From positions 98,256-157,936 of the forward strand of contig JAOAEQ010000002.1 in the NCBI GenBank assembly GCA_026416715.1: a DNA stretch of 59,681 nt, read 5' to 3'. The translations under genes and the position numbers were made by a program. Positions 1 through 59,681 of the stretch are shown here, in pieces. This DNA is from a bacterium (GTDB taxonomy: Bacteria > UBP4 > UBA4092 > JAOAEQ01). The notes under the pieces are model-generated. The model ran no database searches. It was not told where the DNA came from and saw only the letters and a program-made list of their open reading frames with translations. Positions within the stretch are counted from its first letter, which is position 1. Each line of letters opens with the position of its first letter.

Positions 1-2
1 CG

Positions 3-2459
3 AGTATAGACCGAGCGATTTATAGCGATATTAATAACAACAGTCTAGTTGACCAAGGGGATACGATTACATTACAATTCGATAATCGGATGCGGGTTAA
101 TACCGCATCGACATCAAGTTTTTATCTACCGGTTGCTGGAGATAGCTTGGGTTCCGGAGCAACGGTTTCGGTTAATACTGCAAACGATACCCAAGTTATA
201 ATAACCCTCGGTTTAGGAGCGAAATTGCAGATTAATGGCATATTTTCGATGAACACGGTTACCGCTGGTGCACCATCCGGTATAGATATATCGGCAACAA
301 TGCCACAGAATGCGATTGAAGATATCGGCGGCACCGACGCGGTTGATGGCGGAATTCTAGGTATAAATGATTCTGGCGTAGATATATTAAATGCAGTGAG
401 TAATAAAGTAACAGCGATAATAGCGGCAAATGGTGGAATGGCAAATGTGGCTACTACTATCAATGATTATTATCAGAAACATAAACTGGTTATCCCCGCC
501 GGGTCATTACCAACGAATACAACCATTACTGCCGGAAAGCCCGGCAATAATTTTGGATATTTATCAGCGGTATCGTTTAGTCCCGCAACGTTATCATTCG
601 ACTCCAGTAAACCGGCAACGGTAGTTATTGAATATAAAGATGCGGATATCCGCCGAGAATTGGGATATCTCGAGCAGGGAATGCGCATTCATCAATGGAA
701 AGATACTCAGCAAAAATGGATACAGATTCCACAGACGGTTGGTTTACAAGTAATTGACACCGTAAATAAAACCGTTGCAATAAAAATTAATCGAATGAAT
801 ATGGTTGATGCTACCGGCAATTTTGATTTTGCTGCGAATACAACTATTGTCTATGCAAATATCGCTATTCCAACGGTAGGCGCAAAAACCGCGGTTGTCC
901 TGCCGGCACCAGCATTCAAAGATTATTTCGGATTCGACGCAGTTTTAGCTGAAGAGACAGAAAGTTTTAACTTTGAAAAGTTATCTACTCTAACCTCAAG
1001 TTGGGTAGAAAAAAATGATGATATACTCTATTTTACTGCAGGTACATCCGTTACGATAACAATCGGAACGGCCGGAATGTATACCAAACATAAATTAGTT
1101 TTAACGAATTATACAACTGCATATTCTGGTACGACGGTAATATTAACACAAGTTGGCGCTGGTGAAACCTATGACTGGCCAAATCATGCGATACTTAAAA
1201 TCATCACGCTAGGAACCATAACTACTTCAGCGAAACTAACTATGGAATATAAGGACTATACTGATCCGAACGGACAGTTTACGAACGATGTGCTTAATGG
1301 TTACGAACCGCAACTGCGACTCTACCGATGGCGGACAGATTTAGGAACCTGGGAGAAACTCGCTGAACCGCAATCAGTGAATCGAACTCAAAATACCGTT
1401 ACGGCAACTTTATCGGATATAACCATTGCGCAGATTTATGCCGTCGGGATTGATACCGCGGTTTTGCCAGGATTTATCAATAGTTATGGCGCATTTACCA
1501 TAAGTAGTGATATTTCAAAATGGTATCTTGAGAAATACGGTGATGCAAGTTCGCCGGGAACACTAACTTGGTTAAGTAATTATTCTGGGCAACCGGGAGT
1601 ACTTAAACTCCAGCAAGCGCCGGGGCAAAAAGGGAAACTTACCCAACTCTTCTCTATTCCTAGTACTGGTTGGTATACCGCTACAGTTAAAGTCGCAACA
1701 GATATACCTGATGTTTCAAAACAGCAGAAAGTATATTTATATTTGCAGGAGTTATCCAGCGATAGTTCAATTATTGCAACCGCAAATCAGGTTTTAGCGC
1801 CAGGGTCAGGTGCGTTTATCGGAGCAGGTATCTGGCGGAATTTAGAAATCTCGTTCTATTTACATAGCGGATTCGCTGGAGTACAGGTGGTTGGCATCAA
1901 TCCATCCAGCGGAGTAAATGGTAGTTTATATATCGATGATATTTGGGTTACTGCCGGATCCATGCAACCAACGAATACTATATCCATAAATAACGCAAGT
2001 TTCACTTCTAACACCAGCGGATGGCTCTTTCAGATTTATGGCGATGCGACTTCTGCAGGAACTTGGAGTTGGATTAGTGGTTGGAGTGGTCAAACCGGAG
2101 TTCTGAAAGGAATCCAAGCCGGAGGACAAAAAGCGAAAATCAGCCAGTTGTTCAGTTTGTTCAATACGGATAATAGCGCCCTCGCGTCGGTTTGGGTATA
2201 TAGCGCAGCAACGTCAAAATCTAATACCCAAAAAATATATGTATATGTTTATAGTCAGGATGCGGGATATACCAAAATCATCGAAAGCGCTAACGCTATA
2301 CTCCAACCCGGGAAATGGAATCAGGGCAGCTGGCAGCAACTCCAGTTTGGTTATATTCCATCAACAAATTATAATGCCCTACAACTCGTTGCGATTAATC
2401 CTTCTGGAAAACCAACCCAATCGATTTATTTCGACACTGTTGAAATAAAACAGGATTAG
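3..2459 (+). CDS. Large exported multi-module protein, 5' end outside window
   Basis: The reading frame is open from base 3 (S-I-D-R-A-I-Y-S-D) with no stop, so the gene begins upstream; the ATG at 90 is internal. The first visible residues (DINNNSLVDQGDTITLQFD) resemble the calcium-type loop and strand found in bacterial surface adhesion modules. Two related beta-rich modules each begin KHKLV (near 478 and 1087) and each contains a YKD..-R-W-W/L-K segment. Two longer tandem modules follow (about 1510-1960 and 2010-2456), both with YGDA.S.GT..W.S..SGQ.GVLK..QA.GQK.K..QLFS and ending in a D-DI/TV strand, which resembles a carbohydrate-binding beta-sandwich. No catalytic motif, LPXTG or C-terminal membrane anchor is visible. 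It is probably a secreted or surface protein; the substrate is unknown. Confidence 0.75.
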   Translation, partial: SIDRAIYSDINNNSLVDQGDTITLQFDNRMRVNTASTSSFYLPVAGDSLGSGATVSVNTANDTQVIITLGLGAKLQINGIFSMNTVTAGAPSGIDISATMPQNAIEDIGGTDAVDGGILGINDSGVDILNAVSNKVTAIIAANGGMANVATTINDYYQKHKLVIPAGSLPTNTTITAGKPGNNFGYLSAVSFSPATLSFDSSKPATVVIEYKDADIRRELGYLEQGMRIHQWKDTQQKWIQIPQTVGLQVIDTVNKTVAIKINRMNMVDATGNFDFAANTTIVYANIAIPTVGAKTAVVLPAPAFKDYFGFDAVLAEETESFNFEKLSTLTSSWVEKNDDILYFTAGTSVTITIGTAGMYTKHKLVLTNYTTAYSGTTVILTQVGAGETYDWPNHAILKIITLGTITTSAKLTMEYKDYTDPNGQFTNDVLNGYEPQLRLYRWRTDLGTWEKLAEPQSVNRTQNTVTATLSDITIAQIYAVGIDTAVLPGFINSYGAFTISSDISKWYLEKYGDASSPGTLTWLSNYSGQPGVLKLQQAPGQKGKLTQLFSIPSTGWYTATVKVATDIPDVSKQQKVYLYLQELSSDSSIIATANQVLAPGSGAFIGAGIWRNLEISFYLHSGFAGVQVVGINPSSGVNGSLYIDDIWVTAGSMQPTNTISINNASFTSNTSGWLFQIYGDATSAGTWSWISGWSGQTGVLKGIQAGGQKAKISQLFSLFNTDNSALASVWVYSAATSKSNTQKIYVYVYSQDAGYTKIIESANAILQPGKWNQGSWQQLQFGYIPSTNYNALQLVAINPSGKPTQSIYFDTVEIKQD

Positions 2460-2569
2460 AAAAAGCAGTGGCTGCCTGCATGCGGTAATCGTCTGATAAG
2501 CGCAGCAGTGTTTATGCTTAGAGAATATTTATTTTAGTGATTCTCAGCGGTCAGCAGAGTCTTTATTAA

Positions 2570-4249
2570 CTATTTCTCGCGACTTTCGACCAGAATCTGT
2601 AGGAGTTCTAATTCTTCCTTATCAAACCAAATCAATTTGCAGGAATAACAGCGGTCAATAACAATAAAATATTGTAACGTGTACGGCATTCGCACCATTT
2701 CAGTTTTACATTTCGGACATGTGATTGCTGGGAATGCGGCAGTGACTAAGTCGGATAATTTCATCGTTTTAACCGCTCGACTTAATAGCCATTGCCGGGT
2801 AGATGCTTTTGCTTTCAATTTCAATTCTTCAGAAAACTGTTTCTCTTCTCGCGCAAATATACGAAATAGATTCTGTTCTTCAACCAGTGTTCCGCCACAA
2901 AAATGACATCGGTTAACCTGTGTTCCTTCATAATCAATTTTCGTTAACGATTGTCGGCATTTCGGGCATTGATATGGAGACAACAGTTTCCCTTCCAATC
3001 GTAATCTAAATAAGTCGGATAATACGGGGTCGGTTCCTGCTCTAATTAGTTGACCCTGTTTATCCCGACTAACCCAGCTTTCTGGAGTAATAAAAGGATT
3101 CGAAGTGAGTTGTAATGCGGTGAACGGACCTTGCCATTGGTTTGATTCCGTTCGTACCCACCACGTGGTCTCCGATACTGAAGAAGGCATCTCTCCTTTT
3201 TCTGGCTGGATGGGAAACCCAGTCCCAACCTGTCGTTGGAATACACTAAAATCTGCTTTCCCAAGATTTAACAGAATTTCTAATCGCTTTGATACCGGTG
3301 GATGGGTTGAAAAGAGATTCGCAAACCAGTTCTCGCTGGATTCTAACTCTGTATCTTCCGCGGGGAGAATGAATATCGGAGAGAGAGTACTGTCGGTATA
3401 TCCAATTCCGCGCCATGAAGTTGAAACTTTATATAACGCTTCAGCAAGCGATAGCGGGTCGCGAGTTAACTCGACTGCGGTTGCATCCGCGAGATATTCC
3501 CGCTGGCGGGAAATGAGCGTGTTTAACAGCATCGTCCCGAGGGTTATCAGCCAGAGAACCGGAATGATTAAAAATGGTGCGAATCCGCGTTGATTATTGA
3601 TGCGGAAAATATATCTATCCTGGTCGCCAAGTTCATCCGCTGCAGTTTCAACTGCGGTTAATATCTGCGCATATACCGCAAATAATGAACAAGCGATAGT
3701 TACCAGCAACGCATCTTTATTAACGATATGCGCCATTTCATGCGCGAGCACCGCTTCTAACTGTCGGCGGTTCATCCGTGCAAGTAATCCTTCGGTTACA
3801 CCTAGCACCGCGTTCCCGCGAAAATCGCTAACTGCAAACGCGTTTACCGCAACTGTCGGCAGCACCATCCCGCGGATGTTTTTTGCAGTGCTACCAGTAG
3901 CGATTTTAAGTTCTTCAATAATATTCTTCATCCGTTCATGGTATCGGTCAGAAGTATCTAGTTCTTGCGCTTTAAGTCCCGTTAAAATACGAGTCATTCC
4001 ATCGGAAACCGAAAATAACCAATGGATTACCGCTGCACTTATTGCGAATATGAACGACCAGAAGAAGATTGATAGAAATCGGAATTGAAATGCAGTTTCT
4101 CGTTCTTCTATGGAGTATATCACAAAAACGAGTTGGAATATGGCTGTTAGAATGAAGAAGCCAACAAAATAAAAAAGAAATAATACTATAAATAGCAGAA
4201 CCGTTTTTTTCGTCCGCTGTTCTTTAATATCCAAATGCGTAAAGGACAT
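2570..4249 (-). CDS. M48-family membrane zinc metalloprotease with GYF-like and zinc-ribbon tail
   Basis: Two N-terminal membrane segments (about residues 18-45 and 60-80) precede an M48 catalytic domain with HEMAH at about 170-174 and a downstream glutamate in SRQREYLADA, as in HtpX/CAAX-type proteases. After the protease come a GYF_2-like stretch (WWVR...WQGPF, about 365-410) and two CPxC...CxxC zinc ribbons (about 443-470 and 517-545), which make it about 560 aa instead of the roughly 290 of HtpX. I use the ATG at 4249 because the longer frame begins at TTG. M48 enzymes cleave misfolded or specific membrane proteins; the ribbons may recruit substrates. It is divergent from the GH38 gene. 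Confidence 0.85.
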   Translation of the reverse strand: MSFTHLDIKEQRTKKTVLLFIVLFLFYFVGFFILTAIFQLVFVIYSIEERETAFQFRFLSIFFWSFIFAISAAVIHWLFSVSDGMTRILTGLKAQELDTSDRYHERMKNIIEELKIATGSTAKNIRGMVLPTVAVNAFAVSDFRGNAVLGVTEGLLARMNRRQLEAVLAHEMAHIVNKDALLVTIACSLFAVYAQILTAVETAADELGDQDRYIFRINNQRGFAPFLIIPVLWLITLGTMLLNTLISRQREYLADATAVELTRDPLSLAEALYKVSTSWRGIGYTDSTLSPIFILPAEDTELESSENWFANLFSTHPPVSKRLEILLNLGKADFSVFQRQVGTGFPIQPEKGEMPSSVSETTWWVRTESNQWQGPFTALQLTSNPFITPESWVSRDKQGQLIRAGTDPVLSDLFRLRLEGKLLSPYQCPKCRQSLTKIDYEGTQVNRCHFCGGTLVEEQNLFRIFAREEKQFSEELKLKAKASTRQWLLSRAVKTMKLSDLVTAAFPAITCPKCKTEMVRMPYTLQYFIVIDRCYSCKLIWFDKEELELLQILVESREK

Positions 4250-4297
4250 AACCAAATCTTACCACGAAAACACGACGTTTGAAAAGTTTAAAAATGG

Positions 4298-4327
4298 TTG
4301 ACCGCTTTCCGCATTATCCCTTATCAT
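4298..4327 (+). promoter_or_regulatory. Candidate sigma-70 promoter for the GH38 gene
   Basis: TTGACC (4298-4303), 18-bp spacer, TATCAT (4322-4327). The predicted start lies about 30 nt before the strong Shine-Dalgarno AAGGAGGA at 4349-4356. Confidence 0.45.
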
Positions 4328-4364
4328 TATTCGGAGTATTAGCTAGTCAAGGAGGAATCTCTCT

Positions 4365-7196
4365 ATGCCGAAAAAGAAATATGAGCTCCATGTCATCTCG
4401 CAAACCCATTGGGATCGCGAATGGCGATATTCATTGCAAAAGACCCGATTTTATCTAGTAGAAATGCTTGATTCGTTGCTGGATATTATGGAATCAAATC
4501 CGGACTATAAATATTACCATCTTGATTCGCAAACTATCCTATTGGAAGATTATTTATTAGTTCGTCCGGAGAATAAAGAACGAATTAAATCGCTCGTGCA
4601 ATCCGGTCGGTTATTTATCGGTCCCTGGTATACCTTGCCCGACCAATTCTTAGTTTCCGGCGAATCGTTAGTCCGTAATCTATTAATTGGACATAAACTA
4701 GCTGCAGAATTCGGGAACGTAATGAAAGTTGGATATACTCCTTTCTCTTGGGGACAAATCTCACAACTGCCGCAGATTTATGCCGGGTTCGGAATTGATA
4801 CTATTCTATTCTATCGTGGAGTAAGTAATGAACAAGCGCCGTATGCTGAATTTATTTGGGAAGGAGCGGACGGAACGAAAGTGTTAGCATCGCGATTTTC
4901 ATCTTGGCCAAGGTATAACTTCTGGTATTTCGTATATCGTCGAGCGATGTTTAATCGCGAACCGTGGGACAGAGAATATCAATGGGATTCCGGCGGATTA
5001 CCGTTTCGGATGAACGACCGCTGGGCTGGAATCGATGCAGATTTTGAATTGCTAGACCAGCCGATTGAGTATCATAAACGGAACCTAAAACAATGGTGCG
5101 AACAGTTGCGCGATATGCAAAAAAATGACTTCACAACCAAATATCTGGTTTGGATGAACGGACATGATAGTTCCGCTCCGCATCCATTAGAACCGAAATT
5201 GATTAATGATTGCAATAACGCGTTAGATAATGATACTGTTCTGCATAGCAATCTACCGGAATATGTCGCCAAACTAAAATCAGCAGTTAAAGACCTGGTG
5301 ATGATCAAAGGTGAGATGCGGTATGGATACAAAACGCCGTCAATATCAGTGCTGTATGGTTATGTAACTTCAGCGCGAATGTACATTAAACAGATGAATA
5401 CGAAAACAGAACGGATGCTGCTGAACTATGCGGAACCGGTTGCATCCTGTGCGGCGTTAATCGGTGCTAAGTATCCGAAAAGATTCCTAGATTTATCGTG
5501 GAAATATCTGCTCGGCAACCATGGCCATGACTCGATTGGCGGATGCAGTGTAGACCGGGTGCATGAAGATATGATGTATCGGTATCGTCAATCGTTAGAA
5601 ATATCTGAGAATGTTTTCATTCGCGCATTTCAGCAAATAGTGAAACAAATTGATACTTCAGCTATAATAACCAAAGAACGAAAGAACACAAGAACAAAAA
5701 TACAAAAAAGTAACATAGAAAATCAGGAACCGATACTGCTCGTAGCATTTAACCCCTTGCCTTTTGAACGAAAAGAACTTTTAACCGCTACGATTGATAT
5801 CCCTCGAACTCGGAAATGGAAATCAATCGATATCCTTGATTTATCGACCGGTCAGAAAATGCCAATACAAACGCAAATGATTGAAACCGGATATCCTGTT
5901 TTGCAGACGATGATTGATACACCGATGATGTTCCCGACGAAACGGATTACCTGCCATTTCCAATCCGGTAGTCTTCCGTCCTGTGGATATAAAGTTTACC
6001 AGGTTCTTCTTAACGATTCAATAAAACGGAATTTCGGTACCCTAGCGACAGAACCGAATATGATGGAAAACGAGTTTCTGAAAGTAGCGCTCAATAATAA
6101 CGGAACGATAACTATAACCGATAAGCAGACGGGAAATGTTTTCCCCAACCTGCATTATTTTGAAGATCGCGGAGAAGCTGGTTCACCGTGGGTGACCAAA
6201 CCACCGCAAGCGGATAAAGTGTATACTTCTTTGAATCAGACTGCAGACATTATTCTCATTGAGTCCGGCCCGTTGAAAACTACCTTTGCCATTAATCTCG
6301 TATTAATGCTACCAGAATCACTAAATGAAACACAAACTGCGCGTAGTACTTCGGTCAAACCAGTTCCTATCACTTCGCTGGTCACATTATACCGAGGAAG
6401 TAAGCGAGTCGAAATAGAAACCACGGTAGATAATACGGTTGAATATCATCGTCTGCGCGTTTTGTTCCCGAGCGGCATTAAAACCGATAAACATTATGCT
6501 GACGGACAGTTTGATGTTATTGAACGTCCGATATTCAATCCGGATGATAGCGATTGGAATGAACCGTATATGCGGGAGAAACCGCAGAACCAGTTCGTGG
6601 TTCTTTCAAGCCCGAAACGAAGTCTAGCGATTATCAATGATGGAATTAAAGAATATGAGGTGATTGATGATAAAGAGCGAACCGTTGCCTTAACCCTGCT
6701 CCGTTCATTTTCATTAAAACTAGCGTTACTTGAAGAAGGCGGGGTTGATTATCGTGACCAGATGAAGGGAACGCAATGTTTAGGAAAGCAGATATATCGT
6801 TATGCGATATATCCGCATCAAGGAACCTGGGAACAGAACCGGGTCATGCAAGAAGCTATGGAGTTCAACCATCCGAGTCGGATTGCGCAATGCGGAAAAG
6901 CAATGCACCGGAAACCAGATGGATTACCGCTCTCATTAAGTTTTCTAACCATACCGAACCATACCGTTCTAAGTGCATTTAAACAAGCAGAGTCCGGTGA
7001 TGGATTTATTCTCCGCATTTATAATCCAACAGAAAAAGAGGTTCAAGGAATCATCGGATTGATGAAACCTATCCGGCAAGCGATGATAACCGATTTCAAC
7101 GAGCAGAAGATTAGTCAACTCTCGGTAGATAAAGAAGGGAGAATACCAGTTAAACTTTCCCCGAAGAAAGTCGTATCTGTTCACCTGGTTATATAA
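4365..7196 (+). CDS. GH38 (alpha-mannosidase-like) protein lacking the catalytic Asp
   Basis: The 943-aa protein has full family length. The zinc-binding HWDREW motif (H15, D17) and the HGHDSIGGC...HEDM block (about 386-401) match GH38 alpha-mannosidases. In the motif that normally reads GYxPDSFG the sequence is GYTPFSWG, so Phe127 stands where the nucleophile and third zinc-ligand Asp should be. A K/N-rich linker (about 435-452) joins the catalytic part to the C-terminal beta domains and is encoded by repeat-like DNA. The start is set by an excellent AAGGAGGA. There is no signal peptide, so it should be cytoplasmic. It may be inactive, use another residue, or represent a GH38 subfamily with a different mechanism; an alpha-mannosidase function should not be assumed. 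Confidence 0.85.
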   Translation: MPKKKYELHVISQTHWDREWRYSLQKTRFYLVEMLDSLLDIMESNPDYKYYHLDSQTILLEDYLLVRPENKERIKSLVQSGRLFIGPWYTLPDQFLVSGESLVRNLLIGHKLAAEFGNVMKVGYTPFSWGQISQLPQIYAGFGIDTILFYRGVSNEQAPYAEFIWEGADGTKVLASRFSSWPRYNFWYFVYRRAMFNREPWDREYQWDSGGLPFRMNDRWAGIDADFELLDQPIEYHKRNLKQWCEQLRDMQKNDFTTKYLVWMNGHDSSAPHPLEPKLINDCNNALDNDTVLHSNLPEYVAKLKSAVKDLVMIKGEMRYGYKTPSISVLYGYVTSARMYIKQMNTKTERMLLNYAEPVASCAALIGAKYPKRFLDLSWKYLLGNHGHDSIGGCSVDRVHEDMMYRYRQSLEISENVFIRAFQQIVKQIDTSAIITKERKNTRTKIQKSNIENQEPILLVAFNPLPFERKELLTATIDIPRTRKWKSIDILDLSTGQKMPIQTQMIETGYPVLQTMIDTPMMFPTKRITCHFQSGSLPSCGYKVYQVLLNDSIKRNFGTLATEPNMMENEFLKVALNNNGTITITDKQTGNVFPNLHYFEDRGEAGSPWVTKPPQADKVYTSLNQTADIILIESGPLKTTFAINLVLMLPESLNETQTARSTSVKPVPITSLVTLYRGSKRVEIETTVDNTVEYHRLRVLFPSGIKTDKHYADGQFDVIERPIFNPDDSDWNEPYMREKPQNQFVVLSSPKRSLAIINDGIKEYEVIDDKERTVALTLLRSFSLKLALLEEGGVDYRDQMKGTQCLGKQIYRYAIYPHQGTWEQNRVMQEAMEFNHPSRIAQCGKAMHRKPDGLPLSLSFLTIPNHTVLSAFKQAESGDGFILRIYNPTEKEVQGIIGLMKPIRQAMITDFNEQKISQLSVDKEGRIPVKLSPKKVVSVHLVI

Positions 7197-7210
7197 CATC
7201 AGATTAGTTT

Positions 7211-8140
7211 TCAGGATGGGCTCGTTCCTTCTGCTGAAACCAATATTGCGCCTAGACTATATTTATTATTTTCTGGTTCTTTCGTCCGTTTTTCTTTTGA
7301 GATAGTAATCTTATCAATCGGTGGTTTATCTGCACGCATGTACGAAATCAGCAGTTTAACACAATTTAAATTTATTTTACCAGTTAACGCAGCTTCACAT
7401 AACAGTTCAAGCGCTCCCCGAACAGTATATTGTTCACTGCGATATGGCCGAGGTGATACTAATGCGTCAAACATATCGCAAACGGTCACTACTTGTAAGA
7501 GTTCATTATTCTGTTTTATTCCCCGCGGATAGCCTTTACCATTAATATATTCATGGTGTTCATAGGCAATCTGGCAACTGGTCGGGTCATGCTCGCCGAG
7601 ATAATACGTCAATAGAATACAACCATAAACCGCATGTTCCCGTAACCGTCGAATTTCTTGTGGGTTAAGATACTCTTGCTTTTGCAAAATTTCAAGTGGA
7701 ATACAGTATTTCCCGATATCATGTCCTGGAACAACTGATGCCGCTTGTAATGAATAGCTATAATATGATTGGATATCAAATGCCATTCGCGTCGCTAATG
7801 CCGCAACAATTAATGAATGTCGATAAGTATAGAAATCATACTGTTTAAAATAATCTAAGGTTTGGATTACCACTGGGAAAATTCGCGCATGCATTAGCCG
7901 GTCAGCAATACTTCGGCATATCTCTGGGGTATCAAATATCCGATCGTACGGCGGCTGAAGAACAAAATCGCATAAATCATCCATATATTGCGGATAATCA
8001 GCAAACGTTATCGGCGGTGAATTATTCGTTCGTTTGTGCATCAGTTCATGAAAAAACTGCGGAGTTAATGGTTGTCCTGCTGAAGCGATTTTCTGATTAT
8101 CCAAGTTAAAAACATCAAAACCGAGGACTAACTCTAACAT
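7211..8140 (-). CDS. HD-GYP domain protein, intact active-site motifs
   Basis: A stand-alone 309-aa HD-GYP-type phosphohydrolase. Visible motifs are YRHS (about 106-109), HDIGK (140-144), REHA (about 167-170), HHE (195-197), GKGYP (201-205) and CDMFDAL...RPYR (221-234). This set is complete for metal binding and for c-di-GMP-type substrates. No receiver, PAS or membrane segment precedes it; the N-terminal ~100 residues are not recognisable. Start ATG at 8140 has AGGAGG 8 nt upstream. Likely a cytoplasmic cyclic-dinucleotide phosphodiesterase; the substrate is inferred from the family. Confidence 0.8.
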   Translation of the reverse strand: MLELVLGFDVFNLDNQKIASAGQPLTPQFFHELMHKRTNNSPPITFADYPQYMDDLCDFVLQPPYDRIFDTPEICRSIADRLMHARIFPVVIQTLDYFKQYDFYTYRHSLIVAALATRMAFDIQSYYSYSLQAASVVPGHDIGKYCIPLEILQKQEYLNPQEIRRLREHAVYGCILLTYYLGEHDPTSCQIAYEHHEYINGKGYPRGIKQNNELLQVVTVCDMFDALVSPRPYRSEQYTVRGALELLCEAALTGKINLNCVKLLISYMRADKPPIDKITISKEKRTKEPENNKYSLGAILVSAEGTSPS

Positions 8141-8439
8141 GTAAACTCCTCCTATGAATTTTTAACATTCAACGGTACAATTCTGTGATATAAGTCAGGG
8201 TAGTGTAGCATATTATATAACATCTGTCTATCGGGAAATTCCTGAGTTTTTACTTCAAAAAACCTTACTTTATTTTCGCAAGGTTGACGCGATTTTCCTA
8301 CAGGGTATAACAATTTCGAATATCGAATTTTCAAAATAAAGTTTTATATTGTAGATACGAGTTAACTCTTCCAAGGAAAAAGTAGATAGCGCCCCCGAGC
8401 TTGAGTTCGAAGAAAAATGGATAAGAAAATCTTAGGGTT
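8141..8439. other. Intergenic spacer between HAD and HD-GYP genes
   Basis: About 300 bp downstream of the HAD gene and upstream of the HD-GYP gene. Apart from the AGGAGG at 8148-8153, I see no convincing terminator, promoter or RNA. The open frame at 8152-8334 starts with TTG and has no family resemblance. Confidence 0.5.
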
Positions 8440-9885
8440 TTAACCCCGAATCTCTTTATAAAAGACTTTCGGAGTTAAAAAACAATTATAGGCAAGAATA
8501 GCTTCTGGTAGTTGTCCATGAAGGATATACGTTGCAGCGGATAAATCATGGCCGGCAGTTTCAGCAAATGGAACAGCCACACAAATTGGAATACCAGCTG
8601 CGCGAATCGCTATCGTTCCGGATTCGCTATCTTCAAATCCGACAACATATTGATATTCCGATTTCGGTATACCAAGTTGATGTAACGCGATACTATATAA
8701 ATCCCGATGCGGTTTAAGCCGGATTTCTGATGAATCTGTTGCGGTTATACAGCTATCATATACTCCCCGATAATCGCTGAATCGGTTAATCAACTCTTTT
8801 TTCTTTTTATCAGGTAGTTCCCAATCCGTTATTTGCTCTCGGATAACATTAAATACTTCAGTTAACACGATATCCGCTTCATAAGCAATAGAAGAGGTTA
8901 CTACTGCAACTTTCACCGGATGCTGAACAAAATACCGACCGAGTTGCGCTAATCGCGATTTGAACCTAAACAATTCTTTTTCTTTCCATCGGGGTGATTT
9001 TGCAAGAATATGTGTAGCTAGGTAGGGATAAAATCGGGCTATATCTTCACCCAGCCATCCTTTAATCAGCGCAATGAATATTCCTACTGCCGGCATCGGT
9101 TCGATAAGTCGCTGATGGTTATTTTCAAGCACAGCACGTGCACATTCTTTTCCTCGACCAGCAGCAACTTCCATCAAAATGGTGTGATATCGCTGATAAT
9201 AAATATCCAACGCTGCACGTACCTGGTCGGAAAATCGGGTGAACGCAAGGTTCTTACCGTATTTGTTCAAGAGCTTCTGTAGAAGAGACGAGGGTAACCC
9301 GTTTTTTTCTAAATACCGAGACGCACTAGCATGTTCGTCCTGATATTCTCTATAGCAAGCAAGGATTGACCGTAATTCGTTTTCTTGCAACAGTCCATCT
9401 AATCCGAACGCGGAAACTGTAGCGATAACCTCGTTCCGTCTACGTTCATCTTTCCCGAAATTGAGTGTCCAGATAACGGATTCTAGATACGCTTTTCGGA
9501 ACGCTTCCGGTAGAATTTTTGTTCTATATCTTTTAATGAGATATTCGATATGTTTCGTTGTCGAATTCCCGATAATGTGCGGGTAATCTCTCTCCCTGTC
9601 GAGTCCTTGCCAGTCACGTTTATCCATGCGGTTGGTAATCCGCCGAACCATCCATTCCAAAGAATGCAAACATAACGCTTCCGTGGTCGTAGTCGTTCCA
9701 TCCATATCCTTAACCACGCCAACAAGTTTTGGTAACATTCGTTTCCGTTTTCGAACCAACGGATATATTTCTACTGGAGCATAAATATACGCCGGATTTT
9801 TAACCAGAGCTAGTTCAGAATAATCTAATTTTTTGTATATTTGCTGCAATATGTTCCTGCTGTTTTTAGAAGTAATAAATTTCAT
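8440..9885 (-). CDS. HAD-superfamily hydrolase with an unusually large cap
   Basis: All four HAD motifs are present: DMDGT (motif I, about residues 60-64), VVTSS (II, about 320), RLKPHRD (III, Lys, about 390) and GFEDSESG (IV, about 416). The order and the GFEDSESG signature resemble beta-phosphoglucomutase/phosphatase members. Between motifs I and II lie about 260 residues, far more than the usual C1 cap, rich in charged helices. An extra ~50-residue N-terminal segment precedes motif I. Total 481 aa is about twice a normal subfamily I enzyme. The ATG at 9885 lacks an obvious Shine-Dalgarno. The substrate cannot be inferred from the sequence. Confidence 0.75.
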   Translation of the reverse strand: MKFITSKNSRNILQQIYKKLDYSELALVKNPAYIYAPVEIYPLVRKRKRMLPKLVGVVKDMDGTTTTTEALCLHSLEWMVRRITNRMDKRDWQGLDRERDYPHIIGNSTTKHIEYLIKRYRTKILPEAFRKAYLESVIWTLNFGKDERRRNEVIATVSAFGLDGLLQENELRSILACYREYQDEHASASRYLEKNGLPSSLLQKLLNKYGKNLAFTRFSDQVRAALDIYYQRYHTILMEVAAGRGKECARAVLENNHQRLIEPMPAVGIFIALIKGWLGEDIARFYPYLATHILAKSPRWKEKELFRFKSRLAQLGRYFVQHPVKVAVVTSSIAYEADIVLTEVFNVIREQITDWELPDKKKKELINRFSDYRGVYDSCITATDSSEIRLKPHRDLYSIALHQLGIPKSEYQYVVGFEDSESGTIAIRAAGIPICVAVPFAETAGHDLSAATYILHGQLPEAILAYNCFLTPKVFYKEIRG

Positions 9886-10213
9886 AGTTAATAATTATCG
9901 CAGACGAAGCATTAATTTGCTTAAAACCATAAATCTTTGTTTAGAATTAACGATAGATTACTAATGGCAACCACCGGTTTATCCCCGATTCTAGAATTAT
10001 AATATCTAGATAATATTACCATACGATTCTATGGTTTTATAATTATAATGTAAAAGATTAATGTATCAAACCCAGATTGAGTTATAGGACTTTATGCATA
10101 GTATATTGAGTCTTCACACATACACAATTTGAATTTGCTCATTGCAAAACTTCTGCTGATATAGTATACTCACTTAAGCAAAAAGTCATCTATTTTTAAT
10201 AGGGATACGTTAT
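9886..10213. other. Divergent intergenic region, HAD / HD gene
   Basis: Very AT-rich 328 bp. It contains a good plus-strand promoter at 10142-10170 and short palindromic stretches around 9995-10035 (TCTAGAAT...ATCTAGAT). No RNA gene or open frame of substance is seen. Confidence 0.5.
10142..10170 (+). promoter_or_regulatory. Candidate sigma-70 promoter for membrane HD gene
   Basis: TTGCAA (10142-10147), 17-bp spacer, TATACT (10165-10170). The leader to the ATG at 10214 would be about 37 nt. Confidence 0.55.
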
Positions 10214-11164
10214 ATGGAACGGACTAACCTTTTTATTACTCGTTATTTCGACCGGATTCTTGTTATTTCAATTTTTCTTGGTGCGGTATTAATTAATGTA
10301 TTTGTTCCCTATAAAATCGGGTTCCTGAATTTTTTCTATCTACCAATAATCGTTGCTGGTTACCATCTCGGGAAACGGTTTGCGGTATTAACCGCGATAC
10401 TCTGCGTGCTTGTTGTTGCTTGGATAGCTGTTCTATTCCCGCAGACATTTTTTGCGGATACTGGCATGCGCCTGTATGTTATTGTTAGTTTACTTGCTTG
10501 GGCGAGTTTTTTAATTCTAACCAGCGCTGCTATGGGATATCTTTATGAAGAAAAAGAACGGAAAATTCAAGAACTACGACAGGCGTATATCGGTGTCGTT
10601 GAGATCCTCGCGAAATATCTTGAATCTTCTGACCGATATACGAAAGGGCATTCAATTCGCGTAGCGCATCTAGCGGAAGATATCGCACATATTTTGCGAT
10701 TATCGAAATATGATGTGGAAAATATCCGAACTGCGGCGTTACTTCACGACATTGGAAAAACGGAAATCAGTATGGATTTGATTAATAAAGCCGCGACATT
10801 AACTTCGGCTGAAAAAGAGACTGTTAATACGCAAACTGAGAAAGGCGCGCAGTTATTATCGCTAGTCGCCGGAGTATTGAAAGAAGCGGTACCGTTAGTA
10901 CTTGCACATCATAAATATTATTATACCGAAAAACAATTCGATGCGAATACGATGCAGGAAATCCCGCTCGGTGCAGCGGTTATCGCGGTTGCTGATGCGT
11001 ATGATGCAATTGTTACCGACCGACCGTATCGTGCCGGGAAAGCGCCTTGGCAGGCGTATGAAGAAATTAGCAAGAATGCCGGAAAACAGTTCCATCCGCA
11101 GGTAGTAGATGCGTTACGGCAGGTTCTGGTTTCTGAAGGATTCGCTGAAGAAAAAGAACTGTAA
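10214..11164 (+). CDS. Membrane-anchored HD-domain phosphohydrolase, degenerate GYP
   Basis: Four hydrophobic segments fill residues ~15-110 (sensor-like membrane module), then a short amphipathic linker and an HD domain with GHSIRV (145-150) and LLHDIGK (176-182). The later part keeps AHHKYYY and VADAYDAIVTDRPYR, but the GYP loop is replaced by a TEKQFDANTMQE stretch. It may therefore be an HD hydrolase for another nucleotide or a weak c-di-GMP enzyme. It is preceded by a promoter and a modest AGGGAT ribosome site. Together with the intact HD-GYP gene at 7211-8140 it suggests local second-messenger signalling. Confidence 0.8.
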   Translation: MERTNLFITRYFDRILVISIFLGAVLINVFVPYKIGFLNFFYLPIIVAGYHLGKRFAVLTAILCVLVVAWIAVLFPQTFFADTGMRLYVIVSLLAWASFLILTSAAMGYLYEEKERKIQELRQAYIGVVEILAKYLESSDRYTKGHSIRVAHLAEDIAHILRLSKYDVENIRTAALLHDIGKTEISMDLINKAATLTSAEKETVNTQTEKGAQLLSLVAGVLKEAVPLVLAHHKYYYTEKQFDANTMQEIPLGAAVIAVADAYDAIVTDRPYRAGKAPWQAYEEISKNAGKQFHPQVVDALRQVLVSEGFAEEKEL

Positions 11165-11261
11165 CCGAAAAGTACCTCTCCTGAACATATAAAGCCAAAA
11201 ACTAAATTATATACCTAATTGCAGCACTTATTTTTTTATAAATATTATTAGGATGAGAAAG

Positions 11262-11284
11262 CAAACTCCGGAGTCTGGAGTTTG
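11262..11284 (+). terminator. Weak hairpin after the HD gene
   Basis: CAAACTCC/GGAGTTTG arms with a 7-nt loop. There is no U-tract, so terminator function is uncertain. Confidence 0.25.
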
Positions 11285-11348
11285 GGTATGAGTTCGATTT
11301 CATTTGGTGGGATGGTGGGCTTGATAAATCAAGTCACTTCTTCTTAAG

Positions 11349-11394
11349 CAAAAAAGAAAAGGCGGTTCTAAACCATTATATTAGAACCGCCTTT
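11349..11394 (-). terminator. Rho-independent terminator of glnA
   Basis: Perfect 13-bp arms (11358-11370 and 11382-11394, AAAGGCGGTTCTA) with an 11-nt loop. Read on the minus strand, the stem is followed by a T-rich tract (CTTTTTTTGC pattern), as expected for termination just after the glnA stop. Confidence 0.85.
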
Positions 11395-11442
11395 GAGAGG
11401 ACAACAATAATTCGCTGAATTTGCGCTATTTGCGTTTACTTT

Positions 11443-12858
11443 CTATACATCGTAGTAGAGATAGAATTCGTATGGATGTGGCCGTAGCCGAACCGGGTCG
11501 ATTTCATGTTTCCATTTATATTCTAGCCAGGTCTCGATAACATCTTTCGTGAATACGTCGCCTTTCAGCAAGAATTCATGGTCTTTTTCCAGCGCTTTCA
11601 GTACTTCTTCCAAACTCCCGGGAACAGATTTAACATTCTGCTTTTCTTCTGGTGGTAGATTATAAATATCTTTATCCAGTGGTGGACCGGGGTCGAGTTT
11701 ATGCTGGATGCCATCAAGTCCCGCCATCAAAATTGCTGCCATCGCCAGATAGGGGTTCGAACTTGGGTCCGGACAACGATACTCAATTCGTTTCGCTTTT
11801 TCGCTCCGTAGATACATCGGGATACGACAGCAAGCGCTCCGGTTCCGTTGTGAATAAACAAGGTTAATCGGCGCTTCATATCCGGGCACCAGACGACGAT
11901 ATGAATTCGTAGTTGGTGCGCAGAATCCTAACAACGCCGGGCTATGTTTTAGCAACCCGCCGATAAAATATAATGCGGTTTCAGATAATTGCGCATATCC
12001 TTTCGGGCTGAAGAACATATTCTTCCCTTTTTTCCAGAGACTAACATGAACATGCATTCCGGAACCGTTATCCATAAAAATCGGTTTCGGCATAAAGGTT
12101 ACAGTTAATCCGGACTTAATCGCCATGTTTTTCAGGACATATTTATACATCATCACTTTATCCGCCATCGCTTCCAGAGTATCATATTTCATATCGAATT
12201 CTCCCTGACCAGCAGTTCCAACTTCATGATGATGTACTTCAATATCAATTCCTGCTTCTATCATTTTCATTGCGACTTTCGACCGGAAATCCTGCAAACT
12301 ATCCGTCGGTGGAACCGGGAAATATCCTTCTTTATACCGCGGTTTATAGCCGAGGTTCGGTTTCTCATCTCGACCGGAATTCCAAGCGCCTTCTTTTGAA
12401 TCTAAGAAATAATATCCGCTATACTGGTTCTGGTCGAACCGGACATCGTTAAAAATATAGAATTCTAGTTCCGGTCCCCAGAAACTCGTATCCGCAATAC
12501 CAGTAGATTCAAGATACTTTTCCGCTTTTTTAGCAATATATCGCGGGTCGCGAGTATATGGCTGGCGGGTCATTGGGTCGCGAACATCGCACATAATTGA
12601 TAAGGTTGGCACCTCACAAACCGGATCAATGATCGCGGTTTTCGGGTCCGGGACTAGGAGCATATCGCTTTCCTGAATCTCCTGATACCCACGAATTGAT
12701 GAACCATCGAATCCGGCGCCGTCTTCAAAAAGTGATTCATCGAGATTATGTATCGGCATACTGAAATGCTGCATCTGACCAGGTAAATCAACAAATTTTA
12801 AATCTACCATTTTCAAATCGTACTTCTTAGCTAATTCGATTACTTCTTTTGGGGTCAT
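11443..12858 (-). CDS. glnA: Glutamine synthetase type I
   Basis: The 471-aa protein matches bacterial GSI throughout. Metal/glutamate residues are visible in PELEFY (E130) and QGEFDM (E220), the NGSGMHVHVS block is at about 264-273, the gating loop PGYEAP (E328) and the R-rich QRNRSA follow. Tyr399 in IYNLPPEE corresponds to the adenylylation tyrosine of the beta subtype, so activity is probably tuned by GlnE-type adenylylation; glnD lies at 30158-33076. The AAAGGAGG Shine-Dalgarno fixes the start. Upstream are a hairpin leader and a sigma-54-type promoter. It catalyses ATP-dependent glutamate + ammonia to glutamine in the cytoplasm and supplies the glutamine used by NadE next door. Confidence 0.97.
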   Translation of the reverse strand: MTPKEVIELAKKYDLKMVDLKFVDLPGQMQHFSMPIHNLDESLFEDGAGFDGSSIRGYQEIQESDMLLVPDPKTAIIDPVCEVPTLSIMCDVRDPMTRQPYTRDPRYIAKKAEKYLESTGIADTSFWGPELEFYIFNDVRFDQNQYSGYYFLDSKEGAWNSGRDEKPNLGYKPRYKEGYFPVPPTDSLQDFRSKVAMKMIEAGIDIEVHHHEVGTAGQGEFDMKYDTLEAMADKVMMYKYVLKNMAIKSGLTVTFMPKPIFMDNGSGMHVHVSLWKKGKNMFFSPKGYAQLSETALYFIGGLLKHSPALLGFCAPTTNSYRRLVPGYEAPINLVYSQRNRSACCRIPMYLRSEKAKRIEYRCPDPSSNPYLAMAAILMAGLDGIQHKLDPGPPLDKDIYNLPPEEKQNVKSVPGSLEEVLKALEKDHEFLLKGDVFTKDVIETWLEYKWKHEIDPVRLRPHPYEFYLYYDV

Positions 12859-12882
12859 AGAACCTCCTTTAAATGAGATAAA

Positions 12883-12930
12883 AATGCTAAAATCCGAATG
12901 TCACATTGACCTCATCTGAATTCTAGCATT
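12883..12930 (-). promoter_or_regulatory. Long hairpin with U-run in the glnA 5' leader
   Basis: Arms 12913-12930 and 12883-12900 can pair over 18 bp with one mismatch and a few G-U pairs, with a 12-nt loop. On the transcript it is followed directly by UUUUUAUC. It lies between promoter and ribosome site, a terminator-like (attenuator) position. Confidence 0.55.
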
Positions 12931-12956
12931 ATTAGATTAAATTGGTATAATAATAG

Positions 12957-12973
12957 AGCAATCGTAATGCCAA
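12957..12973 (-). promoter_or_regulatory. Sigma-54 (-24/-12) promoter for glnA
   Basis: Minus-strand TTGGCATTACGATTGCT matches TTGGCAC-N5-TTGCW, with GG and GC exactly 10 nt apart. The predicted start is near 12946, giving a leader of about 90 nt. glnA is a classic RpoN target. Confidence 0.7.
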
Positions 12974-13177
12974 CTATATTACTCAAATACGTTAAACGGT
13001 TAAATATTTGATAAAATTATAGTTACAATATACTTAGCCTAATCCTAAATTTTTTTAACTAGATAAAAACCTCACATATTAATACATTTTTGTTAGATAT
13101 ACAACAAAATTGTTTGAAAACTCGTCCTCTTGCTAACCAAAAACTTTCTGAATAAAAAATAGGGTTACAATCTAGTA

Positions 13178-14884
13178 TCAAAAAGTATCTCGATATTTAT
13201 TGGTTATCGGCATCCGCCGGTCTCGACCGAACGCTCGCTGCGTTATTTTAATTCCTGGCGGCGCTTGGCGCCGTTTATATTCGCTCAAATCAACCATGCG
13301 AATAACCCGACGCACGGTTTCCGAGTCAAATCCGAGCGCAATGATTTCCTTTAGACTTTTATCTTCTTCGATATACGCTTGCAAAATCGGGTCGAGAATC
13401 TCATACGGCGGTAGCGTATCCGAATCTTTCTGGTTTGGTTTCAGTTCAGCGGTCGGCGCTTTCGTTAAAACCGAATTAGGAATAAGCTGTTTTTTAGCGA
13501 CTTTATTGCGATAGCGCGATAATGCATATACGAGCGTTTTCGGAACATCTTTAATCACTGCAAACCCACCGGCCATATCGCCGTATAAGGTAGCGTATCC
13601 GGTACTCATTTCGCTTTTGTTGCCGGTGGTTAGAACCAGACAACCGAATTTATTCGATAGCGCCATCAGCAGGTTCCCGCGAATCCGCGCTTGTAAGTTC
13701 TCTTCAGTCACATCCGGTTTCTTATGTTTGAACGGTTCGGCAAGAACCGATAAGAACGCATCAAACGGCTGATGGATAGGCAGTTGGATGAACCGAATCC
13801 CGAGATTTGAAGCGAGTTTCTGCGCATCAATATAGCTTTGTTTTGAGCTATACTTTGAGGGCATAAACACGCCAGTAACATTCTTTTTCCCGAGCGCATC
13901 AACGGCAATAACCGCAACCAGACTTGAATCTATCCCGCCGGAAAGACCGATAACTACGCTTTTAAATCCATTTTTAGTTACATAATCCCGAGTTCCACAA
14001 ACTAGCGCTTGATATACTTCTTCAACCGGCTTCAACAGCTTGGCGAGTTTCGGCTTAATAGGTTTTCGCTTTTTACTTGGTAGAGAAGTTGAAATTTGAA
14101 TTGTTTCAATATTTGATACTTGGTTCTTAGTCTTTGGTTCATCATTGCCGATATTCAAATCGGCAATGAGCATTTCTTCTTGAAACGCTATCCCACGCGC
14201 TATCAGTTTCCCTGCCGGATTAAAAATGAGTCCTTGTCCATCAAATACAAGTTCATCCTGTCCGCCGATGAGATTATTATACACGAGATAAACCTGTTTA
14301 CTTTTCGCTCGGGCAGAAAGCATTTCTGCCCGTTGCTTCGGTTTTCCCTGATGATAGGGTGAAGCGTTGATATTAACGAGCAATTCAGCGCCAGCATCCG
14401 CTTGTTCCGCCCAGGGTCCATCTTCACACCAAATATCCTCGCAGATTCCCAACCCGACTTTAATTCCGTTAATGAGAAATAGTTTATTTTGCTTTCCGGC
14501 TGTGAAATATCGTTTCTCATCGAATACCCCATAGTTCGGCAGTCGCATCTTATAATAAAGACCGGCAATCTTGCCGTTAGCGATTACCGCAGCGGCGTTA
14601 TAGATGTTCTTATCCTGCCGGTCAACGAAACCAATAATAACACTTATTGAATCTTTGGTTGTTGAAGCAATTTTATCTAAATATTTGAGATTATCTTCAA
14701 TAAACTGCGGTTTGAATAATAAATCTTCTGGCGGATATCCGGTCAGCGCTAGTTCCGGAAAAGCTAACAAATCTACCTGCTGGTTTTGTGCTTGTTCAAT
14801 CCACGAGATAATTTTTTGTGCGTTCTCTGACAACGCACCGACCGTAACATTGATTTGAGCCAACCCAACTCTTATTGAAGGCAT
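13178..14884 (-). CDS. nadE: Glutamine-dependent NAD+ synthetase
   Basis: 568 aa in two parts. The N-terminal nitrilase-type glutaminase shows the catalytic triad context FPELALTG (Glu), KMRLPNYGVFDE (Lys) and GICEDIW (Cys). The C-terminal synthetase has the PP-loop SGGIDSSL, TGNKSEMSTGYATLYGD and the KAPTAEL / DSDTLPPYEILDPIL tail. It converts deamido-NAD to NAD using glutamine-derived ammonia. ATG at 14884 gives the canonical MPSIRVGLAQIN start. A second, glutaminase-free NadE-like gene is present at 18794-19702. Confidence 0.95.
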   Translation of the reverse strand: MPSIRVGLAQINVTVGALSENAQKIISWIEQAQNQQVDLLAFPELALTGYPPEDLLFKPQFIEDNLKYLDKIASTTKDSISVIIGFVDRQDKNIYNAAAVIANGKIAGLYYKMRLPNYGVFDEKRYFTAGKQNKLFLINGIKVGLGICEDIWCEDGPWAEQADAGAELLVNINASPYHQGKPKQRAEMLSARAKSKQVYLVYNNLIGGQDELVFDGQGLIFNPAGKLIARGIAFQEEMLIADLNIGNDEPKTKNQVSNIETIQISTSLPSKKRKPIKPKLAKLLKPVEEVYQALVCGTRDYVTKNGFKSVVIGLSGGIDSSLVAVIAVDALGKKNVTGVFMPSKYSSKQSYIDAQKLASNLGIRFIQLPIHQPFDAFLSVLAEPFKHKKPDVTEENLQARIRGNLLMALSNKFGCLVLTTGNKSEMSTGYATLYGDMAGGFAVIKDVPKTLVYALSRYRNKVAKKQLIPNSVLTKAPTAELKPNQKDSDTLPPYEILDPILQAYIEEDKSLKEIIALGFDSETVRRVIRMVDLSEYKRRQAPPGIKITQRAFGRDRRMPITNKYRDTF

Positions 14885-15003
14885 AGAGTATCGAATATAG
14901 CGAATGCAACGAATTAAGAAGATTCGAAACTTTCGCTCTTCTTTTCAATCGGTAAATTTGTATATTTACTATATCGGAAAGTCCCAGATTTCGTCAATAG
15001 CCA

Positions 15004-15117
15004 CCCCAGACTAACTAGAGTCAACGAGCTGAGAGGTAAATAGCTTCAGCCATGGTTTGATAAGTCACCTCAAGGTATCAAACTCTTGACTCTAGTTTAT
15101 CCCATTAGATTCTGGGG
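15004..15117. repeat. Nested three-stem inverted repeat, possible structured RNA
   Basis: Outer arms 15004-15010/15111-15117 (CCCCAGA/TCTGGGG), middle arms 15015-15024/15086-15095 (CTAGAGTCAA/TTGACTCTAG), inner arms 15055-15062/15076-15083 (GTTTGATA/TATCAAAC). All pair perfectly in one nested order, compatible with a folded leader RNA of nadE (minus) or of the MFS gene (plus). Confidence 0.5.
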
Positions 15118-15227
15118 TCGGGTAGAATCGTTGGTAAACCTTCATTCAAACTTTTTCTTTACATCCCCAGCATTTCTCGATACACTATTTGACTAAATTC
15201 ATCCCTTGATTAACCAGAAACTGAATT

Positions 15228-15271
15228 CGGAATAAGGATGAACGAGCTCGAGCTCGTTCATCCTTGTTCCG
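15228..15271. repeat. 44-bp near-perfect palindrome
   Basis: 22-bp arms with one mismatch and no loop, centred on GAGCTC|GAGCTC at 15249/15250. It lies just upstream of the MFS gene in a divergent region, so it is not in a normal terminator position. Confidence 0.7.
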
Positions 15272-15332
15272 TTATAAAACTGGGTTCAAAATAAGTAAGG
15301 GAGAACAAATTCAAACGCTACTTTGGGGAAAT

Positions 15333-16514
15333 ATGGATGCGATAGCCAAACGGAACTATAATGCGCTGCGAACCTTCTATTTTTTCTTTTACATCAGCGT
15401 TGCTGCGGTGTCACCGTATATTAATCTCTATTTCAAAAAAATCGGGTTAACCGGAACGCAAATCGGAACGATTGCCGCTGCTGGACCGGTAGTTATTCTA
15501 TTCGCTCAACCGCTCTGGGGTTTTGTTGCGGATAAAACCAAACAGGCGCGCCAGCTGTTATCCTTCGCTATCCTCATGGCGATGATAACTAATATATTCT
15601 TCATATTCTTCCAGAATTTTGCTGCGTTAATTCTGGTTTCTATTATTTTCACGTTTTTCAGCACGCCAATTATTCCCCTTGCAGATACTGCTGCGCTCGA
15701 ATTCGTAGGCTCAAATAAATTAAGTTATGGGAAAATTCGACTCTGGGGTTCGGTCGGATTCGCTGCGTTCGTAACCTTAATTGGGAAAGTAACGCACAAT
15801 TTTGGATTGCTCTGGATATTTCCAATCTATGCGTTCGTAATGGTGATTAATGTTATCCTTTCATTTCGTATTCCCAAATATCAGTCACATTTAGAATATC
15901 GGTTCATCCATGGGTTAACAATTCTACGGAAAAACCATCGGTTCATTTTATTTCTCCTTGGCGTATTTCTTTTAATGGCAACCGGAACCGCAAACGTTGT
16001 CTATTTCGGGATATATATTGACCAGCTCGGTGGAAGTACTACCTTGCTCGGATTCGCTTGGATGATTGCTGCGATATCAGAAATCCCGATATTCCTTTAT
16101 GCAGATAAAATTTTTCAGAAAGTAAATCCGTTACAATGTTTAATCGCCGCAGCCGTTGCTTCTATGTTTCGCTGGTATGTATATACCCTAATAACCAATC
16201 CAATTCTGTTGATTTTCTTGCAACCATTGCATGCGGTTGGGTTTGGTTGCTATTATCTTGGAGCGATTCATTTCATTCGGCAGGAAAGCCCGCCTGGGTG
16301 GATGGCAACTGGACAAACGTTATTCTGGGCAGTAGCGTTCGGGTTATCCGCAATAACCGGTAGTTTTTTCGGCGGCGTGATTTATCAGAAGTATCATAGC
16401 GTCGCTGCAGTATATGCTATCGCAAGTATCGTTGCGTTCGTTTCCGCCATATTATTCCTGCTCGCAACGAAAATACATAAGCAGAATAATGATGTATTAA
16501 GAGAAACTGGTTAA
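15333..16514 (+). CDS. MFS transporter (MFS_1-like, 12 TM)
   Basis: About 393 aa of mostly hydrophobic sequence with some 12 membrane segments. The opening NYNALRTFYFFFY...SPYINLYFKKIGLTGTQIG and the loop GFVADKTKQ between TM2 and TM3 fit the MFS_1_like/nucleoside-symporter-like group. ATG at 15333 is preferred over an upstream TTG at 15264, which lies inside the palindrome; a GGGGA precedes the ATG closely. The transported substrate cannot be inferred. It stands alone, divergent from nadE. Confidence 0.85.
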   Translation: MDAIAKRNYNALRTFYFFFYISVAAVSPYINLYFKKIGLTGTQIGTIAAAGPVVILFAQPLWGFVADKTKQARQLLSFAILMAMITNIFFIFFQNFAALILVSIIFTFFSTPIIPLADTAALEFVGSNKLSYGKIRLWGSVGFAAFVTLIGKVTHNFGLLWIFPIYAFVMVINVILSFRIPKYQSHLEYRFIHGLTILRKNHRFILFLLGVFLLMATGTANVVYFGIYIDQLGGSTTLLGFAWMIAAISEIPIFLYADKIFQKVNPLQCLIAAAVASMFRWYVYTLITNPILLIFLQPLHAVGFGCYYLGAIHFIRQESPPGWMATGQTLFWAVAFGLSAITGSFFGGVIYQKYHSVAAVYAIASIVAFVSAILFLLATKIHKQNNDVLRETG

Positions 16515-16557
16515 AACTTTACATTCTCCATTCTTCAGATTATCAATTATTCATAGA

Positions 16558-17721
16558 TTACGATTCGTATAGGAGATATTTTGCACGTATCGGCAGAAAC
16601 TGTTTGATTTCCTTTTTCCATTCCGCAAGTAAATCAGATATAGAACGATGTTTATCAATCGCTAACCGGACTTTATCTGTTCCGAGCAATAAATCGAAGA
16701 AATAGTTCTCATATTTAATCCACTGGAATTTTTCAGGGAACATATCATGGATAGTTTTAACGACATACAACCCAATCATCGGCGCATTAAATGTATTCCG
16801 GTCAAGGATATGGGTCTGTATCCCGTTGCAGAGTTCGCCTTTATACTTGCTATAATGCGGTGTGAAATAGGTCGGGCGGAACCGAACCGCAGGTAAGTCA
16901 AGTTTGTTCAGTTCAGCAGCTAATGCTTCCGCATCAATCCACGGTGCACCAATCCATTCAAACGGTCGGGTCGTCCCTCGTCCTTCAGAAACATTGATCC
17001 CTTCGATAAAACATAGACCGGGAAAAACTAGTGCAGTATCAACGGTTGGCATATTCGGTGAAGGTGGAATAAACTGCAGACCAGTTTCATCGAACCATTG
17101 CGACCGACGCCATCCTACCATTTTAACCACGGTTAACTCAGCGTTAATCGGATTCTGCGGATTCGGCATCTCGTGGTTATAATATTCTGCTAATTCACCG
17201 AGCGTCATTCCGTGCCGTATCGGAATCGGGCTACTCCCGACGAAAGAAGAAAATCTCATATCCAGAATATTCCCTTCAACCGCAAGACCGGTTATCGGGT
17301 TCGGTCGATCGAGAACAAGCAGTTTCTTGCCATTTTCTTTCACCGCTTCCAATGCGAGCAGCAAGGTCGAAATGAACGTATAGAATCGCGCACCAGCATC
17401 TTGAATATCAAAAATGAGAATATCAACCTCGTTCAGCATTTCCGGAGACGGTTTCCGATTCGTTCCATACAGCGAATATACCGGCAATCCGGTTCTTGCA
17501 TCGGTATAACTATCTACCTTTTCCCCTTCTTTCGCTGCAGCTCGAAATCCATGTTCCGGCGCAAAAATGCTGGTAATTTTCATCCCAGCTTTTAACAATA
17601 AATCAATATTCAACTCAAGCGATTTATTTACTCCCGTCGTATTGGTTATAATTCCAACCCGACTTCCTTTAACCAGCTTCAGTTTCTTTTCTAAAAGAAC
17701 ATCTAATCCTGTTTTTACCAT
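16558..17721 (-). CDS. namZ: Exo-beta-N-acetylmuramidase (DUF1343/GH171, NamZ-like)
   Basis: 387 aa. The family features are clear: GIITNTTGVN (about 24-33), SIFAPEHGFR, YSLYGTNRKPSPEML, LIFDIQDAGARFYTFIST and LDRPNPITG, then GRGTTRPFEWIGAPW. DUF1343 proteins were shown to be exo-lytic N-acetylmuramidases (GH171) acting on peptidoglycan fragments. No signal peptide is visible, so a cytoplasmic wall-recycling role is more likely than secretion. GAAAGGA precedes the ATG. No partner hydrolase or MurNAc kinase lies nearby. Confidence 0.88.
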   Translation of the reverse strand: MVKTGLDVLLEKKLKLVKGSRVGIITNTTGVNKSLELNIDLLLKAGMKITSIFAPEHGFRAAAKEGEKVDSYTDARTGLPVYSLYGTNRKPSPEMLNEVDILIFDIQDAGARFYTFISTLLLALEAVKENGKKLLVLDRPNPITGLAVEGNILDMRFSSFVGSSPIPIRHGMTLGELAEYYNHEMPNPQNPINAELTVVKMVGWRRSQWFDETGLQFIPPSPNMPTVDTALVFPGLCFIEGINVSEGRGTTRPFEWIGAPWIDAEALAAELNKLDLPAVRFRPTYFTPHYSKYKGELCNGIQTHILDRNTFNAPMIGLYVVKTIHDMFPEKFQWIKYENYFFDLLLGTDKVRLAIDKHRSISDLLAEWKKEIKQFLPIRAKYLLYES

Positions 17722-17904
17722 AGATTTCCTTTCATAAAATATTAAGTTATAATGTCACATAAACACTTCATACATTTAAACTTGAAAGTATATGTTAAGT
17801 ATTGGGGCTCATTCGACATTGTGATTTTGCCATTAGATACTATCTATCTTGTCTTTTCTCGAGTCTACCTTTAATTCTTCTGTAATAATCTTTTCTAGCT
17901 TATG

Positions 17905-18225
17905 CTATTCTTCAACTATCTTCTGTCGGTCAAAATAGTCCTGATTCGCTATCAGCTGATTCTTTTGAGTCGCAATTTGCCCAGCTCGATTCCAACACCA
18001 AACGACCATAAAAAGGTAATAAGCAACCACTATCGTTCTCCCTGAAAACGGAGTAAGTAGGTCTATATAACCAAAGAAAACGGTCGATAGCAGGATAAGC
18101 GAAAGTAATAACCAAATTATTCCTGAAGTATACGCTCCAGCATAAATATGGCCTAGCCCTGGAACAATACTGAACCATTTAGCTAGCGTAGGCGATTTTA
18201 TTCTAGGTTTGAATCCTAAATTCAT
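17905..18225 (-). CDS. Small TM2-like membrane protein A
   Basis: 106 aa. A charged N-terminus leads into AKWFSIVPGLGHIYAGAY and about three hydrophobic segments, ending in a polar tail (ATQKNQLIANQDYFDRQ). The PGLGHIYAGAY signature resembles TM2/DUF5683-type small membrane proteins, whose function is unknown. It is clearly paralogous to 18394-18744 (same signature, VVW CW/CM, N-Q-YF-R tail). Confidence 0.65.
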   Translation of the reverse strand: MNLGFKPRIKSPTLAKWFSIVPGLGHIYAGAYTSGIIWLLLSLILLSTVFFGYIDLLTPFSGRTIVVAYYLFMVVWCWNRAGQIATQKNQLIANQDYFDRQKIVEE

Positions 18226-18393
18226 ATTCTATCAAGCTCTAAATCCAAAATCTAAATATCAAAACAATAACATCAAAAAAAACGAAAAGACTAAAAAACG
18301 AATAAACCCTATCTAAGATAAATAATGTTTTTGTCTCTTGGTGTCTTTGTGTCTTGGTGGTAGAATAGTTTTATTTTATACAATCTATCTTCG

Positions 18394-18744
18394 CTATTCG
18401 TCTTTTCCGAGCATTTTTTTCATTTCTTCAACTCGTTTGGTTTCATCAGCATATTTTCGGGATTCGAAATATTGTTGATTCGCCTGGGTCGCATTTCGTT
18501 CCGTGGCAAGCCGGGATGATTGAATCATGCACCAAACAACAATTAAGATATAGATAGAGACAATAATTAGTTTATTCCAGTCAGTAACTTTAATATTGGT
18601 ATATTCTACATAAACGAGGGAAAGCAATCCTTGACTGATGATTAACCAAATGAACCCTGCAGGATACGCTCCGACATAAATATGGCCAAGACCGGGGATG
18701 AAACTTAATATTCGGGCAACCGTCGTTGATTTTCGTTCATCCAT
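18394..18744 (-). CDS. Small TM2-like membrane protein B
   Basis: 116 aa, tandem paralogue of the preceding gene. It has ARILSFIPGLGHIYVGAYPAG, three hydrophobic segments and a cytoplasmic tail ending in a charged helix (ADETKRVEEMKKMLGKDE) that the shorter copy lacks. The 168-bp gap between the copies is AT-rich filler containing the phrase CTTGGTGTCTTTGTGTCTTG. Function unknown. Confidence 0.65.
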   Translation of the reverse strand: MDERKSTTVARILSFIPGLGHIYVGAYPAGFIWLIISQGLLSLVYVEYTNIKVTDWNKLIIVSIYILIVVWCMIQSSRLATERNATQANQQYFESRKYADETKRVEEMKKMLGKDE

Positions 18745-18793
18745 AAAATATAAAATATCTCCAGATTTTCCTATATTGTAGTGTTGTTGGCTA

Positions 18794-19702
18794 TTATAGC
18801 ATATAAGCTGGTGGGAGACGACGCCATTTCGCTGAAAGGGTAACTAATTGGTTAACTTCAGCTATTGTTGCCGGAGGGACGTTTGCTTGTTCAGCAATGC
18901 GGCTCGTATCCCAACGATGTTCAAGCCCGAATAGAATTATATCCAGTTGCGTATACGGTATGCCGAGTGCATATTCGTCAGTTATCCCTGGAAGTAAATC
19001 AGGACTAGGCGGTTTTTCAATAATTTCTTTAGGAACCTGTATATATTCAGCTATTTGACGAACTTGGGTTTTGTATAATCCCAGAATCGGCATAAAATCA
19101 GCAGCGCTATCCCCATATTGAACAAAGAAACCTGTCATCCATTCACTGCGATTTGCGGTACCGGCAACCAGATAATTCATTTTCTCTGCGTATAGATAAC
19201 ATACCACCATCCTTAGCCGATGTTTACTTCGATAAAACGCTATACTCTTATTCATTTCATCATTCGTTCCACCAGCGAGACTATAGACAAACGGAGATTG
19301 CTTGAATTCAGAGGTAAATTGGGTATGTTTCTTTTGCGCATATCGTTCCTGTATCTTGCGGGGAATACATAATGTCGGAGGGATTAAACGGTAGATACCG
19401 AGTTTGCGTAATGGCTGGGTTAACCGGATAATTTTATACGCAATACCGAGTTGAATAGCAAATTGTTTTGCGTGAACCACCGCAGAACGCGGAGTATGCC
19501 GTTCTGGTAAGATTAATGCGAAAACTCGAGTTTTCCCGAGACTGCGAACACATAATCCGGCTACAACAGCAGAATCTAATCCACCACTTAACCCAACAAC
19601 TACCCCAGCACGGTTAGCCTGTTGAACTTGCTGGTGAATAAACTGTTCTAATTGCGAACAAACCTCAGCAACATTTATCTGCAATGGAGAAAAATTATTC
19701 AC
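18794..19702 (-). CDS. Short NAD-synthetase-like ATP pyrophosphatase
   Basis: 302 aa, no glutaminase domain. The PP-loop GLSGGLDSAVV (about 37-47), KHRLRMV, GTANRSEWMTGFFVQYGDSAADFMPI and PPSPDLLPGITDEYALGIPY are the diagnostic NadE blocks. About 45 extra residues (roughly 95-155) sit before KHRLRM, which lengthens it beyond typical ammonia-dependent NadE. Start is GTG; there is no ATG before the PP-loop. It begins 33 nt after the radical SAM stop, so the two are co-transcribed. Because a complete nadE exists at 13178-14884, this copy may amidate or adenylate something other than deamido-NAD. Confidence 0.8.
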   Translation of the reverse strand: MNNFSPLQINVAEVCSQLEQFIHQQVQQANRAGVVVGLSGGLDSAVVAGLCVRSLGKTRVFALILPERHTPRSAVVHAKQFAIQLGIAYKIIRLTQPLRKLGIYRLIPPTLCIPRKIQERYAQKKHTQFTSEFKQSPFVYSLAGGTNDEMNKSIAFYRSKHRLRMVVCYLYAEKMNYLVAGTANRSEWMTGFFVQYGDSAADFMPILGLYKTQVRQIAEYIQVPKEIIEKPPSPDLLPGITDEYALGIPYTQLDIILFGLEHRWDTSRIAEQANVPPATIAEVNQLVTLSAKWRRLPPAYML

Positions 19703-19735
19703 ATTTCCAAGCTATCCTTCATCACTATTTTTCAA

Positions 19736-21082
19736 TCAATTTCTTCGTAGTTCGGGTTGAACATTTGCCTTTCTACACCGTTCCCAAGCGATGTTCGCTA
19801 ACGCACCATATTGATTCGCATATTCATCCAGCTGATGTCGTAACTGGGTAACTACAGTTTCCGCTCCAGGATGAGTCGGATACGCGCCGGTTTTTTCAAC
19901 AATTTCACGCAATACTTCCGGATTATCAATAATCATACACGGTCGATAATGATTATGTGAATACGGTTGCCGTTTCCGAATTTCTGCAAATAACGGCGAT
20001 TTCAAAACTTCAACCAATGATTTATTTTTAATATTATCCGTGGCAAAATGGACGAATACGCAGGGTTCAACATCACCATGCGAATTAATATGCAGATAGT
20101 TTCGCCCGCCGGCAATACACCCGCCAACCAGATTTCCATCATTCCAGAAATCAGCAAGCAGAATTGATTTCGTTTTACGTAGTTCAGCTAACCGATTAAT
20201 CCGATGAATGCGTTGTTCCGGCGTCGGCATAAGCTCTAATGCTGGCCGTTTTCCAATGGGAACATAATTGAAATACCACCCGAGAAAACACCCTTGCTTT
20301 TCGTAAAAATCGACAAATTCGTCGCTAACTACAAACTCGTTGTTCTCTCGAGTTACAGTGCAAGAGAAGCCGAATAAAACCCCTGCTTTGCGAAGTTCCT
20401 GCATAGCATTAATAATTTTCTGGAATGTACCTTTTCCACGTCGGTCATCGGTTTCCTTCTCGAACCCTTCAACGCTAATCGCTGGTAAAACATTTCCTAA
20501 CTTTGCTAATTTTTCTGCCATCGTTTGGTCAATTAGTGTCCCATTAGTATAAACTTGGAAAAACATATCATTATGCGCCTGAAACATTTCCAAAATATGT
20601 TGCCAGTAGAATGGTTCTCCGCCAGATATAGTTATGAAATAGATACCGAGATCTTTCGCTTCTTTAAGGATACGGTCAACCACTGTATAATCTAAATCAT
20701 CTTCTTTCGTATACATACCGGCATAGCAACCATAACATCCGAGATTACACCGCATTGTCGGGCTGATAACGAAAAAGAACGGAATCCGAATTCCGAGTTC
20801 TTGTTCTCGTTGTCGGCGAATCGAATACCCTTTCAGTAAAGCATTAATAAAAAAAGTTTCTATTGCTTTATCCCGATAGGTTGGCGCAGCGAGCGTGAGA
20901 TGTTTTTTTGCAAACAGAACTAGCCGCTGCATAAACTCGCGACTTTCCGGAACCGGGAATGAACGGAGAAACGGTCGTAGAAAATATAGATATGCTTGGT
21001 CTGGTAGGTAAGGTAGTAATCGAAGTGTTTGAAATGCAACTTCAGCAGTCATTACCTCTTTCAATCGGCTAGCTTGTAACAT
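19736..21082 (-). CDS. Radical SAM protein with SPASM-like C-terminus
   Basis: 448 aa. An N-terminal helical region (1-95) precedes the radical SAM core with CNLGCYGC (C112, C116, C119), the SAM-binding ISGGEPF and a barrel typical of peptide/cofactor-modifying enzymes. The C-terminal third has further cysteines in GGCIAGG, VEPCVF and YRPCMI, suggesting one auxiliary cluster as in SPASM/twitch domains. GAGGAGGG lies about 10 nt before the ATG. It is first gene of an operon with the short NadE-like enzyme behind a consensus promoter. Substrate unknown; no small peptide gene is visible next to it. Confidence 0.8.
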   Translation of the reverse strand: MLQASRLKEVMTAEVAFQTLRLLPYLPDQAYLYFLRPFLRSFPVPESREFMQRLVLFAKKHLTLAAPTYRDKAIETFFINALLKGYSIRRQREQELGIRIPFFFVISPTMRCNLGCYGCYAGMYTKEDDLDYTVVDRILKEAKDLGIYFITISGGEPFYWQHILEMFQAHNDMFFQVYTNGTLIDQTMAEKLAKLGNVLPAISVEGFEKETDDRRGKGTFQKIINAMQELRKAGVLFGFSCTVTRENNEFVVSDEFVDFYEKQGCFLGWYFNYVPIGKRPALELMPTPEQRIHRINRLAELRKTKSILLADFWNDGNLVGGCIAGGRNYLHINSHGDVEPCVFVHFATDNIKNKSLVEVLKSPLFAEIRKRQPYSHNHYRPCMIIDNPEVLREIVEKTGAYPTHPGAETVVTQLRHQLDEYANQYGALANIAWERCRKANVQPELRRN

Positions 21083-21145
21083 AATATATTTCCCTCCTCA
21101 AAATTCCGTTGCCGATTCAAAAAGACTTACGTTGTTACCAATAGT

Positions 21146-21162
21146 TATTGATAGGTATTGAT
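21146..21162. promoter_or_regulatory. Direct-repeat operator candidate
   Basis: TATTGAT occurs at 21146-21152 and 21156-21162, exactly 10 bp apart (one helical turn), immediately downstream of the predicted transcription start. Confidence 0.35.
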
Positions 21163-21172
21163 GCCTAAAAGT

Positions 21173-21202
21173 ATTATAAATCGATTTATGATTTATTGTC
21201 AA
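21173..21202 (-). promoter_or_regulatory. Consensus sigma-70 promoter of radical SAM operon
   Basis: Minus-strand TTGACA (21197-21202), 18-bp spacer, TATAAT (21173-21178); both hexamers are perfect. Leader about 85 nt to the ATG at 21082. Confidence 0.75.
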
Positions 21203-21574
21203 AAAACGAATAACATTTTTGTTGATTTTAAAAAGCAAATTTTATACCATTTCAGATTATCGAAATTTTCTGGGAAAATACGATAGATTCCTCCTTCGAT
21301 CATGCCATTTTGGCATAATCTGGCGATTTATAAATTCAATTGTTAAGTATCTTGTTTATTTTGAAAAGACTTGAGGTTTTTATGAAAATAATATTCTATA
21401 ATTTATTTTATATCCCGCAAAAAAAAAGACTATTACTCATAAATGCGGCGGTGATTGAACCATAAGCAATTTCTTTTCATGATCGCTGTTGAGTAACACT
21501 ACCGAATAAACACAAAGAGACCGTGGTTATTAGTTCAAAAATATTTTCTCTGTTTTTCTATGATTTCTAGGTAT

Positions 21575-22147
21575 TCATTTGATTCGTTGCAATCCTTGTT
21601 CCGGTTTCTGGAACGCAGAAGTATCATCTGCATATTGCAAGATAAACCGCTGGATTTCTCTCGCTGAAGCAGTTAGAACGATTCTATCATTAATCTTTGC
21701 ATAAGGAAGTGAGACTTTTTTCTGCTCGATTTGTTTTTCGAACCATTCTTGGTTCAAAAAAGAGAGATACAATTTATCGTTTTCGAACCAGACTTTCGAA
21801 ATACTATGCATTGGAATCAGATGGAGCATATAGTAGATATTCATATCTTTTGCTTCTTCTAATTTCCCGGGGTATAAATCCAAAAACCGATATTTATCAA
21901 GCTGAATAAGATACGCATCGAAATTATTCGGTATATTTCCTACATCGAACACGCAAGTATATCGTTTATCACCGGATTTGGTAAACGAAATTTTGTTTCC
22001 TTCAGAATCAGTCCAAGTGCCAAGCAATGCCGGGTCGAAAACAAGCTCTTTTTCCGATTCGTATATCGGATTCATTGAAACGATAATACATCCCGAAAAC
22101 CAAATGACTACCGATAATAATGCTACTGTTTTAAAAAAATATTTCAT
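21575..22147 (-). CDS. Hypothetical lipoprotein
   Basis: 190 aa with a lipoprotein signal peptide: MKYFFK, hydrophobic core, lipobox WFSGC (Cys about 20). The mature part contains ALLGTWTDSEGNKISFTKSGDKRYTC, a beta-rich pattern like small lipocalin-type or DUF-class lipoproteins. AGGAGGAGG precedes the ATG. It follows the esterase gene with a repeat-containing 93-bp spacer. Function unknown. Confidence 0.7.
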   Translation of the reverse strand: MKYFFKTVALLSVVIWFSGCIIVSMNPIYESEKELVFDPALLGTWTDSEGNKISFTKSGDKRYTCVFDVGNIPNNFDAYLIQLDKYRFLDLYPGKLEEAKDMNIYYMLHLIPMHSISKVWFENDKLYLSFLNQEWFEKQIEQKKVSLPYAKINDRIVLTASAREIQRFILQYADDTSAFQKPEQGLQRIK

Positions 22148-22174
22148 TAAGATTCACCTCCTCCTAACGAGGGT

Positions 22175-22238
22175 ACGAAAGAACATAAGAACAAGGATTC
22201 TTTTTGTTCTAGTTTTTAGTTCTTTAGATCTTTCATTT
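22175..22238. repeat. Inter-cistronic repeat with inverted arms
   Basis: Inverted arms AGAACAA/TTGTTCT and GAAAGAAC/GTTCTTT are nested here. The first 20 bases (22175-22194) recur with one mismatch inside the GH38 coding sequence at 5678-5697. Confidence 0.5.
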
Positions 22239-22240
22239 TA

Positions 22241-23218
22241 TTATTTAAGATGTGTATCAAAAAACTGCTCTACTATCCGTCGGTTTTCTGGGTCACGCCA
22301 GAATTTCGGGCCACCGTGTCCTTCCCCTTCGATAATTCGGAAAGTTACTTCAACTCCAGCTTGTTGTAATGCGTTAAATAATATCTCACTTTGTCTAATT
22401 GAAACAACTTTATCCTGGTCACCGTGCATAATTAGAAACGGCGGATCATCAGGGGTTACATAGGTTACCGGACTTGCTTGTCTCGCTAGCTCTTTCTTTT
22501 CGGATATCGGTCCACCTAGTAATCCTGATACTGCACCGAACGCTTCATTCTGCTGACTTATTGCAGCAATCGGAATAAATCTAGAAAAATCTGATGGACC
22601 GAACCAATCGCAGACCGCTTGAACTCGGCTGGAATAATTCTGCCAACCGCCGGAACCTTCTAGTTCTTTGATTCCGCCGGAAGTACCAAGTAATGCCGCG
22701 AGATGACCGCCAGCGGACGAACCCCAGACCCCAATACGATTAGGATTAAGGTTATACTCATTCGCTTTTGCGCGCAAAAACCGAATCGCGCATTTACAAT
22801 CTTCAATTTGTGCTGGGAACGTGGCAACATCGGTTAGCCGATAATTTATACTCGCACAGAAATATCCTTTCCTCGCAAAATAAATGAGCTGGTATATATG
22901 ACTCTCTTTACTACCGGAACGCCAACCGCCACCATGAATCCAGACAATTACTGGCATCGGAAATTGCGGTCGCTCTTTTTTGCGAATGAAATCAAGTTTT
23001 AATGAAACGTTGCCACCTTTACCATATTCGATATCTTTAATATACTCAATATCAGGTGGAATTGGTGGAATGACATGCTGCCATTTATCTCGATTCGGAT
23101 TCGGTGGTTCTGCCGTAGCATATATGAATACTATTAATAAACCTAATAAGCTTCCAACAATGATTTTAATATAATTGAATAGAGTTTTTTGAGGTATCGT
23201 CGTGACCATATCATCCAT
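22241..23218 (-). CDS. Alpha/beta-hydrolase (carboxylesterase, HSL/BD-FAE type)
   Basis: 325 aa with an N-terminal signal anchor (about 13-33). The oxyanion motif HGGGWRSGS, nucleophile elbow GSSAGGH, acid in MHGDQDKVV and histidine in GEGHGG give a complete Ser-Asp-His triad. The order fits acetyl-xylan or feruloyl esterase-like members and generic carboxylesterases. It probably faces the periplasm. It lies upstream of the lipoprotein gene in the same direction. Substrate unknown. Confidence 0.85.
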   Translation of the reverse strand: MDDMVTTIPQKTLFNYIKIIVGSLLGLLIVFIYATAEPPNPNRDKWQHVIPPIPPDIEYIKDIEYGKGGNVSLKLDFIRKKERPQFPMPVIVWIHGGGWRSGSKESHIYQLIYFARKGYFCASINYRLTDVATFPAQIEDCKCAIRFLRAKANEYNLNPNRIGVWGSSAGGHLAALLGTSGGIKELEGSGGWQNYSSRVQAVCDWFGPSDFSRFIPIAAISQQNEAFGAVSGLLGGPISEKKELARQASPVTYVTPDDPPFLIMHGDQDKVVSIRQSEILFNALQQAGVEVTFRIIEGEGHGGPKFWRDPENRRIVEQFFDTHLK

Positions 23219-23341
23219 CTAACCTATATTTTTTACCATGACCATGGTTCATGATTTAGAACCTAATGTATTATTCTATTCCGTTATGCTTTTAGTCGAA
23301 ACACCTCTTGCAAAAAATATAAAATAAATTAAACGATAGAA

Positions 23342-24325
23342 TTACACACTAGCGAAATGGCAGGCAACGAAATGGTTCAGTTGTTTTTCCAGCAGTTCTG
23401 GTTCTTGTTCTTTGCAAATCGGGAATTGAGCAATTGGACATCGGGTATGGAACCGACAACCGGTCGGGATTTTCATTGGGCTCGGGATATCACCAGGTAA
23501 CAGGATTCTTTCAACCTTAACTTTCGGGTCAGGAATAGGTACCGCTGATAATAATGCTTTCGTATACGGATGCAATGGCGATTTATACAACTTCGTTTTT
23601 GTGCTCATTTCAACAATTTTACCAAGATACATCACCGCTACCCGATCGCTAATATGCTCAACTACCGCTAAATCATGGGCAATCAATAAGAAACTCAATT
23701 TAAATTGCAATTGTAAATCTTGCAAAAGATTAATTATTTGTGCTTGAATTGACACATCAAGAGATGAAACTGGTTCATCGGCGATAATCAACTCAGGTTC
23801 AACAGCTAGTGCTCGCGCAATACCAATGCGTTGCCGTTGACCACCGCTAAATTCATGCGGATACCGATACATGTGATCTGGGTTTATACCAACTGCATTG
23901 AGTAGTTCTGCAATTCGTTCTTGTTTCTTTTTCCCTTTAGCTAGATTGTAAACTGTTAGTCCTTCGCCAACGATACTCCCAATCGTCATTCGTGGATTTA
24001 ACGATGAGAACGGGTCTTGGAAAATCATCTGCATTTTCCGGCGATACGGCCGAATCTCGCGATTGGATAATGTGACCAGATTCGGAGAATCTTTAAAGCG
24101 GATTTCACCTTCAGTTGCGCGGTATAATTGCAAAATAACACGACCGAGTGTGGTTTTTCCGCAGCCGGATTCGCCAACAAGCCCGAGCGTTTCACCCGGT
24201 TTCATTTCAAATGAAACCCCATCCACCGCTTTCACCTGACCAACGGTTTTGGAGAAAACTCCTTGAGTCACTGGAAAATATTTTTTAACCTTTTTAACAA
24301 TTAGCAATTGATCGTTTGGATTCAT
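23342..24325 (-). CDS. oppF: Oligopeptide ABC transporter ATP-binding protein OppF-like
   Basis: About 327 aa with Walker A GESGCGKTT, signature FSGGQRQR, Walker B LIIADEPVSSLD and the C-terminal oligopeptide-binding extension with CRFHTRCPIAQFPIC (iron-sulfur/cysteine motif of the DppD/OppF group). Start ATG at 24325 (MNPNDQLL) is preferred to a TTG 36 nt upstream. It is the last gene of the secG-oppABCDF operon. It powers uptake of peptides or other solutes across the inner membrane. Confidence 0.92.
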   Translation of the reverse strand: MNPNDQLLIVKKVKKYFPVTQGVFSKTVGQVKAVDGVSFEMKPGETLGLVGESGCGKTTLGRVILQLYRATEGEIRFKDSPNLVTLSNREIRPYRRKMQMIFQDPFSSLNPRMTIGSIVGEGLTVYNLAKGKKKQERIAELLNAVGINPDHMYRYPHEFSGGQRQRIGIARALAVEPELIIADEPVSSLDVSIQAQIINLLQDLQLQFKLSFLLIAHDLAVVEHISDRVAVMYLGKIVEMSTKTKLYKSPLHPYTKALLSAVPIPDPKVKVERILLPGDIPSPMKIPTGCRFHTRCPIAQFPICKEQEPELLEKQLNHFVACHFASV

Positions 24326-24377
24326 ATCATGTCTAATAGAACAGCTCAGATACCAAATCAAATTCCTTTGACATTTA

Positions 24378-25358
24378 TTAAACTAATAGGCATCTAACCA
24401 AATGGTTATCTCTCTTTTCTTCAAATTCCGGTACTACCTGCTTGCATCGTTCGGCTACAATCGGACATCGTGGGTGGAACCGACAACCAGTCGGATAATG
24501 CAACGGGTCAGGAACTACTCCTTCTATTGTTTTCAATCGCGAGAACCCAGGTTCGCCTTTTGATATTTTCGGTACTGATACTAATAATCCTTTCGTATAC
24601 GGATGCAACGGGTTATAGAACAGCGTTTCAACATCAGTATATTCAACAATCTGACCGGCATACATCACCGCAACATAGTTCGCAAATCCTGCAATAATCC
24701 CTAAATCGTGGGTGATTAATAATATCGAAGACTGAAACTGTTCTTTTAACTCACCCATTAAATCAAGTATCTGCGCTTGAACCGTAACATCTAATGCAGT
24801 GGTCGGTTCATCCGCAATCAGCAACGAAGGATTACAGGCAAGTGCCATCGCAATCATCGTTCGTTGCCGCATCCCACCGGATAACTGATGGGGATAATCT
24901 TTCGCCCGCTGGGCAGGCGACGGAATTCTAACTAACTCCAGCATCCGAATCGCTTCCTGATACGCATCTTGTCTATTCATTTTTTTATGGAGCATAAACA
25001 CTTCTGCAATTTGATTTCCAATAGTAAATACTGGATTCAATGAGGTCATCGGTTCCTGAAATATCATCGCAATTTCATTCCCACGAATCCGCCGTATCTC
25101 TTCATCTGGTAATTGCATTAAATCCTGGTCTTTAAACCAGATTTTACCATTTACTATTTTCCCTGGTGGATATTGAATTAACCGAAGGATAGATAACGCA
25201 GTAACACTTTTCCCACAACCTGATTCGCCGACTAGACCTAGTACTTCCCCTTTTCGAATCGAGAAGGATACATTGTCAACAGCTTTTGATACTCCATCTG
25301 GCGTAAAAAAAAATGTCTGCAAATTATCAATCTTTAATAGAACATTATTTTGAGTCAT
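24378..25358 (-). CDS. oppD: Oligopeptide ABC transporter ATP-binding protein OppD-like
   Basis: About 326 aa with Walker A GESGCGKS, signature LSGGMRQR, Walker [13 protein letters not shown] and the [10 protein letters not shown]-terminal cysteine motif. ATG at 25358 ([11 protein letters not shown]) fits family starts better than the upstream TTG. A 12-bp inverted repeat separates it from oppC. It pairs with OppF as the ATPase heterodimer. Confidence 0.92.
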
Positions 25359-25411
25359 GGTATTAAATCCGAGTTTTAAAAAACAAGGAAAACCTAAACT
25401 CAAGCTTAGCG

Positions 25412-25441
25412 CAAACTAACCGCTTTTCGGCGGTTAGTTTG
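25412..25441. repeat. Hairpin in the oppC-oppD spacer
   Basis: Perfect 12-bp arms CAAACTAACCGC (25412-25423) and GCGGTTAGTTTG (25430-25441), 6-nt loop. No clear U-run on the minus strand, so more likely a processing or stabilising hairpin than a full terminator. Confidence 0.6.
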
Positions 25442-25456
25442 TTGTTTACTTTAGTC

Positions 25457-26545
25457 CTACATTATAACATTTGGGTCGAACGCGTCACGGAGCCCGTCAC
25501 CCAAGAAATTAAATGCTAGAACTGTTATAAAAATAAAAAAACCTGGAATTAATATCCACGGATATTGCTCAAGCACAACGAGATTCTGGGCTGCACTGAG
25601 CATATTGCCCCAACTCGCTTGCGGTTCAACGATACCTAATCCGAGCAGACTCAACGCAGATTCGCCGAGAATATAGCTGGGAATATCTAACGTTGCGGAT
25701 ACAATCGCAAATGAAAAGGTATTCGGAAGAATATGTTTAATAATAATCTTCCAAGTGGGAACACCGAGTGCTTGCGCAGCAAGTACATATTCCCGTTCAC
25801 GAATTGAGAGAACCATTCCGCGAATAACCCGCGCTAACCCTGCCCAACCGATAAAACTCATAATGAATACAATCATAAAGAAAACTTCTACCGAGCTCAA
25901 TTTTAAACCGAGAAACGCTGCTCGTAACGCTAATAGTAGAAACATGCTGGGAACCATCATGATAATTTCACCGAATCGCATCATTAGATAATCGAATTTC
26001 CCACCGAAATAACCGGAAATACCACCAATAACCATTCCAATAGTAAACGAAATGAGAACACCGAGTAACCCAATTGAGAGTGATACCCGCGAACCGTGGA
26101 GTATCCTCGAGAAGATATCTCGTCCTTGAGTATCGGTTCCAAAAATGAATATATGCCCTGGGTCTTTAACCCCGAATAAATGCCATGATGTACGGAGCCT
26201 CCCACCTTGTACCATTTCATTGCGGGTAGTGAAAAAATAGATATAGTTTTTCTGAGTTCTATCCGGTAGATATTTCCGTTGGTACGTTTGGGTATCAATC
26301 TGTAATGTATATTCGTAAACGAATGGACGAAAACTAAATTTCCCGGTTTCATCAAAGAAATGGATTGGGGTTGGCGGCTGGTTCGCATTATTCCGAAAAT
26401 CTTCATAATACGGATAGGGCGCAATAAAATCTGCAAATATTGCTGAACAATAGAGTATTCCTAATACCCATAAACCGAGCATCGCCATTTTATGCCGACG
26501 AAGTCGTCTAAACGCTATTCGGAGAGGAGAATTTGTTTTCTGCAT
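25457..26545 (-). CDS. oppC: Oligopeptide ABC transporter permease OppC-like
   Basis: 362 aa. After TM1 (about 18-40) there is a long extracytoplasmic stretch (about 45-140) rich in Y and P, longer than in usual OppC (about 300 aa in total). Then the FGTDTQGRDIFSRILHGSRVSL signature and five membrane segments with the EAA loop (ALGVPTWKIIIKHILPNT). Adjacent to oppB and oppD. The insertion may contact a specific binding protein. Confidence 0.92.
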   Translation of the reverse strand: MQKTNSPLRIAFRRLRRHKMAMLGLWVLGILYCSAIFADFIAPYPYYEDFRNNANQPPTPIHFFDETGKFSFRPFVYEYTLQIDTQTYQRKYLPDRTQKNYIYFFTTRNEMVQGGRLRTSWHLFGVKDPGHIFIFGTDTQGRDIFSRILHGSRVSLSIGLLGVLISFTIGMVIGGISGYFGGKFDYLMMRFGEIIMMVPSMFLLLALRAAFLGLKLSSVEVFFMIVFIMSFIGWAGLARVIRGMVLSIREREYVLAAQALGVPTWKIIIKHILPNTFSFAIVSATLDIPSYILGESALSLLGLGIVEPQASWGNMLSAAQNLVVLEQYPWILIPGFFIFITVLAFNFLGDGLRDAFDPNVIM

Positions 26546-26600
26546 AAAAAATTATTAGGAAACCAGGAAACTAAGAAAATCTATTCATGTCAAATTTATC

Positions 26601-26637
26601 AATTAGCATTTTAAATTTACTATTTGAAATGCTAATT
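26601..26637. repeat. Inverted repeat in the oppB-oppC spacer
   Basis: Perfect 11-bp arms AATTAGCATTT (26601-26611) and AAATGCTAATT (26627-26637). Confidence 0.5.
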
Positions 26638-26662
26638 TTGCATTTTGCAATGAGAAGTTTAG

Positions 26663-27628
26663 CTAGCTATATCTAATCCGGGGATCGCTTAGCGCCAGCA
26701 TTACATCAGCGATCAAATTCCCAATGATTAATAAGAATCCACCCATTAATAAATCTGCCATAATAACAAATAAATCCTGGCTCATAATCGCTTCCAGCAT
26801 CAACCGACCAAGTCCAGGCCAAGCGATGATAATTTCGGTAATCGCAGCTCCGCTTAATAGCCCGGGTAAGGAATAGCCAAACAGTGTTATCATCGGATTA
26901 ATTGAATTGCGTAAAACATGTTTGAAGATAACGGTTTTTTCTTTTAAACCTTTTGCTCGAGCGGTGATAACATATTGCTGCCGTAGATTTTCGAGCATGG
27001 TTCCACGCATGATACGTGATAAACTCGCTATTGAATGGAATCCAAGAACTATTGCCGGGATTATTAAATGATATCCATAATCAATGATTTTCCCAAATAA
27101 GCTCATTGATTCGTGGTTAGCAGAAATCATCCCGCCGGTAGGGAGCCACCCAGTCGATGCCGCAAAAAAGAGTAATAAGAACGCCGTGAAAAATGTTGGT
27201 AGCGACATCCCAACATACGAAAAAAACGAGAAAAATTTATCTATCCATGAATATTGTTTCACCGCACAATAGATTCCAATTGGAATCGCTAGTCCCCAAG
27301 AAATGAGCATTGCGGCAACTCCAAGAATTAAAGTATTTATCAACCGTTCTTTAATCAGAAAACTCACTGGGGTATGGTAAGTGAACGAATAACCAAAATC
27401 AAATTGTACTACTCCCTGAAGCCATTTTAAATATTGAATCCATAATGGTTTATCAAGATTGAATTGGTGCCGCATTTGTTCGATGGTTTCTGGTGAAATC
27501 TGCGGGTTCATCTTTAATTGGTCGAAGTAGTCGCCAGGAGCTAGCTGGATAACCAGGAAGGATAATAATGTCATCCCGATTAACAGAGGAATCAAATGTA
27601 ATAACCGTCGAAGAATATAGGAAATCAC
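26663..27628 (-). CDS. oppB: Oligopeptide ABC transporter permease OppB-like
   Basis: 321 aa with the family opening YILRRLLHLIPLLIG, six membrane segments, APGDYFDQL and the EAA motif (ARAKGLKEKTVIFKHVLRNS). GTG start at 27628; no ATG alternative keeps the first membrane helix. Forms the channel with OppC. Confidence 0.92.
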   Translation of the reverse strand: MISYILRRLLHLIPLLIGMTLLSFLVIQLAPGDYFDQLKMNPQISPETIEQMRHQFNLDKPLWIQYLKWLQGVVQFDFGYSFTYHTPVSFLIKERLINTLILGVAAMLISWGLAIPIGIYCAVKQYSWIDKFFSFFSYVGMSLPTFFTAFLLLFFAASTGWLPTGGMISANHESMSLFGKIIDYGYHLIIPAIVLGFHSIASLSRIMRGTMLENLRQQYVITARAKGLKEKTVIFKHVLRNSINPMITLFGYSLPGLLSGAAITEIIIAWPGLGRLMLEAIMSQDLFVIMADLLMGGFLLIIGNLIADVMLALSDPRIRYS

Positions 27629-27647
27629 CGAAAAATAGACAGAAATT

Positions 27648-27713
27648 AATAGTCAGCAGTCAGGAAAAAACCTTGTTTTGATTCTCTATTCAGTCTACTG
27701 ACTACTGACTATT
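27648..27713 (-). terminator. Inverted repeat at the oppA-oppB junction
   Basis: 16-bp arms (27648-27663 and 27698-27713) with one mismatch. The distal arm overlaps the oppA stop. On the minus strand the stem is followed by a T-rich stretch (AATTTCTGTCTATTTTTC pattern), so partial termination after oppA is plausible. Confidence 0.5.
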
Positions 27714-29517
27714 ATTTTTTGATATAAACTTCTTCGATATTATGAAAAATCCCACCGAACGCGGTCGGATGCAGGTTCCCGAATTTATTTCGTACCGCAT
27801 ATAATGCCGCACGGTTAGCGGTATAAATTATCGGGACTTGTTCTGAGATGATAAGCTGGAATTCATCGTAGAGTTGTTTACGTTTATGCTTATCTAATTC
27901 CGACGCTGCAGTATCAAATATCTGGTCAATCCGTTTCTCCCAATCTGTCGCCGGCTGTTTCTGGACTGGATACCATAGATGTAATTGCCCACTGCTATGC
28001 CATACATTTCGACCGCTATGCGGGTCAACTCCACCAGTGAGTCCGAGTAGAACCGCTTCCCAATCGTAGGTCGAATCGAGTTTGGTAACTAACGTATTAA
28101 AATCTATCGGCTGCAACACGACTTTAATTCCTAGTTTTGTTAAATCACGAACAATGATATTTGCGATTTGTTCTCGTTCCTTATTACTTCCAGCGTTGGT
28201 CATTAATGTAAACTCAACGGTATTCCCCTCTTCATCTTCAAGCCAGCCGTCATTATTTTTATCCGAGAACCCCGCTTGCAATAATAACTGTTTTGATTTT
28301 TCTAGGTCGTAAGGATATTTTTTTACATTCGGATTATGGAAGAAAACATCTGCAGCACTTTCCGCTGCATCTTGTGGATATCCCAACCCGTAGAACACAT
28401 TATTAATAATCGTCTGTTTATCAATCGCATGCGCTATTGCTTGACGGAATAACACATTTGAAAACCATTTGCGTTTAACGGGATGTATATACGGCTTTCC
28501 ATTTGGCGATTTTCCCGGATTTTGATTGAAAACGATAAATTCTGTGCCAAAATCGGGTCCGCAGTTATACACGGTAAAATTCCCGGATTTCTCTTTCGGT
28601 TTAAGAATCGAATAATGCTGTGCCCGCATCGGGATAGCATCTATTTCTCCAGACTGGAATTTCAGGAGTTGCGTATCCTGGTCAGGAACGATTATTCGAA
28701 TAACTTTCTGGATATATGGTAACTTTTTACCTTGTTTGTCTTTTTTCCAATAATATGGATTCGGTTCATAAACCAATTTCTGGCTCGGTAAATATTGCTT
28801 GAGAACATATGGTCCAGTTCCCACAATTTCTGATGGTGGAGTATCTAATCCCCAAGCGGAATTAAATTTATCTGCTCCTTTAGCGATTATTGGCTCAAGT
28901 TTATGCTTCGGAAGAATCTCTTGGGTCATTAATCGTGGAAACGGCGCAAACGGCTTCGGTAGGATGAATTTAACCGTATATTCATCAACTTTTTCTATTT
29001 TCGGTAGTTTTCCATCAACCATAAAAATATCCCGGGAACTCGTCGGAATTTTGGGATTATATATAAGCTTCGTAAACGTAAACACCACGTCGTCAGCTGT
29101 AAACGAGACGCCATCAGACCAGCGAACATCTTTCCGAAGATGAAATATCCAGGTTAAACCGTCCGAGCTGATTTCCCAAGATTCCGCAAGGTTTGGTTCA
29201 ACTTCAGTGGTAACCCCATTTTCCCGGGTTAAACCTTCAAACAGAAGCGATAACGCCTGAGTAGTACTAGTTTCTTTAGCGACGATGATATTAAACGATT
29301 TAGGGTCGGAAATAGTTGCAAGCGTTAATACTCCCCCTTGCTGGCCAACAGTAGTAGATTCAGAAATAGTAGGGGTTTTTTTCGAACAGCTGAAAAGGAA
29401 AAGAAAAATTAACAAATAAGAAATCAGAGATAATAAGGTAGTATAAGTTTTTCTCTGACCTCTGCGTTCTAACTTCTGACCACTACCATCTAATTTCTGT
29501 GGGTTCACTTCATCCAT
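27712..29517 (-). CDS. oppA: Oligopeptide ABC transporter substrate-binding lipoprotein (SBP family 5)
   Basis: 601 aa. Hydrophobic signal and lipobox FLFSC lie at about 32-44, then SBP_bac_5 sequence (GGVLTLATISDPKSFN, DGLTWIFHLRKDVRWSDG, VGTGPYVLKQY, HAIDKQ). The 30 residues before the signal core are unusual; their DNA (GTCAGAAGTTAGA...GTCAGAG) looks like intergenic filler, so the true start may be downstream or the extension is recent. The ATG abuts the secG stop (TAAATG). It captures peptides or similar ligands outside the inner membrane. Confidence 0.92.
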   Translation of the reverse strand: MDEVNPQKLDGSGQKLERRGQRKTYTTLLSLISYLLIFLFLFSCSKKTPTISESTTVGQQGGVLTLATISDPKSFNIIVAKETSTTQALSLLFEGLTRENGVTTEVEPNLAESWEISSDGLTWIFHLRKDVRWSDGVSFTADDVVFTFTKLIYNPKIPTSSRDIFMVDGKLPKIEKVDEYTVKFILPKPFAPFPRLMTQEILPKHKLEPIIAKGADKFNSAWGLDTPPSEIVGTGPYVLKQYLPSQKLVYEPNPYYWKKDKQGKKLPYIQKVIRIIVPDQDTQLLKFQSGEIDAIPMRAQHYSILKPKEKSGNFTVYNCGPDFGTEFIVFNQNPGKSPNGKPYIHPVKRKWFSNVLFRQAIAHAIDKQTIINNVFYGLGYPQDAAESAADVFFHNPNVKKYPYDLEKSKQLLLQAGFSDKNNDGWLEDEEGNTVEFTLMTNAGSNKEREQIANIIVRDLTKLGIKVVLQPIDFNTLVTKLDSTYDWEAVLLGLTGGVDPHSGRNVWHSSGQLHLWYPVQKQPATDWEKRIDQIFDTAASELDKHKRKQLYDEFQLIISEQVPIIYTANRAALYAVRNKFGNLHPTAFGGIFHNIEEVYIKK

Positions 29518-29898
29518 TTATTTCGTAGGAGTTGGCGTTACTGGAACGCTCGGCGTTTGAGTTGGTGTCGCTGGCGGAACGTTTACAGGTGCGGGCTGGG
29601 CGGGAACTGCTGGTGCTTGTTGAACTGGAATGTTATCTACGACCGAACTTGTCCGTTGTTTTGAGGCTAGCAGAGATAAACTGAGACAAGTGAACATAAA
29701 GACGATAGCACAACCGGTAGTAAGTTTCTCTAGAAATAGCATCGGCCCTCGCCCACCGAAAAAACTTTCACCACTCCCAACCCCAAACGCACTTGACAAT
29801 CCTGCACCTTTTCCGGATTGCAGTAAAACAATAAGAATTACACCGAAGCATACAAATATATGAATTACTACCAGAGCTATATACAATATAGACCCCAT
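29518..29898 (-). CDS. secG: Preprotein translocase subunit SecG
   Basis: 126 aa with two membrane helices (about 5-27 and 55-77), LLQSGKGAGLSSAFG and SGESFFGGRGP, the SecG hallmarks. The C-terminal 45 residues are a Pro/Val/Thr-rich tail not found in short SecG proteins. It heads the operon with oppA, to which it is directly joined. AAGGAG lies upstream of the ATG. Confidence 0.93.
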   Translation of the reverse strand: MGSILYIALVVIHIFVCFGVILIVLLQSGKGAGLSSAFGVGSGESFFGGRGPMLFLEKLTTGCAIVFMFTCLSLSLLASKQRTSSVVDNIPVQQAPAVPAQPAPVNVPPATPTQTPSVPVTPTPTK

Positions 29899-30030
29899 AA
29901 TTAAATAATTCTCCTTTTCTCGAACGATGAATTGTGTAGGGATAATATATATTCTATCGTAAAATATAGTAAAAACGCAACTGATTTAGCGGGGTATCGT
30001 TTGTTCTCATTTAAAGAAAAAATAGGAATA

Positions 30031-30048
30031 TCAATGCTTTCGCATTGA
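30031..30048 (-). terminator. Hairpin after glnD
   Basis: TCAATGC/GCATTGA arms with a TTTC loop. On the minus strand it is followed by a stretch containing CTATTTTTTC. Modest stem, possible terminator. Confidence 0.35.
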
Positions 30049-30157
30049 AATCCGTTCCATTTCATTAAAAAATAACCAAGCAGAAAACATAGTCAACGAA
30101 ACAGGAAGACACAGGTGTTTAAATCGATGAGAATTGGATCGAACCTCTAACTATTTC

Positions 30158-33076
30158 TTATGATTGCAATGAATCCAATAACCCGAGTTTAATCTGATTG
30201 AGTTGACTCGGATCAGTAATTTTATTTCCGTTGCGGTCGGTAACATAAAAAACGTCTACCGCTCGAGCGCCATACGTAGCAATTCGTGCGGAAGTGATAT
30301 TTAACCCCAATGAAGACATCGTACTGGTTAGCTGGTAGAGTAATCCGAGTCGGTCTTGGGTTCGGATATCAATTACAGTCTGTGTATCTGAAATATCAGG
30401 GTTCAACTCGATTTCAGTTGGGATTCGGAATGTGCGTATCGGTTTCAGCATTTCCTGTCGCCGACGGATAGCAATAATTTTTTCTATATCTTTCTTCCCA
30501 GAAATGACCGCATTCAATTCATCATCAATCTCCTGCCACCAATATTGGTCTTCAGTCCAGCTTGCGCTCCGTTGGTCAATTTGGATTGTATCGAGAACAA
30601 TTCCATCAGCTCGAGTATAAATTTGTGCACTTAAAATATTTAACATTTTCGCTGCTAAAGTACCAGTAATTTTGCTGAACACTCCCGGAGCATCAAAAGT
30701 ACAAATTATGATATCAGTATATCCGAGCTGGAAATTATGTGAAACTGCAGTAACGGATACCGGACTTCCCGCTGGCAATTCCGGCTGAATCAACGCTAAT
30801 TCTTTTCTGGGTAAGCGTAATCCCGCTGGTGAAACCGGTGTAAGTAGTTTTCGAACCAGTTGAATATGTTCAATAATTTTCGCTGGTGCCGTTCCGAGTA
30901 GATATCGAATCGGCATCAACCGGAAATGCTCAGTTATTTCCTCAGTCGTCACGGTGTCCTTATATTGCGTGATTAATTCGGTTTTCAGTTCTTCAATCGC
31001 TTGCTGTTCGTCACTTTCGATAATTTCTTTTCCCTCTAGTTTTGCCAGAGTCCGATGATATAACCCTAGTAATAATGCGGATTTCCAATGGTTCCATACT
31101 TGCGGACCAACCGCACGCATGTCCGCATACGTAATTAAAAATAACAGTTTCAAATGATAGCTATCGCCAACAAGGTTAGCGAACTGACGTAATATGCGAT
31201 CTTCATCAAAATCGCGATGCTGTGCTATATCCGACATCAGAAGATGATGCTGGATGAGAAAATAAATCAAATCTCGTTTCTCGGGCTGAATATGAAGCCG
31301 ATCTAGTATCTGGGGAAGCACCTTCAGGGAGTTCGCAGTATGTTCATTTTCATCAGTGCTAACTTCAGTATTCGTAGTATGCGATTTGCCAATATCGTGG
31401 AGTAATGTTGCAAGAATTAAAACTTCTGATTCATTTAATTCCTGATATATTTGCCGAGCTACCATAACCGCAGATTCAACTGGCTGAGCAACTTTTTGTT
31501 CAGAAGAACGAGCGAATAGATGAATGGGTGAACCATCTCCGAATCGCTGCATTGAAGCATCATTCGGCTTGTGTTTTAATTCCTGCAGATATTCAACCGC
31601 GCGAATACTATGTTCATCCACAGTATACTGATGATGGATATCCTGCCGTACCAAGCACGTTAATGCACCGAATTCTGGGATTATCCGCTCGAGAATACCG
31701 AGTTCATGCATTGTTCGTAACGCATATCCTAAATTACCTTTCCCGCGAAGCATCTGTCGAAATGTTTTAAGTCCGTCTTTTCCTAAAAAAACTTGATGGT
31801 CTATCTCCGCGATTCGCTGACGAAGGATAGTTTTCGTTGCGATACTAATCGGGCAATTTTTCCGTTGAGCTTGATAAAATAGACGGAGCACCAACTGTGG
31901 AGTATTAAGTAATCGGTTCGGTTCAGTCAAACTAATTTCGCCATCAGCAAGTCGTATACCCGGTTCAAGTTCTTGCGGTTTCATGCGGGAACGGGTTGCG
32001 GTACGAAATCGGTTCATTGGGTAAGAACGGTGAATAATTATTTCGGTAAATTCGGCGATATCTCGCGCAAAAAGATAATAATGTCGCATGAATTGTTCTA
32101 CCGCACTGCCTGTTAAATCATCAGTATATCCCATAACCGTAGCAATTTGTTCTTGAAGGTCGAACGTTAGACTATCACGTTTTTTCCCAGTAAGATAATG
32201 GAGATGATTGCGTACCCGCCAGAGAAAATCCACTGCAGTTTCAATTTCTTTTCGTTCTGCTTCGGTAATAATCCCTTGATGTTGTAACTCATCGAAGGAT
32301 TGTATTCCGAACCGTGCTTGAGCGATCCAGATTGCGGTATGGAAATCGCGTAAACCACCACAACTTTCTTTAACATTCGGTTCTTGTTGATATATCGAAT
32401 TTCCATATTCCTGATGTCGATGATACATCGCATCTAGTTTGGCGAAAATATATTCTTCTAATTTTTTTATGGAAAACAGTTGATGGAATAGCTGCCGTTT
32501 TAAACTGGCAAACAAATCGATATTTCCTGCAAGAAACCGTGACTCCATAAATGCGGTTTTTGCAATCACATCTGAAGTAGCATTAGATAAACACTCGTCA
32601 ATAGATTTTAAACTATGTCCCAGTTGAAAACCTACGTCCCAGAGATAATATAAGATACCACGAGCGATTTTTTGTGTTCTTTCTGGGATAGCTACTGGAA
32701 CGGATTCAGTTGATTTTACATTGGATTTTGGTATTGCATATAAAAATAATAAGTCAATATCTGAACAAGGATTCATTTCGCCACGTCCATATCCGCCAGT
32801 AGCAAGTACTGCACAGTCGGATACTTGTCCATCAATACCCAATTCATCTTTGACTACGAGTTCGAACACCGCAAGAATAACTTCATCAATCAGCGCAGTG
32901 GTAGCCGTAACGATATCTTTCCCGGTAGCTTTGGCGAGATGCCATTGATAGATCCGTGCTTTTTCGCCTTTAATATATTCTTTAATTGCGAGCGTATATG
33001 CGCGTTTCCGTTCTATCGGGTCAACTATATTCACGATGTCCATGTTTTGTAATAACTGCATTAATTTGGGTTTCAT
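30158..33076 (-). CDS. glnD: [Protein-PII] uridylyltransferase / uridylyl-removing enzyme
   Basis: 972 aa with the full GlnD layout: nucleotidyltransferase GGYGRGEMNPCSDIDLLFLY (about 92-111), a helical PII-UTase region, HD domain (LLHDIGKSHTT, about 560) and two C-terminal ACT domains (TFDAPGVFSKITGTLA and TQDRLGLLYQLTSTMS). It uridylylates PII at low glutamine and reverses it at high glutamine. With glnA Tyr399 and the sigma-54 site it implies the enteric-type nitrogen cascade; glnB and glnE are not in the window. Confidence 0.95.
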   Translation of the reverse strand: MKPKLMQLLQNMDIVNIVDPIERKRAYTLAIKEYIKGEKARIYQWHLAKATGKDIVTATTALIDEVILAVFELVVKDELGIDGQVSDCAVLATGGYGRGEMNPCSDIDLLFLYAIPKSNVKSTESVPVAIPERTQKIARGILYYLWDVGFQLGHSLKSIDECLSNATSDVIAKTAFMESRFLAGNIDLFASLKRQLFHQLFSIKKLEEYIFAKLDAMYHRHQEYGNSIYQQEPNVKESCGGLRDFHTAIWIAQARFGIQSFDELQHQGIITEAERKEIETAVDFLWRVRNHLHYLTGKKRDSLTFDLQEQIATVMGYTDDLTGSAVEQFMRHYYLFARDIAEFTEIIIHRSYPMNRFRTATRSRMKPQELEPGIRLADGEISLTEPNRLLNTPQLVLRLFYQAQRKNCPISIATKTILRQRIAEIDHQVFLGKDGLKTFRQMLRGKGNLGYALRTMHELGILERIIPEFGALTCLVRQDIHHQYTVDEHSIRAVEYLQELKHKPNDASMQRFGDGSPIHLFARSSEQKVAQPVESAVMVARQIYQELNESEVLILATLLHDIGKSHTTNTEVSTDENEHTANSLKVLPQILDRLHIQPEKRDLIYFLIQHHLLMSDIAQHRDFDEDRILRQFANLVGDSYHLKLLFLITYADMRAVGPQVWNHWKSALLLGLYHRTLAKLEGKEIIESDEQQAIEELKTELITQYKDTVTTEEITEHFRLMPIRYLLGTAPAKIIEHIQLVRKLLTPVSPAGLRLPRKELALIQPELPAGSPVSVTAVSHNFQLGYTDIIICTFDAPGVFSKITGTLAAKMLNILSAQIYTRADGIVLDTIQIDQRSASWTEDQYWWQEIDDELNAVISGKKDIEKIIAIRRRQEMLKPIRTFRIPTEIELNPDISDTQTVIDIRTQDRLGLLYQLTSTMSSLGLNITSARIATYGARAVDVFYVTDRNGNKITDPSQLNQIKLGLLDSLQS

Positions 33077-33429
33077 AAAATCTAAATCCTTTTAAAATAT
33101 AACAAAAATGAAATCAATGTAGTCAAAGTATTATAGTAATAATAGCATATTTTAATTTTGTTGAGGTATAAGCCGATGTAGGTACAATCTTTTAACCGAA
33201 TGGTTCTAATGTCATCTTACTATACACTAACGGAGTATATAATTGACTAGAAAAATAAAAGTCGAGGTTAATTAAGAACAAATACTGGCGGGTACGGTCA
33301 AATTGGCACACAATGATCTTGTTTTTATTCTGCCAATAGGTTTTTCAGCATTATTCTGAGATATTTTTCAAAATATGGTATAATGTATTCCGTAAAGAAT
33401 GATATGAATTAACGGAAAAGGATGTATTT
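33077..33429. other. Divergent region glnD / lipoprotein
   Basis: 353 bp. It contains an inverted repeat ATTGGCA (33302-33308)/TGCCAAT (33331-33337) and an extended -10 promoter at 33376-33384. Otherwise AT-rich with no open frame. Confidence 0.5.
33376..33384 (+). promoter_or_regulatory. Extended -10 promoter for lipoprotein gene
   Basis: TGGTATAAT (TGnTATAAT) 46 nt before the ATG at 33430. The -35 hexamer is poor, as allowed for extended -10 promoters. Confidence 0.5.
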
Positions 33430-33984
33430 ATGAAAACAAAATTAAATATTATGCTTATGGTTATAGTCAGCGGTATTATTCTAACCGTTGGTTTTACTGG
33501 ATGCGGCACAACCATGTATGTGAAACCTAAAAAAAGTTCGGCTGAACAACTGCCTTTTGATATTCGAGTTATCCAGGCGAATGAAAAACAGGCGCAGGAT
33601 TATTATCGGAGTAAAAAAACCAGTTATACTGGAGAAGCGAACACTCACGGTCTACCTGCCAGTATGGTTGTCCTTACTACTGACCAAAAAAAATTAGTTC
33701 AATTACTGGGATTCCCAGAGTATCAACGGCAATTTCCTAACCGATATGGAAAATCAGTTACTGAATGGATTTATCTGAAGCAGGATTATTTAGTCCAGTT
33801 TATTAACGGGAACATTGTTTATCTTGGTCCAGTAGATGATAAAGAAAAAACCCTGATTGCTTTAGGGTCTCCGGACGAAATTGAAACGCTCGATTTTGCA
33901 GGTATCCGAAAAGAAATATTTCGGTATAAATCCCGATTTGACCTACGCGTGTTTCATAACGATATGCTCGTAAATGAACGATAA
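33430..33984 (+). CDS. Hypothetical lipoprotein
   Basis: 184 aa with signal peptide and lipobox VGFTGC (Cys about 26). The mature part includes LVQLLGFPEYQRQFPNRYGKSVTEWIYLKQDYLVQFINGNIVYLG, reminiscent of SmpA/BamE-like small lipoproteins in which a short sheet carries a GxP...Y pattern, but the match is too weak to name. AAAAGGA precedes the ATG. Followed 49 nt later by a TPR lipoprotein, probably one operon. Confidence 0.7.
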   Translation: MKTKLNIMLMVIVSGIILTVGFTGCGTTMYVKPKKSSAEQLPFDIRVIQANEKQAQDYYRSKKTSYTGEANTHGLPASMVVLTTDQKKLVQLLGFPEYQRQFPNRYGKSVTEWIYLKQDYLVQFINGNIVYLGPVDDKEKTLIALGSPDEIETLDFAGIRKEIFRYKSRFDLRVFHNDMLVNER

Positions 33985-34033
33985 TACATCACGCACTAGC
34001 CATTATGAGTCATAAGAGGAGTGATAAAGACTA

Positions 34034-34396
34034 ATGCGGATAAGTAAAACAATACTGATATGGTTAACGATTTTAGTTGGAACTTTTGGATGTAACAAGG
34101 TATATTATCGGGTAAAACGGAATATTCAACCAGATAATGTCTCCCAAGCGTTAGCGCACTATGAACAAGGATTAACCTTTGAACGAAACGGAGATACCGA
34201 GTTAGCAATTAAAGAATATACTAAAGCTAATGAACTTTCTCCACGACCTGCTGCGTATTATCGGCTTGGCTTAATCTATGCGGCAAAAGCGGAGTACTCG
34301 AGGGCAATCGCTCAGTTCGAAAAAGCACTTGAACTTGTTCCTACCTATTTCGCTGCTCAACAAGAACTTAATCGCATTAAAAGTTTATCTCGTTAA
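34034..34396 (+). CDS. TPR-repeat lipoprotein
   Basis: 120 aa with lipobox VGTFGC (Cys about 20) and two tetratricopeptide repeats (about 38-71 ALAHYEQGLTFERNGDTELAI and 72-105 AAYYRLGLIYAAKAEYSRAI). AGAGGAG upstream. Such small envelope TPR lipoproteins act as scaffolds; the partner is unknown. Confidence 0.75.
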   Translation: MRISKTILIWLTILVGTFGCNKVYYRVKRNIQPDNVSQALAHYEQGLTFERNGDTELAIKEYTKANELSPRPAAYYRLGLIYAAKAEYSRAIAQFEKALELVPTYFAAQQELNRIKSLSR

Positions 34397-34542
34397 ATTT
34401 ACTCGTCGAAAATGTATATAGGCTTAATCATTGAACCTGAATTCGAGGTTTAATGAATCAATTACCTACGATAAATATCATACTGAAATTATGCCTGAGA
34501 ACACGGTCTGAATAGATTTTTCACTTTTCTAGTTGGCTAGAA

Positions 34543-35637
34543 TTAACTATAACTATTGCGATAAATGCGATAGAGCGACCAGAGCAAGAACGTTAATGGT
34601 ACTACCATGGCACTAAAAAATGGATAAATCACACCCGCGCGACCGAGATGACGCATCAATAATAAACTTAAATAATAGCCTATGGCTAACAAAATCGCTA
34701 TAGCGAACCGTTTCGTTGCAGTCTTGGGCGCGAGAATAGTTCCATACGCTATTCCCAGCAGAGCGAGAATAATCGGAGAAATGAAATTGGTATATTTAAG
34801 GTAAAAATCTACGAGATAATCATTAGCATTTAATCCGCTTGCGCGAATAAATTCAACATATTGTTTTAACTGCTGGGTGTTAAATTCTGAAGGATGGAAT
34901 GCGAATTGTTTGAGGTCGGTCGGTTGAAATGGAAATTCTATTGGAAAATTATTTACCACCGTTTCTCCGATTAAATCACCGGATTCATTAAACTGACGAA
35001 GTGAACCGGTTGTAACAAACCATTTCTGTTCTGCCTGATTCCAAAGTAAATCGTTTGCGTCTAGCCGGTCGGTTATTCTTGTTTCATCAGCGGAAAGTTT
35101 AATCCAGGTCACTTGCAATAACCGGGTTCCGGTTCGATGAATTAATCCTATACTCAATAGCGAATGCGGTTCACATCGAATCCACAACTGTTCTTTCCTG
35201 AGGTAAGGAACCGGTGGTTTTCGTTCCATTAGTTCGGTCTTGATAAATTTCGATTGCTGAAATGTATATGGACAGATATTTTCATCAATATACCAAGTAA
35301 CCGCCGCAATCCCGCAAATCAATACCATTACGAACACCAACAGACGCGGTAATCCGATTCCGCTTGCTTGCATAGCAAGCAACTCTTGATGTCGATTCAG
35401 TCCGATTAATGCGAGCAATATAGCTAATAAAACTACCATGGGAATAACCTGAACGAAAACAGTTGGAACTGAATAAAGCAGATATAAGAACATGACCTTA
35501 AACGGAACTCGATTGGCAATAATAGTATCAAGCTCTTCAACAAAAGGAATAACCAGCACGATACATAAGCAGATGGAAAGTGCGAGAAAGAAGAATCCAA
35601 GGAAAAACCGAAGAATATATCGATCAAGAATAGACAT
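34543..35637 (-). CDS. LptF/LptG-family LPS export permease
   Basis: 364 aa with the YjgP/YjgQ pattern: MSILDRYILRFFLGFF opening, three membrane helices, a periplasmic jellyroll (about 125-265, LWIRCEPHSLL...) and three C-terminal helices with LAIGYYLSLLLMRHLGR. It forms the inner-membrane part of the LPS transport machine. Only one of the usual two subunits lies here. It follows cdsA in the same direction after a spacer with a 12-bp inverted repeat. Confidence 0.85.
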   Translation of the reverse strand: MSILDRYILRFFLGFFFLALSICLCIVLVIPFVEELDTIIANRVPFKVMFLYLLYSVPTVFVQVIPMVVLLAILLALIGLNRHQELLAMQASGIGLPRLLVFVMVLICGIAAVTWYIDENICPYTFQQSKFIKTELMERKPPVPYLRKEQLWIRCEPHSLLSIGLIHRTGTRLLQVTWIKLSADETRITDRLDANDLLWNQAEQKWFVTTGSLRQFNESGDLIGETVVNNFPIEFPFQPTDLKQFAFHPSEFNTQQLKQYVEFIRASGLNANDYLVDFYLKYTNFISPIILALLGIAYGTILAPKTATKRFAIAILLAIGYYLSLLLMRHLGRAGVIYPFFSAMVVPLTFLLWSLYRIYRNSYS

Positions 35638-35660
35638 GAACTGAACTCAAATGTTACATT

Positions 35661-35750
35661 CGAATATCGAAATAAAGCATATATTGTTTTCGTTCTTCCG
35701 TTTTTTGTATTGTTTATTGTTTATGTTATGATTTTGATTTTCGATATTCG
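35661..35750. repeat. Inverted repeat in the cdsA-lptFG spacer
   Basis: Perfect 12-bp arms CGAATATCGAAA (35661-35672) and TTTCGATATTCG (35739-35750) around a T-rich loop. Confidence 0.5.
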
Positions 35751-35759
35751 GATTTATAG

Positions 35760-36620
35760 TTAATAATATATTTTAAGAATTAGGTATAAAACCGGGATAG
35801 TAAAGAGAAGACTATCAATAATATCAAGCATACCACCGTGTCCGGTGTAAGTGTTGCCCGAATCTTTAACTCCAACTTCTCGTTTTAGCACGGATTCCGC
35901 TAAGTCCCCTAGTTGCGCAGTGAGAGCTATTCCTGCAGCATAAAGCAACATTAATACCGAAGGGAATAAATAACTCGTAAAATATCGGGTTATAATCCAC
36001 TGCACTACCCAACCAGCAAGGATTCCGAAACCAAGCCCACCTAAACAACCTTCGATTGTCTTATTGGGACTTATCGTTGGACAAAGTTTATGCTTTCCGA
36101 ATACACTCCCGATAGCATACGCCCCTGTATCACACATCCAGGTTATAGCAATCAGCCATAGTAAATAAAATCCGCCTCGGGGAATTTGCCAGATATATAG
36201 CATTAATCCTAACGGAAGAGCAATATAGAGTACACCGATAACCGTCGTTGAAATCCGTAGTATCGAATGATTATTATCTGGATTAAGGCGAATCAGCGCT
36301 AATAAAAAACTCCCGAGAATAAGCACAACTATTAATTGTACTGGCGTAGCAAATCTCAGCCATATCGGCCCATTAAGACAGAACAGTAAAACCATTAACG
36401 TCCCGAATTTTCGAAAGGGCATTATTCCTTTTCTGGCAACGAGATTATAAAATTCATTTATTCCCCAGAGTGCTACCATAGTCACTATTCCAGTTAACCA
36501 CCAAATCTGATTGGACAATAGACAAAACACCAGGATTGGAATAAAGATAACTCCGGTAACAATTCGACGTATCGGCTGGTGGTTGAGTATCACTCGGGCA
36601 GAATCCCCCCTGATATGCAT
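35760..36620 (-). CDS. cdsA: Phosphatidate cytidylyltransferase
   Basis: About 286 aa, eight or so membrane helices, with CdsA signature SVLKREVGVKDSGN...GHGGMLDIIDS near the C-terminus. The usual LDRxD reads LDIID, so the Arg is replaced by Ile. ATG at 36620 lies 7 nt after the uppS stop; a GTG at 36593 preceded by AGGGGGGA is an alternative start. Makes CDP-diacylglycerol for phospholipid synthesis. Position after uppS is the conserved bacterial order. Confidence 0.92.
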   Translation of the reverse strand: MHIRGDSARVILNHQPIRRIVTGVIFIPILVFCLLSNQIWWLTGIVTMVALWGINEFYNLVARKGIMPFRKFGTLMVLLFCLNGPIWLRFATPVQLIVVLILGSFLLALIRLNPDNNHSILRISTTVIGVLYIALPLGLMLYIWQIPRGGFYLLWLIAITWMCDTGAYAIGSVFGKHKLCPTISPNKTIEGCLGGLGFGILAGWVVQWIITRYFTSYLFPSVLMLLYAAGIALTAQLGDLAESVLKREVGVKDSGNTYTGHGGMLDIIDSLLFTIPVLYLILKIYY

Positions 36621-36627
36621 GATTTCA

Positions 36628-37404
36628 TTACAAATCGCTCGATTGCGACACCTGTCCAAAACGTCGTTCCCGACGTTGAAAGTCTAAAATTGCCTGATAT
36701 AAATGTTCCCGGCGAAAATCTGGCCAGAGCACTTCCGTATACCATAATTCAGTATATGCCATTTCCCAGAGCAGAAAATTACTGATACGCAATTCACCGC
36801 TGGTTCGAATACATAAATCTGGATCAGGCAATTCTGGAGCATAGAGATATTTTCCAAACACTTGTTCATTTACTTCAGCTGGGTGAATCTTTTGGTTCTG
36901 AATATCGATAACAAGTTTTTTTATTGCATCAATTATTTCTGCGCGACCACTATAATTAAACGCTAGATTGAGGATTAATTTACTATTATGTTGCGTTTTA
37001 TTCTGGGCGATTTCCATCGCTTTTAACACAAAATCCGGTACTCGTTCAGTTCGACCGGTAATCAGCAGCCGCACGCCATTTTGATTCATTTCTTCGATTT
37101 CATCGTAGAGAAATTGTTCCATTAACCGCATTAGAAATCGTATTTCTGTTGTTGGCCGTTTCCAATTCTCTATAGAAAAAGTATATAGAGTTATTACTCC
37201 GATACCGAGCTCGCAACCTGCTTCTACAACTTCGCGAACAGATTTTATTCCCGCCCGATGTCCTTCAATGCGCGGTAGATGCCGTTGGGTCGCCCAGCGT
37301 CCGTTTCCATCCATAATAATCGCTATATGCTTAGGCAATCGGGTTTTATCTATTTCGGCAAGTAAAGTCGAAGGCGAATGATTGGATACGCTTGCATTAG
37401 TCAT
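36628..37404 (-). CDS. uppS: Isoprenyl (undecaprenyl) diphosphate synthase
   Basis: 258 aa with IAIIMDGNGRWA (about 27-38), RIEGHRAG, TLYTFSIENWKRP, LNLAFNYSGRAEI and DLCIRTSGELRISNFLLWEMAYTELW, all canonical cis-prenyltransferase blocks. Produces the lipid carrier for peptidoglycan and O-antigen. The N-terminal 25 residues are variable. Confidence 0.96.
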   Translation of the reverse strand: MTNASVSNHSPSTLLAEIDKTRLPKHIAIIMDGNGRWATQRHLPRIEGHRAGIKSVREVVEAGCELGIGVITLYTFSIENWKRPTTEIRFLMRLMEQFLYDEIEEMNQNGVRLLITGRTERVPDFVLKAMEIAQNKTQHNSKLILNLAFNYSGRAEIIDAIKKLVIDIQNQKIHPAEVNEQVFGKYLYAPELPDPDLCIRTSGELRISNFLLWEMAYTELWYTEVLWPDFRREHLYQAILDFQRRERRFGQVSQSSDL

Positions 37405-37459
37405 AGAACAATGCGGTTCTCGTAAAGCGCGGCAAGAATGCGCAAAGAACGCACAGCTA

Positions 37460-37529
37460 CTAAAATCCCAATATTAAATAATCGATAAAAAGCTTAGACA
37501 AGAAAACATTATTTTTATTGGAATTTTAG
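37460..37529. repeat. Inverted repeat in the frr-uppS spacer
   Basis: 13-bp arms CTAAAATCCCAAT (37460-37472) and ATTGGAATTTTAG (37517-37529), one mismatch. Confidence 0.4.
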
Positions 37530-37571
37530 ATTTTTTCTTGATATTTGGATTTGGAATTTTGTATTTTCTAC

Positions 37572-38132
37572 CTATACTTCCATAATTTCCGCTTCTTTTT
37601 TCGCTAGAGCTTCATCAATAAGTTTAATATATTTATCGTGTAATTCTTGGACTTTCTTTTCGTTATGTTTACCCTCATCTTCTGGAAGTTTCCCTTCTTT
37701 TTCCAGTTTTTTTAACGTTTCAACGGTATGCCGGCGAATAGACCGCACCGCAATTCGCCCTTCTTCCGCTAGTTTTCGGACAACTTTAACTAAATCATGG
37801 CGTCGTTCCTCAGTCAATTGCGGTAGAACTATCCGAATTATTTTCCCATCGTTATTCGGGGTAATCCCGAGGTCGGACTTTAAAATCGCTTTTTCAATTG
37901 CACCAAGCAGACTCACATCCCAGGGTTGAATTGCTAACGTCCGTGGGTCCGGTATTGATACATTCGCAATTTGTTTTATGGTCATTGTTCCGCCATAAGC
38001 TTCGACATGAATCGGGTCTAATAACGCGGTGGTTGCACGACCAGTGCGGATTTTACTGAATTCATATTTTGCATTTTCTACCGCTTTAAGCATTTTTTCT
38101 TCCGTCTCTTTCAATAAAGGATCTATTGGCAT
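37572..38132 (-). CDS. frr: Ribosome recycling factor
   Basis: 186 aa with FSKIRTGRATTALLDPIHVEAYGG, LAIQPWD, GKIIRIVLPQLTEERRHDLVKVVRKLAEEGRIAVRSIRR. Splits the post-termination ribosome with EF-G. GGGAGGA precedes the ATG. Same strand as pyrH. Confidence 0.97.
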   Translation of the reverse strand: MPIDPLLKETEEKMLKAVENAKYEFSKIRTGRATTALLDPIHVEAYGGTMTIKQIANVSIPDPRTLAIQPWDVSLLGAIEKAILKSDLGITPNNDGKIIRIVLPQLTEERRHDLVKVVRKLAEEGRIAVRSIRRHTVETLKKLEKEGKLPEDEGKHNEKKVQELHDKYIKLIDEALAKKEAEIMEV

Positions 38133-38208
38133 AGGTATTGTCCTCCCTGAGCTTATTTCTTGCTAAGAGCGTAGATAAGGATTAAACGGTATCTGCGTTG
38201 TGATGAGT

Positions 38209-38949
38209 TTAATGTGTGTTGTCTTCTGATGAATGTACTAAGGTACCGACTGGTTCACCTAAAATCACTCGTTTGATATTCCCGTATTGTTTTAGATTAA
38301 AAACAATAATCGGAATTTTTGATTCTACACACATTGTTATCGCAGTTAAATCCATTACTTGCAATCCGCGTGTCAATACTTCCTGATAGGATACATCGCT
38401 GAATAGTTGTGCTGATTTATCTTTTTCCGGATCACTGGTATAAACGCCATCAACTCGGGTCGCTTTAAGAATCACTTCTGCCCCGATTTCTTCTGCCCGC
38501 AACGCCGCTGCAGTATCCGTGGTGAAAAACGGATTCCCAGTTCCGGCAGCAAAAATCACCACGCGTCCTTTTTCTAAATGACGCACTGCGCGTCGCCGAA
38601 TATACGGTTCACAAAGTTTCTGCATTTCTATCGCCGACATTACGCGCGTTTTTATTGCCCGATGTTCTAATGCATCCTGCAACGATAACGCATTGATTAC
38701 GGTAGCTAACATTCCGATATAATCAGCTGAAACGCGGTCCATTCCGGTTTTTGATGCTGACACTCCACGAAAGATATTCCCACCACCGATAACAATCCCA
38801 AGCTGAACCTCAAGTTCTTTTATTTCCGCAATTTCATCCGCTATAGAATCTAATACGGTTCCATCGATTCCATACTCTTGGTCACCGAGCAACGCTTCTC
38901 CACTTAACTTTAATAAAACGCGTTTATATTTAGGTTCAGCAACTGACAT
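38209..38949 (-). CDS. pyrH: Uridylate kinase
   Basis: 246 aa with [14 protein letters not shown] (about 9-22), [77 protein letters not shown] and the C-terminal [12 protein letters not shown]. Phosphorylates UMP. GGAGAG lies upstream of the ATG. Confidence 0.97.
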
Positions 38950-38972
38950 AACATGCTCTCCAAGTTAGTTTT

Positions 38973-39830
38973 TTATTTTGTTTCCCCAATTTTGTACCGG
39001 ACAAATCGCGATATGGTTATCGGTTCACCAACCTCTTGTGCGGTTTTCTGGATAACTTTTTCTACCGTTATATTCTGGTCGCGAATATATAACTGTTCGA
39101 GTAGACAAACTTGACTATAAAATTTACTTAACTTCCCCTGAGCAATTTTATCCAGAATTTTCTCGGGTTTTCCTTCCTGCCGAGCTTGCTCTTTATAAAT
39201 TTCAAGTTCTTTATCGAGCACCGCTTGTGGAATCTCTGCGCGTGAGATATACTCGGGTGATGCTGCGGCGATTTGCATCGCTAATTCATGGGCTAACGTT
39301 TTCAATGCAGGATGTTTAGCTGCGTCAGAACTCTGGGTTTTTAATTCAAGCATAACCCCGAGCTTATTTCCCGGATGGATATAACTATCTACAATCCCAC
39401 GGTTATCTTCCACTTGGTATTTAACGAAACGGGATAGAGTGATATTTTCCCCTAATGTCGCAATGAGCGCGGTTATCGGCTCAGTAGGAACTTCCGCAAC
39501 AGTCGTATACCCTTTTGCAACTACCTCATTAATTAATTGTTTCAATAATGCTTTAAACTGGTCTGTTTTTGCTACGAAATCGGTTTCTGAATTTAATTCT
39601 AACAAAACCCCGAGTTGCGCATCGGGACTCAAATAAGTATCAATCAATCCATCCGCAGCTATCCGACCGGATTTTTTTGCCGCTTGCATAGCCCCTTTTT
39701 TCCGCAAGATATCAATCGCTTCATCTACATTTCCCTTTGCTTCGACCAGTGCTTGTTTACATTCCATCATTCCAGCACCGGTTCTTTCCCGCAAGTTTTT
39801 TACCGCTGTAGCATCGATAACTATTGACAT
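38973..39830 (-). CDS. tsf: Elongation factor Ts
   Basis: 285 aa with VKNLRERTGAGMMECKQALVEA (UBA-like domain), LRKKGAMQAAKKSGRIAADGLI, NSETDFVAKTDQF, then duplicated core domains. Nucleotide exchange factor for EF-Tu. GGAGGG upstream of the ATG; follows rpsB. Confidence 0.97.
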   Translation of the reverse strand: MSIVIDATAVKNLRERTGAGMMECKQALVEAKGNVDEAIDILRKKGAMQAAKKSGRIAADGLIDTYLSPDAQLGVLLELNSETDFVAKTDQFKALLKQLINEVVAKGYTTVAEVPTEPITALIATLGENITLSRFVKYQVEDNRGIVDSYIHPGNKLGVMLELKTQSSDAAKHPALKTLAHELAMQIAAASPEYISRAEIPQAVLDKELEIYKEQARQEGKPEKILDKIAQGKLSKFYSQVCLLEQLYIRDQNITVEKVIQKTAQEVGEPITISRFVRYKIGETK

Positions 39831-39880
39831 AATGTAATCTTACCCTCCATACAAAACGTTTTGGTACCGTATCGTAAACA

Positions 39881-40774
39881 TTATACCGTTTTTTTCTTTG
39901 GTGATTTAATTTTAACCACTTGTTTTGCTGAATCAAATTCTTCTAGAAATTCAAGTTCTTCTTCTTTAAACATCTCTTCAGATATTTCGGGTGGCAGTTC
40001 GCCTGAAACTGGTTTCTCTTCAGTACTCATTGTCTCCGGAGTTGACACACCTTCAACCTGCTCTGAAATAGTTTTCTCAAGCACAGCTTTCCCTTCAAGC
40101 ACAGCATCAGCAATTTTTGAGGTAATAAGTTTCACCGACCGAATTGCATCATCATTCGCTGGAATAACATACGTTATCTGGTCAGGGTCGCAATTGGTAT
40201 CAACGATAGCTACCGTTGGAATTCCGAGTCGGTTCGCTTCATGCACCGCAATTTGTTCCGTATGCGGGTCAACAATAAACAATAGTCCAGGTAGCCGTTG
40301 CATCTGTTTAACCCCACCGAGATTTTTTAATAACCGATTTTTTTCTTTCATCAATTGCGCAGCTTCTTTTTTCGTGCGCAATTGTAAGCTACCATCTTGT
40401 TCCATCTGCTCTAATTCAATCAGCCGTTTAATTCCCTTACTAATGGTAGTAAAATTCGTGAGCATACCTCCTAGCCAACGCGTGTTGACATACGGCATCC
40501 CGCATCGGGTCGCTTCTTCACGAATAGTTTCCTGCGCTTGTTTTTTCGTACCAACAAATAATACTTCTTCACCGGCAGCCACTGTTTCTCGAACCACTTT
40601 ACAGGCATCCATAAACATTTTCATTGTCTTCTTCAAATCAATGATATAGATACCATTTCGTTCTCCGAAAATATACCGACTCATTTTCGGGTTCCACCGT
40701 CTGGTTTGATGGCCAAAATGGACTCCGGCTTCTAAAAACTCCTTCATTGATATTACTGGGGTACTACTGGTCAT
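39881..40774 (-). CDS. rpsB: 30S ribosomal protein S2
   Basis: 297 aa with [42 protein letters not shown] and [13 protein letters not shown]. The last ~65 residues form an acidic Glu/Pro/Ser tail ending KKKTV, beyond the usual S2 core. GAGGAGGA precedes the ATG. First gene of the translation operon, with promoter and structured leader upstream. Confidence 0.97.
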
Positions 40775-40823
40775 AATGACCGTCCTCCTCTATATTTGGT
40801 TTTAACCCACCGTTTCTCTCATT

Positions 40824-40943
40824 TTCAGTTTCGCCCGAACCGAATCAAATCGATTGTAGGGACCCGAAACTGAATCGAAAAACGTGCGTTATGTTGTAGT
40901 TTAATATTACTCTGAATTTAGGAGAGATTCCTAATTATTCAGA
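40824..40943 (-). promoter_or_regulatory. Structured leader of the rpsB operon
   Basis: On the transcript: a 5' hairpin (TCTGAA...TTAGGA / TCCTAA.TTCAGA, 40911-40943) followed by a stem TTCAGTTTCG/CGAAACTGAA (40824-40833/40865-40874) just before the ribosome site region. S2 operons are autoregulated in other bacteria through leader RNA. Confidence 0.5.
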
Positions 40944-40950
40944 GCTAAAT

Positions 40951-40979
40951 ACTATATCATAAATCGGCAGGTAAATCAA
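40951..40979 (-). promoter_or_regulatory. Sigma-70 promoter of the rpsB operon
   Basis: Minus-strand TTGATT (40974-40979), 17-bp spacer, TATAGT (40951-40956). The predicted start near 40944 coincides with the foot of the first leader hairpin. Confidence 0.65.
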
Positions 40980-41132
40980 AATAATGCAAGAGATCCCTTG
41001 TTTTTCCTGTTAAATACGGTATGTTTTATTCAGGTTGTTACTTAGGTTAGAATAAAAAGAGCATCAAAAACTGATAGAACCTATCCTGTTTCCTGCTTTC
41101 GGCTATTCTCATTGACACGTAGCCAATAATTA

Positions 41133-41489
41133 TTATTTTTTTCGCAAGATTCGATTCTTTTTATCTAAATGAATAATCACGGGTTTATATTGTTTTAATT
41201 CTTCTGGTGAATATTGGCCATACGCCAGCAGAATAAGCTCATCACCGACCTGCACAAGTCGAGCCGCAGCACCGTTCAATCCGATTGTGCCTGAACCTGC
41301 TTTCGCTTTAATCACATAGGTTTCAAACCGTTCCGCATTGTTGATGTTCAATACATGAACAAGTTCTCCGGGCAACAAATCCGCAGCTTTTATAAGGTTT
41401 TCATCTATCGAGATGCTTCCTTCATAATGGAGGTTACACTCGGTAACAATTGCGCCGTGCAGTTTCGATTTTAACATCGTTCGATACAT
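41133..41489 (-). CDS. panD: Aspartate 1-decarboxylase proenzyme
   Basis: 118 aa with KSKLHGA (Lys9), the self-cleavage site YEGSI (Gly24-Ser25), VHVLNINNAERFETY and GSGTIGLNGAAARLVQVGDELILLAYG. Ser25 becomes the pyruvoyl cofactor. Makes beta-alanine for pantothenate/CoA. GGAGCG precedes the ATG. No other pan gene adjoins it. Confidence 0.96.
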   Translation of the reverse strand: MYRTMLKSKLHGAIVTECNLHYEGSISIDENLIKAADLLPGELVHVLNINNAERFETYVIKAKAGSGTIGLNGAAARLVQVGDELILLAYGQYSPEELKQYKPVIIHLDKKNRILRKK

Positions 41490-41599
41490 ATAGGATTTCG
41501 CTCCTTTAACTTTAATATACTAAGTATAATAATACTTTATTGTAACATAAGTTAACCTGAATATTAATTTCTATTTATATATATTGAACTCACCTATTT

Positions 41600-42583
41600 T
41601 TAAACCACCCGTTTAATCTTAACTTTCGGGGTTAATTCGGTTACCATTTTCTTGGTTATATCGCAGGGTAACCAGACCGTAGCATTTGCTGCACCGGCAG
41701 CAACTGATTTTATAAGGATTCGTTCAGCCTGTTTCAAAGATAAATCAGAAGCATCAATCGTTAATAAATCTAACGCAATACTTGCAGTCATCGCATCGCC
41801 TGAACCAGTAGGATTAACGGTAGTAACTTTAGGTGGGGTAACTTTCCAGAAATAACCGTTATATCCGGCATAAACCGCATTAGCTCCAGAGGTTATGATA
41901 GCAAATTTAATTCCTAATTTAAAATATTCGGCGATAGCGTCAAGTATATCACCTTGATGAGTTAACCTATGATTGAAGTATAATTCCGCTTCTTTGCGAT
42001 TCTGTCTAACGCAAAATGGCCGCTCGGATAATGCTCTTGCAAACGCCGTTCCATAACTATCAAGAATAGTTTTAATTTTGAATTTATTAGCCATATGAAT
42101 AATTTTTTTTATCGAAGTATCCATATCTCCTGATGGTGCGCTCCCTGAAATAACCAGAATAGACTTTTTATTCTGCCTAACAAGTAGATTTGATAATTCA
42201 AATAATAATGTATCTAATTCTTCTTGCGAGACTCCAGTATTTGGAAAAATTATAGACGTTGATTTATTATTGCTTTGTTCAAGAATTGATATTTGTAGAC
42301 GAGTTGGAGTTATCGTTCTGACGAAGCGCGATGGTATCCTTTCCTGATGAAGGAGCGTTGATAAATGGGTACCGATCTCGCCGCCAATAAAGGTTATTGC
42401 AATTGAATCGCCGCCTAACCGTTTAACCGCTCGGGATACATTGATTCCTTTTCCCCCAACTATTTCTGGACCACATATTGCCCGATGTATCTTCCCAGGA
42501 ACAAGTTTATCAACATAGACCGTTTTATCAATCAGTGGGTTTAGAGTTACAGTAATAACTAATGGGTTAGAGTGGTTCATCAT
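41600..42583 (-). CDS. PfkB-family sugar kinase (1-phosphofructokinase type)
   Basis: 327 aa with TVTLNPLIDKTVYV (substrate strand typical of FruK/LacC), VGGKGINVSRAVKRLGG, ISGSAPSG and VNPTGSGDAMTASIA (anion hole and catalytic Asp). It phosphorylates a sugar phosphate, most likely fructose-1-phosphate or tagatose-6-phosphate; no PTS or aldolase gene nearby decides which. Two ATGs at the start. Confidence 0.85.
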   Translation of the reverse strand: MMNHSNPLVITVTLNPLIDKTVYVDKLVPGKIHRAICGPEIVGGKGINVSRAVKRLGGDSIAITFIGGEIGTHLSTLLHQERIPSRFVRTITPTRLQISILEQSNNKSTSIIFPNTGVSQEELDTLLFELSNLLVRQNKKSILVISGSAPSGDMDTSIKKIIHMANKFKIKTILDSYGTAFARALSERPFCVRQNRKEAELYFNHRLTHQGDILDAIAEYFKLGIKFAIITSGANAVYAGYNGYFWKVTPPKVTTVNPTGSGDAMTASIALDLLTIDASDLSLKQAERILIKSVAAGAANATVWLPCDITKKMVTELTPKVKIKRVV

Positions 42584-42660
42584 TTCAGAATGTAAAACTT
42601 ATAATACAAATCTTTTAGGTTTTTATAACGTCATTTGCGGTATGTGGTATATCGATAATT

Positions 42661-42712
42661 TGCGGTCTTGGTGTAATGTACTATAGGATGCAGGATGCAT
42701 TCCAAGACCGCA
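42661..42712 (-). repeat. Inverted repeat in the ppiC-pfkB spacer
   Basis: Perfect 11-bp arms TGCGGTCTTGG (42661-42671) and CCAAGACCGCA (42702-42712). It follows the parvulin gene on the minus strand; no U-run, so terminator function is unsure. Confidence 0.5.
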
Positions 42713-42767
42713 ACGAAGATTTAATATTTGCAAGATATTATTGATGATTTATATGGAACTTTTAAGG

Positions 42768-43721
42768 CTATTTCTTTTCTGATTCTGCTGGTTTAGGGGC
42801 ACCAGTTCCTACCAATCCAATCCGTTCCGGATACGTGGTTATTTTTGCGCTTTTCTCCAATTCAGCTAACCATAACTCTAGTCGTTCCCGTTGTTTTTGA
42901 TTAATTAGCCGTCGCTCAATATATGGTTTTGCTTCTTCAAAGGATAACGGAGCGCTCGGTTTTTTCTCTTCAACTTTAATAATATGATATCCGAACTGCG
43001 ATTTAACCGGCGGACTGATTTTCCCAGTTGATAAACTGAACGCGGCATTCTCAAATTCCGGCACCATTTCACCTTTACCAAAGAAACCAAGGTCGCCGCC
43101 GTTCTCTTTCGTTCCTGTGTCAAGCGATTTCTCTTTCGCAAGTTTGGCAAAGTCCGCCCCCTTATCCAGCTGAACTTTGATTTGGTCTGCTTCAGCTTTC
43201 GTTTTTACCAAAATATGCCGTGCCCGAACTTTTTCTCCAGTCTGAAATTGCGCTTTATTTTCTTCATAGAACGATTTCAATTCTTTCTCATCAACCGATT
43301 TGACTTTATCGATAACTTCTTTTTCAACTACTGCACGAACTAGAATCTGCTGTTTCGCCTGCTCAAGACTTTTCTGCACTTCCGGGTCTTTTTCTACGCC
43401 AAGCTTTTCCGCTTCCTGCATGATTAATGCCTCTTTAACCATTCCATCTAATAGTTTTTGTTTCAACATTGGGTTATCTGCTTGCGTCGGTTCATTACCT
43501 GCAATACGTTCTAACTGCGCATTAAATTCTGATACCGTTATCTTTTTCCCATTCACTTCTGCAACAATCTCTTTTGCGGCAGGTTCCCCCGCAGTTACCC
43601 CTGCTTTCGCTTTATCCTCCTTATCCTGACCGATAGCGATAAACGATGCTGCTACTACGGTGATTGCTACACCACTAATAACTGCAATCCATTTGATTTT
43701 GCCACTAAATTTTTTATCCAT
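42768..43721 (-). CDS. Parvulin-type peptidyl-prolyl isomerase (SurA/PpiC-like)
   Basis: 317 aa. Signal/anchor (about 8-28), a SurA_N-like helical chaperone part (about 45-165, VNGKKITVSEFNAQLERIAG) and one rotamase domain (about 167-265, RARHILVKTKAEAD, GGDLGFFGKGEMVPEFENAAFSL, SQFGYHIIKVEEK). Periplasmic folding helper, likely for outer-membrane proteins. AAAGGA precedes the ATG. Rich in Lys/Glu. Confidence 0.9.
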   Translation of the reverse strand: MDKKFSGKIKWIAVISGVAITVVAASFIAIGQDKEDKAKAGVTAGEPAAKEIVAEVNGKKITVSEFNAQLERIAGNEPTQADNPMLKQKLLDGMVKEALIMQEAEKLGVEKDPEVQKSLEQAKQQILVRAVVEKEVIDKVKSVDEKELKSFYEENKAQFQTGEKVRARHILVKTKAEADQIKVQLDKGADFAKLAKEKSLDTGTKENGGDLGFFGKGEMVPEFENAAFSLSTGKISPPVKSQFGYHIIKVEEKKPSAPLSFEEAKPYIERRLINQKQRERLELWLAELEKSAKITTYPERIGLVGTGAPKPAESEKK

Positions 43722-43861
43722 ACTCCAATCCTTTCTTGAAATAGAAATAAAAAATACGATTCGCGTTCTAAGCTATCGAACTCGAACCGTTTTTTCTTCT
43801 AAATACTCTATCCTGAAACAACACCACTTGTCAAATAAATATTCATTTCGCTATTCCGGAC

Positions 43862-43913
43862 AAAAAGTAGAGGGGAATGAGAATTGAACCGTTCAATTCT
43901 CATTCCCCTCTAC
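43862..43913 (-). terminator. Long palindromic terminator after the GT87 gene
   Basis: Perfect 23-bp arms (43867-43889 and 43891-43913) around a single base. On the minus strand it is followed by TTTTTG. Core GAATTGAACNGTTCAATTC is shared with the palindrome at 58566-58598. Confidence 0.8.
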
Positions 43914-43940
43914 ACTGGGTTAGCTCATTTTATACCCGTT

Positions 43941-45215
43941 TTATTTTGTAGTTTTAGTTTGTTGGTCTATTCGGTAGGTATAAATTAGGTAAGCTAGGTA
44001 GAGCCAGATAAGAATAACAGGGTATAACTTCAATGACATCAGGAATATTCCGAATCCGGAGTTAAGCTCTCGACTCCAGAAATTATAAGGGATAGCCATA
44101 ATTAGATAGAGAATAGAAGTATAGATGATAGATTTGATAGAGAAATTGCTCGATTTAAACCAATAGTCAATTAACCATAATAGAATCAAAAAGAAATATA
44201 CTAGATAATGATCCCAGAGTAAACTCGGAATTAAAAGTGCAGTTATTAGAATTAATGAAAACTCAAGTTGTAAACTGGACATAATGGGTTCCATCTTTTC
44301 CCTCGGATATGTTAACCAGATGCATACACCAAGAAGAATAATTGAAAATAATATACTTAACAATTTTGCGAGAACTGGTAGGTTAATTACCGGAGTTGTA
44401 ACCGGATTCGAAACGAATAAACGGAGTAACAATGCATGGATAGATTGATTTGCCGGTTCTACATCAAACCGTTGCTGGAATTCCGACCATGTTGACCGCC
44501 CATAATTCATCTGTGCTAGGATTGTTCCATAATCTTGATATAGTTGAATACCTTGAATCGCTAAACTTAATCCAACTAATATGATTATCGTTGCTAGAGC
44601 GGCTACTGCGAGTTTATATTCTCTTTTCCACAGGAAGAAAAGAATAAATAATCCGGGGAAAAGTTTGATTAACGTTGCGATGCCTAAAATCATTCCGGAC
44701 CAAAGCTGGCTCTTTTTAACGAAAAGAAACCAGGCAAAACAGAGCAGAAACAAGATTAATAAATTCAGTTGTCCAGCGGTGAGCGTTCGATATAGCGGAT
44801 AGAAATTGAAAGTTAAACCTAAAGCGGAAATTACATAAATTAGACGATGCTCAGAATCGAACGTTGCTATCAATAACCCTAAACCGATGATTAAAAATAC
44901 ATGATTGAATATAAACCATGCTTCCTGCGCTATCGGATATGACAATAAACTTAATGGAATAAAAAAAATCGCTACTATCGGCGGATAGACAAACGGATTA
45001 ACCCGTTGAATTCCAAGCCGTTGCGCGGCATCAAATATTTCTTGCGGACAGTAGAAATTTTTACCTTGTTTCGCAAGATATGCGCCAAGGTATAGATGCG
45101 CAAAATCGTTTCCATGCATATTGAAATACACAGAAACGATATTATTCTGAATATAAAATCCGGCAAGAAGAACCGCTAATCCAATTAAAATCAGCCGCGA
45201 CTTATTATGAATCAT
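43941..45215 (-). CDS. GT87 (DUF2029) polyprenyl-phosphate-dependent glycosyltransferase, membrane
   Basis: About 424 aa with ten or more membrane helices. The first loop has GNDFAHLYLGAYLAKQGKNFYCP (membrane-proximal Asp typical of GT-C fold) and the later VNPFVYPPIVAIFFIPLSLLS matches DUF2029/PimE-like mannosyltransferases. Start ATG at 45215; the longer frame begins TTG. It probably transfers a sugar from a lipid carrier on the outer face of the inner membrane. Acceptor unknown. Confidence 0.8.
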   Translation of the reverse strand: MIHNKSRLILIGLAVLLAGFYIQNNIVSVYFNMHGNDFAHLYLGAYLAKQGKNFYCPQEIFDAAQRLGIQRVNPFVYPPIVAIFFIPLSLLSYPIAQEAWFIFNHVFLIIGLGLLIATFDSEHRLIYVISALGLTFNFYPLYRTLTAGQLNLLILFLLCFAWFLFVKKSQLWSGMILGIATLIKLFPGLFILFFLWKREYKLAVAALATIIILVGLSLAIQGIQLYQDYGTILAQMNYGRSTWSEFQQRFDVEPANQSIHALLLRLFVSNPVTTPVINLPVLAKLLSILFSIILLGVCIWLTYPREKMEPIMSSLQLEFSLILITALLIPSLLWDHYLVYFFLILLWLIDYWFKSSNFSIKSIIYTSILYLIMAIPYNFWSRELNSGFGIFLMSLKLYPVILIWLYLAYLIYTYRIDQQTKTTK

Positions 45216-45230
45216 CAAACCCAAAATCCA

Positions 45231-45275
45231 ATTCCCGCTTCCGCGGGAATGACGTCATCCCTGCAGAAGCAGGGA
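45231..45275. repeat. dRS3-like repeat element
   Basis: ATTCCCGCTTCCGCGGGAAT (45231-45250) fits the ATTCCC-N8-GGGAAT pattern of Neisseria dRS3-type repeats. It is followed by a second small hairpin TCCCTGC...GCAGGGA (45258-45275) and is flanked by CAAAATCCA on both sides. Confidence 0.6.
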
Positions 45276-45383
45276 CAAAATCCAAATACATCGGTTAAAT
45301 CCAAATCATTTATCATAGAGCTATTTGATCTCATGATGATTAGATTTATTTGCTATTTGGATTTTGACATTTGGACGTACGCA

Positions 45384-45662
45384 TTATTTTGTATTAACAA
45401 TCTGTTTCAGTTCACGACCAGGTTTAAACACCGGCATTTTCCGCGCAGGAATTGGCGCTTCAACTTTAGTTTTCGGATTGCGACCAACCCGAGCGACCCG
45501 CTGTTTAACCAAGAACACACCGAAATCACGGAGTTCAATTCTATCTCCGGCAGCTAGCGCATCTTTAATAATCTGGAACGTAGTTTCAACAACCTTTTGC
45601 GCATCCTGCCGCGGGATTTTTGCTGCTTCAGAAACTTTTTCAATTAAATCGGCTTTAATCAT
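45384..45662 (-). CDS. HU/IHF-family DNA-binding protein
   Basis: 92 aa with MIKADLIEKVSEAAKI, GDRIELRDFGVFLVKQRVARVGRNPKT (beta arm, RxGRNPxT) and VFKPGRELKQIVN. Nucleoid protein binding DNA as a dimer. GGAGGG precedes the ATG; a consensus promoter is 140 bp upstream. Confidence 0.95.
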   Translation of the reverse strand: MIKADLIEKVSEAAKIPRQDAQKVVETTFQIIKDALAAGDRIELRDFGVFLVKQRVARVGRNPKTKVEAPIPARKMPVFKPGRELKQIVNTK

Positions 45663-45724
45663 AAATAAGCCCTCCTATCAAATCAAGTTTAAGAGTTTTC
45701 TACCCAGCTTTAGCTAAGGGTTAC

Positions 45725-45740
45725 TATCCTATTTAGGATA
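45725..45740. promoter_or_regulatory. Palindrome in the HU leader
   Basis: TATCCTA-TT-TAGGATA, perfect arms, about 70 nt downstream of the predicted start. Could be an operator or leader hairpin. Confidence 0.35.
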
Positions 45741-45803
45741 ACGTAAACCCCCGGATAACCTTAAACTAAAATCAAGTCGAAAAATAAAATATTGATACTA
45801 TTG

Positions 45804-45832
45804 ATTTTACAAGAGATTTTGGGGTTTGTCAA
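45804..45832 (-). promoter_or_regulatory. Sigma-70 promoter of the HU gene
   Basis: Minus-strand TTGACA (45827-45832), 17-bp spacer, TAAAAT (45804-45809). Leader about 135 nt. Confidence 0.7.
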
Positions 45833-46259
45833 GAGGGAAAAAAATTAATCCAAAAAAGACCTACTTACTATTTATGCTCAAAAAAATAAAAATATCATGC
45901 GTTTAGAACCATTAGAGAACGTTAGATACTTAGAGTAGCATTAATTTAACCCGGATTGAATCCGCCCAAACTGGATTTCAACTGTAATACATTAACCCGC
46001 AACTATAGTCTACTTCGTTTGTTCACAGAGTTAGGTAAAAAATTTCAGAGTTTATTGAAGAGTTCGGAGTAAATTTGACCGCTCAGGTAACTGGATTAGC
46101 GTCTTTGTGGTTTGATAATTTCGTGGTTTTTATGGTAAGACTTTGACCAACCCAAAGATCTCGCTGATTCACTGTGTTAAATAAAAACTTTAACCATCAA
46201 TGCAACTGCGCGGAAGATTAAATTTATTTGGATTCTTTCCTGCTAGTGCAATGATGAGT

Positions 46260-47582
46260 TCATTTCCGAGACCGTAGGGATTGTATTTTTGATTTATGAG
46301 GCTTCCGGAGGTATTCAGTCATTCCTTTCATCGCGCAGAATTCACCGCACATCGTACAGACATCAGATTCGGTTGGCGGACTTTCCTCCCGCATTGTTTT
46401 CGCTCGTTTCGGATCAATCGCATATTCGAGCATCTTATCCCAATCGAGCGATTTCCGCGCTTTTGCCATCTGGATATCCCACTCGAGCGCACCGGGAAGT
46501 CCTTTAGCGATATCCGCAGCATGCGCAGCTATCCGGGTAACGATAACTCCTTCGTATACCTCTTCGACTGTGGGCAACCGTAAATGTTCGGATTTGGTAA
46601 CGTAACATAAGAAATCAGCACCTGCTGATGCTGCTATCGCTCCGCCAATTGCGGCAGTGATATGGTCATATCCGGGTGCAACATCGGTTACTAGCGGTCC
46701 AAGAACATAAAACGGTGCTTCTTTACATAGCTGTTTTTCAATCTGCATATTCATTCCAATCTGATTCAACGGAACATGTCCCGGTCCTTCTATCATCACC
46801 TGAACACCGGCATCCCACGCTCGTTGGGTTAGTTCACCCAAGATAATCAACTCTTCAATTTGTGCACGGTCAGTAGCATCAGCTAAACAACCGGGACGAA
46901 ATCCATCACCTAAACTAAGCGTAATATCATATTTTCGCGCTATTTCAAGAAGCCGATCATAATGTTCATAAAACGGATTCTCTTGTTCATTATATATCAT
47001 CCATTCGAGAGTTAATGCACCACCGCGACTGACTACATCGGTTATTCGACCCTGTTCTTGCATCGCGTTCAATGTACGCCAGCATACCCCGCAATGGATG
47101 GTCATGAAATCTACTCCCTGTTCCGCTTGATTAACCACTTCAGCAAACAGTTCGTCTTCTGTGAGTTCAACAATAGCTCGTTGTGATTGTTTCGCCGTAA
47201 CTGCCGCACCATATATCGGAACTGTACCTACCGGAACCGGGCTATGTTCAATAACTTTTGACCGAATTAGTAAAATATCCCCGCCGGTGCTTAAATCCAT
47301 TACCGTATCAGTTTTCGCTTCTAGTGCCGCGTTGAGTTTACGCAGTTCGTTCTCAACCTGCGGAACATCCGGCGATGAACCGATATTCGCATTCACTTTA
47401 GTTCTGGTACCTTTCCCAATAGCACAAGGATGTTTCGGCGAATGTTTCGGATTATACGGAAGAACGATTTTACCGATCGCGATCTGGTCGCATAACCAAT
47501 TAGTATCGAGATTCTCTAGTTTTGCAACCAGCTGCATTTCGGAAGTAACAATTTTTTTTCTAGCACTTTCAAGTTGTGTCAT
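46260..47582 (-). CDS. thiC: Phosphomethylpyrimidine synthase
   Basis: About 440 aa, the shorter anaerobe-type ThiC without the N-terminal extension of E. coli. Visible are MTQLESARKK, VNANIGSS, DLSTGGD, IHCGVCW, GDGFRPGCLADA, EGPGHVPLNQI, PLVTDVAPGYDHITAAIGGA and the C-terminal cluster CTMCGEFCAMK. The cluster spacing is CX2CX3C, one residue shorter than the CX2CX4C of well-studied ThiC. Start ATG at 47582 rather than an upstream GTG. Makes HMP-P from AIR by radical chemistry. Downstream of thiE in one operon. Confidence 0.95.
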   Translation of the reverse strand: MTQLESARKKIVTSEMQLVAKLENLDTNWLCDQIAIGKIVLPYNPKHSPKHPCAIGKGTRTKVNANIGSSPDVPQVENELRKLNAALEAKTDTVMDLSTGGDILLIRSKVIEHSPVPVGTVPIYGAAVTAKQSQRAIVELTEDELFAEVVNQAEQGVDFMTIHCGVCWRTLNAMQEQGRITDVVSRGGALTLEWMIYNEQENPFYEHYDRLLEIARKYDITLSLGDGFRPGCLADATDRAQIEELIILGELTQRAWDAGVQVMIEGPGHVPLNQIGMNMQIEKQLCKEAPFYVLGPLVTDVAPGYDHITAAIGGAIAASAGADFLCYVTKSEHLRLPTVEEVYEGVIVTRIAAHAADIAKGLPGALEWDIQMAKARKSLDWDKMLEYAIDPKRAKTMREESPPTESDVCTMCGEFCAMKGMTEYLRKPHKSKIQSLRSRK

Positions 47583-47653
47583 ATATTCAGTCACGACGGA
47601 GCACACGCATGACCCAAAAATAGTATCGGAATTTAATCTGTGGTAATCTGCAA

Positions 47654-48721
47654 CTATCTGTAACTAATAGTCTTAGCCTTCTTGATTTTTTTAACCAAAT
47701 CTCTTGCTGCTTGTTCAATATCTTCTGCAGAAACTACTGCAGAAACTACTGCAGCAATATCTGCACCTGCACGAATGACATCTGTAACGTTATTTTTATT
47801 TATTCCACCAATAGCGACTAGTGGAAGTTTAACCTTTCGTCTTACCTGCCGGATAAATGTTAATCCAAGTCCGGTTCCTGCGTCTGGTTTGGTTGACGTT
47901 GTATATATTGGGCTTAACCCGAGATAATCCGCACCGGATTTCTCCGCTTGTATCGCTTGCTCTAGATTGCTCACACTTACCCCTATAATTTTATCATACC
48001 CGAGTAGCTTTCGGGCAGTATCCACTGCCATATCGTCCTGACCGAGATGAACACCATCAGCATCAACCGCAAGAGCGATATCTACCCGGTCATTAATAAT
48101 TAATAGCACATTATTCTCTCGAGTTATCCGCCGTAATCGCTTCCCTTGTTCGACTAACATTCTGGTTCCTGCTTCTTTATCCCGAAGCTGGATAATGGTC
48201 GCACCGCCAGCAATCGCTTGTTTTACCACGTTCACAATCGGTCGTCCTTTCGCTAATTTCTGGTCTGTAACTACATAGAGTTCACCGCTGGTAAGTTTTC
48301 CTTTTGGAAAGAGTAATATGATATTCTTTTCCAGCGTATATAATTGAAATCTAATTTGTTTAAAAATAGTGTAAACATGGGGATTTACCAGTTTACTGAT
48401 TTCTTCGAGTACTCGGGTTGCTTCTTGCACCCGCCGGAAATTTGCGACTATTAATGACTCGAATCCCATTCGGTCACGCTCAAGTTCCGGCAACATTTTC
48501 TCACCCACATCGGAATCACTTTTTCGTCCAGCTAATAGGTTGTAATTTGTTGGATCTAAACGGTTGATAGTGTCTATCAGCTGGTGCCGGAATGATTTAA
48601 GCTGTTCGGTATATTCTTGGGAATCGAATACAAACCGACAGATATCTTCTATGACCCGCAACCCTTCAGCTGCACGGTTGCAATTCGCATCCAGGATTCG
48701 ATTAATACTATTACGATTCAT
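47654..48721 (-). CDS. thiE: ThiD2-ThiE fusion: HMP-P kinase / thiamine phosphate synthase
   Basis: 355 aa. Residues ~1-140 (INRILDANCNRAAEGLRVIEDICRFV, LKSFRHQLID, VANFRRVQEATRVLEE) match the ThiD2 domain shown in other bacteria to phosphorylate HMP-P. Residues ~145-350 are ThiE (LYVVTDQKLAKGR, ATIIQLRDKEAGTR, LLIINDRVDIALAVDADGVHLGQDDM, YLGLSPIYTTSTKPDAGTGLGL, VAIGGINKNNV). The fusion supplies HMP-PP and joins it to the thiazole phosphate, so no separate thiD is needed. Gap of 71 nt to thiC. Confidence 0.92.
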   Translation of the reverse strand: MNRNSINRILDANCNRAAEGLRVIEDICRFVFDSQEYTEQLKSFRHQLIDTINRLDPTNYNLLAGRKSDSDVGEKMLPELERDRMGFESLIVANFRRVQEATRVLEEISKLVNPHVYTIFKQIRFQLYTLEKNIILLFPKGKLTSGELYVVTDQKLAKGRPIVNVVKQAIAGGATIIQLRDKEAGTRMLVEQGKRLRRITRENNVLLIINDRVDIALAVDADGVHLGQDDMAVDTARKLLGYDKIIGVSVSNLEQAIQAEKSGADYLGLSPIYTTSTKPDAGTGLGLTFIRQVRRKVKLPLVAIGGINKNNVTDVIRAGADIAAVVSAVVSAEDIEQAARDLVKKIKKAKTISYR

Positions 48722-48835
48722 ATAGTTTGATAAACCAATTCAACCAGACAGATAAAAACCTGATAATCTGATAGCTTCTATTATTAGATTTATTTGGCAA
48801 TGTTCAATATTCTGACTTTCGGAGTTGTATTAGAA

Positions 48836-49336
48836 TTACGTTCTAATCGAGACCTCTTCAGAGGGGATATCGGTTGATTCGCGAGTTAACTGGGCGAGTT
48901 CGCTACTTAACGTAACGACGAGCGCATCAAGTTTTTTTAATCGTTCCTGCAGTTCTTCTAAGTGTTTTATCGCTTGTGGAATCAGTTCCGACCGAAGTTG
49001 TTCTCGTTCTTCTCGAACTTTTGTCAACTCCTGCCGCAGGCTTTCTGCGAGGGTATTTTCGAGATTTAATTTCGCTTCTTTCAATTCGAGCGCTAAATCG
49101 CTGGTTGTTCGTTCTAAATCGCGCAACTGTTCTTTAGCTAATTCCAGCTCTTTTTCCACTTCTAACAACGCAATCTGCGCCGCAGCATCTGCATTATTAC
49201 TTGATACTTTCGATAAATATTCTTCCCGTTTCCGTTCCAGACCGGTTATCCCGGTTTTTAATTCTTTAATTTGCTTTTTATTACTGCTAATATTTTCTTT
49301 AAGTTTTTTGATTTTTTGTTCCAAGTCGGTAATCAT
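48836..49336 (-). CDS. Coiled-coil protein
   Basis: 166 aa, almost wholly charged helix with heptad pattern (LEQKIKKLKENISSNKKQIKELKTG..., LEVEKELELAKEQLRDLERTT, REEREQLRSELIPQAIKHLEELQERLKKL). No signal or enzyme motif. Similar to structural or zinc-ribbon-less C4-type coiled-coil proteins; function unknown. Sits between nrdJ (upstream) and thiE (downstream). Confidence 0.65.
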   Translation of the reverse strand: MITDLEQKIKKLKENISSNKKQIKELKTGITGLERKREEYLSKVSSNNADAAAQIALLEVEKELELAKEQLRDLERTTSDLALELKEAKLNLENTLAESLRQELTKVREEREQLRSELIPQAIKHLEELQERLKKLDALVVTLSSELAQLTRESTDIPSEEVSIRT

Positions 49337-49455
49337 AAAGTGGTAATGAGAGCGTTATAGGTAACGGAATTATTTCGCTATGTACTCGAAATGATAGTAA
49401 ATATCATAGCAATCGAAGGTAGGCTTCGTCAAGCGAGTTGAATCTCGAAGAATCT

Positions 49456-49496
49456 ATAAGAAACCAGTTCGATTGCAATCGAACTGGTTTTCTTAT
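49456..49496 (-). terminator. Palindromic terminator of nrdJ
   Basis: 15-bp perfect arms AAACCAGTTCGATTG|CAATCGAACTGGTTT without loop, extended to about 20 bp with one bulge. On the minus strand it follows the nrdJ stop at 49527 and leads into TTTCTTATAG. Confidence 0.7.
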
Positions 49497-49526
49497 GTTA
49501 CGATACGGTATGAGTTTTAACCTTAC

Positions 49527-51761
49527 CTACCCGCATTTGGAGAACCCACACGCTCGGCAAATAATACATCCTTCCTGATACTCAAGGAGCATACCACATT
49601 CCGGACATTGGGGACAAATGCCAACTAACGTTTTCTGCACTGTTTCTTTCTTTACTGGTTCAACGGTAACCGGATGATTTCGTTCAAGATAATGCTGCAT
49701 AGCTTTGCCGATAGCATCCGCACAGGAAAGAGTAACACTTCCATTCTCCCAGAACGGTAACGGACATCGAATACCTTTCAGATGTTTAATAATGAGTTCA
49801 GGGTCAACCCCGGCTTGCAGGGCTAATGAAATCAATCTACCAGTCGCTTCTGACTGTGATGCCATACATCCACCGGATTTGCCCATCGCCGTGAATACTT
49901 CACAGAGCCCGTGTTCGTCTTCATTGACAGTAACATAGAGATTACCACAGCCGGTTTTGATTTTTTCGGTAAACCCCCGACTTATTGACGGACGCGGTCG
50001 CGGCGTTACCCGATGTTTTCGTATCGAAGTTGAGTCATTCTGTTTCCCGATATTAATAACTTGTTCTTCTCGACTTCCATGCCGATAAACGGTTACCCCT
50101 TTGCATCCAAGTTCATACGCCAGCCAATATACTTTTGCAACATCATCTGGAGTAGCGCTATTGGGAAAGTTAACCGTTTTACTCACCGCATTATCGACAT
50201 ACTTCTGAAACGCTGCTTGCATTTTCAAATGCCACTCCGGAGCGATATCGTGTGCAGTAACAAAAATTTTCTTTACATCATCCGGAACCTCTGCTATTCC
50301 TTGGACTGAACCGAGTTCGGCGATTTTCTGCATCAACGCTTCGGAGTAGAACCCGCGTTTTTTAGCAATATTTTCAAACAGCGGATTCACTTCGGTTAAG
50401 TCAACGTTGCCCAACCCGGTTTTACGGATATACGATATTGCAAATAACGGTTCTATCCCACTCGAACACCCAGCAATAATTCCTATACTTCCGGTTGGTG
50501 CAATGGTCGTGGTTGTCGCGTTCCGTAATTTTTTCGCTCCTGGTTTATCGTAGATACTTCCTTTGAAATTCGGGAATGCACCTCGTTCTTTTGCTAGTTC
50601 CTGTGACGTTTTTTTCGCTTCTTTTGCAATAAATGACATGATTTCTTCAGCTAGTTTTAATGCCGTATCAGAATTATATGGAACTGATAATTGAATTAAC
50701 ATATCGGCAAACCCCATAACTCCAAGCCCGATTTTCCGATTCCCTTTTGTCATTTGTTCAATCATTGGGATTGGGTACCGATTGATGTCAATAACATTAT
50801 CTAAAAATCGAACCGCAAGATGAACTACAGACTTTAGTTTGTTCCAGTCAATGCTTACGGTATCTTTAGATACTTTCAACATTTTCGCTAAATTAATCGA
50901 CCCAAGATTACAGGATTCATAGGGAAGCAACGGTTGTTCCCCGCACGGATTTGTACTCTCAATTTCACCAAGTTTTGGCGTCGGATTATCGCGGTTTAAC
51001 CGGTCGAGAAAAACGATTCCCGGTTCTCCATTTTTCCAAGCAAGATTAACAATCTGGTCGAAAACATCTTTTGCTTTTAACCTGGCTACAGGTAGTTTGG
51101 TTCGCGGATTGATTAATTCGTATTCTTCGTTCTTTTTCACTGCCTCCATAAATTTTTCGGTTATCCCAACCGAAATATTAAAATTATTTAATTTCGTTGA
51201 ATCCTGTTTAGCGGTGATAAATTTCTGGATATCCGGATGGTCAACCCGCAGAATGCCCATATTCGCACCACGACGAGTTCCTCCTTGTTTAATAGCTTCA
51301 GTAGCCGCATTGAACACTTCCATAAACGAAATTGGACCGCTGGAAACACCATGGGTAGATTTAACCATATCTCCTGCTGGTCGCAGTCGGGAAAATGAAA
51401 ACCCGGTTCCGCCACCGCTCTGATGAATCAATGCCGTATTTTTAATCGTTTCGAAAATACTCTCCATCGAATCATCAATCGGCAGAACGAAACAAGCGGA
51501 AAGTTGCCCTAGCGGTCGACCAGCATTCATCAGGGTAGGACTATTTGGCAAAAATTCGAGCGCGGTCATTATCCGATAAAATTCTTTTTCCAGTTGCTTA
51601 ATTTCACGCGCTGACTTTTTATAATTTTTTTCTGCGCTAGCGATCGTCTTTGCTACCCGCTGAAACATCTCTTCAGGAGTTTCAATTGGTACTCCTTGGT
51701 CATTTTTTTGGAGATATCGCTTTTCTAAAACAATCTGAGCATTTTTTGATAAGGATAGCAT
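49527..51761 (-). CDS. nrdJ: Class II (adenosylcobalamin-dependent) ribonucleotide reductase
   Basis: About 744 aa. It shows [24 protein letters not shown] (active-site Cys), [57 protein letters not shown] (Cys-x-Glu radical site), [13 protein letters not shown] and a C-terminal TSCPD-like part with CPQCPECG...[13 protein letters not shown] zinc/redox cysteines. It reduces ribonucleotides without oxygen. No NrdB partner. The frame extends 30 codons upstream to TTG, but [17 protein letters not shown] at 51761 is the family-like start. Regulated through NrdR boxes about 390 bp upstream. Confidence 0.95.
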
Positions 51762-51916
51762 AGGAAGAATAAAGCCGATTCTGAATTTCGAATTTCTCCT
51801 AAAGACAGCAGAAACACCATTGGTTTTTTTAATAGTAGACAATAATAGCAATATAATTGCTGTTTGAAAATAAACTTAATTATTTACTACCGAAAAAAAT
51901 CGTAATCCTAATATTT

Positions 51917-52108
51917 ATGGTGTATCGTTTGCTCTATCTTAAAGGAGGGAATCCAAAATTCAAAACGTTTTGTATATGGTTAATTAATTTGATTCTTACT
52001 TTCTATGTATTGTTTTCCCCAATCGCTTGGACGTTTCTTATGGAGAGCGTTTTCCCTATTACCATCGGCTCACTGCTGCTGAAAAATAAAACTACTACGT
52101 TATCATAG
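51917..52108 (+). CDS. Possible small membrane protein
   Basis: 63 codons from ATG. A hydrophobic stretch TFCIWLINLILTFYVLFSPIAW and a second FPITIGSLLL are visible. There is no Shine-Dalgarno before this ATG. The stop is followed directly by an inverted repeat ending in TTTTTG (52112-52124). It lies antisense to the presumed nrdJ leader. Could be chance. Confidence 0.25.
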   Translation: MVYRLLYLKGGNPKFKTFCIWLINLILTFYVLFSPIAWTFLMESVFPITIGSLLLKNKTTTLS

Positions 52109-52124
52109 TTTAACGCTCTTTTTG
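52044..52124 (+). terminator. Possible plus-strand terminator
   Basis: AGAGCGTT (52044-52051) and AACGCTCT (52112-52119) pair and are followed by TTTTTG. The loop of 60 nt is long, so doubtful; read on the other strand it would be a stem in the nrdJ leader. Confidence 0.25.
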
Positions 52125-52147
52125 TATCGAATGACTAGGAAAGGGGA

Positions 52148-52163
52148 ACACAATATCTTGTGT
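52148..52163. promoter_or_regulatory. NrdR box 1
   Basis: ACACAATATCTTGTGT matches the NrdR consensus (acaCwATATaTwGtgt). It sits at the predicted nrdJ transcription start. Confidence 0.75.
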
Positions 52164-52171
52164 ACCCTAGT

Positions 52172-52199
52172 ATTATACTCCACAATATATAGTTGTCAA
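52172..52199 (-). promoter_or_regulatory. Consensus promoter of nrdJ
   Basis: Minus-strand TTGACA (52194-52199), 16-bp spacer, TATAAT (52172-52177), both perfect. NrdR box 2 fills the spacer and box 1 covers the start. Confidence 0.75.
52180..52195. promoter_or_regulatory. NrdR box 2
   Basis: CCACAATATATAGTTG keeps the CaATATaTaG core. Box-to-box distance is 32 bp (three helical turns), the usual NrdR tandem spacing. Confidence 0.7.
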
Positions 52200-52371
52200 T
52201 AGTTTTTTTATATTTTTTTAAATATTTCTAAAATATCTTGATGGTAATACTTTTTCCTGCAATTGAACTCCGAATATTTTTTCGAACATTTCGAATGAAA
52301 ACGCGACATCCAAATGAAGTTATATGGTAAAATTATAGCAGAAAAACATCTATCGAATTAATTCAATACTC

Positions 52372-53304
52372 ATGATGATAAAGCTGCTTGTAGCAGAATT
52401 CGCCCGATGGATTTATTGGCATCCGTGGCGATTTTTTATTCAACTAATTCCGACTTCATGGAGTTATCGGTTAGCGGTTTTTGCTGGGCGATGCCATTAT
52501 TGGTTTGCCATCGGTAAACGCCAACGGGTTCTGAATGGACTGAAATATTTTTTTCCCGATGCGAACGAATCAATATTACTTCGCATCGTTAAAAATACAT
52601 TTAGAAATTATGCATTAAATTCGATAGAAATTTTTCTATATCCAAAATTAGATTCTAAAAAAATCAACCGTATGGTACATTATATCGGATTAGAAAAACT
52701 CGATGCTGCACTCCACCAGCATAGAGGTGTTATTCTAGCGCATGGTCATTTTGGAAATGAAGAATTTCTGATGCCAGCGATCGGGTATCAAGGATATAAA
52801 CTCCATCAAATCGCTAGTCGGTGGAACCCACCGGCCGTCCAAGACACGTTTTACGGCAGAATAATCAACGCAATTCGAAATAGAGCGTTCCGATATCGAA
52901 TCGGATATCGTGAACAATTACCGGTAACGTTCCATTACATTGATAAACCGTTACGTGGTGCCGTCCGTGCAATTCAGAACAATGAAGTGGTCTTGTTCGC
53001 TGCAGATGGTCGAGAATCGGAACAATGGCTTGAACTTGATTTCCTTGGCCAACGAGCTCGATTTTCTCCTGGGCTAGCGCGATTTGCAAAATTAACCGGC
53101 GCGATAGTGCTGCCAGTATTTCTCATTCGCGAAAAAGATTTTCGGCATCGGCTGATTATCGAAGACCAAATGGAAATGAACGATAAAGATGATACAACGA
53201 TTATGAAGGAATATATTGCACGATTAGAGAAATATATTCGCCAGTATCCGTGTCATTATGCTAAAGTATATTGGATTGAACCTTCATTTTTTATTCAGCC
53301 ATAG
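52372..53304 (+). CDS. LpxL/HtrB-type lysophospholipid/lipid A acyltransferase 1
   Basis: 310 aa. N-terminal membrane anchor region, then the catalytic motif HGHFGNEE with H126-x4-E131 intact, LFAADGRESEQW and RFAKLTGAIVLPVFLIREKD. The family adds a secondary acyl chain to lipid A-like molecules at the inner membrane. First gene of the plus-strand envelope cluster; only 17 nt separate it from the radical SAM gene. Confidence 0.85.
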   Translation: MMIKLLVAEFARWIYWHPWRFFIQLIPTSWSYRLAVFAGRCHYWFAIGKRQRVLNGLKYFFPDANESILLRIVKNTFRNYALNSIEIFLYPKLDSKKINRMVHYIGLEKLDAALHQHRGVILAHGHFGNEEFLMPAIGYQGYKLHQIASRWNPPAVQDTFYGRIINAIRNRAFRYRIGYREQLPVTFHYIDKPLRGAVRAIQNNEVVLFAADGRESEQWLELDFLGQRARFSPGLARFAKLTGAIVLPVFLIREKDFRHRLIIEDQMEMNDKDDTTIMKEYIARLEKYIRQYPCHYAKVYWIEPSFFIQP

Positions 53305-53321
53305 GATGTTACCATTTTTTT

Positions 53322-54674
53322 ATGAAAATTCTCCTTGTTCAAGCACATACTGGTAGAAAAGATTTTGGACTAGTCTATCCGATAGGATTGGCATATTTAG
53401 CGGCAGCGCTAACCACACCACCAAACCAATATGAGGTGAAAATTTACGATCCTAATCTCGAGTCTGACCCATACGGGACATTGTCGGAAATCATTCTTTC
53501 ATTCCATCCCGATATTGTTGGGATTTCGCAACGAAACATTGATACTACCAATCTCCGCGACTTATATGTGCATTGGAAAACATTACAACCTACCGTTCAG
53601 CTCATTCGTCGTTTGATTCCTGAAGCAATTACCGTCGTTGGCGGTTCCGGATTTTCACTGTTTGCAGAACAAATTATGCGCCAAGTTCCTGAAGTCGATT
53701 TTGGAGTATTCCGTGAAGCAGAAGAATCGTTTCCTGAATTGCTCGCGAATTTATCTGACCCTGAGAAAGTTCCCGGGATTTTTTACCGGAAGGATGGTAA
53801 AGTACTCTTTAGCGGCCCACGCGGACTACCCCAATTCGATGCACTTCCAATTCCGCGACATGATTTAACGCAAATAGAACGATATTTTGACCGTTTACCG
53901 GCAATCGGAGTGCAAAGTAAACGGGGTTGTCCGTTGAAATGTATCTATTGCAGTTATCCGCATTTAACCGGTATGGGAGTTCGACTCCGTTCACCACAAT
54001 CTATTGTCGATGAAATTGAGTTGTTAATAAATCAATATCATGTTCCAACGTATACCTTTGTCGACGATATTTTTAATGTACCAAAAGAACATGCGGAAGC
54101 GATCTGCCAAGAGCTTATTTCGCGAAAACTACATTCGGTTCCCTGGTCAGCCTTTTTTGATATGAAAGATATGGACGAATCGTTTATTCGATTAGCGCTC
54201 AAAGCAGGATGTAATCATTTCTTTTTTTCACCAGACGCTATTACGGACACCGGATTAAATGTTCTCCAGAAAAATTTTACGGCGCAAGATATTCGAAGAA
54301 CGGCAAAATTATGCCATCAAATTCCGGGCGTGCATTGTGGATATTCGTTCTTTTTAAATTATCCGGGGATAACGATTGGTGAATATTTACAAACGCTATG
54401 GTTTTTTCTAAAGGAAAATCTTTTGCTCGGACTACGCCGTAAAGGCGGAGTCCACGTCTCCTGGATTCGTATTGAACCGCATACTCGATTACACCAGATT
54501 GCTATTGAAGAAAAAATAATTTCGCCTACGGCTGATTTGTTACCTAAAACTGAATCAGAATTAAAATCGCTATTTTATATCAGTCCGAACTATAAACTGC
54601 TGAATTTTCTAACCAATCGCATGCTTGATATGATTGATTTAACCATAGGTAAACTAATAGGGAGAAAAGTTTAA
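53322..54674 (+). CDS. B12-binding-domain radical SAM protein
   Basis: 450 aa. A Rossmann-like cobalamin-binding part (1-135; MKILLVQAHT, YPIGLAYLAAAL, PDIVGIS, VVGGSGFSLF, GVFREAEESFPEL) lacks the base-on DxHxxG histidine. The radical SAM barrel follows with RGCPLKCIYC (C203, C207, C210), FVDDIFN and a C-terminal helical region. Such proteins methylate or rearrange unactivated carbons. Placement between two lipid acyltransferases with 17- and 41-nt gaps suggests a lipid or acyl-chain substrate (inference). Confidence 0.85.
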   Translation: MKILLVQAHTGRKDFGLVYPIGLAYLAAALTTPPNQYEVKIYDPNLESDPYGTLSEIILSFHPDIVGISQRNIDTTNLRDLYVHWKTLQPTVQLIRRLIPEAITVVGGSGFSLFAEQIMRQVPEVDFGVFREAEESFPELLANLSDPEKVPGIFYRKDGKVLFSGPRGLPQFDALPIPRHDLTQIERYFDRLPAIGVQSKRGCPLKCIYCSYPHLTGMGVRLRSPQSIVDEIELLINQYHVPTYTFVDDIFNVPKEHAEAICQELISRKLHSVPWSAFFDMKDMDESFIRLALKAGCNHFFFSPDAITDTGLNVLQKNFTAQDIRRTAKLCHQIPGVHCGYSFFLNYPGITIGEYLQTLWFFLKENLLLGLRRKGGVHVSWIRIEPHTRLHQIAIEEKIISPTADLLPKTESELKSLFYISPNYKLLNFLTNRMLDMIDLTIGKLIGRKV

Positions 54675-54715
54675 CATCCGATTACGGAGATAAAAAACCG
54701 ATTATAACAATTTCT

Positions 54716-55660
54716 ATGGTCGTTCAAGAAAGTGTTTTTCGTGATATCGCCCGATTGTTGGTTTGGTATCCTATCCGCTGGATAACAAAACTTATTCCGA
54801 TATCGTGGAACATCTATCTACTTCGTGAATTGGGAAAAATCCATGCGCTTATATCCCAGGGGCGAAAGAAACATCTCCAGCGACAATACACCTTAATTTT
54901 TAATTCCGAAATAACAGGAATATCGGTTAAGCATTTTATTAATGAATATCTGACAACACATTATTTAAATCAACTCTCTATTTTCTTTTTTCCAAGGTTA
55001 AATAAGCATAATATTGGGCGTTATCATTCATTTGTTGGTCTAGAACATCTTGAAGCTGCACTAAAAAAAAATCATGGTGTGATTCTACTCCATGGACATT
55101 TTGGTCCTGCTCAATTAACCCTAGTCGCACTCGGTTTAGCTGGATATCAGGTAATTCAGATTGGGTTTCCGACAGATAAAGGACTAAGCTGGATTGGTCG
55201 CAAGGTTGCATTTCGACTTCGACTTAAAGAGGAAGCTAAAATCCCGGCACGGATTATTGCGGCAGATAAGTTTCTCCGTCCTGTGGTAGAAGGGTTACGA
55301 AAAAATGCTATAGTTATGACCAGTGGCGATGGTGCGGGAGGCGGTACGTTTATTGGGAAATTTATTTCCGCTTCTTTTTTGGGAAAACAGCTACCATTTG
55401 CGGTTGGTGGGATTCAGTTAGCGGAGCGAACTGGCGCTTCGGTGCTACCGATTTTTTTAATCCCGAAAACCGCAATCCACTGGGAAACTATTATTTATCC
55501 TGCTTTGCCGGAAACCGGGTCGGTTGCAGAACGACTTGAACCATTCATCCGGCAGTTAGAAATTTATGTTCGGCGATATCCTGGATTATGGCGATTTTGG
55601 GATGAACTGGATAAACGAATGGAGTATGCCCAGCACTTGCTGAAGCAGAAAATGAAATAA
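54716..55660 (+). CDS. LpxL/HtrB-type acyltransferase-like protein 2, catalytic Glu replaced by Gln
   Basis: 314 aa, paralogous to 52372-53304 along its length. The motif reads HGHFGPAQ: H128 is kept but the acidic residue four positions on is Gln133. The second block is VMTSGDGAGGG instead of LFAADGRE, and IQLAERTGASVLPIFLIPK follows. Either a divergent acyltransferase group or an inactive partner of copy 1. Third gene of the cluster. Confidence 0.8.
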   Translation: MVVQESVFRDIARLLVWYPIRWITKLIPISWNIYLLRELGKIHALISQGRKKHLQRQYTLIFNSEITGISVKHFINEYLTTHYLNQLSIFFFPRLNKHNIGRYHSFVGLEHLEAALKKNHGVILLHGHFGPAQLTLVALGLAGYQVIQIGFPTDKGLSWIGRKVAFRLRLKEEAKIPARIIAADKFLRPVVEGLRKNAIVMTSGDGAGGGTFIGKFISASFLGKQLPFAVGGIQLAERTGASVLPIFLIPKTAIHWETIIYPALPETGSVAERLEPFIRQLEIYVRRYPGLWRFWDELDKRMEYAQHLLKQKMK

Positions 55661-55700
55661 GTAAACTAACTAAGTAAATGAATTGAAGGGGTTTACTTAT
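55657..55700. repeat. Inverted repeat between acyltransferase 2 and O-antigen ligase
   Basis: Perfect 10-bp arms ATAAGTAAAC (55657-55666) and GTTTACTTAT (55691-55700); the first arm overlaps the upstream stop codon. Confidence 0.45.
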
Positions 55701-55741
55701 CCCTTTGGTTAACTATTAAGTTATTAATTAATCTATTACTT

Positions 55742-57223
55742 ATGGTTACTGCAAAAACAGAATTATCTGCGCTTCGATTTAGTTTTCCGTTGCGTTGGTG
55801 GATTACGATTATAATCATTGAATGTACACTTGCTATTATCGTGAGTACTATCCCATCACTAACGCAGCCAGGACTAGTCGTAGTGGGATTGATTCTCGGG
55901 CTGTATTTCATTATTGCACTTATTCGACCACGGATTGCACTTGGTATTTTAGCCTTCTGTTTTCCGTTTTATAATTTTGTTATCAATATCGTGTATCAGT
56001 CACATACCTATAAAATTCTCTTATTATTTCCAACAATATTTGGCTCACTGTTATTCCTAGCAGTATTACTCCGATTTAGCGCTAAATTACAGCAGTATGC
56101 TGCTCCGCAAGTTTTTCTGTTGGTTCCGATAGGGATGTTGATTGTGTGGAGTATCCTATCATCAGCCTGGACGGAAAAACCATTCTCTGCGTGGTATAGC
56201 GGACTAAATTTACTGATTTCATTTATGGTCATATACTGTATATTCCAACTTATCCAAACAGAATCGCAGTTATTCCGATTTTATCTCGTTGTTATTCTTG
56301 GAGGATTGATTACTGCAGCCGCAATTATTCTATCTACGTTCTTTTCAACCGACCGAACTTATATTTACCCGCTGATTACTACCGATAATATTCAGATTTT
56401 TGAAAGCACCTTTTTCTATGTGATGCGCCAAGGAATGAAACGAGCAATGGGATTCGGAACCTATAATCAGATGTCATTGCTAATGACGGTCCATCTATTT
56501 CTTGCTGGAGTATTATTAATATCTCAACGACGGTGGACTACAAAAACGATGCTTATTATATCAATGTTCTATATGCTATATGCGCAATTACTGACTAAAA
56601 CCAGAGCGCCGATAGTCGGTATGTTACTCGGGGCATTTCTTACCATATATTTACTTTGTAAACGAATTACGACGTGGAACAGAAAACAGTTCTGGTTCAG
56701 TATGGTAATTATGATTATTTTTATTACGATGTTATTCTTATCCATAGTAAGTCATCTGGAAAAAGGATTAACCCGGTTTACTGCAGCGGTAATTTCTGAC
56801 GTTGAAGTTAAAGATAGTTCGTGGACACTGCGTATGACATGGTGGCAAGAGAGTATCTATCAGTTTTTCGCTACCTATGGTCTTGGAGTAGGAGCGGGAA
56901 ATGTTTCCGAGTATCTTTATCAAAACGCACCTCATCCGCATAATACTTATATCCATCTTATGGTCGAACTCGGAATTTTCGGAACAATTATTTTGGCAAC
57001 GCTTTTGATTTCGATAGTTAAAAATACGATTTATGCGTTACGCCGGCATGATTTATCACCAGAATTAACCAAGACAGTGGCGATTATTGCCGGTGCATTA
57101 GTTGCAGATGGGTTTGCATTAGGATTCGAACATGATTATTATTGGATTCCAACGTGGATATATTTAGCGATACTCTTGCTTCCTATCAATCTTGCATTGA
57201 AGACAAAAGAAGAAGGTAAATGA
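55742..57223 (+). CDS. O-antigen ligase/polymerase family protein (WaaL/Wzy-like)
   Basis: 493 aa with about twelve membrane helices, one large periplasmic loop (about 325-405) and the Wzy_C hallmark ASHPHNTYIHLMVELGIFG-like HPHNTYIHL near residue 398 after GLGVGAGN. Transfers or polymerises lipid-linked glycan onto a core or chain. With the GT9 gene and acyltransferases it fits surface glycolipid assembly. Confidence 0.85.
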   Translation: MVTAKTELSALRFSFPLRWWITIIIIECTLAIIVSTIPSLTQPGLVVVGLILGLYFIIALIRPRIALGILAFCFPFYNFVINIVYQSHTYKILLLFPTIFGSLLFLAVLLRFSAKLQQYAAPQVFLLVPIGMLIVWSILSSAWTEKPFSAWYSGLNLLISFMVIYCIFQLIQTESQLFRFYLVVILGGLITAAAIILSTFFSTDRTYIYPLITTDNIQIFESTFFYVMRQGMKRAMGFGTYNQMSLLMTVHLFLAGVLLISQRRWTTKTMLIISMFYMLYAQLLTKTRAPIVGMLLGAFLTIYLLCKRITTWNRKQFWFSMVIMIIFITMLFLSIVSHLEKGLTRFTAAVISDVEVKDSSWTLRMTWWQESIYQFFATYGLGVGAGNVSEYLYQNAPHPHNTYIHLMVELGIFGTIILATLLISIVKNTIYALRRHDLSPELTKTVAIIAGALVADGFALGFEHDYYWIPTWIYLAILLLPINLALKTKEEGK

Positions 57224-57246
57224 TGGTTAAATAGGCAATTAGTATA

Positions 57247-57310
57247 ACGGAAGAACTGAAAAACTATATGTCTTACGTTCTACCGGTCTAGCGTTTCTCC
57301 ATTCTTCCGT
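57247..57310. repeat. Inverted repeat between O-antigen ligase and GT9
   Basis: Perfect 9-bp arms ACGGAAGAA (57247-57255) and TTCTTCCGT (57302-57310). Confidence 0.35.
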
Positions 57311-57350
57311 CATTGTATTTATTTAACTGGTTAACTATTCAACCTGCATT

Positions 57351-58535
57351 ATGCATTATAAGATTATCAATCGGAAAAAGCTGATGGCGGTTAAATTCGC
57401 AGATTCAGTTATCGGTCCGGTGGTTCGGATTTGGAATAAGATTTCCGGACAAAACAATTCTCAGCTATCCCCGCAAGATTTTGCAAATATCAAAAAAATT
57501 CTCATTCTCCGCACTGCATATACCGGCGATGTAATTATGACGCTCCCTGTATTAACACCGTTACGAAGCGCGTTTCCGAACGCAGAACTGGTTTTTTTAA
57601 CTAGTCATAGCGCAGCGCCATTGTTAGAACATCATCCAGCAGTAGACCGGGTGATTAAATATGATGCGTTCTGGTTTTACCCTCAACCAAACTCAGTTGC
57701 ATTAAAAAAATACCGAGAGATTATCCAACAACTCCGCGCAGAACGATTCGAGGTGGTCTTCGATTTCCGCGGGGATATCCGTGATATTTATTTTTTAGCG
57801 TATCGAAGTCGGGCGAAACATCGAATTAGTTACGGTTCCGGCGGAGGCGCTTATTGGCTGACACAAATTATCCCGTTACAAGAAACAAAACACCGAGTTC
57901 AGTTTCATCTAGATATTTTGCGAGCATTAAAAATCTCTGTTTCTCATGAAATGCCGAAAATATATTTAACCGAAACGGAAAAGAAACAAGCATTAACCCG
58001 ATTGCAATCTTTTGGCTTTAATGTGGAACGAGATGTTCTCATTGGAATTCATCCCGGAGCGCGGATGCCGTTAAAACGCTGGCCAATTGCTCGTTATGCA
58101 GAGTTAATTGCACGAGTTACTCAAACACATTTAGGGAAAGTAGTTCTATTCACTGCCCCTGAGATACCGAATACCGAATGGGAAAATAAGGGAATGAAAA
58201 CATGGCAGCGCCATTCTCAAGTCGCTATTCTCTCCGATTTAACGCTTCGAGAATTAGCAGCAATTATTCATTATTGCCGAATTTTAATCTGCAACGATAG
58301 CGCCCCGATGCATCTCGCTGCTGCAGTTGGCACGAAATGTTTAGCGATATTCGGTCCTTCCAAATCGTATGAAACCGCTCCTTACGGATCGAATCATTTC
58401 GTTATAGAAAAACCGTATCCCTGTCGAACAACTTGCGATGAATCAACCTGCAAGTATAAAATATATAACGACTGCTTAAAATCAATTAGGGTAGACGACG
58501 TCGAACAATCATTAGCGAATATACTCAACGCTTAA
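57351..58535 (+). CDS. GT9-family glycosyltransferase (ADP-heptosyltransferase type)
   Basis: 394 aa with KKILILRTAYTGDVIMTLPVLTPLRSAFP, VVFDFRGDIRD, IGIHPGARMPLKRWPIARYAELI and NDSAPMHLAAAVGTKCLAIFGPS, the GT9 (WaaC/WaaF/RfaF) signature. A 45-residue N-terminal extension precedes the first domain. C-terminal cysteines (PCRTTCDESTCKYKIYNDC) are common in this subgroup. Likely adds heptose or a related sugar to the LPS core. Last gene before a strong terminator. Confidence 0.9.
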   Translation: MHYKIINRKKLMAVKFADSVIGPVVRIWNKISGQNNSQLSPQDFANIKKILILRTAYTGDVIMTLPVLTPLRSAFPNAELVFLTSHSAAPLLEHHPAVDRVIKYDAFWFYPQPNSVALKKYREIIQQLRAERFEVVFDFRGDIRDIYFLAYRSRAKHRISYGSGGGAYWLTQIIPLQETKHRVQFHLDILRALKISVSHEMPKIYLTETEKKQALTRLQSFGFNVERDVLIGIHPGARMPLKRWPIARYAELIARVTQTHLGKVVLFTAPEIPNTEWENKGMKTWQRHSQVAILSDLTLRELAAIIHYCRILICNDSAPMHLAAAVGTKCLAIFGPSKSYETAPYGSNHFVIEKPYPCRTTCDESTCKYKIYNDCLKSIRVDDVEQSLANILNA

Positions 58536-58821
58536 GCCGTTTTTATCTCGATACATTAGCGAAGTAGAACCCGAATTGAACTGTTCAATTCGGGTTCTTA
58601 TATAGTATTGGAATTAGCCTAATGTAAATTATGTTCTGATGCAATTAAATTTACATTGTTAATATAAGTCTAATAATTTCAATTGTGTTATATCTATTTT
58701 AGAAGGATTGTTAAGATTATTATTGATTCTGAAAATTTTATCTTGCGTCTAACTATATTATATGAAAATAGATAAAACGATAATGACTTAAAATTTTAAA
58801 AATTGCAGCTTTTGATTATCT
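58536..58821. other. Spacer GT9 / DUF362
   Basis: 286 bp: terminator palindrome at 58566-58598, then very AT-rich sequence with no clear promoter or RNA. Confidence 0.5.
58566..58605 (+). terminator. Palindromic terminator after GT9
   Basis: Perfect 16-bp arms (58566-58581 and 58583-58598) around one base, followed by TTATATAG. It shares the 19-nt core GAATTGAACNGTTCAATTC with the palindrome at 43867-43913. Confidence 0.75.
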
Positions 58822-59681
58822 ATGTCTTTTAGAATCAATATATTACGTTGTAATAAAGGTTCGGAATTAAAAGGCTTATTAACGGAAGCATTACGAGCAT
58901 ATCTTGATATTTTCCCGACATCGAAATCTGCTAGAATCCTACTCAAGCCGAATTTAAATAGTAATATGAATGCCTTGACCGGTAATACGACTGATTTACG
59001 ACTGCTATCAGCAGTAATTTGGTTTCTGCAGAAAGAAGGATATAAACATATCGCTATCGGAGAAGGGACAAATTCTGGGTTTTATCGAAATAAAATCAAT
59101 GTAATCACGCGGCTTATGGTAGATAAACTAGCGGAACGTTATAAGGTCGACGTAATCGATTTAAATTATGCTGAAGGGATTCCAGTTGAACTAGAGAACG
59201 GCGTAATTGCACAGGTTGGAAAACCGTGCCGTGAAGCGGATTTTCTGATTAATCTACCCAAATTCAAGACCCATTTTGAAGTCGGTATGACCGGTGCACT
59301 AAAAAATCTTATGGGTTGTCTTGTGGGACAGGAGAATAAAAAGAAAATGCATCAGTCGTTGGTTAAAAACATCATTAAACTGAATCAACAGGTTCAACCG
59401 CATCTCCATATTCTCGATGGAATGATTGCTATGGAAGGAACAGGTCCAACTCGCGGAACGCCGGTTAATCTCGGTCTGATTCTTATCAGTACGGATCCGT
59501 ATCTACTGGATTTAGCTTGTGCATATATTGCTGGGTTTATTGATGTATCAACTTCTGATAACGTCAAGCAAGGGCAAGTACCAACTTGGTTAAGGTTACT
59601 CTATATGGCGGAACAAGTTGGATTGATTACTCCGGAACATCATCGAGTACTGTTGCACCTACCAATTAAAGAATACATTCA
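58822..59681 (+). CDS. DUF362 domain protein, 3' end outside window
   Basis: Open for 286 codons to the window edge. ILLKPNLNSNMN, GNTTDLRLLSAVIWFLQKEGY, IAIGEGTNSGFYRN, EADFLINLPKFKTHFEVGMTGALKNLMGCLVG and DGMIAMEGTGPTRG, then STDPYLLDLACAYIAGF are the DUF362 pattern. Family members are uncharacterised, often ferredoxin-fused; any C-terminal domain would be outside the window. It starts its own unit after a terminator. Confidence 0.85.
   Translation, partial: MSFRINILRCNKGSELKGLLTEALRAYLDIFPTSKSARILLKPNLNSNMNALTGNTTDLRLLSAVIWFLQKEGYKHIAIGEGTNSGFYRNKINVITRLMVDKLAERYKVDVIDLNYAEGIPVELENGVIAQVGKPCREADFLINLPKFKTHFEVGMTGALKNLMGCLVGQENKKKMHQSLVKNIIKLNQQVQPHLHILDGMIAMEGTGPTRGTPVNLGLILISTDPYLLDLACAYIAGFIDVSTSDNVKQGQVPTWLRLLYMAEQVGLITPEHHRVLLHLPIKEYI

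Follow-up and report, generated by a model that had tools for sequence, protein, structure and literature searches.

What does a B12-type radical SAM gene do between two genes for lipid A-type acyltransferases? We analyzed such an arrangement in the window, by which we mean the whole 59,681-nucleotide stretch of contig JAOAEQ010000002.1 (assembly GCA_026416715.1) studied here. The explanation that we favor, with a probability of roughly 0.6, is that the cassette begins a pathway whose product is not ordinary lipid A but an acylated polysaccharide or glycolipid of the cell surface, tailored by B12-dependent radical chemistry. Behind this reading, we observed the gene content, the conservation of clustering, the co-occurrence of genes, the state of the motifs, and the structural family; substrate, reaction, and product are what we infer from these.

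Three genes open a surface-sugar gene cluster in the window, all on the plus strand: LpxL-A (52372 to 53304; 310 amino acids), rSAM1 (53322 to 54674; 450 amino acids), and LpxL-B (54716 to 55660; 314 amino acids). The open reading frame coordinates agree exactly with the preliminary description: a B12-type radical SAM gene between two LpxL-like genes of the same strand, separated from them by 17 and 41 nucleotides. LpxL-A is an acyltransferase of the LPLAT fold and LpxL-B a divergent LPLAT; they match PF03279 (Lip_A_acyltrans) with 120 and 54.4 bits, respectively, against a cut-off of 22.3. rSAM1 combines a B12-binding domain (PF02310, 53.8 bits against 32.1) with a Radical_SAM domain (PF04055, 42 against 29.5). 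Domain matches also confirm the two genes said to follow, both on the plus strand: an O-antigen ligase/polymerase-like membrane protein (55742 to 57223; Wzy_C, 57.6 against 31.7) and a GT9 glycosyltransferase of the heptosyltransferase family (57351 to 58535; 114.4 against 22), which scores under all heptosyltransferase equivalog cut-offs. The operon-like run extends to a plus-strand DUF362 gene (58822 to 59679), identified by its open reading frame and a domain match and incomplete because the window ends where the 157,936-base contig ends; full-length homologs in two other genomes (G064 and G043) have 4Fe-4S motifs at the C terminus. Genes for an acyl carrier protein or for fatty-acid synthesis are absent from the cassette, and scanning the window for Rfam families and tRNAs returned no matches. 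Since the window genome (G000; 2.96 Mb in 64 contigs) has only six PF03279 genes, two of them around a single gene are very unlikely to have met by chance.

The six starts from LpxL-A to DUF362 (52372, 53322, 54716, 55742, 57351, and 58822) have no obvious Shine-Dalgarno sequence and are preceded by A+T-rich bases. A perfect TTGACA-N16-TATAAT element lies on the minus strand at 52172 to 52199, between the cassette and a ribonucleotide-reductase-like gene (49527 to 51851), and is directed at the latter.

LpxL-A and LpxL-B, which are 31% identical to each other, resemble LpxL and LpxM in their PF03279 domain, N-terminal helix, and catalytic His. Unlike LpxL and LpxM, they score far under the family cut-offs: against the lipid A family TIGR02207, LpxL-A reaches 53.2 and LpxL-B 31.9 bits (cut-off, 297.8), and LpxL-A likewise has 70.5 bits against the PatA equivalog (cut-off, 209). 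They do not group with canonical LpxL copies on a tree of 41 proteins, where LpxL-B sequences form a clade of nine (support, 100/100), the A and C types join (95/92), and 16 canonical proteins stand apart (100/96). The HX4E motif is intact in LpxL-A (HFGNEE), while LpxL-B has HX4Q (HFGPAQ). At the Glu position, Q, H, or L replaces E in all LpxL-B members, A/C-type members vary and have E only in the window genome and its nearest relative in the sample (G001), and nearly all canonical members retain HX4E. A B12-type radical SAM gene was found near 10 of 24 proteins without this Glu versus 1 of 17 with it (P = 0.014), in a sample that is biased to such loci and includes some short ones.

Could loss of the Glu mean that LpxL-B is a dead enzyme? 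We rejected this idea because VexE, the acyltransferase that makes the lipid anchor of the Vi capsule, works with a His-Asp dyad and is active with a Tyr at the HX4D/E acid position (PMC9597891), and because the equivalent of PatA E200 is aligned in LpxL-B. Every A, B, and C row of a MAFFT alignment has the catalytic His and an Asp at the E200 position, and His128 and Asp205 of LpxL-B are invariant in six sequences. PatA is the best PDB relative of LpxL-A and the nearest structure to the predicted LpxL-B model (pLDDT 84; TM up to 0.82), ahead of LpxM; sequence identity to PatA is ∼16%. VexE and PatA have in common with the cassette enzymes the LPLAT fold and a His with a distal acidic residue, and the genes for VexE, like those here, lie beside polysaccharide export genes. 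Unlike VexE, the cassette enzymes have no TPR domain; unlike both VexE and PatA, they occur as two or three paralogs per genome and are paired with B12-radical SAM genes. Given the conserved His and Asp, the VexE precedent, and the PatA-like model, LpxL-A and LpxL-B are most likely active PatA/VexE-like acyltransferases.

On a Methylophaga pinxianii plasmid (9001 to 11031), an LpxL-B-like stretch overlaps the start of an annotated ELM1/GtrOC1 glycosyltransferase gene, beside GT9 and O-antigen ligase genes.

We searched 290 sampled genomes and found rSAM1 relatives (E ≤ 1e-60) in 13 of them. Within three of these, from two other phyla (G205 and G064 belong to one, G043 to the other), rSAM1 is clustered with LpxL-like, GT9, DUF362, and GT2 genes, a second B12-type radical SAM gene (rSAM2), and an HpnJ-like radical SAM gene (rSAM3), with GT9 in the position orthologous to that in the window. 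The G205 cluster reads LpxL-A, rSAM2, rSAM1, LpxL-B, hydrolase, GT9, DUF362, rSAM3, and GT2; upstream are genes for a phosphodiesterase, a ligase, a chain-length protein, an inosose dehydrogenase, another phosphodiesterase, and an acyl-AMP ligase. The inosose dehydrogenase scores 504 bits for NF041097, above the cut-off of 450. The G064 cluster runs from flippase, APS kinase, rSAM2, rSAM1, and LpxL-B to hydrolase, GT9, DUF362, rSAM3, and GT2, with phosphodiesterases, a further B12-type radical SAM gene, a second LpxL-like gene, and a second rSAM2 ∼10 kb upstream. G043 has a chain-length protein, flippase, phosphodiesterase, LpxL-like gene, two rSAM2 genes, rSAM1, a GH39-like gene, ligase, a PMT-like gene, GT9, DUF362, rSAM3, and GT2. 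Other arrangements occur in G149, of a different family and genus again (GT9, LpxL-like, rSAM3, and GT2, with DUF362 divergent), in G316 (two rSAM2 copies adjoining LpxL-B), and in G220 and G078 (a row made up of two B12-type radical SAM genes, one more radical SAM gene, and an LpxL-like gene). The rSAM2 family is expanded in some genomes, with 12 matches in G220 and 10 in G043, several of them in tandem.

The preliminary description had proposed that a conserved LpxL-radical SAM-LpxL order be sought. The exact triplet is specific to the window genome among those sampled, and what recurs in distant lineages is the cluster, as LpxL-rSAM2-rSAM1-LpxL (G205), rSAM2-rSAM1-LpxL-B (G064), or LpxL-rSAM2-rSAM2-rSAM1 (G043). 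The window genome and G001 are the only two representatives of their phylum in the sample. G001 contains LpxL-A, -B, and -C and rSAM1, rSAM2, and rSAM3, all scattered. The window genome itself yielded no rSAM2 match. Its rSAM3 gene is found at the end of contig C9 with a GT2-sugar-phosphate-transferase fusion and a phosphodiesterase, and LpxL-C, a third relative, on contig C19 with flippase, chain-length, DUF362, and export genes. Contig C9 and that of the window (C2) may be neighbors; a search for an overlap of their ends found none.

Co-occurrence also links LpxL-B with rSAM1. Using an LpxL-B profile over the same 290 genomes and >390 bits to define a strict ortholog, we found rSAM1 in 6 of 7 genomes with LpxL-B versus 7 of 283 others (Fisher's exact test, P = 1.5e-8, with genomes that are not independent and a profile built from genomes first picked for rSAM1). 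Since those seven genomes have rSAM1 without LpxL-B, rSAM1 is not confined to the LpxL-B pathway.

Do these genes modify lipid A itself? LpxL-A and LpxL-B would then add secondary acyl chains, which rSAM1 would methylate or rearrange. PF03279 membership of both enzymes, the HX4E retained in LpxL-A, and the LPS-type GT9 and Wzy_C ligase genes fit this alternative, as does an LpxC match (344.6 bits) suggesting that the genome makes lipid A. We nevertheless consider it unlikely: beyond the low equivalog scores and the tree position outside the canonical HX4E clade (100/96), the genome has three canonical HX4E acyltransferases elsewhere, on contigs C18, C13, and C10, so that the cassette is not needed for lipid A; G220, a genome only 86% complete, has LpxL-B and rSAM1 without an LpxC match; and the related clusters contain Wzx, Wzz, Wza, and ligase genes for surface-glycan assembly and exopolysaccharide export. 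Thus, of the lipid A or glycolipid pathway first proposed, the association of acyltransferase with B12-type radical SAM gene stands, recurring across phyla in a glycolipid or surface-glycan context, and the assignment to lipid A in particular is not supported.

A polyketide-like or free secreted glycolipid, with LpxL-like enzymes esterifying an unusual lipid tailored by B12-radical SAM enzymes and no link to a polysaccharide, seems to us a little more doubtful still. Contig C70 of G099 (10558 to 19630) has three divergent LpxL-like genes in tandem, in which the HX4E motif is altered (HFGPVN, HFGFAH, and HFSSAN); next to them is a gene that reads as polyketide-synthase-like from its sequence, and another that reads as P450-like is not far off. 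The G205 acyl-AMP ligase points the same way; against this alternative, there is no polyketide synthase gene near the window cassette, and the Wzx, Wzz, Wza, and ligase genes of the related clusters suit a polysaccharide.

What chemistry could rSAM1 contribute? Its N-terminal B12 domain and CxxxCxxC core (CPLKCIYC) place it among the cobalamin-dependent radical SAM enzymes. This class includes both methylases and ring-forming or ring-contracting enzymes, so the reaction of rSAM1 is not readable from its sequence. The preliminary description had asked whether rSAM1 belongs to a family with a known, unrelated substrate; no such family claims it outright. Its best named family is BzaD (TIGR04385; 310.3 bits, cut-off 450), and the ladderane-associated rSAM_ladder_B12 (TIGR04072) gives 222.5 bits (cut-off, 360); ten homologs tested are likewise under both cut-offs. 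rSAM1 shares with these families full-length homology and the arrangement of an N-terminal B12 domain and radical SAM core; unlike them, it has no bza or fatty-acid-synthesis neighbors. That rSAM1 is a BzaD-type small-molecule enzyme (benzimidazole C-methylation for cobamides) merely located among envelope genes is very improbable, even with BzaD as its best family and a ThiC gene 6 kb away, because it is 140 bits short of the cut-off, adjoins LpxL, Wzy_C, GT9, and DUF362 rather than any bza gene, and, in three other genomes, belongs to clusters that also hold LpxL-like, GT9, and DUF362 genes. The nearby gene (46260 to 47606) passes as ThiC (654 bits against 410) and fails as BzaB (585 against 700), and we rejected a cobamide operon on that ground.

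The predicted rSAM1 model (pLDDT 90) is nearest in fold to TsrM, OxsB, TokK, AprD4, and CysS, and TsrM, a cobalamin-dependent tryptophan C2-methylase, is its best solved relative by fold and profile. In TsrM, Arg69 shields the lower face of cobalamin and Glu273 prevents SAM coordination to the cluster (PMC8992657, PMC13331322). Arg71 of rSAM1 aligns with Arg69 and is invariant in 12 sequences; unlike in TsrM, the Glu273 position is Ile250 in rSAM1 and Ile, Val, or Leu in 12 of 12 aligned homologs, so that the signature of the non-radical TsrM type is absent. With the Arg kept and the Glu missing, rSAM1 should be capable of radical chemistry, and the alignment suggests that its cobalamin is weakly ligated. 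We consider C-methylation the most likely reaction (about 60%), over ring formation or rearrangement (about 40%).

We rejected an apparent truncation of the G043 rSAM1 as an artefact of start-codon choice; the open frame has 446 amino acids. A single-sequence contig search gave one weak match, 26% identical, in Magnetospirillum, and plasmid searches found distant homologs only. Among these, rSAM1 homologs (24 to 33% identity) on Solidesulfovibrio carbinolicus plasmid pDCAR1 and a Lawsonia intracellularis plasmid lie amid glycosyltransferase and sugar-modification genes.

In the acylated surface polysaccharide or glycolipid pathway that we favor, GT9 and a partner GT2/sugar-phosphate transferase would build the sugar. 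LpxL-A and LpxL-B would use His and the distal Asp to activate a sugar hydroxyl and take the acyl group from an acyl carrier, rSAM1 would tailor one carbon of the surface molecule, perhaps with electrons from the Fe-S protein DUF362, and flippase, chain-length protein, export protein, and Wzy_C ligase would assemble and export the product. The methyl-branched or rearranged acyl chains suggested earlier are possible, and so, with about equal likelihood, is modification of a sugar or cyclitol. The partner rSAM3 resembles HpnJ (461.2 bits in the window genome, 412.9 in G205) and adjoins a GT2 gene, the neighbor one would expect if it modifies a sugar; unlike HpnJ, it is under the cut-off of 577.6 and belongs to a cluster for surface glycan that includes GT9 and DUF362. 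As HpnJ acts on sugar, forming the cyclitol ether of hopanoids (PMC12583986), sugar tailoring is as plausible as acyl-chain tailoring.

Related clusters also resemble XrtA/PEP-CTERM exopolysaccharide clusters in their export and chain-length proteins and acyl-AMP ligase; unlike those, their proteins are under XrtA-specific cut-offs, and B12-radical SAM and LpxL genes are, to our knowledge, not part of that gene set. The cassette joins known kinds of system, LPLAT-based glycolipid anchoring and cobalamin-dependent radical SAM tailoring, in a combination that is new as far as we found: the open-access literature yielded no description of a surface-glycan system combining LpxL-like and B12-radical SAM enzymes. 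Outside antibiotics, hopanoids, and cofactors, we know of very few cobalamin-dependent radical SAM enzymes whose substrate has been assigned; for LPLATs beyond lipid A and phospholipids, the representatives known to us are PatA and VexE. From a conserved cluster with both kinds of enzyme, one would predict that a surface lipid carries chemistry so far unseen in such molecules, and the cluster names candidate genes and residues: His128 and Asp205 of LpxL-B, and Arg71 and the CxxxCxxC cysteines of rSAM1. More tentatively, and short of an even chance, these loci could represent a widespread, undescribed class of lipid-modified surface glycans in several poorly sampled phyla, in which several divergent LPLATs would each be teamed with a B12-radical SAM enzyme, adding acyl groups as well as moieties that are C-methylated, carbocyclic, or rearranged.

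Elsewhere in the window, a second NAD-synthase-like gene (302 amino acids) lies beside a radical SAM gene on the minus strand (18794 to 21082), the latter with a SPASM-type resemblance well under the cut-off. A full NAD synthase is also present (13178 to 14884), and the second gene may encode an enzyme that amidates in partnership with the radical SAM protein.
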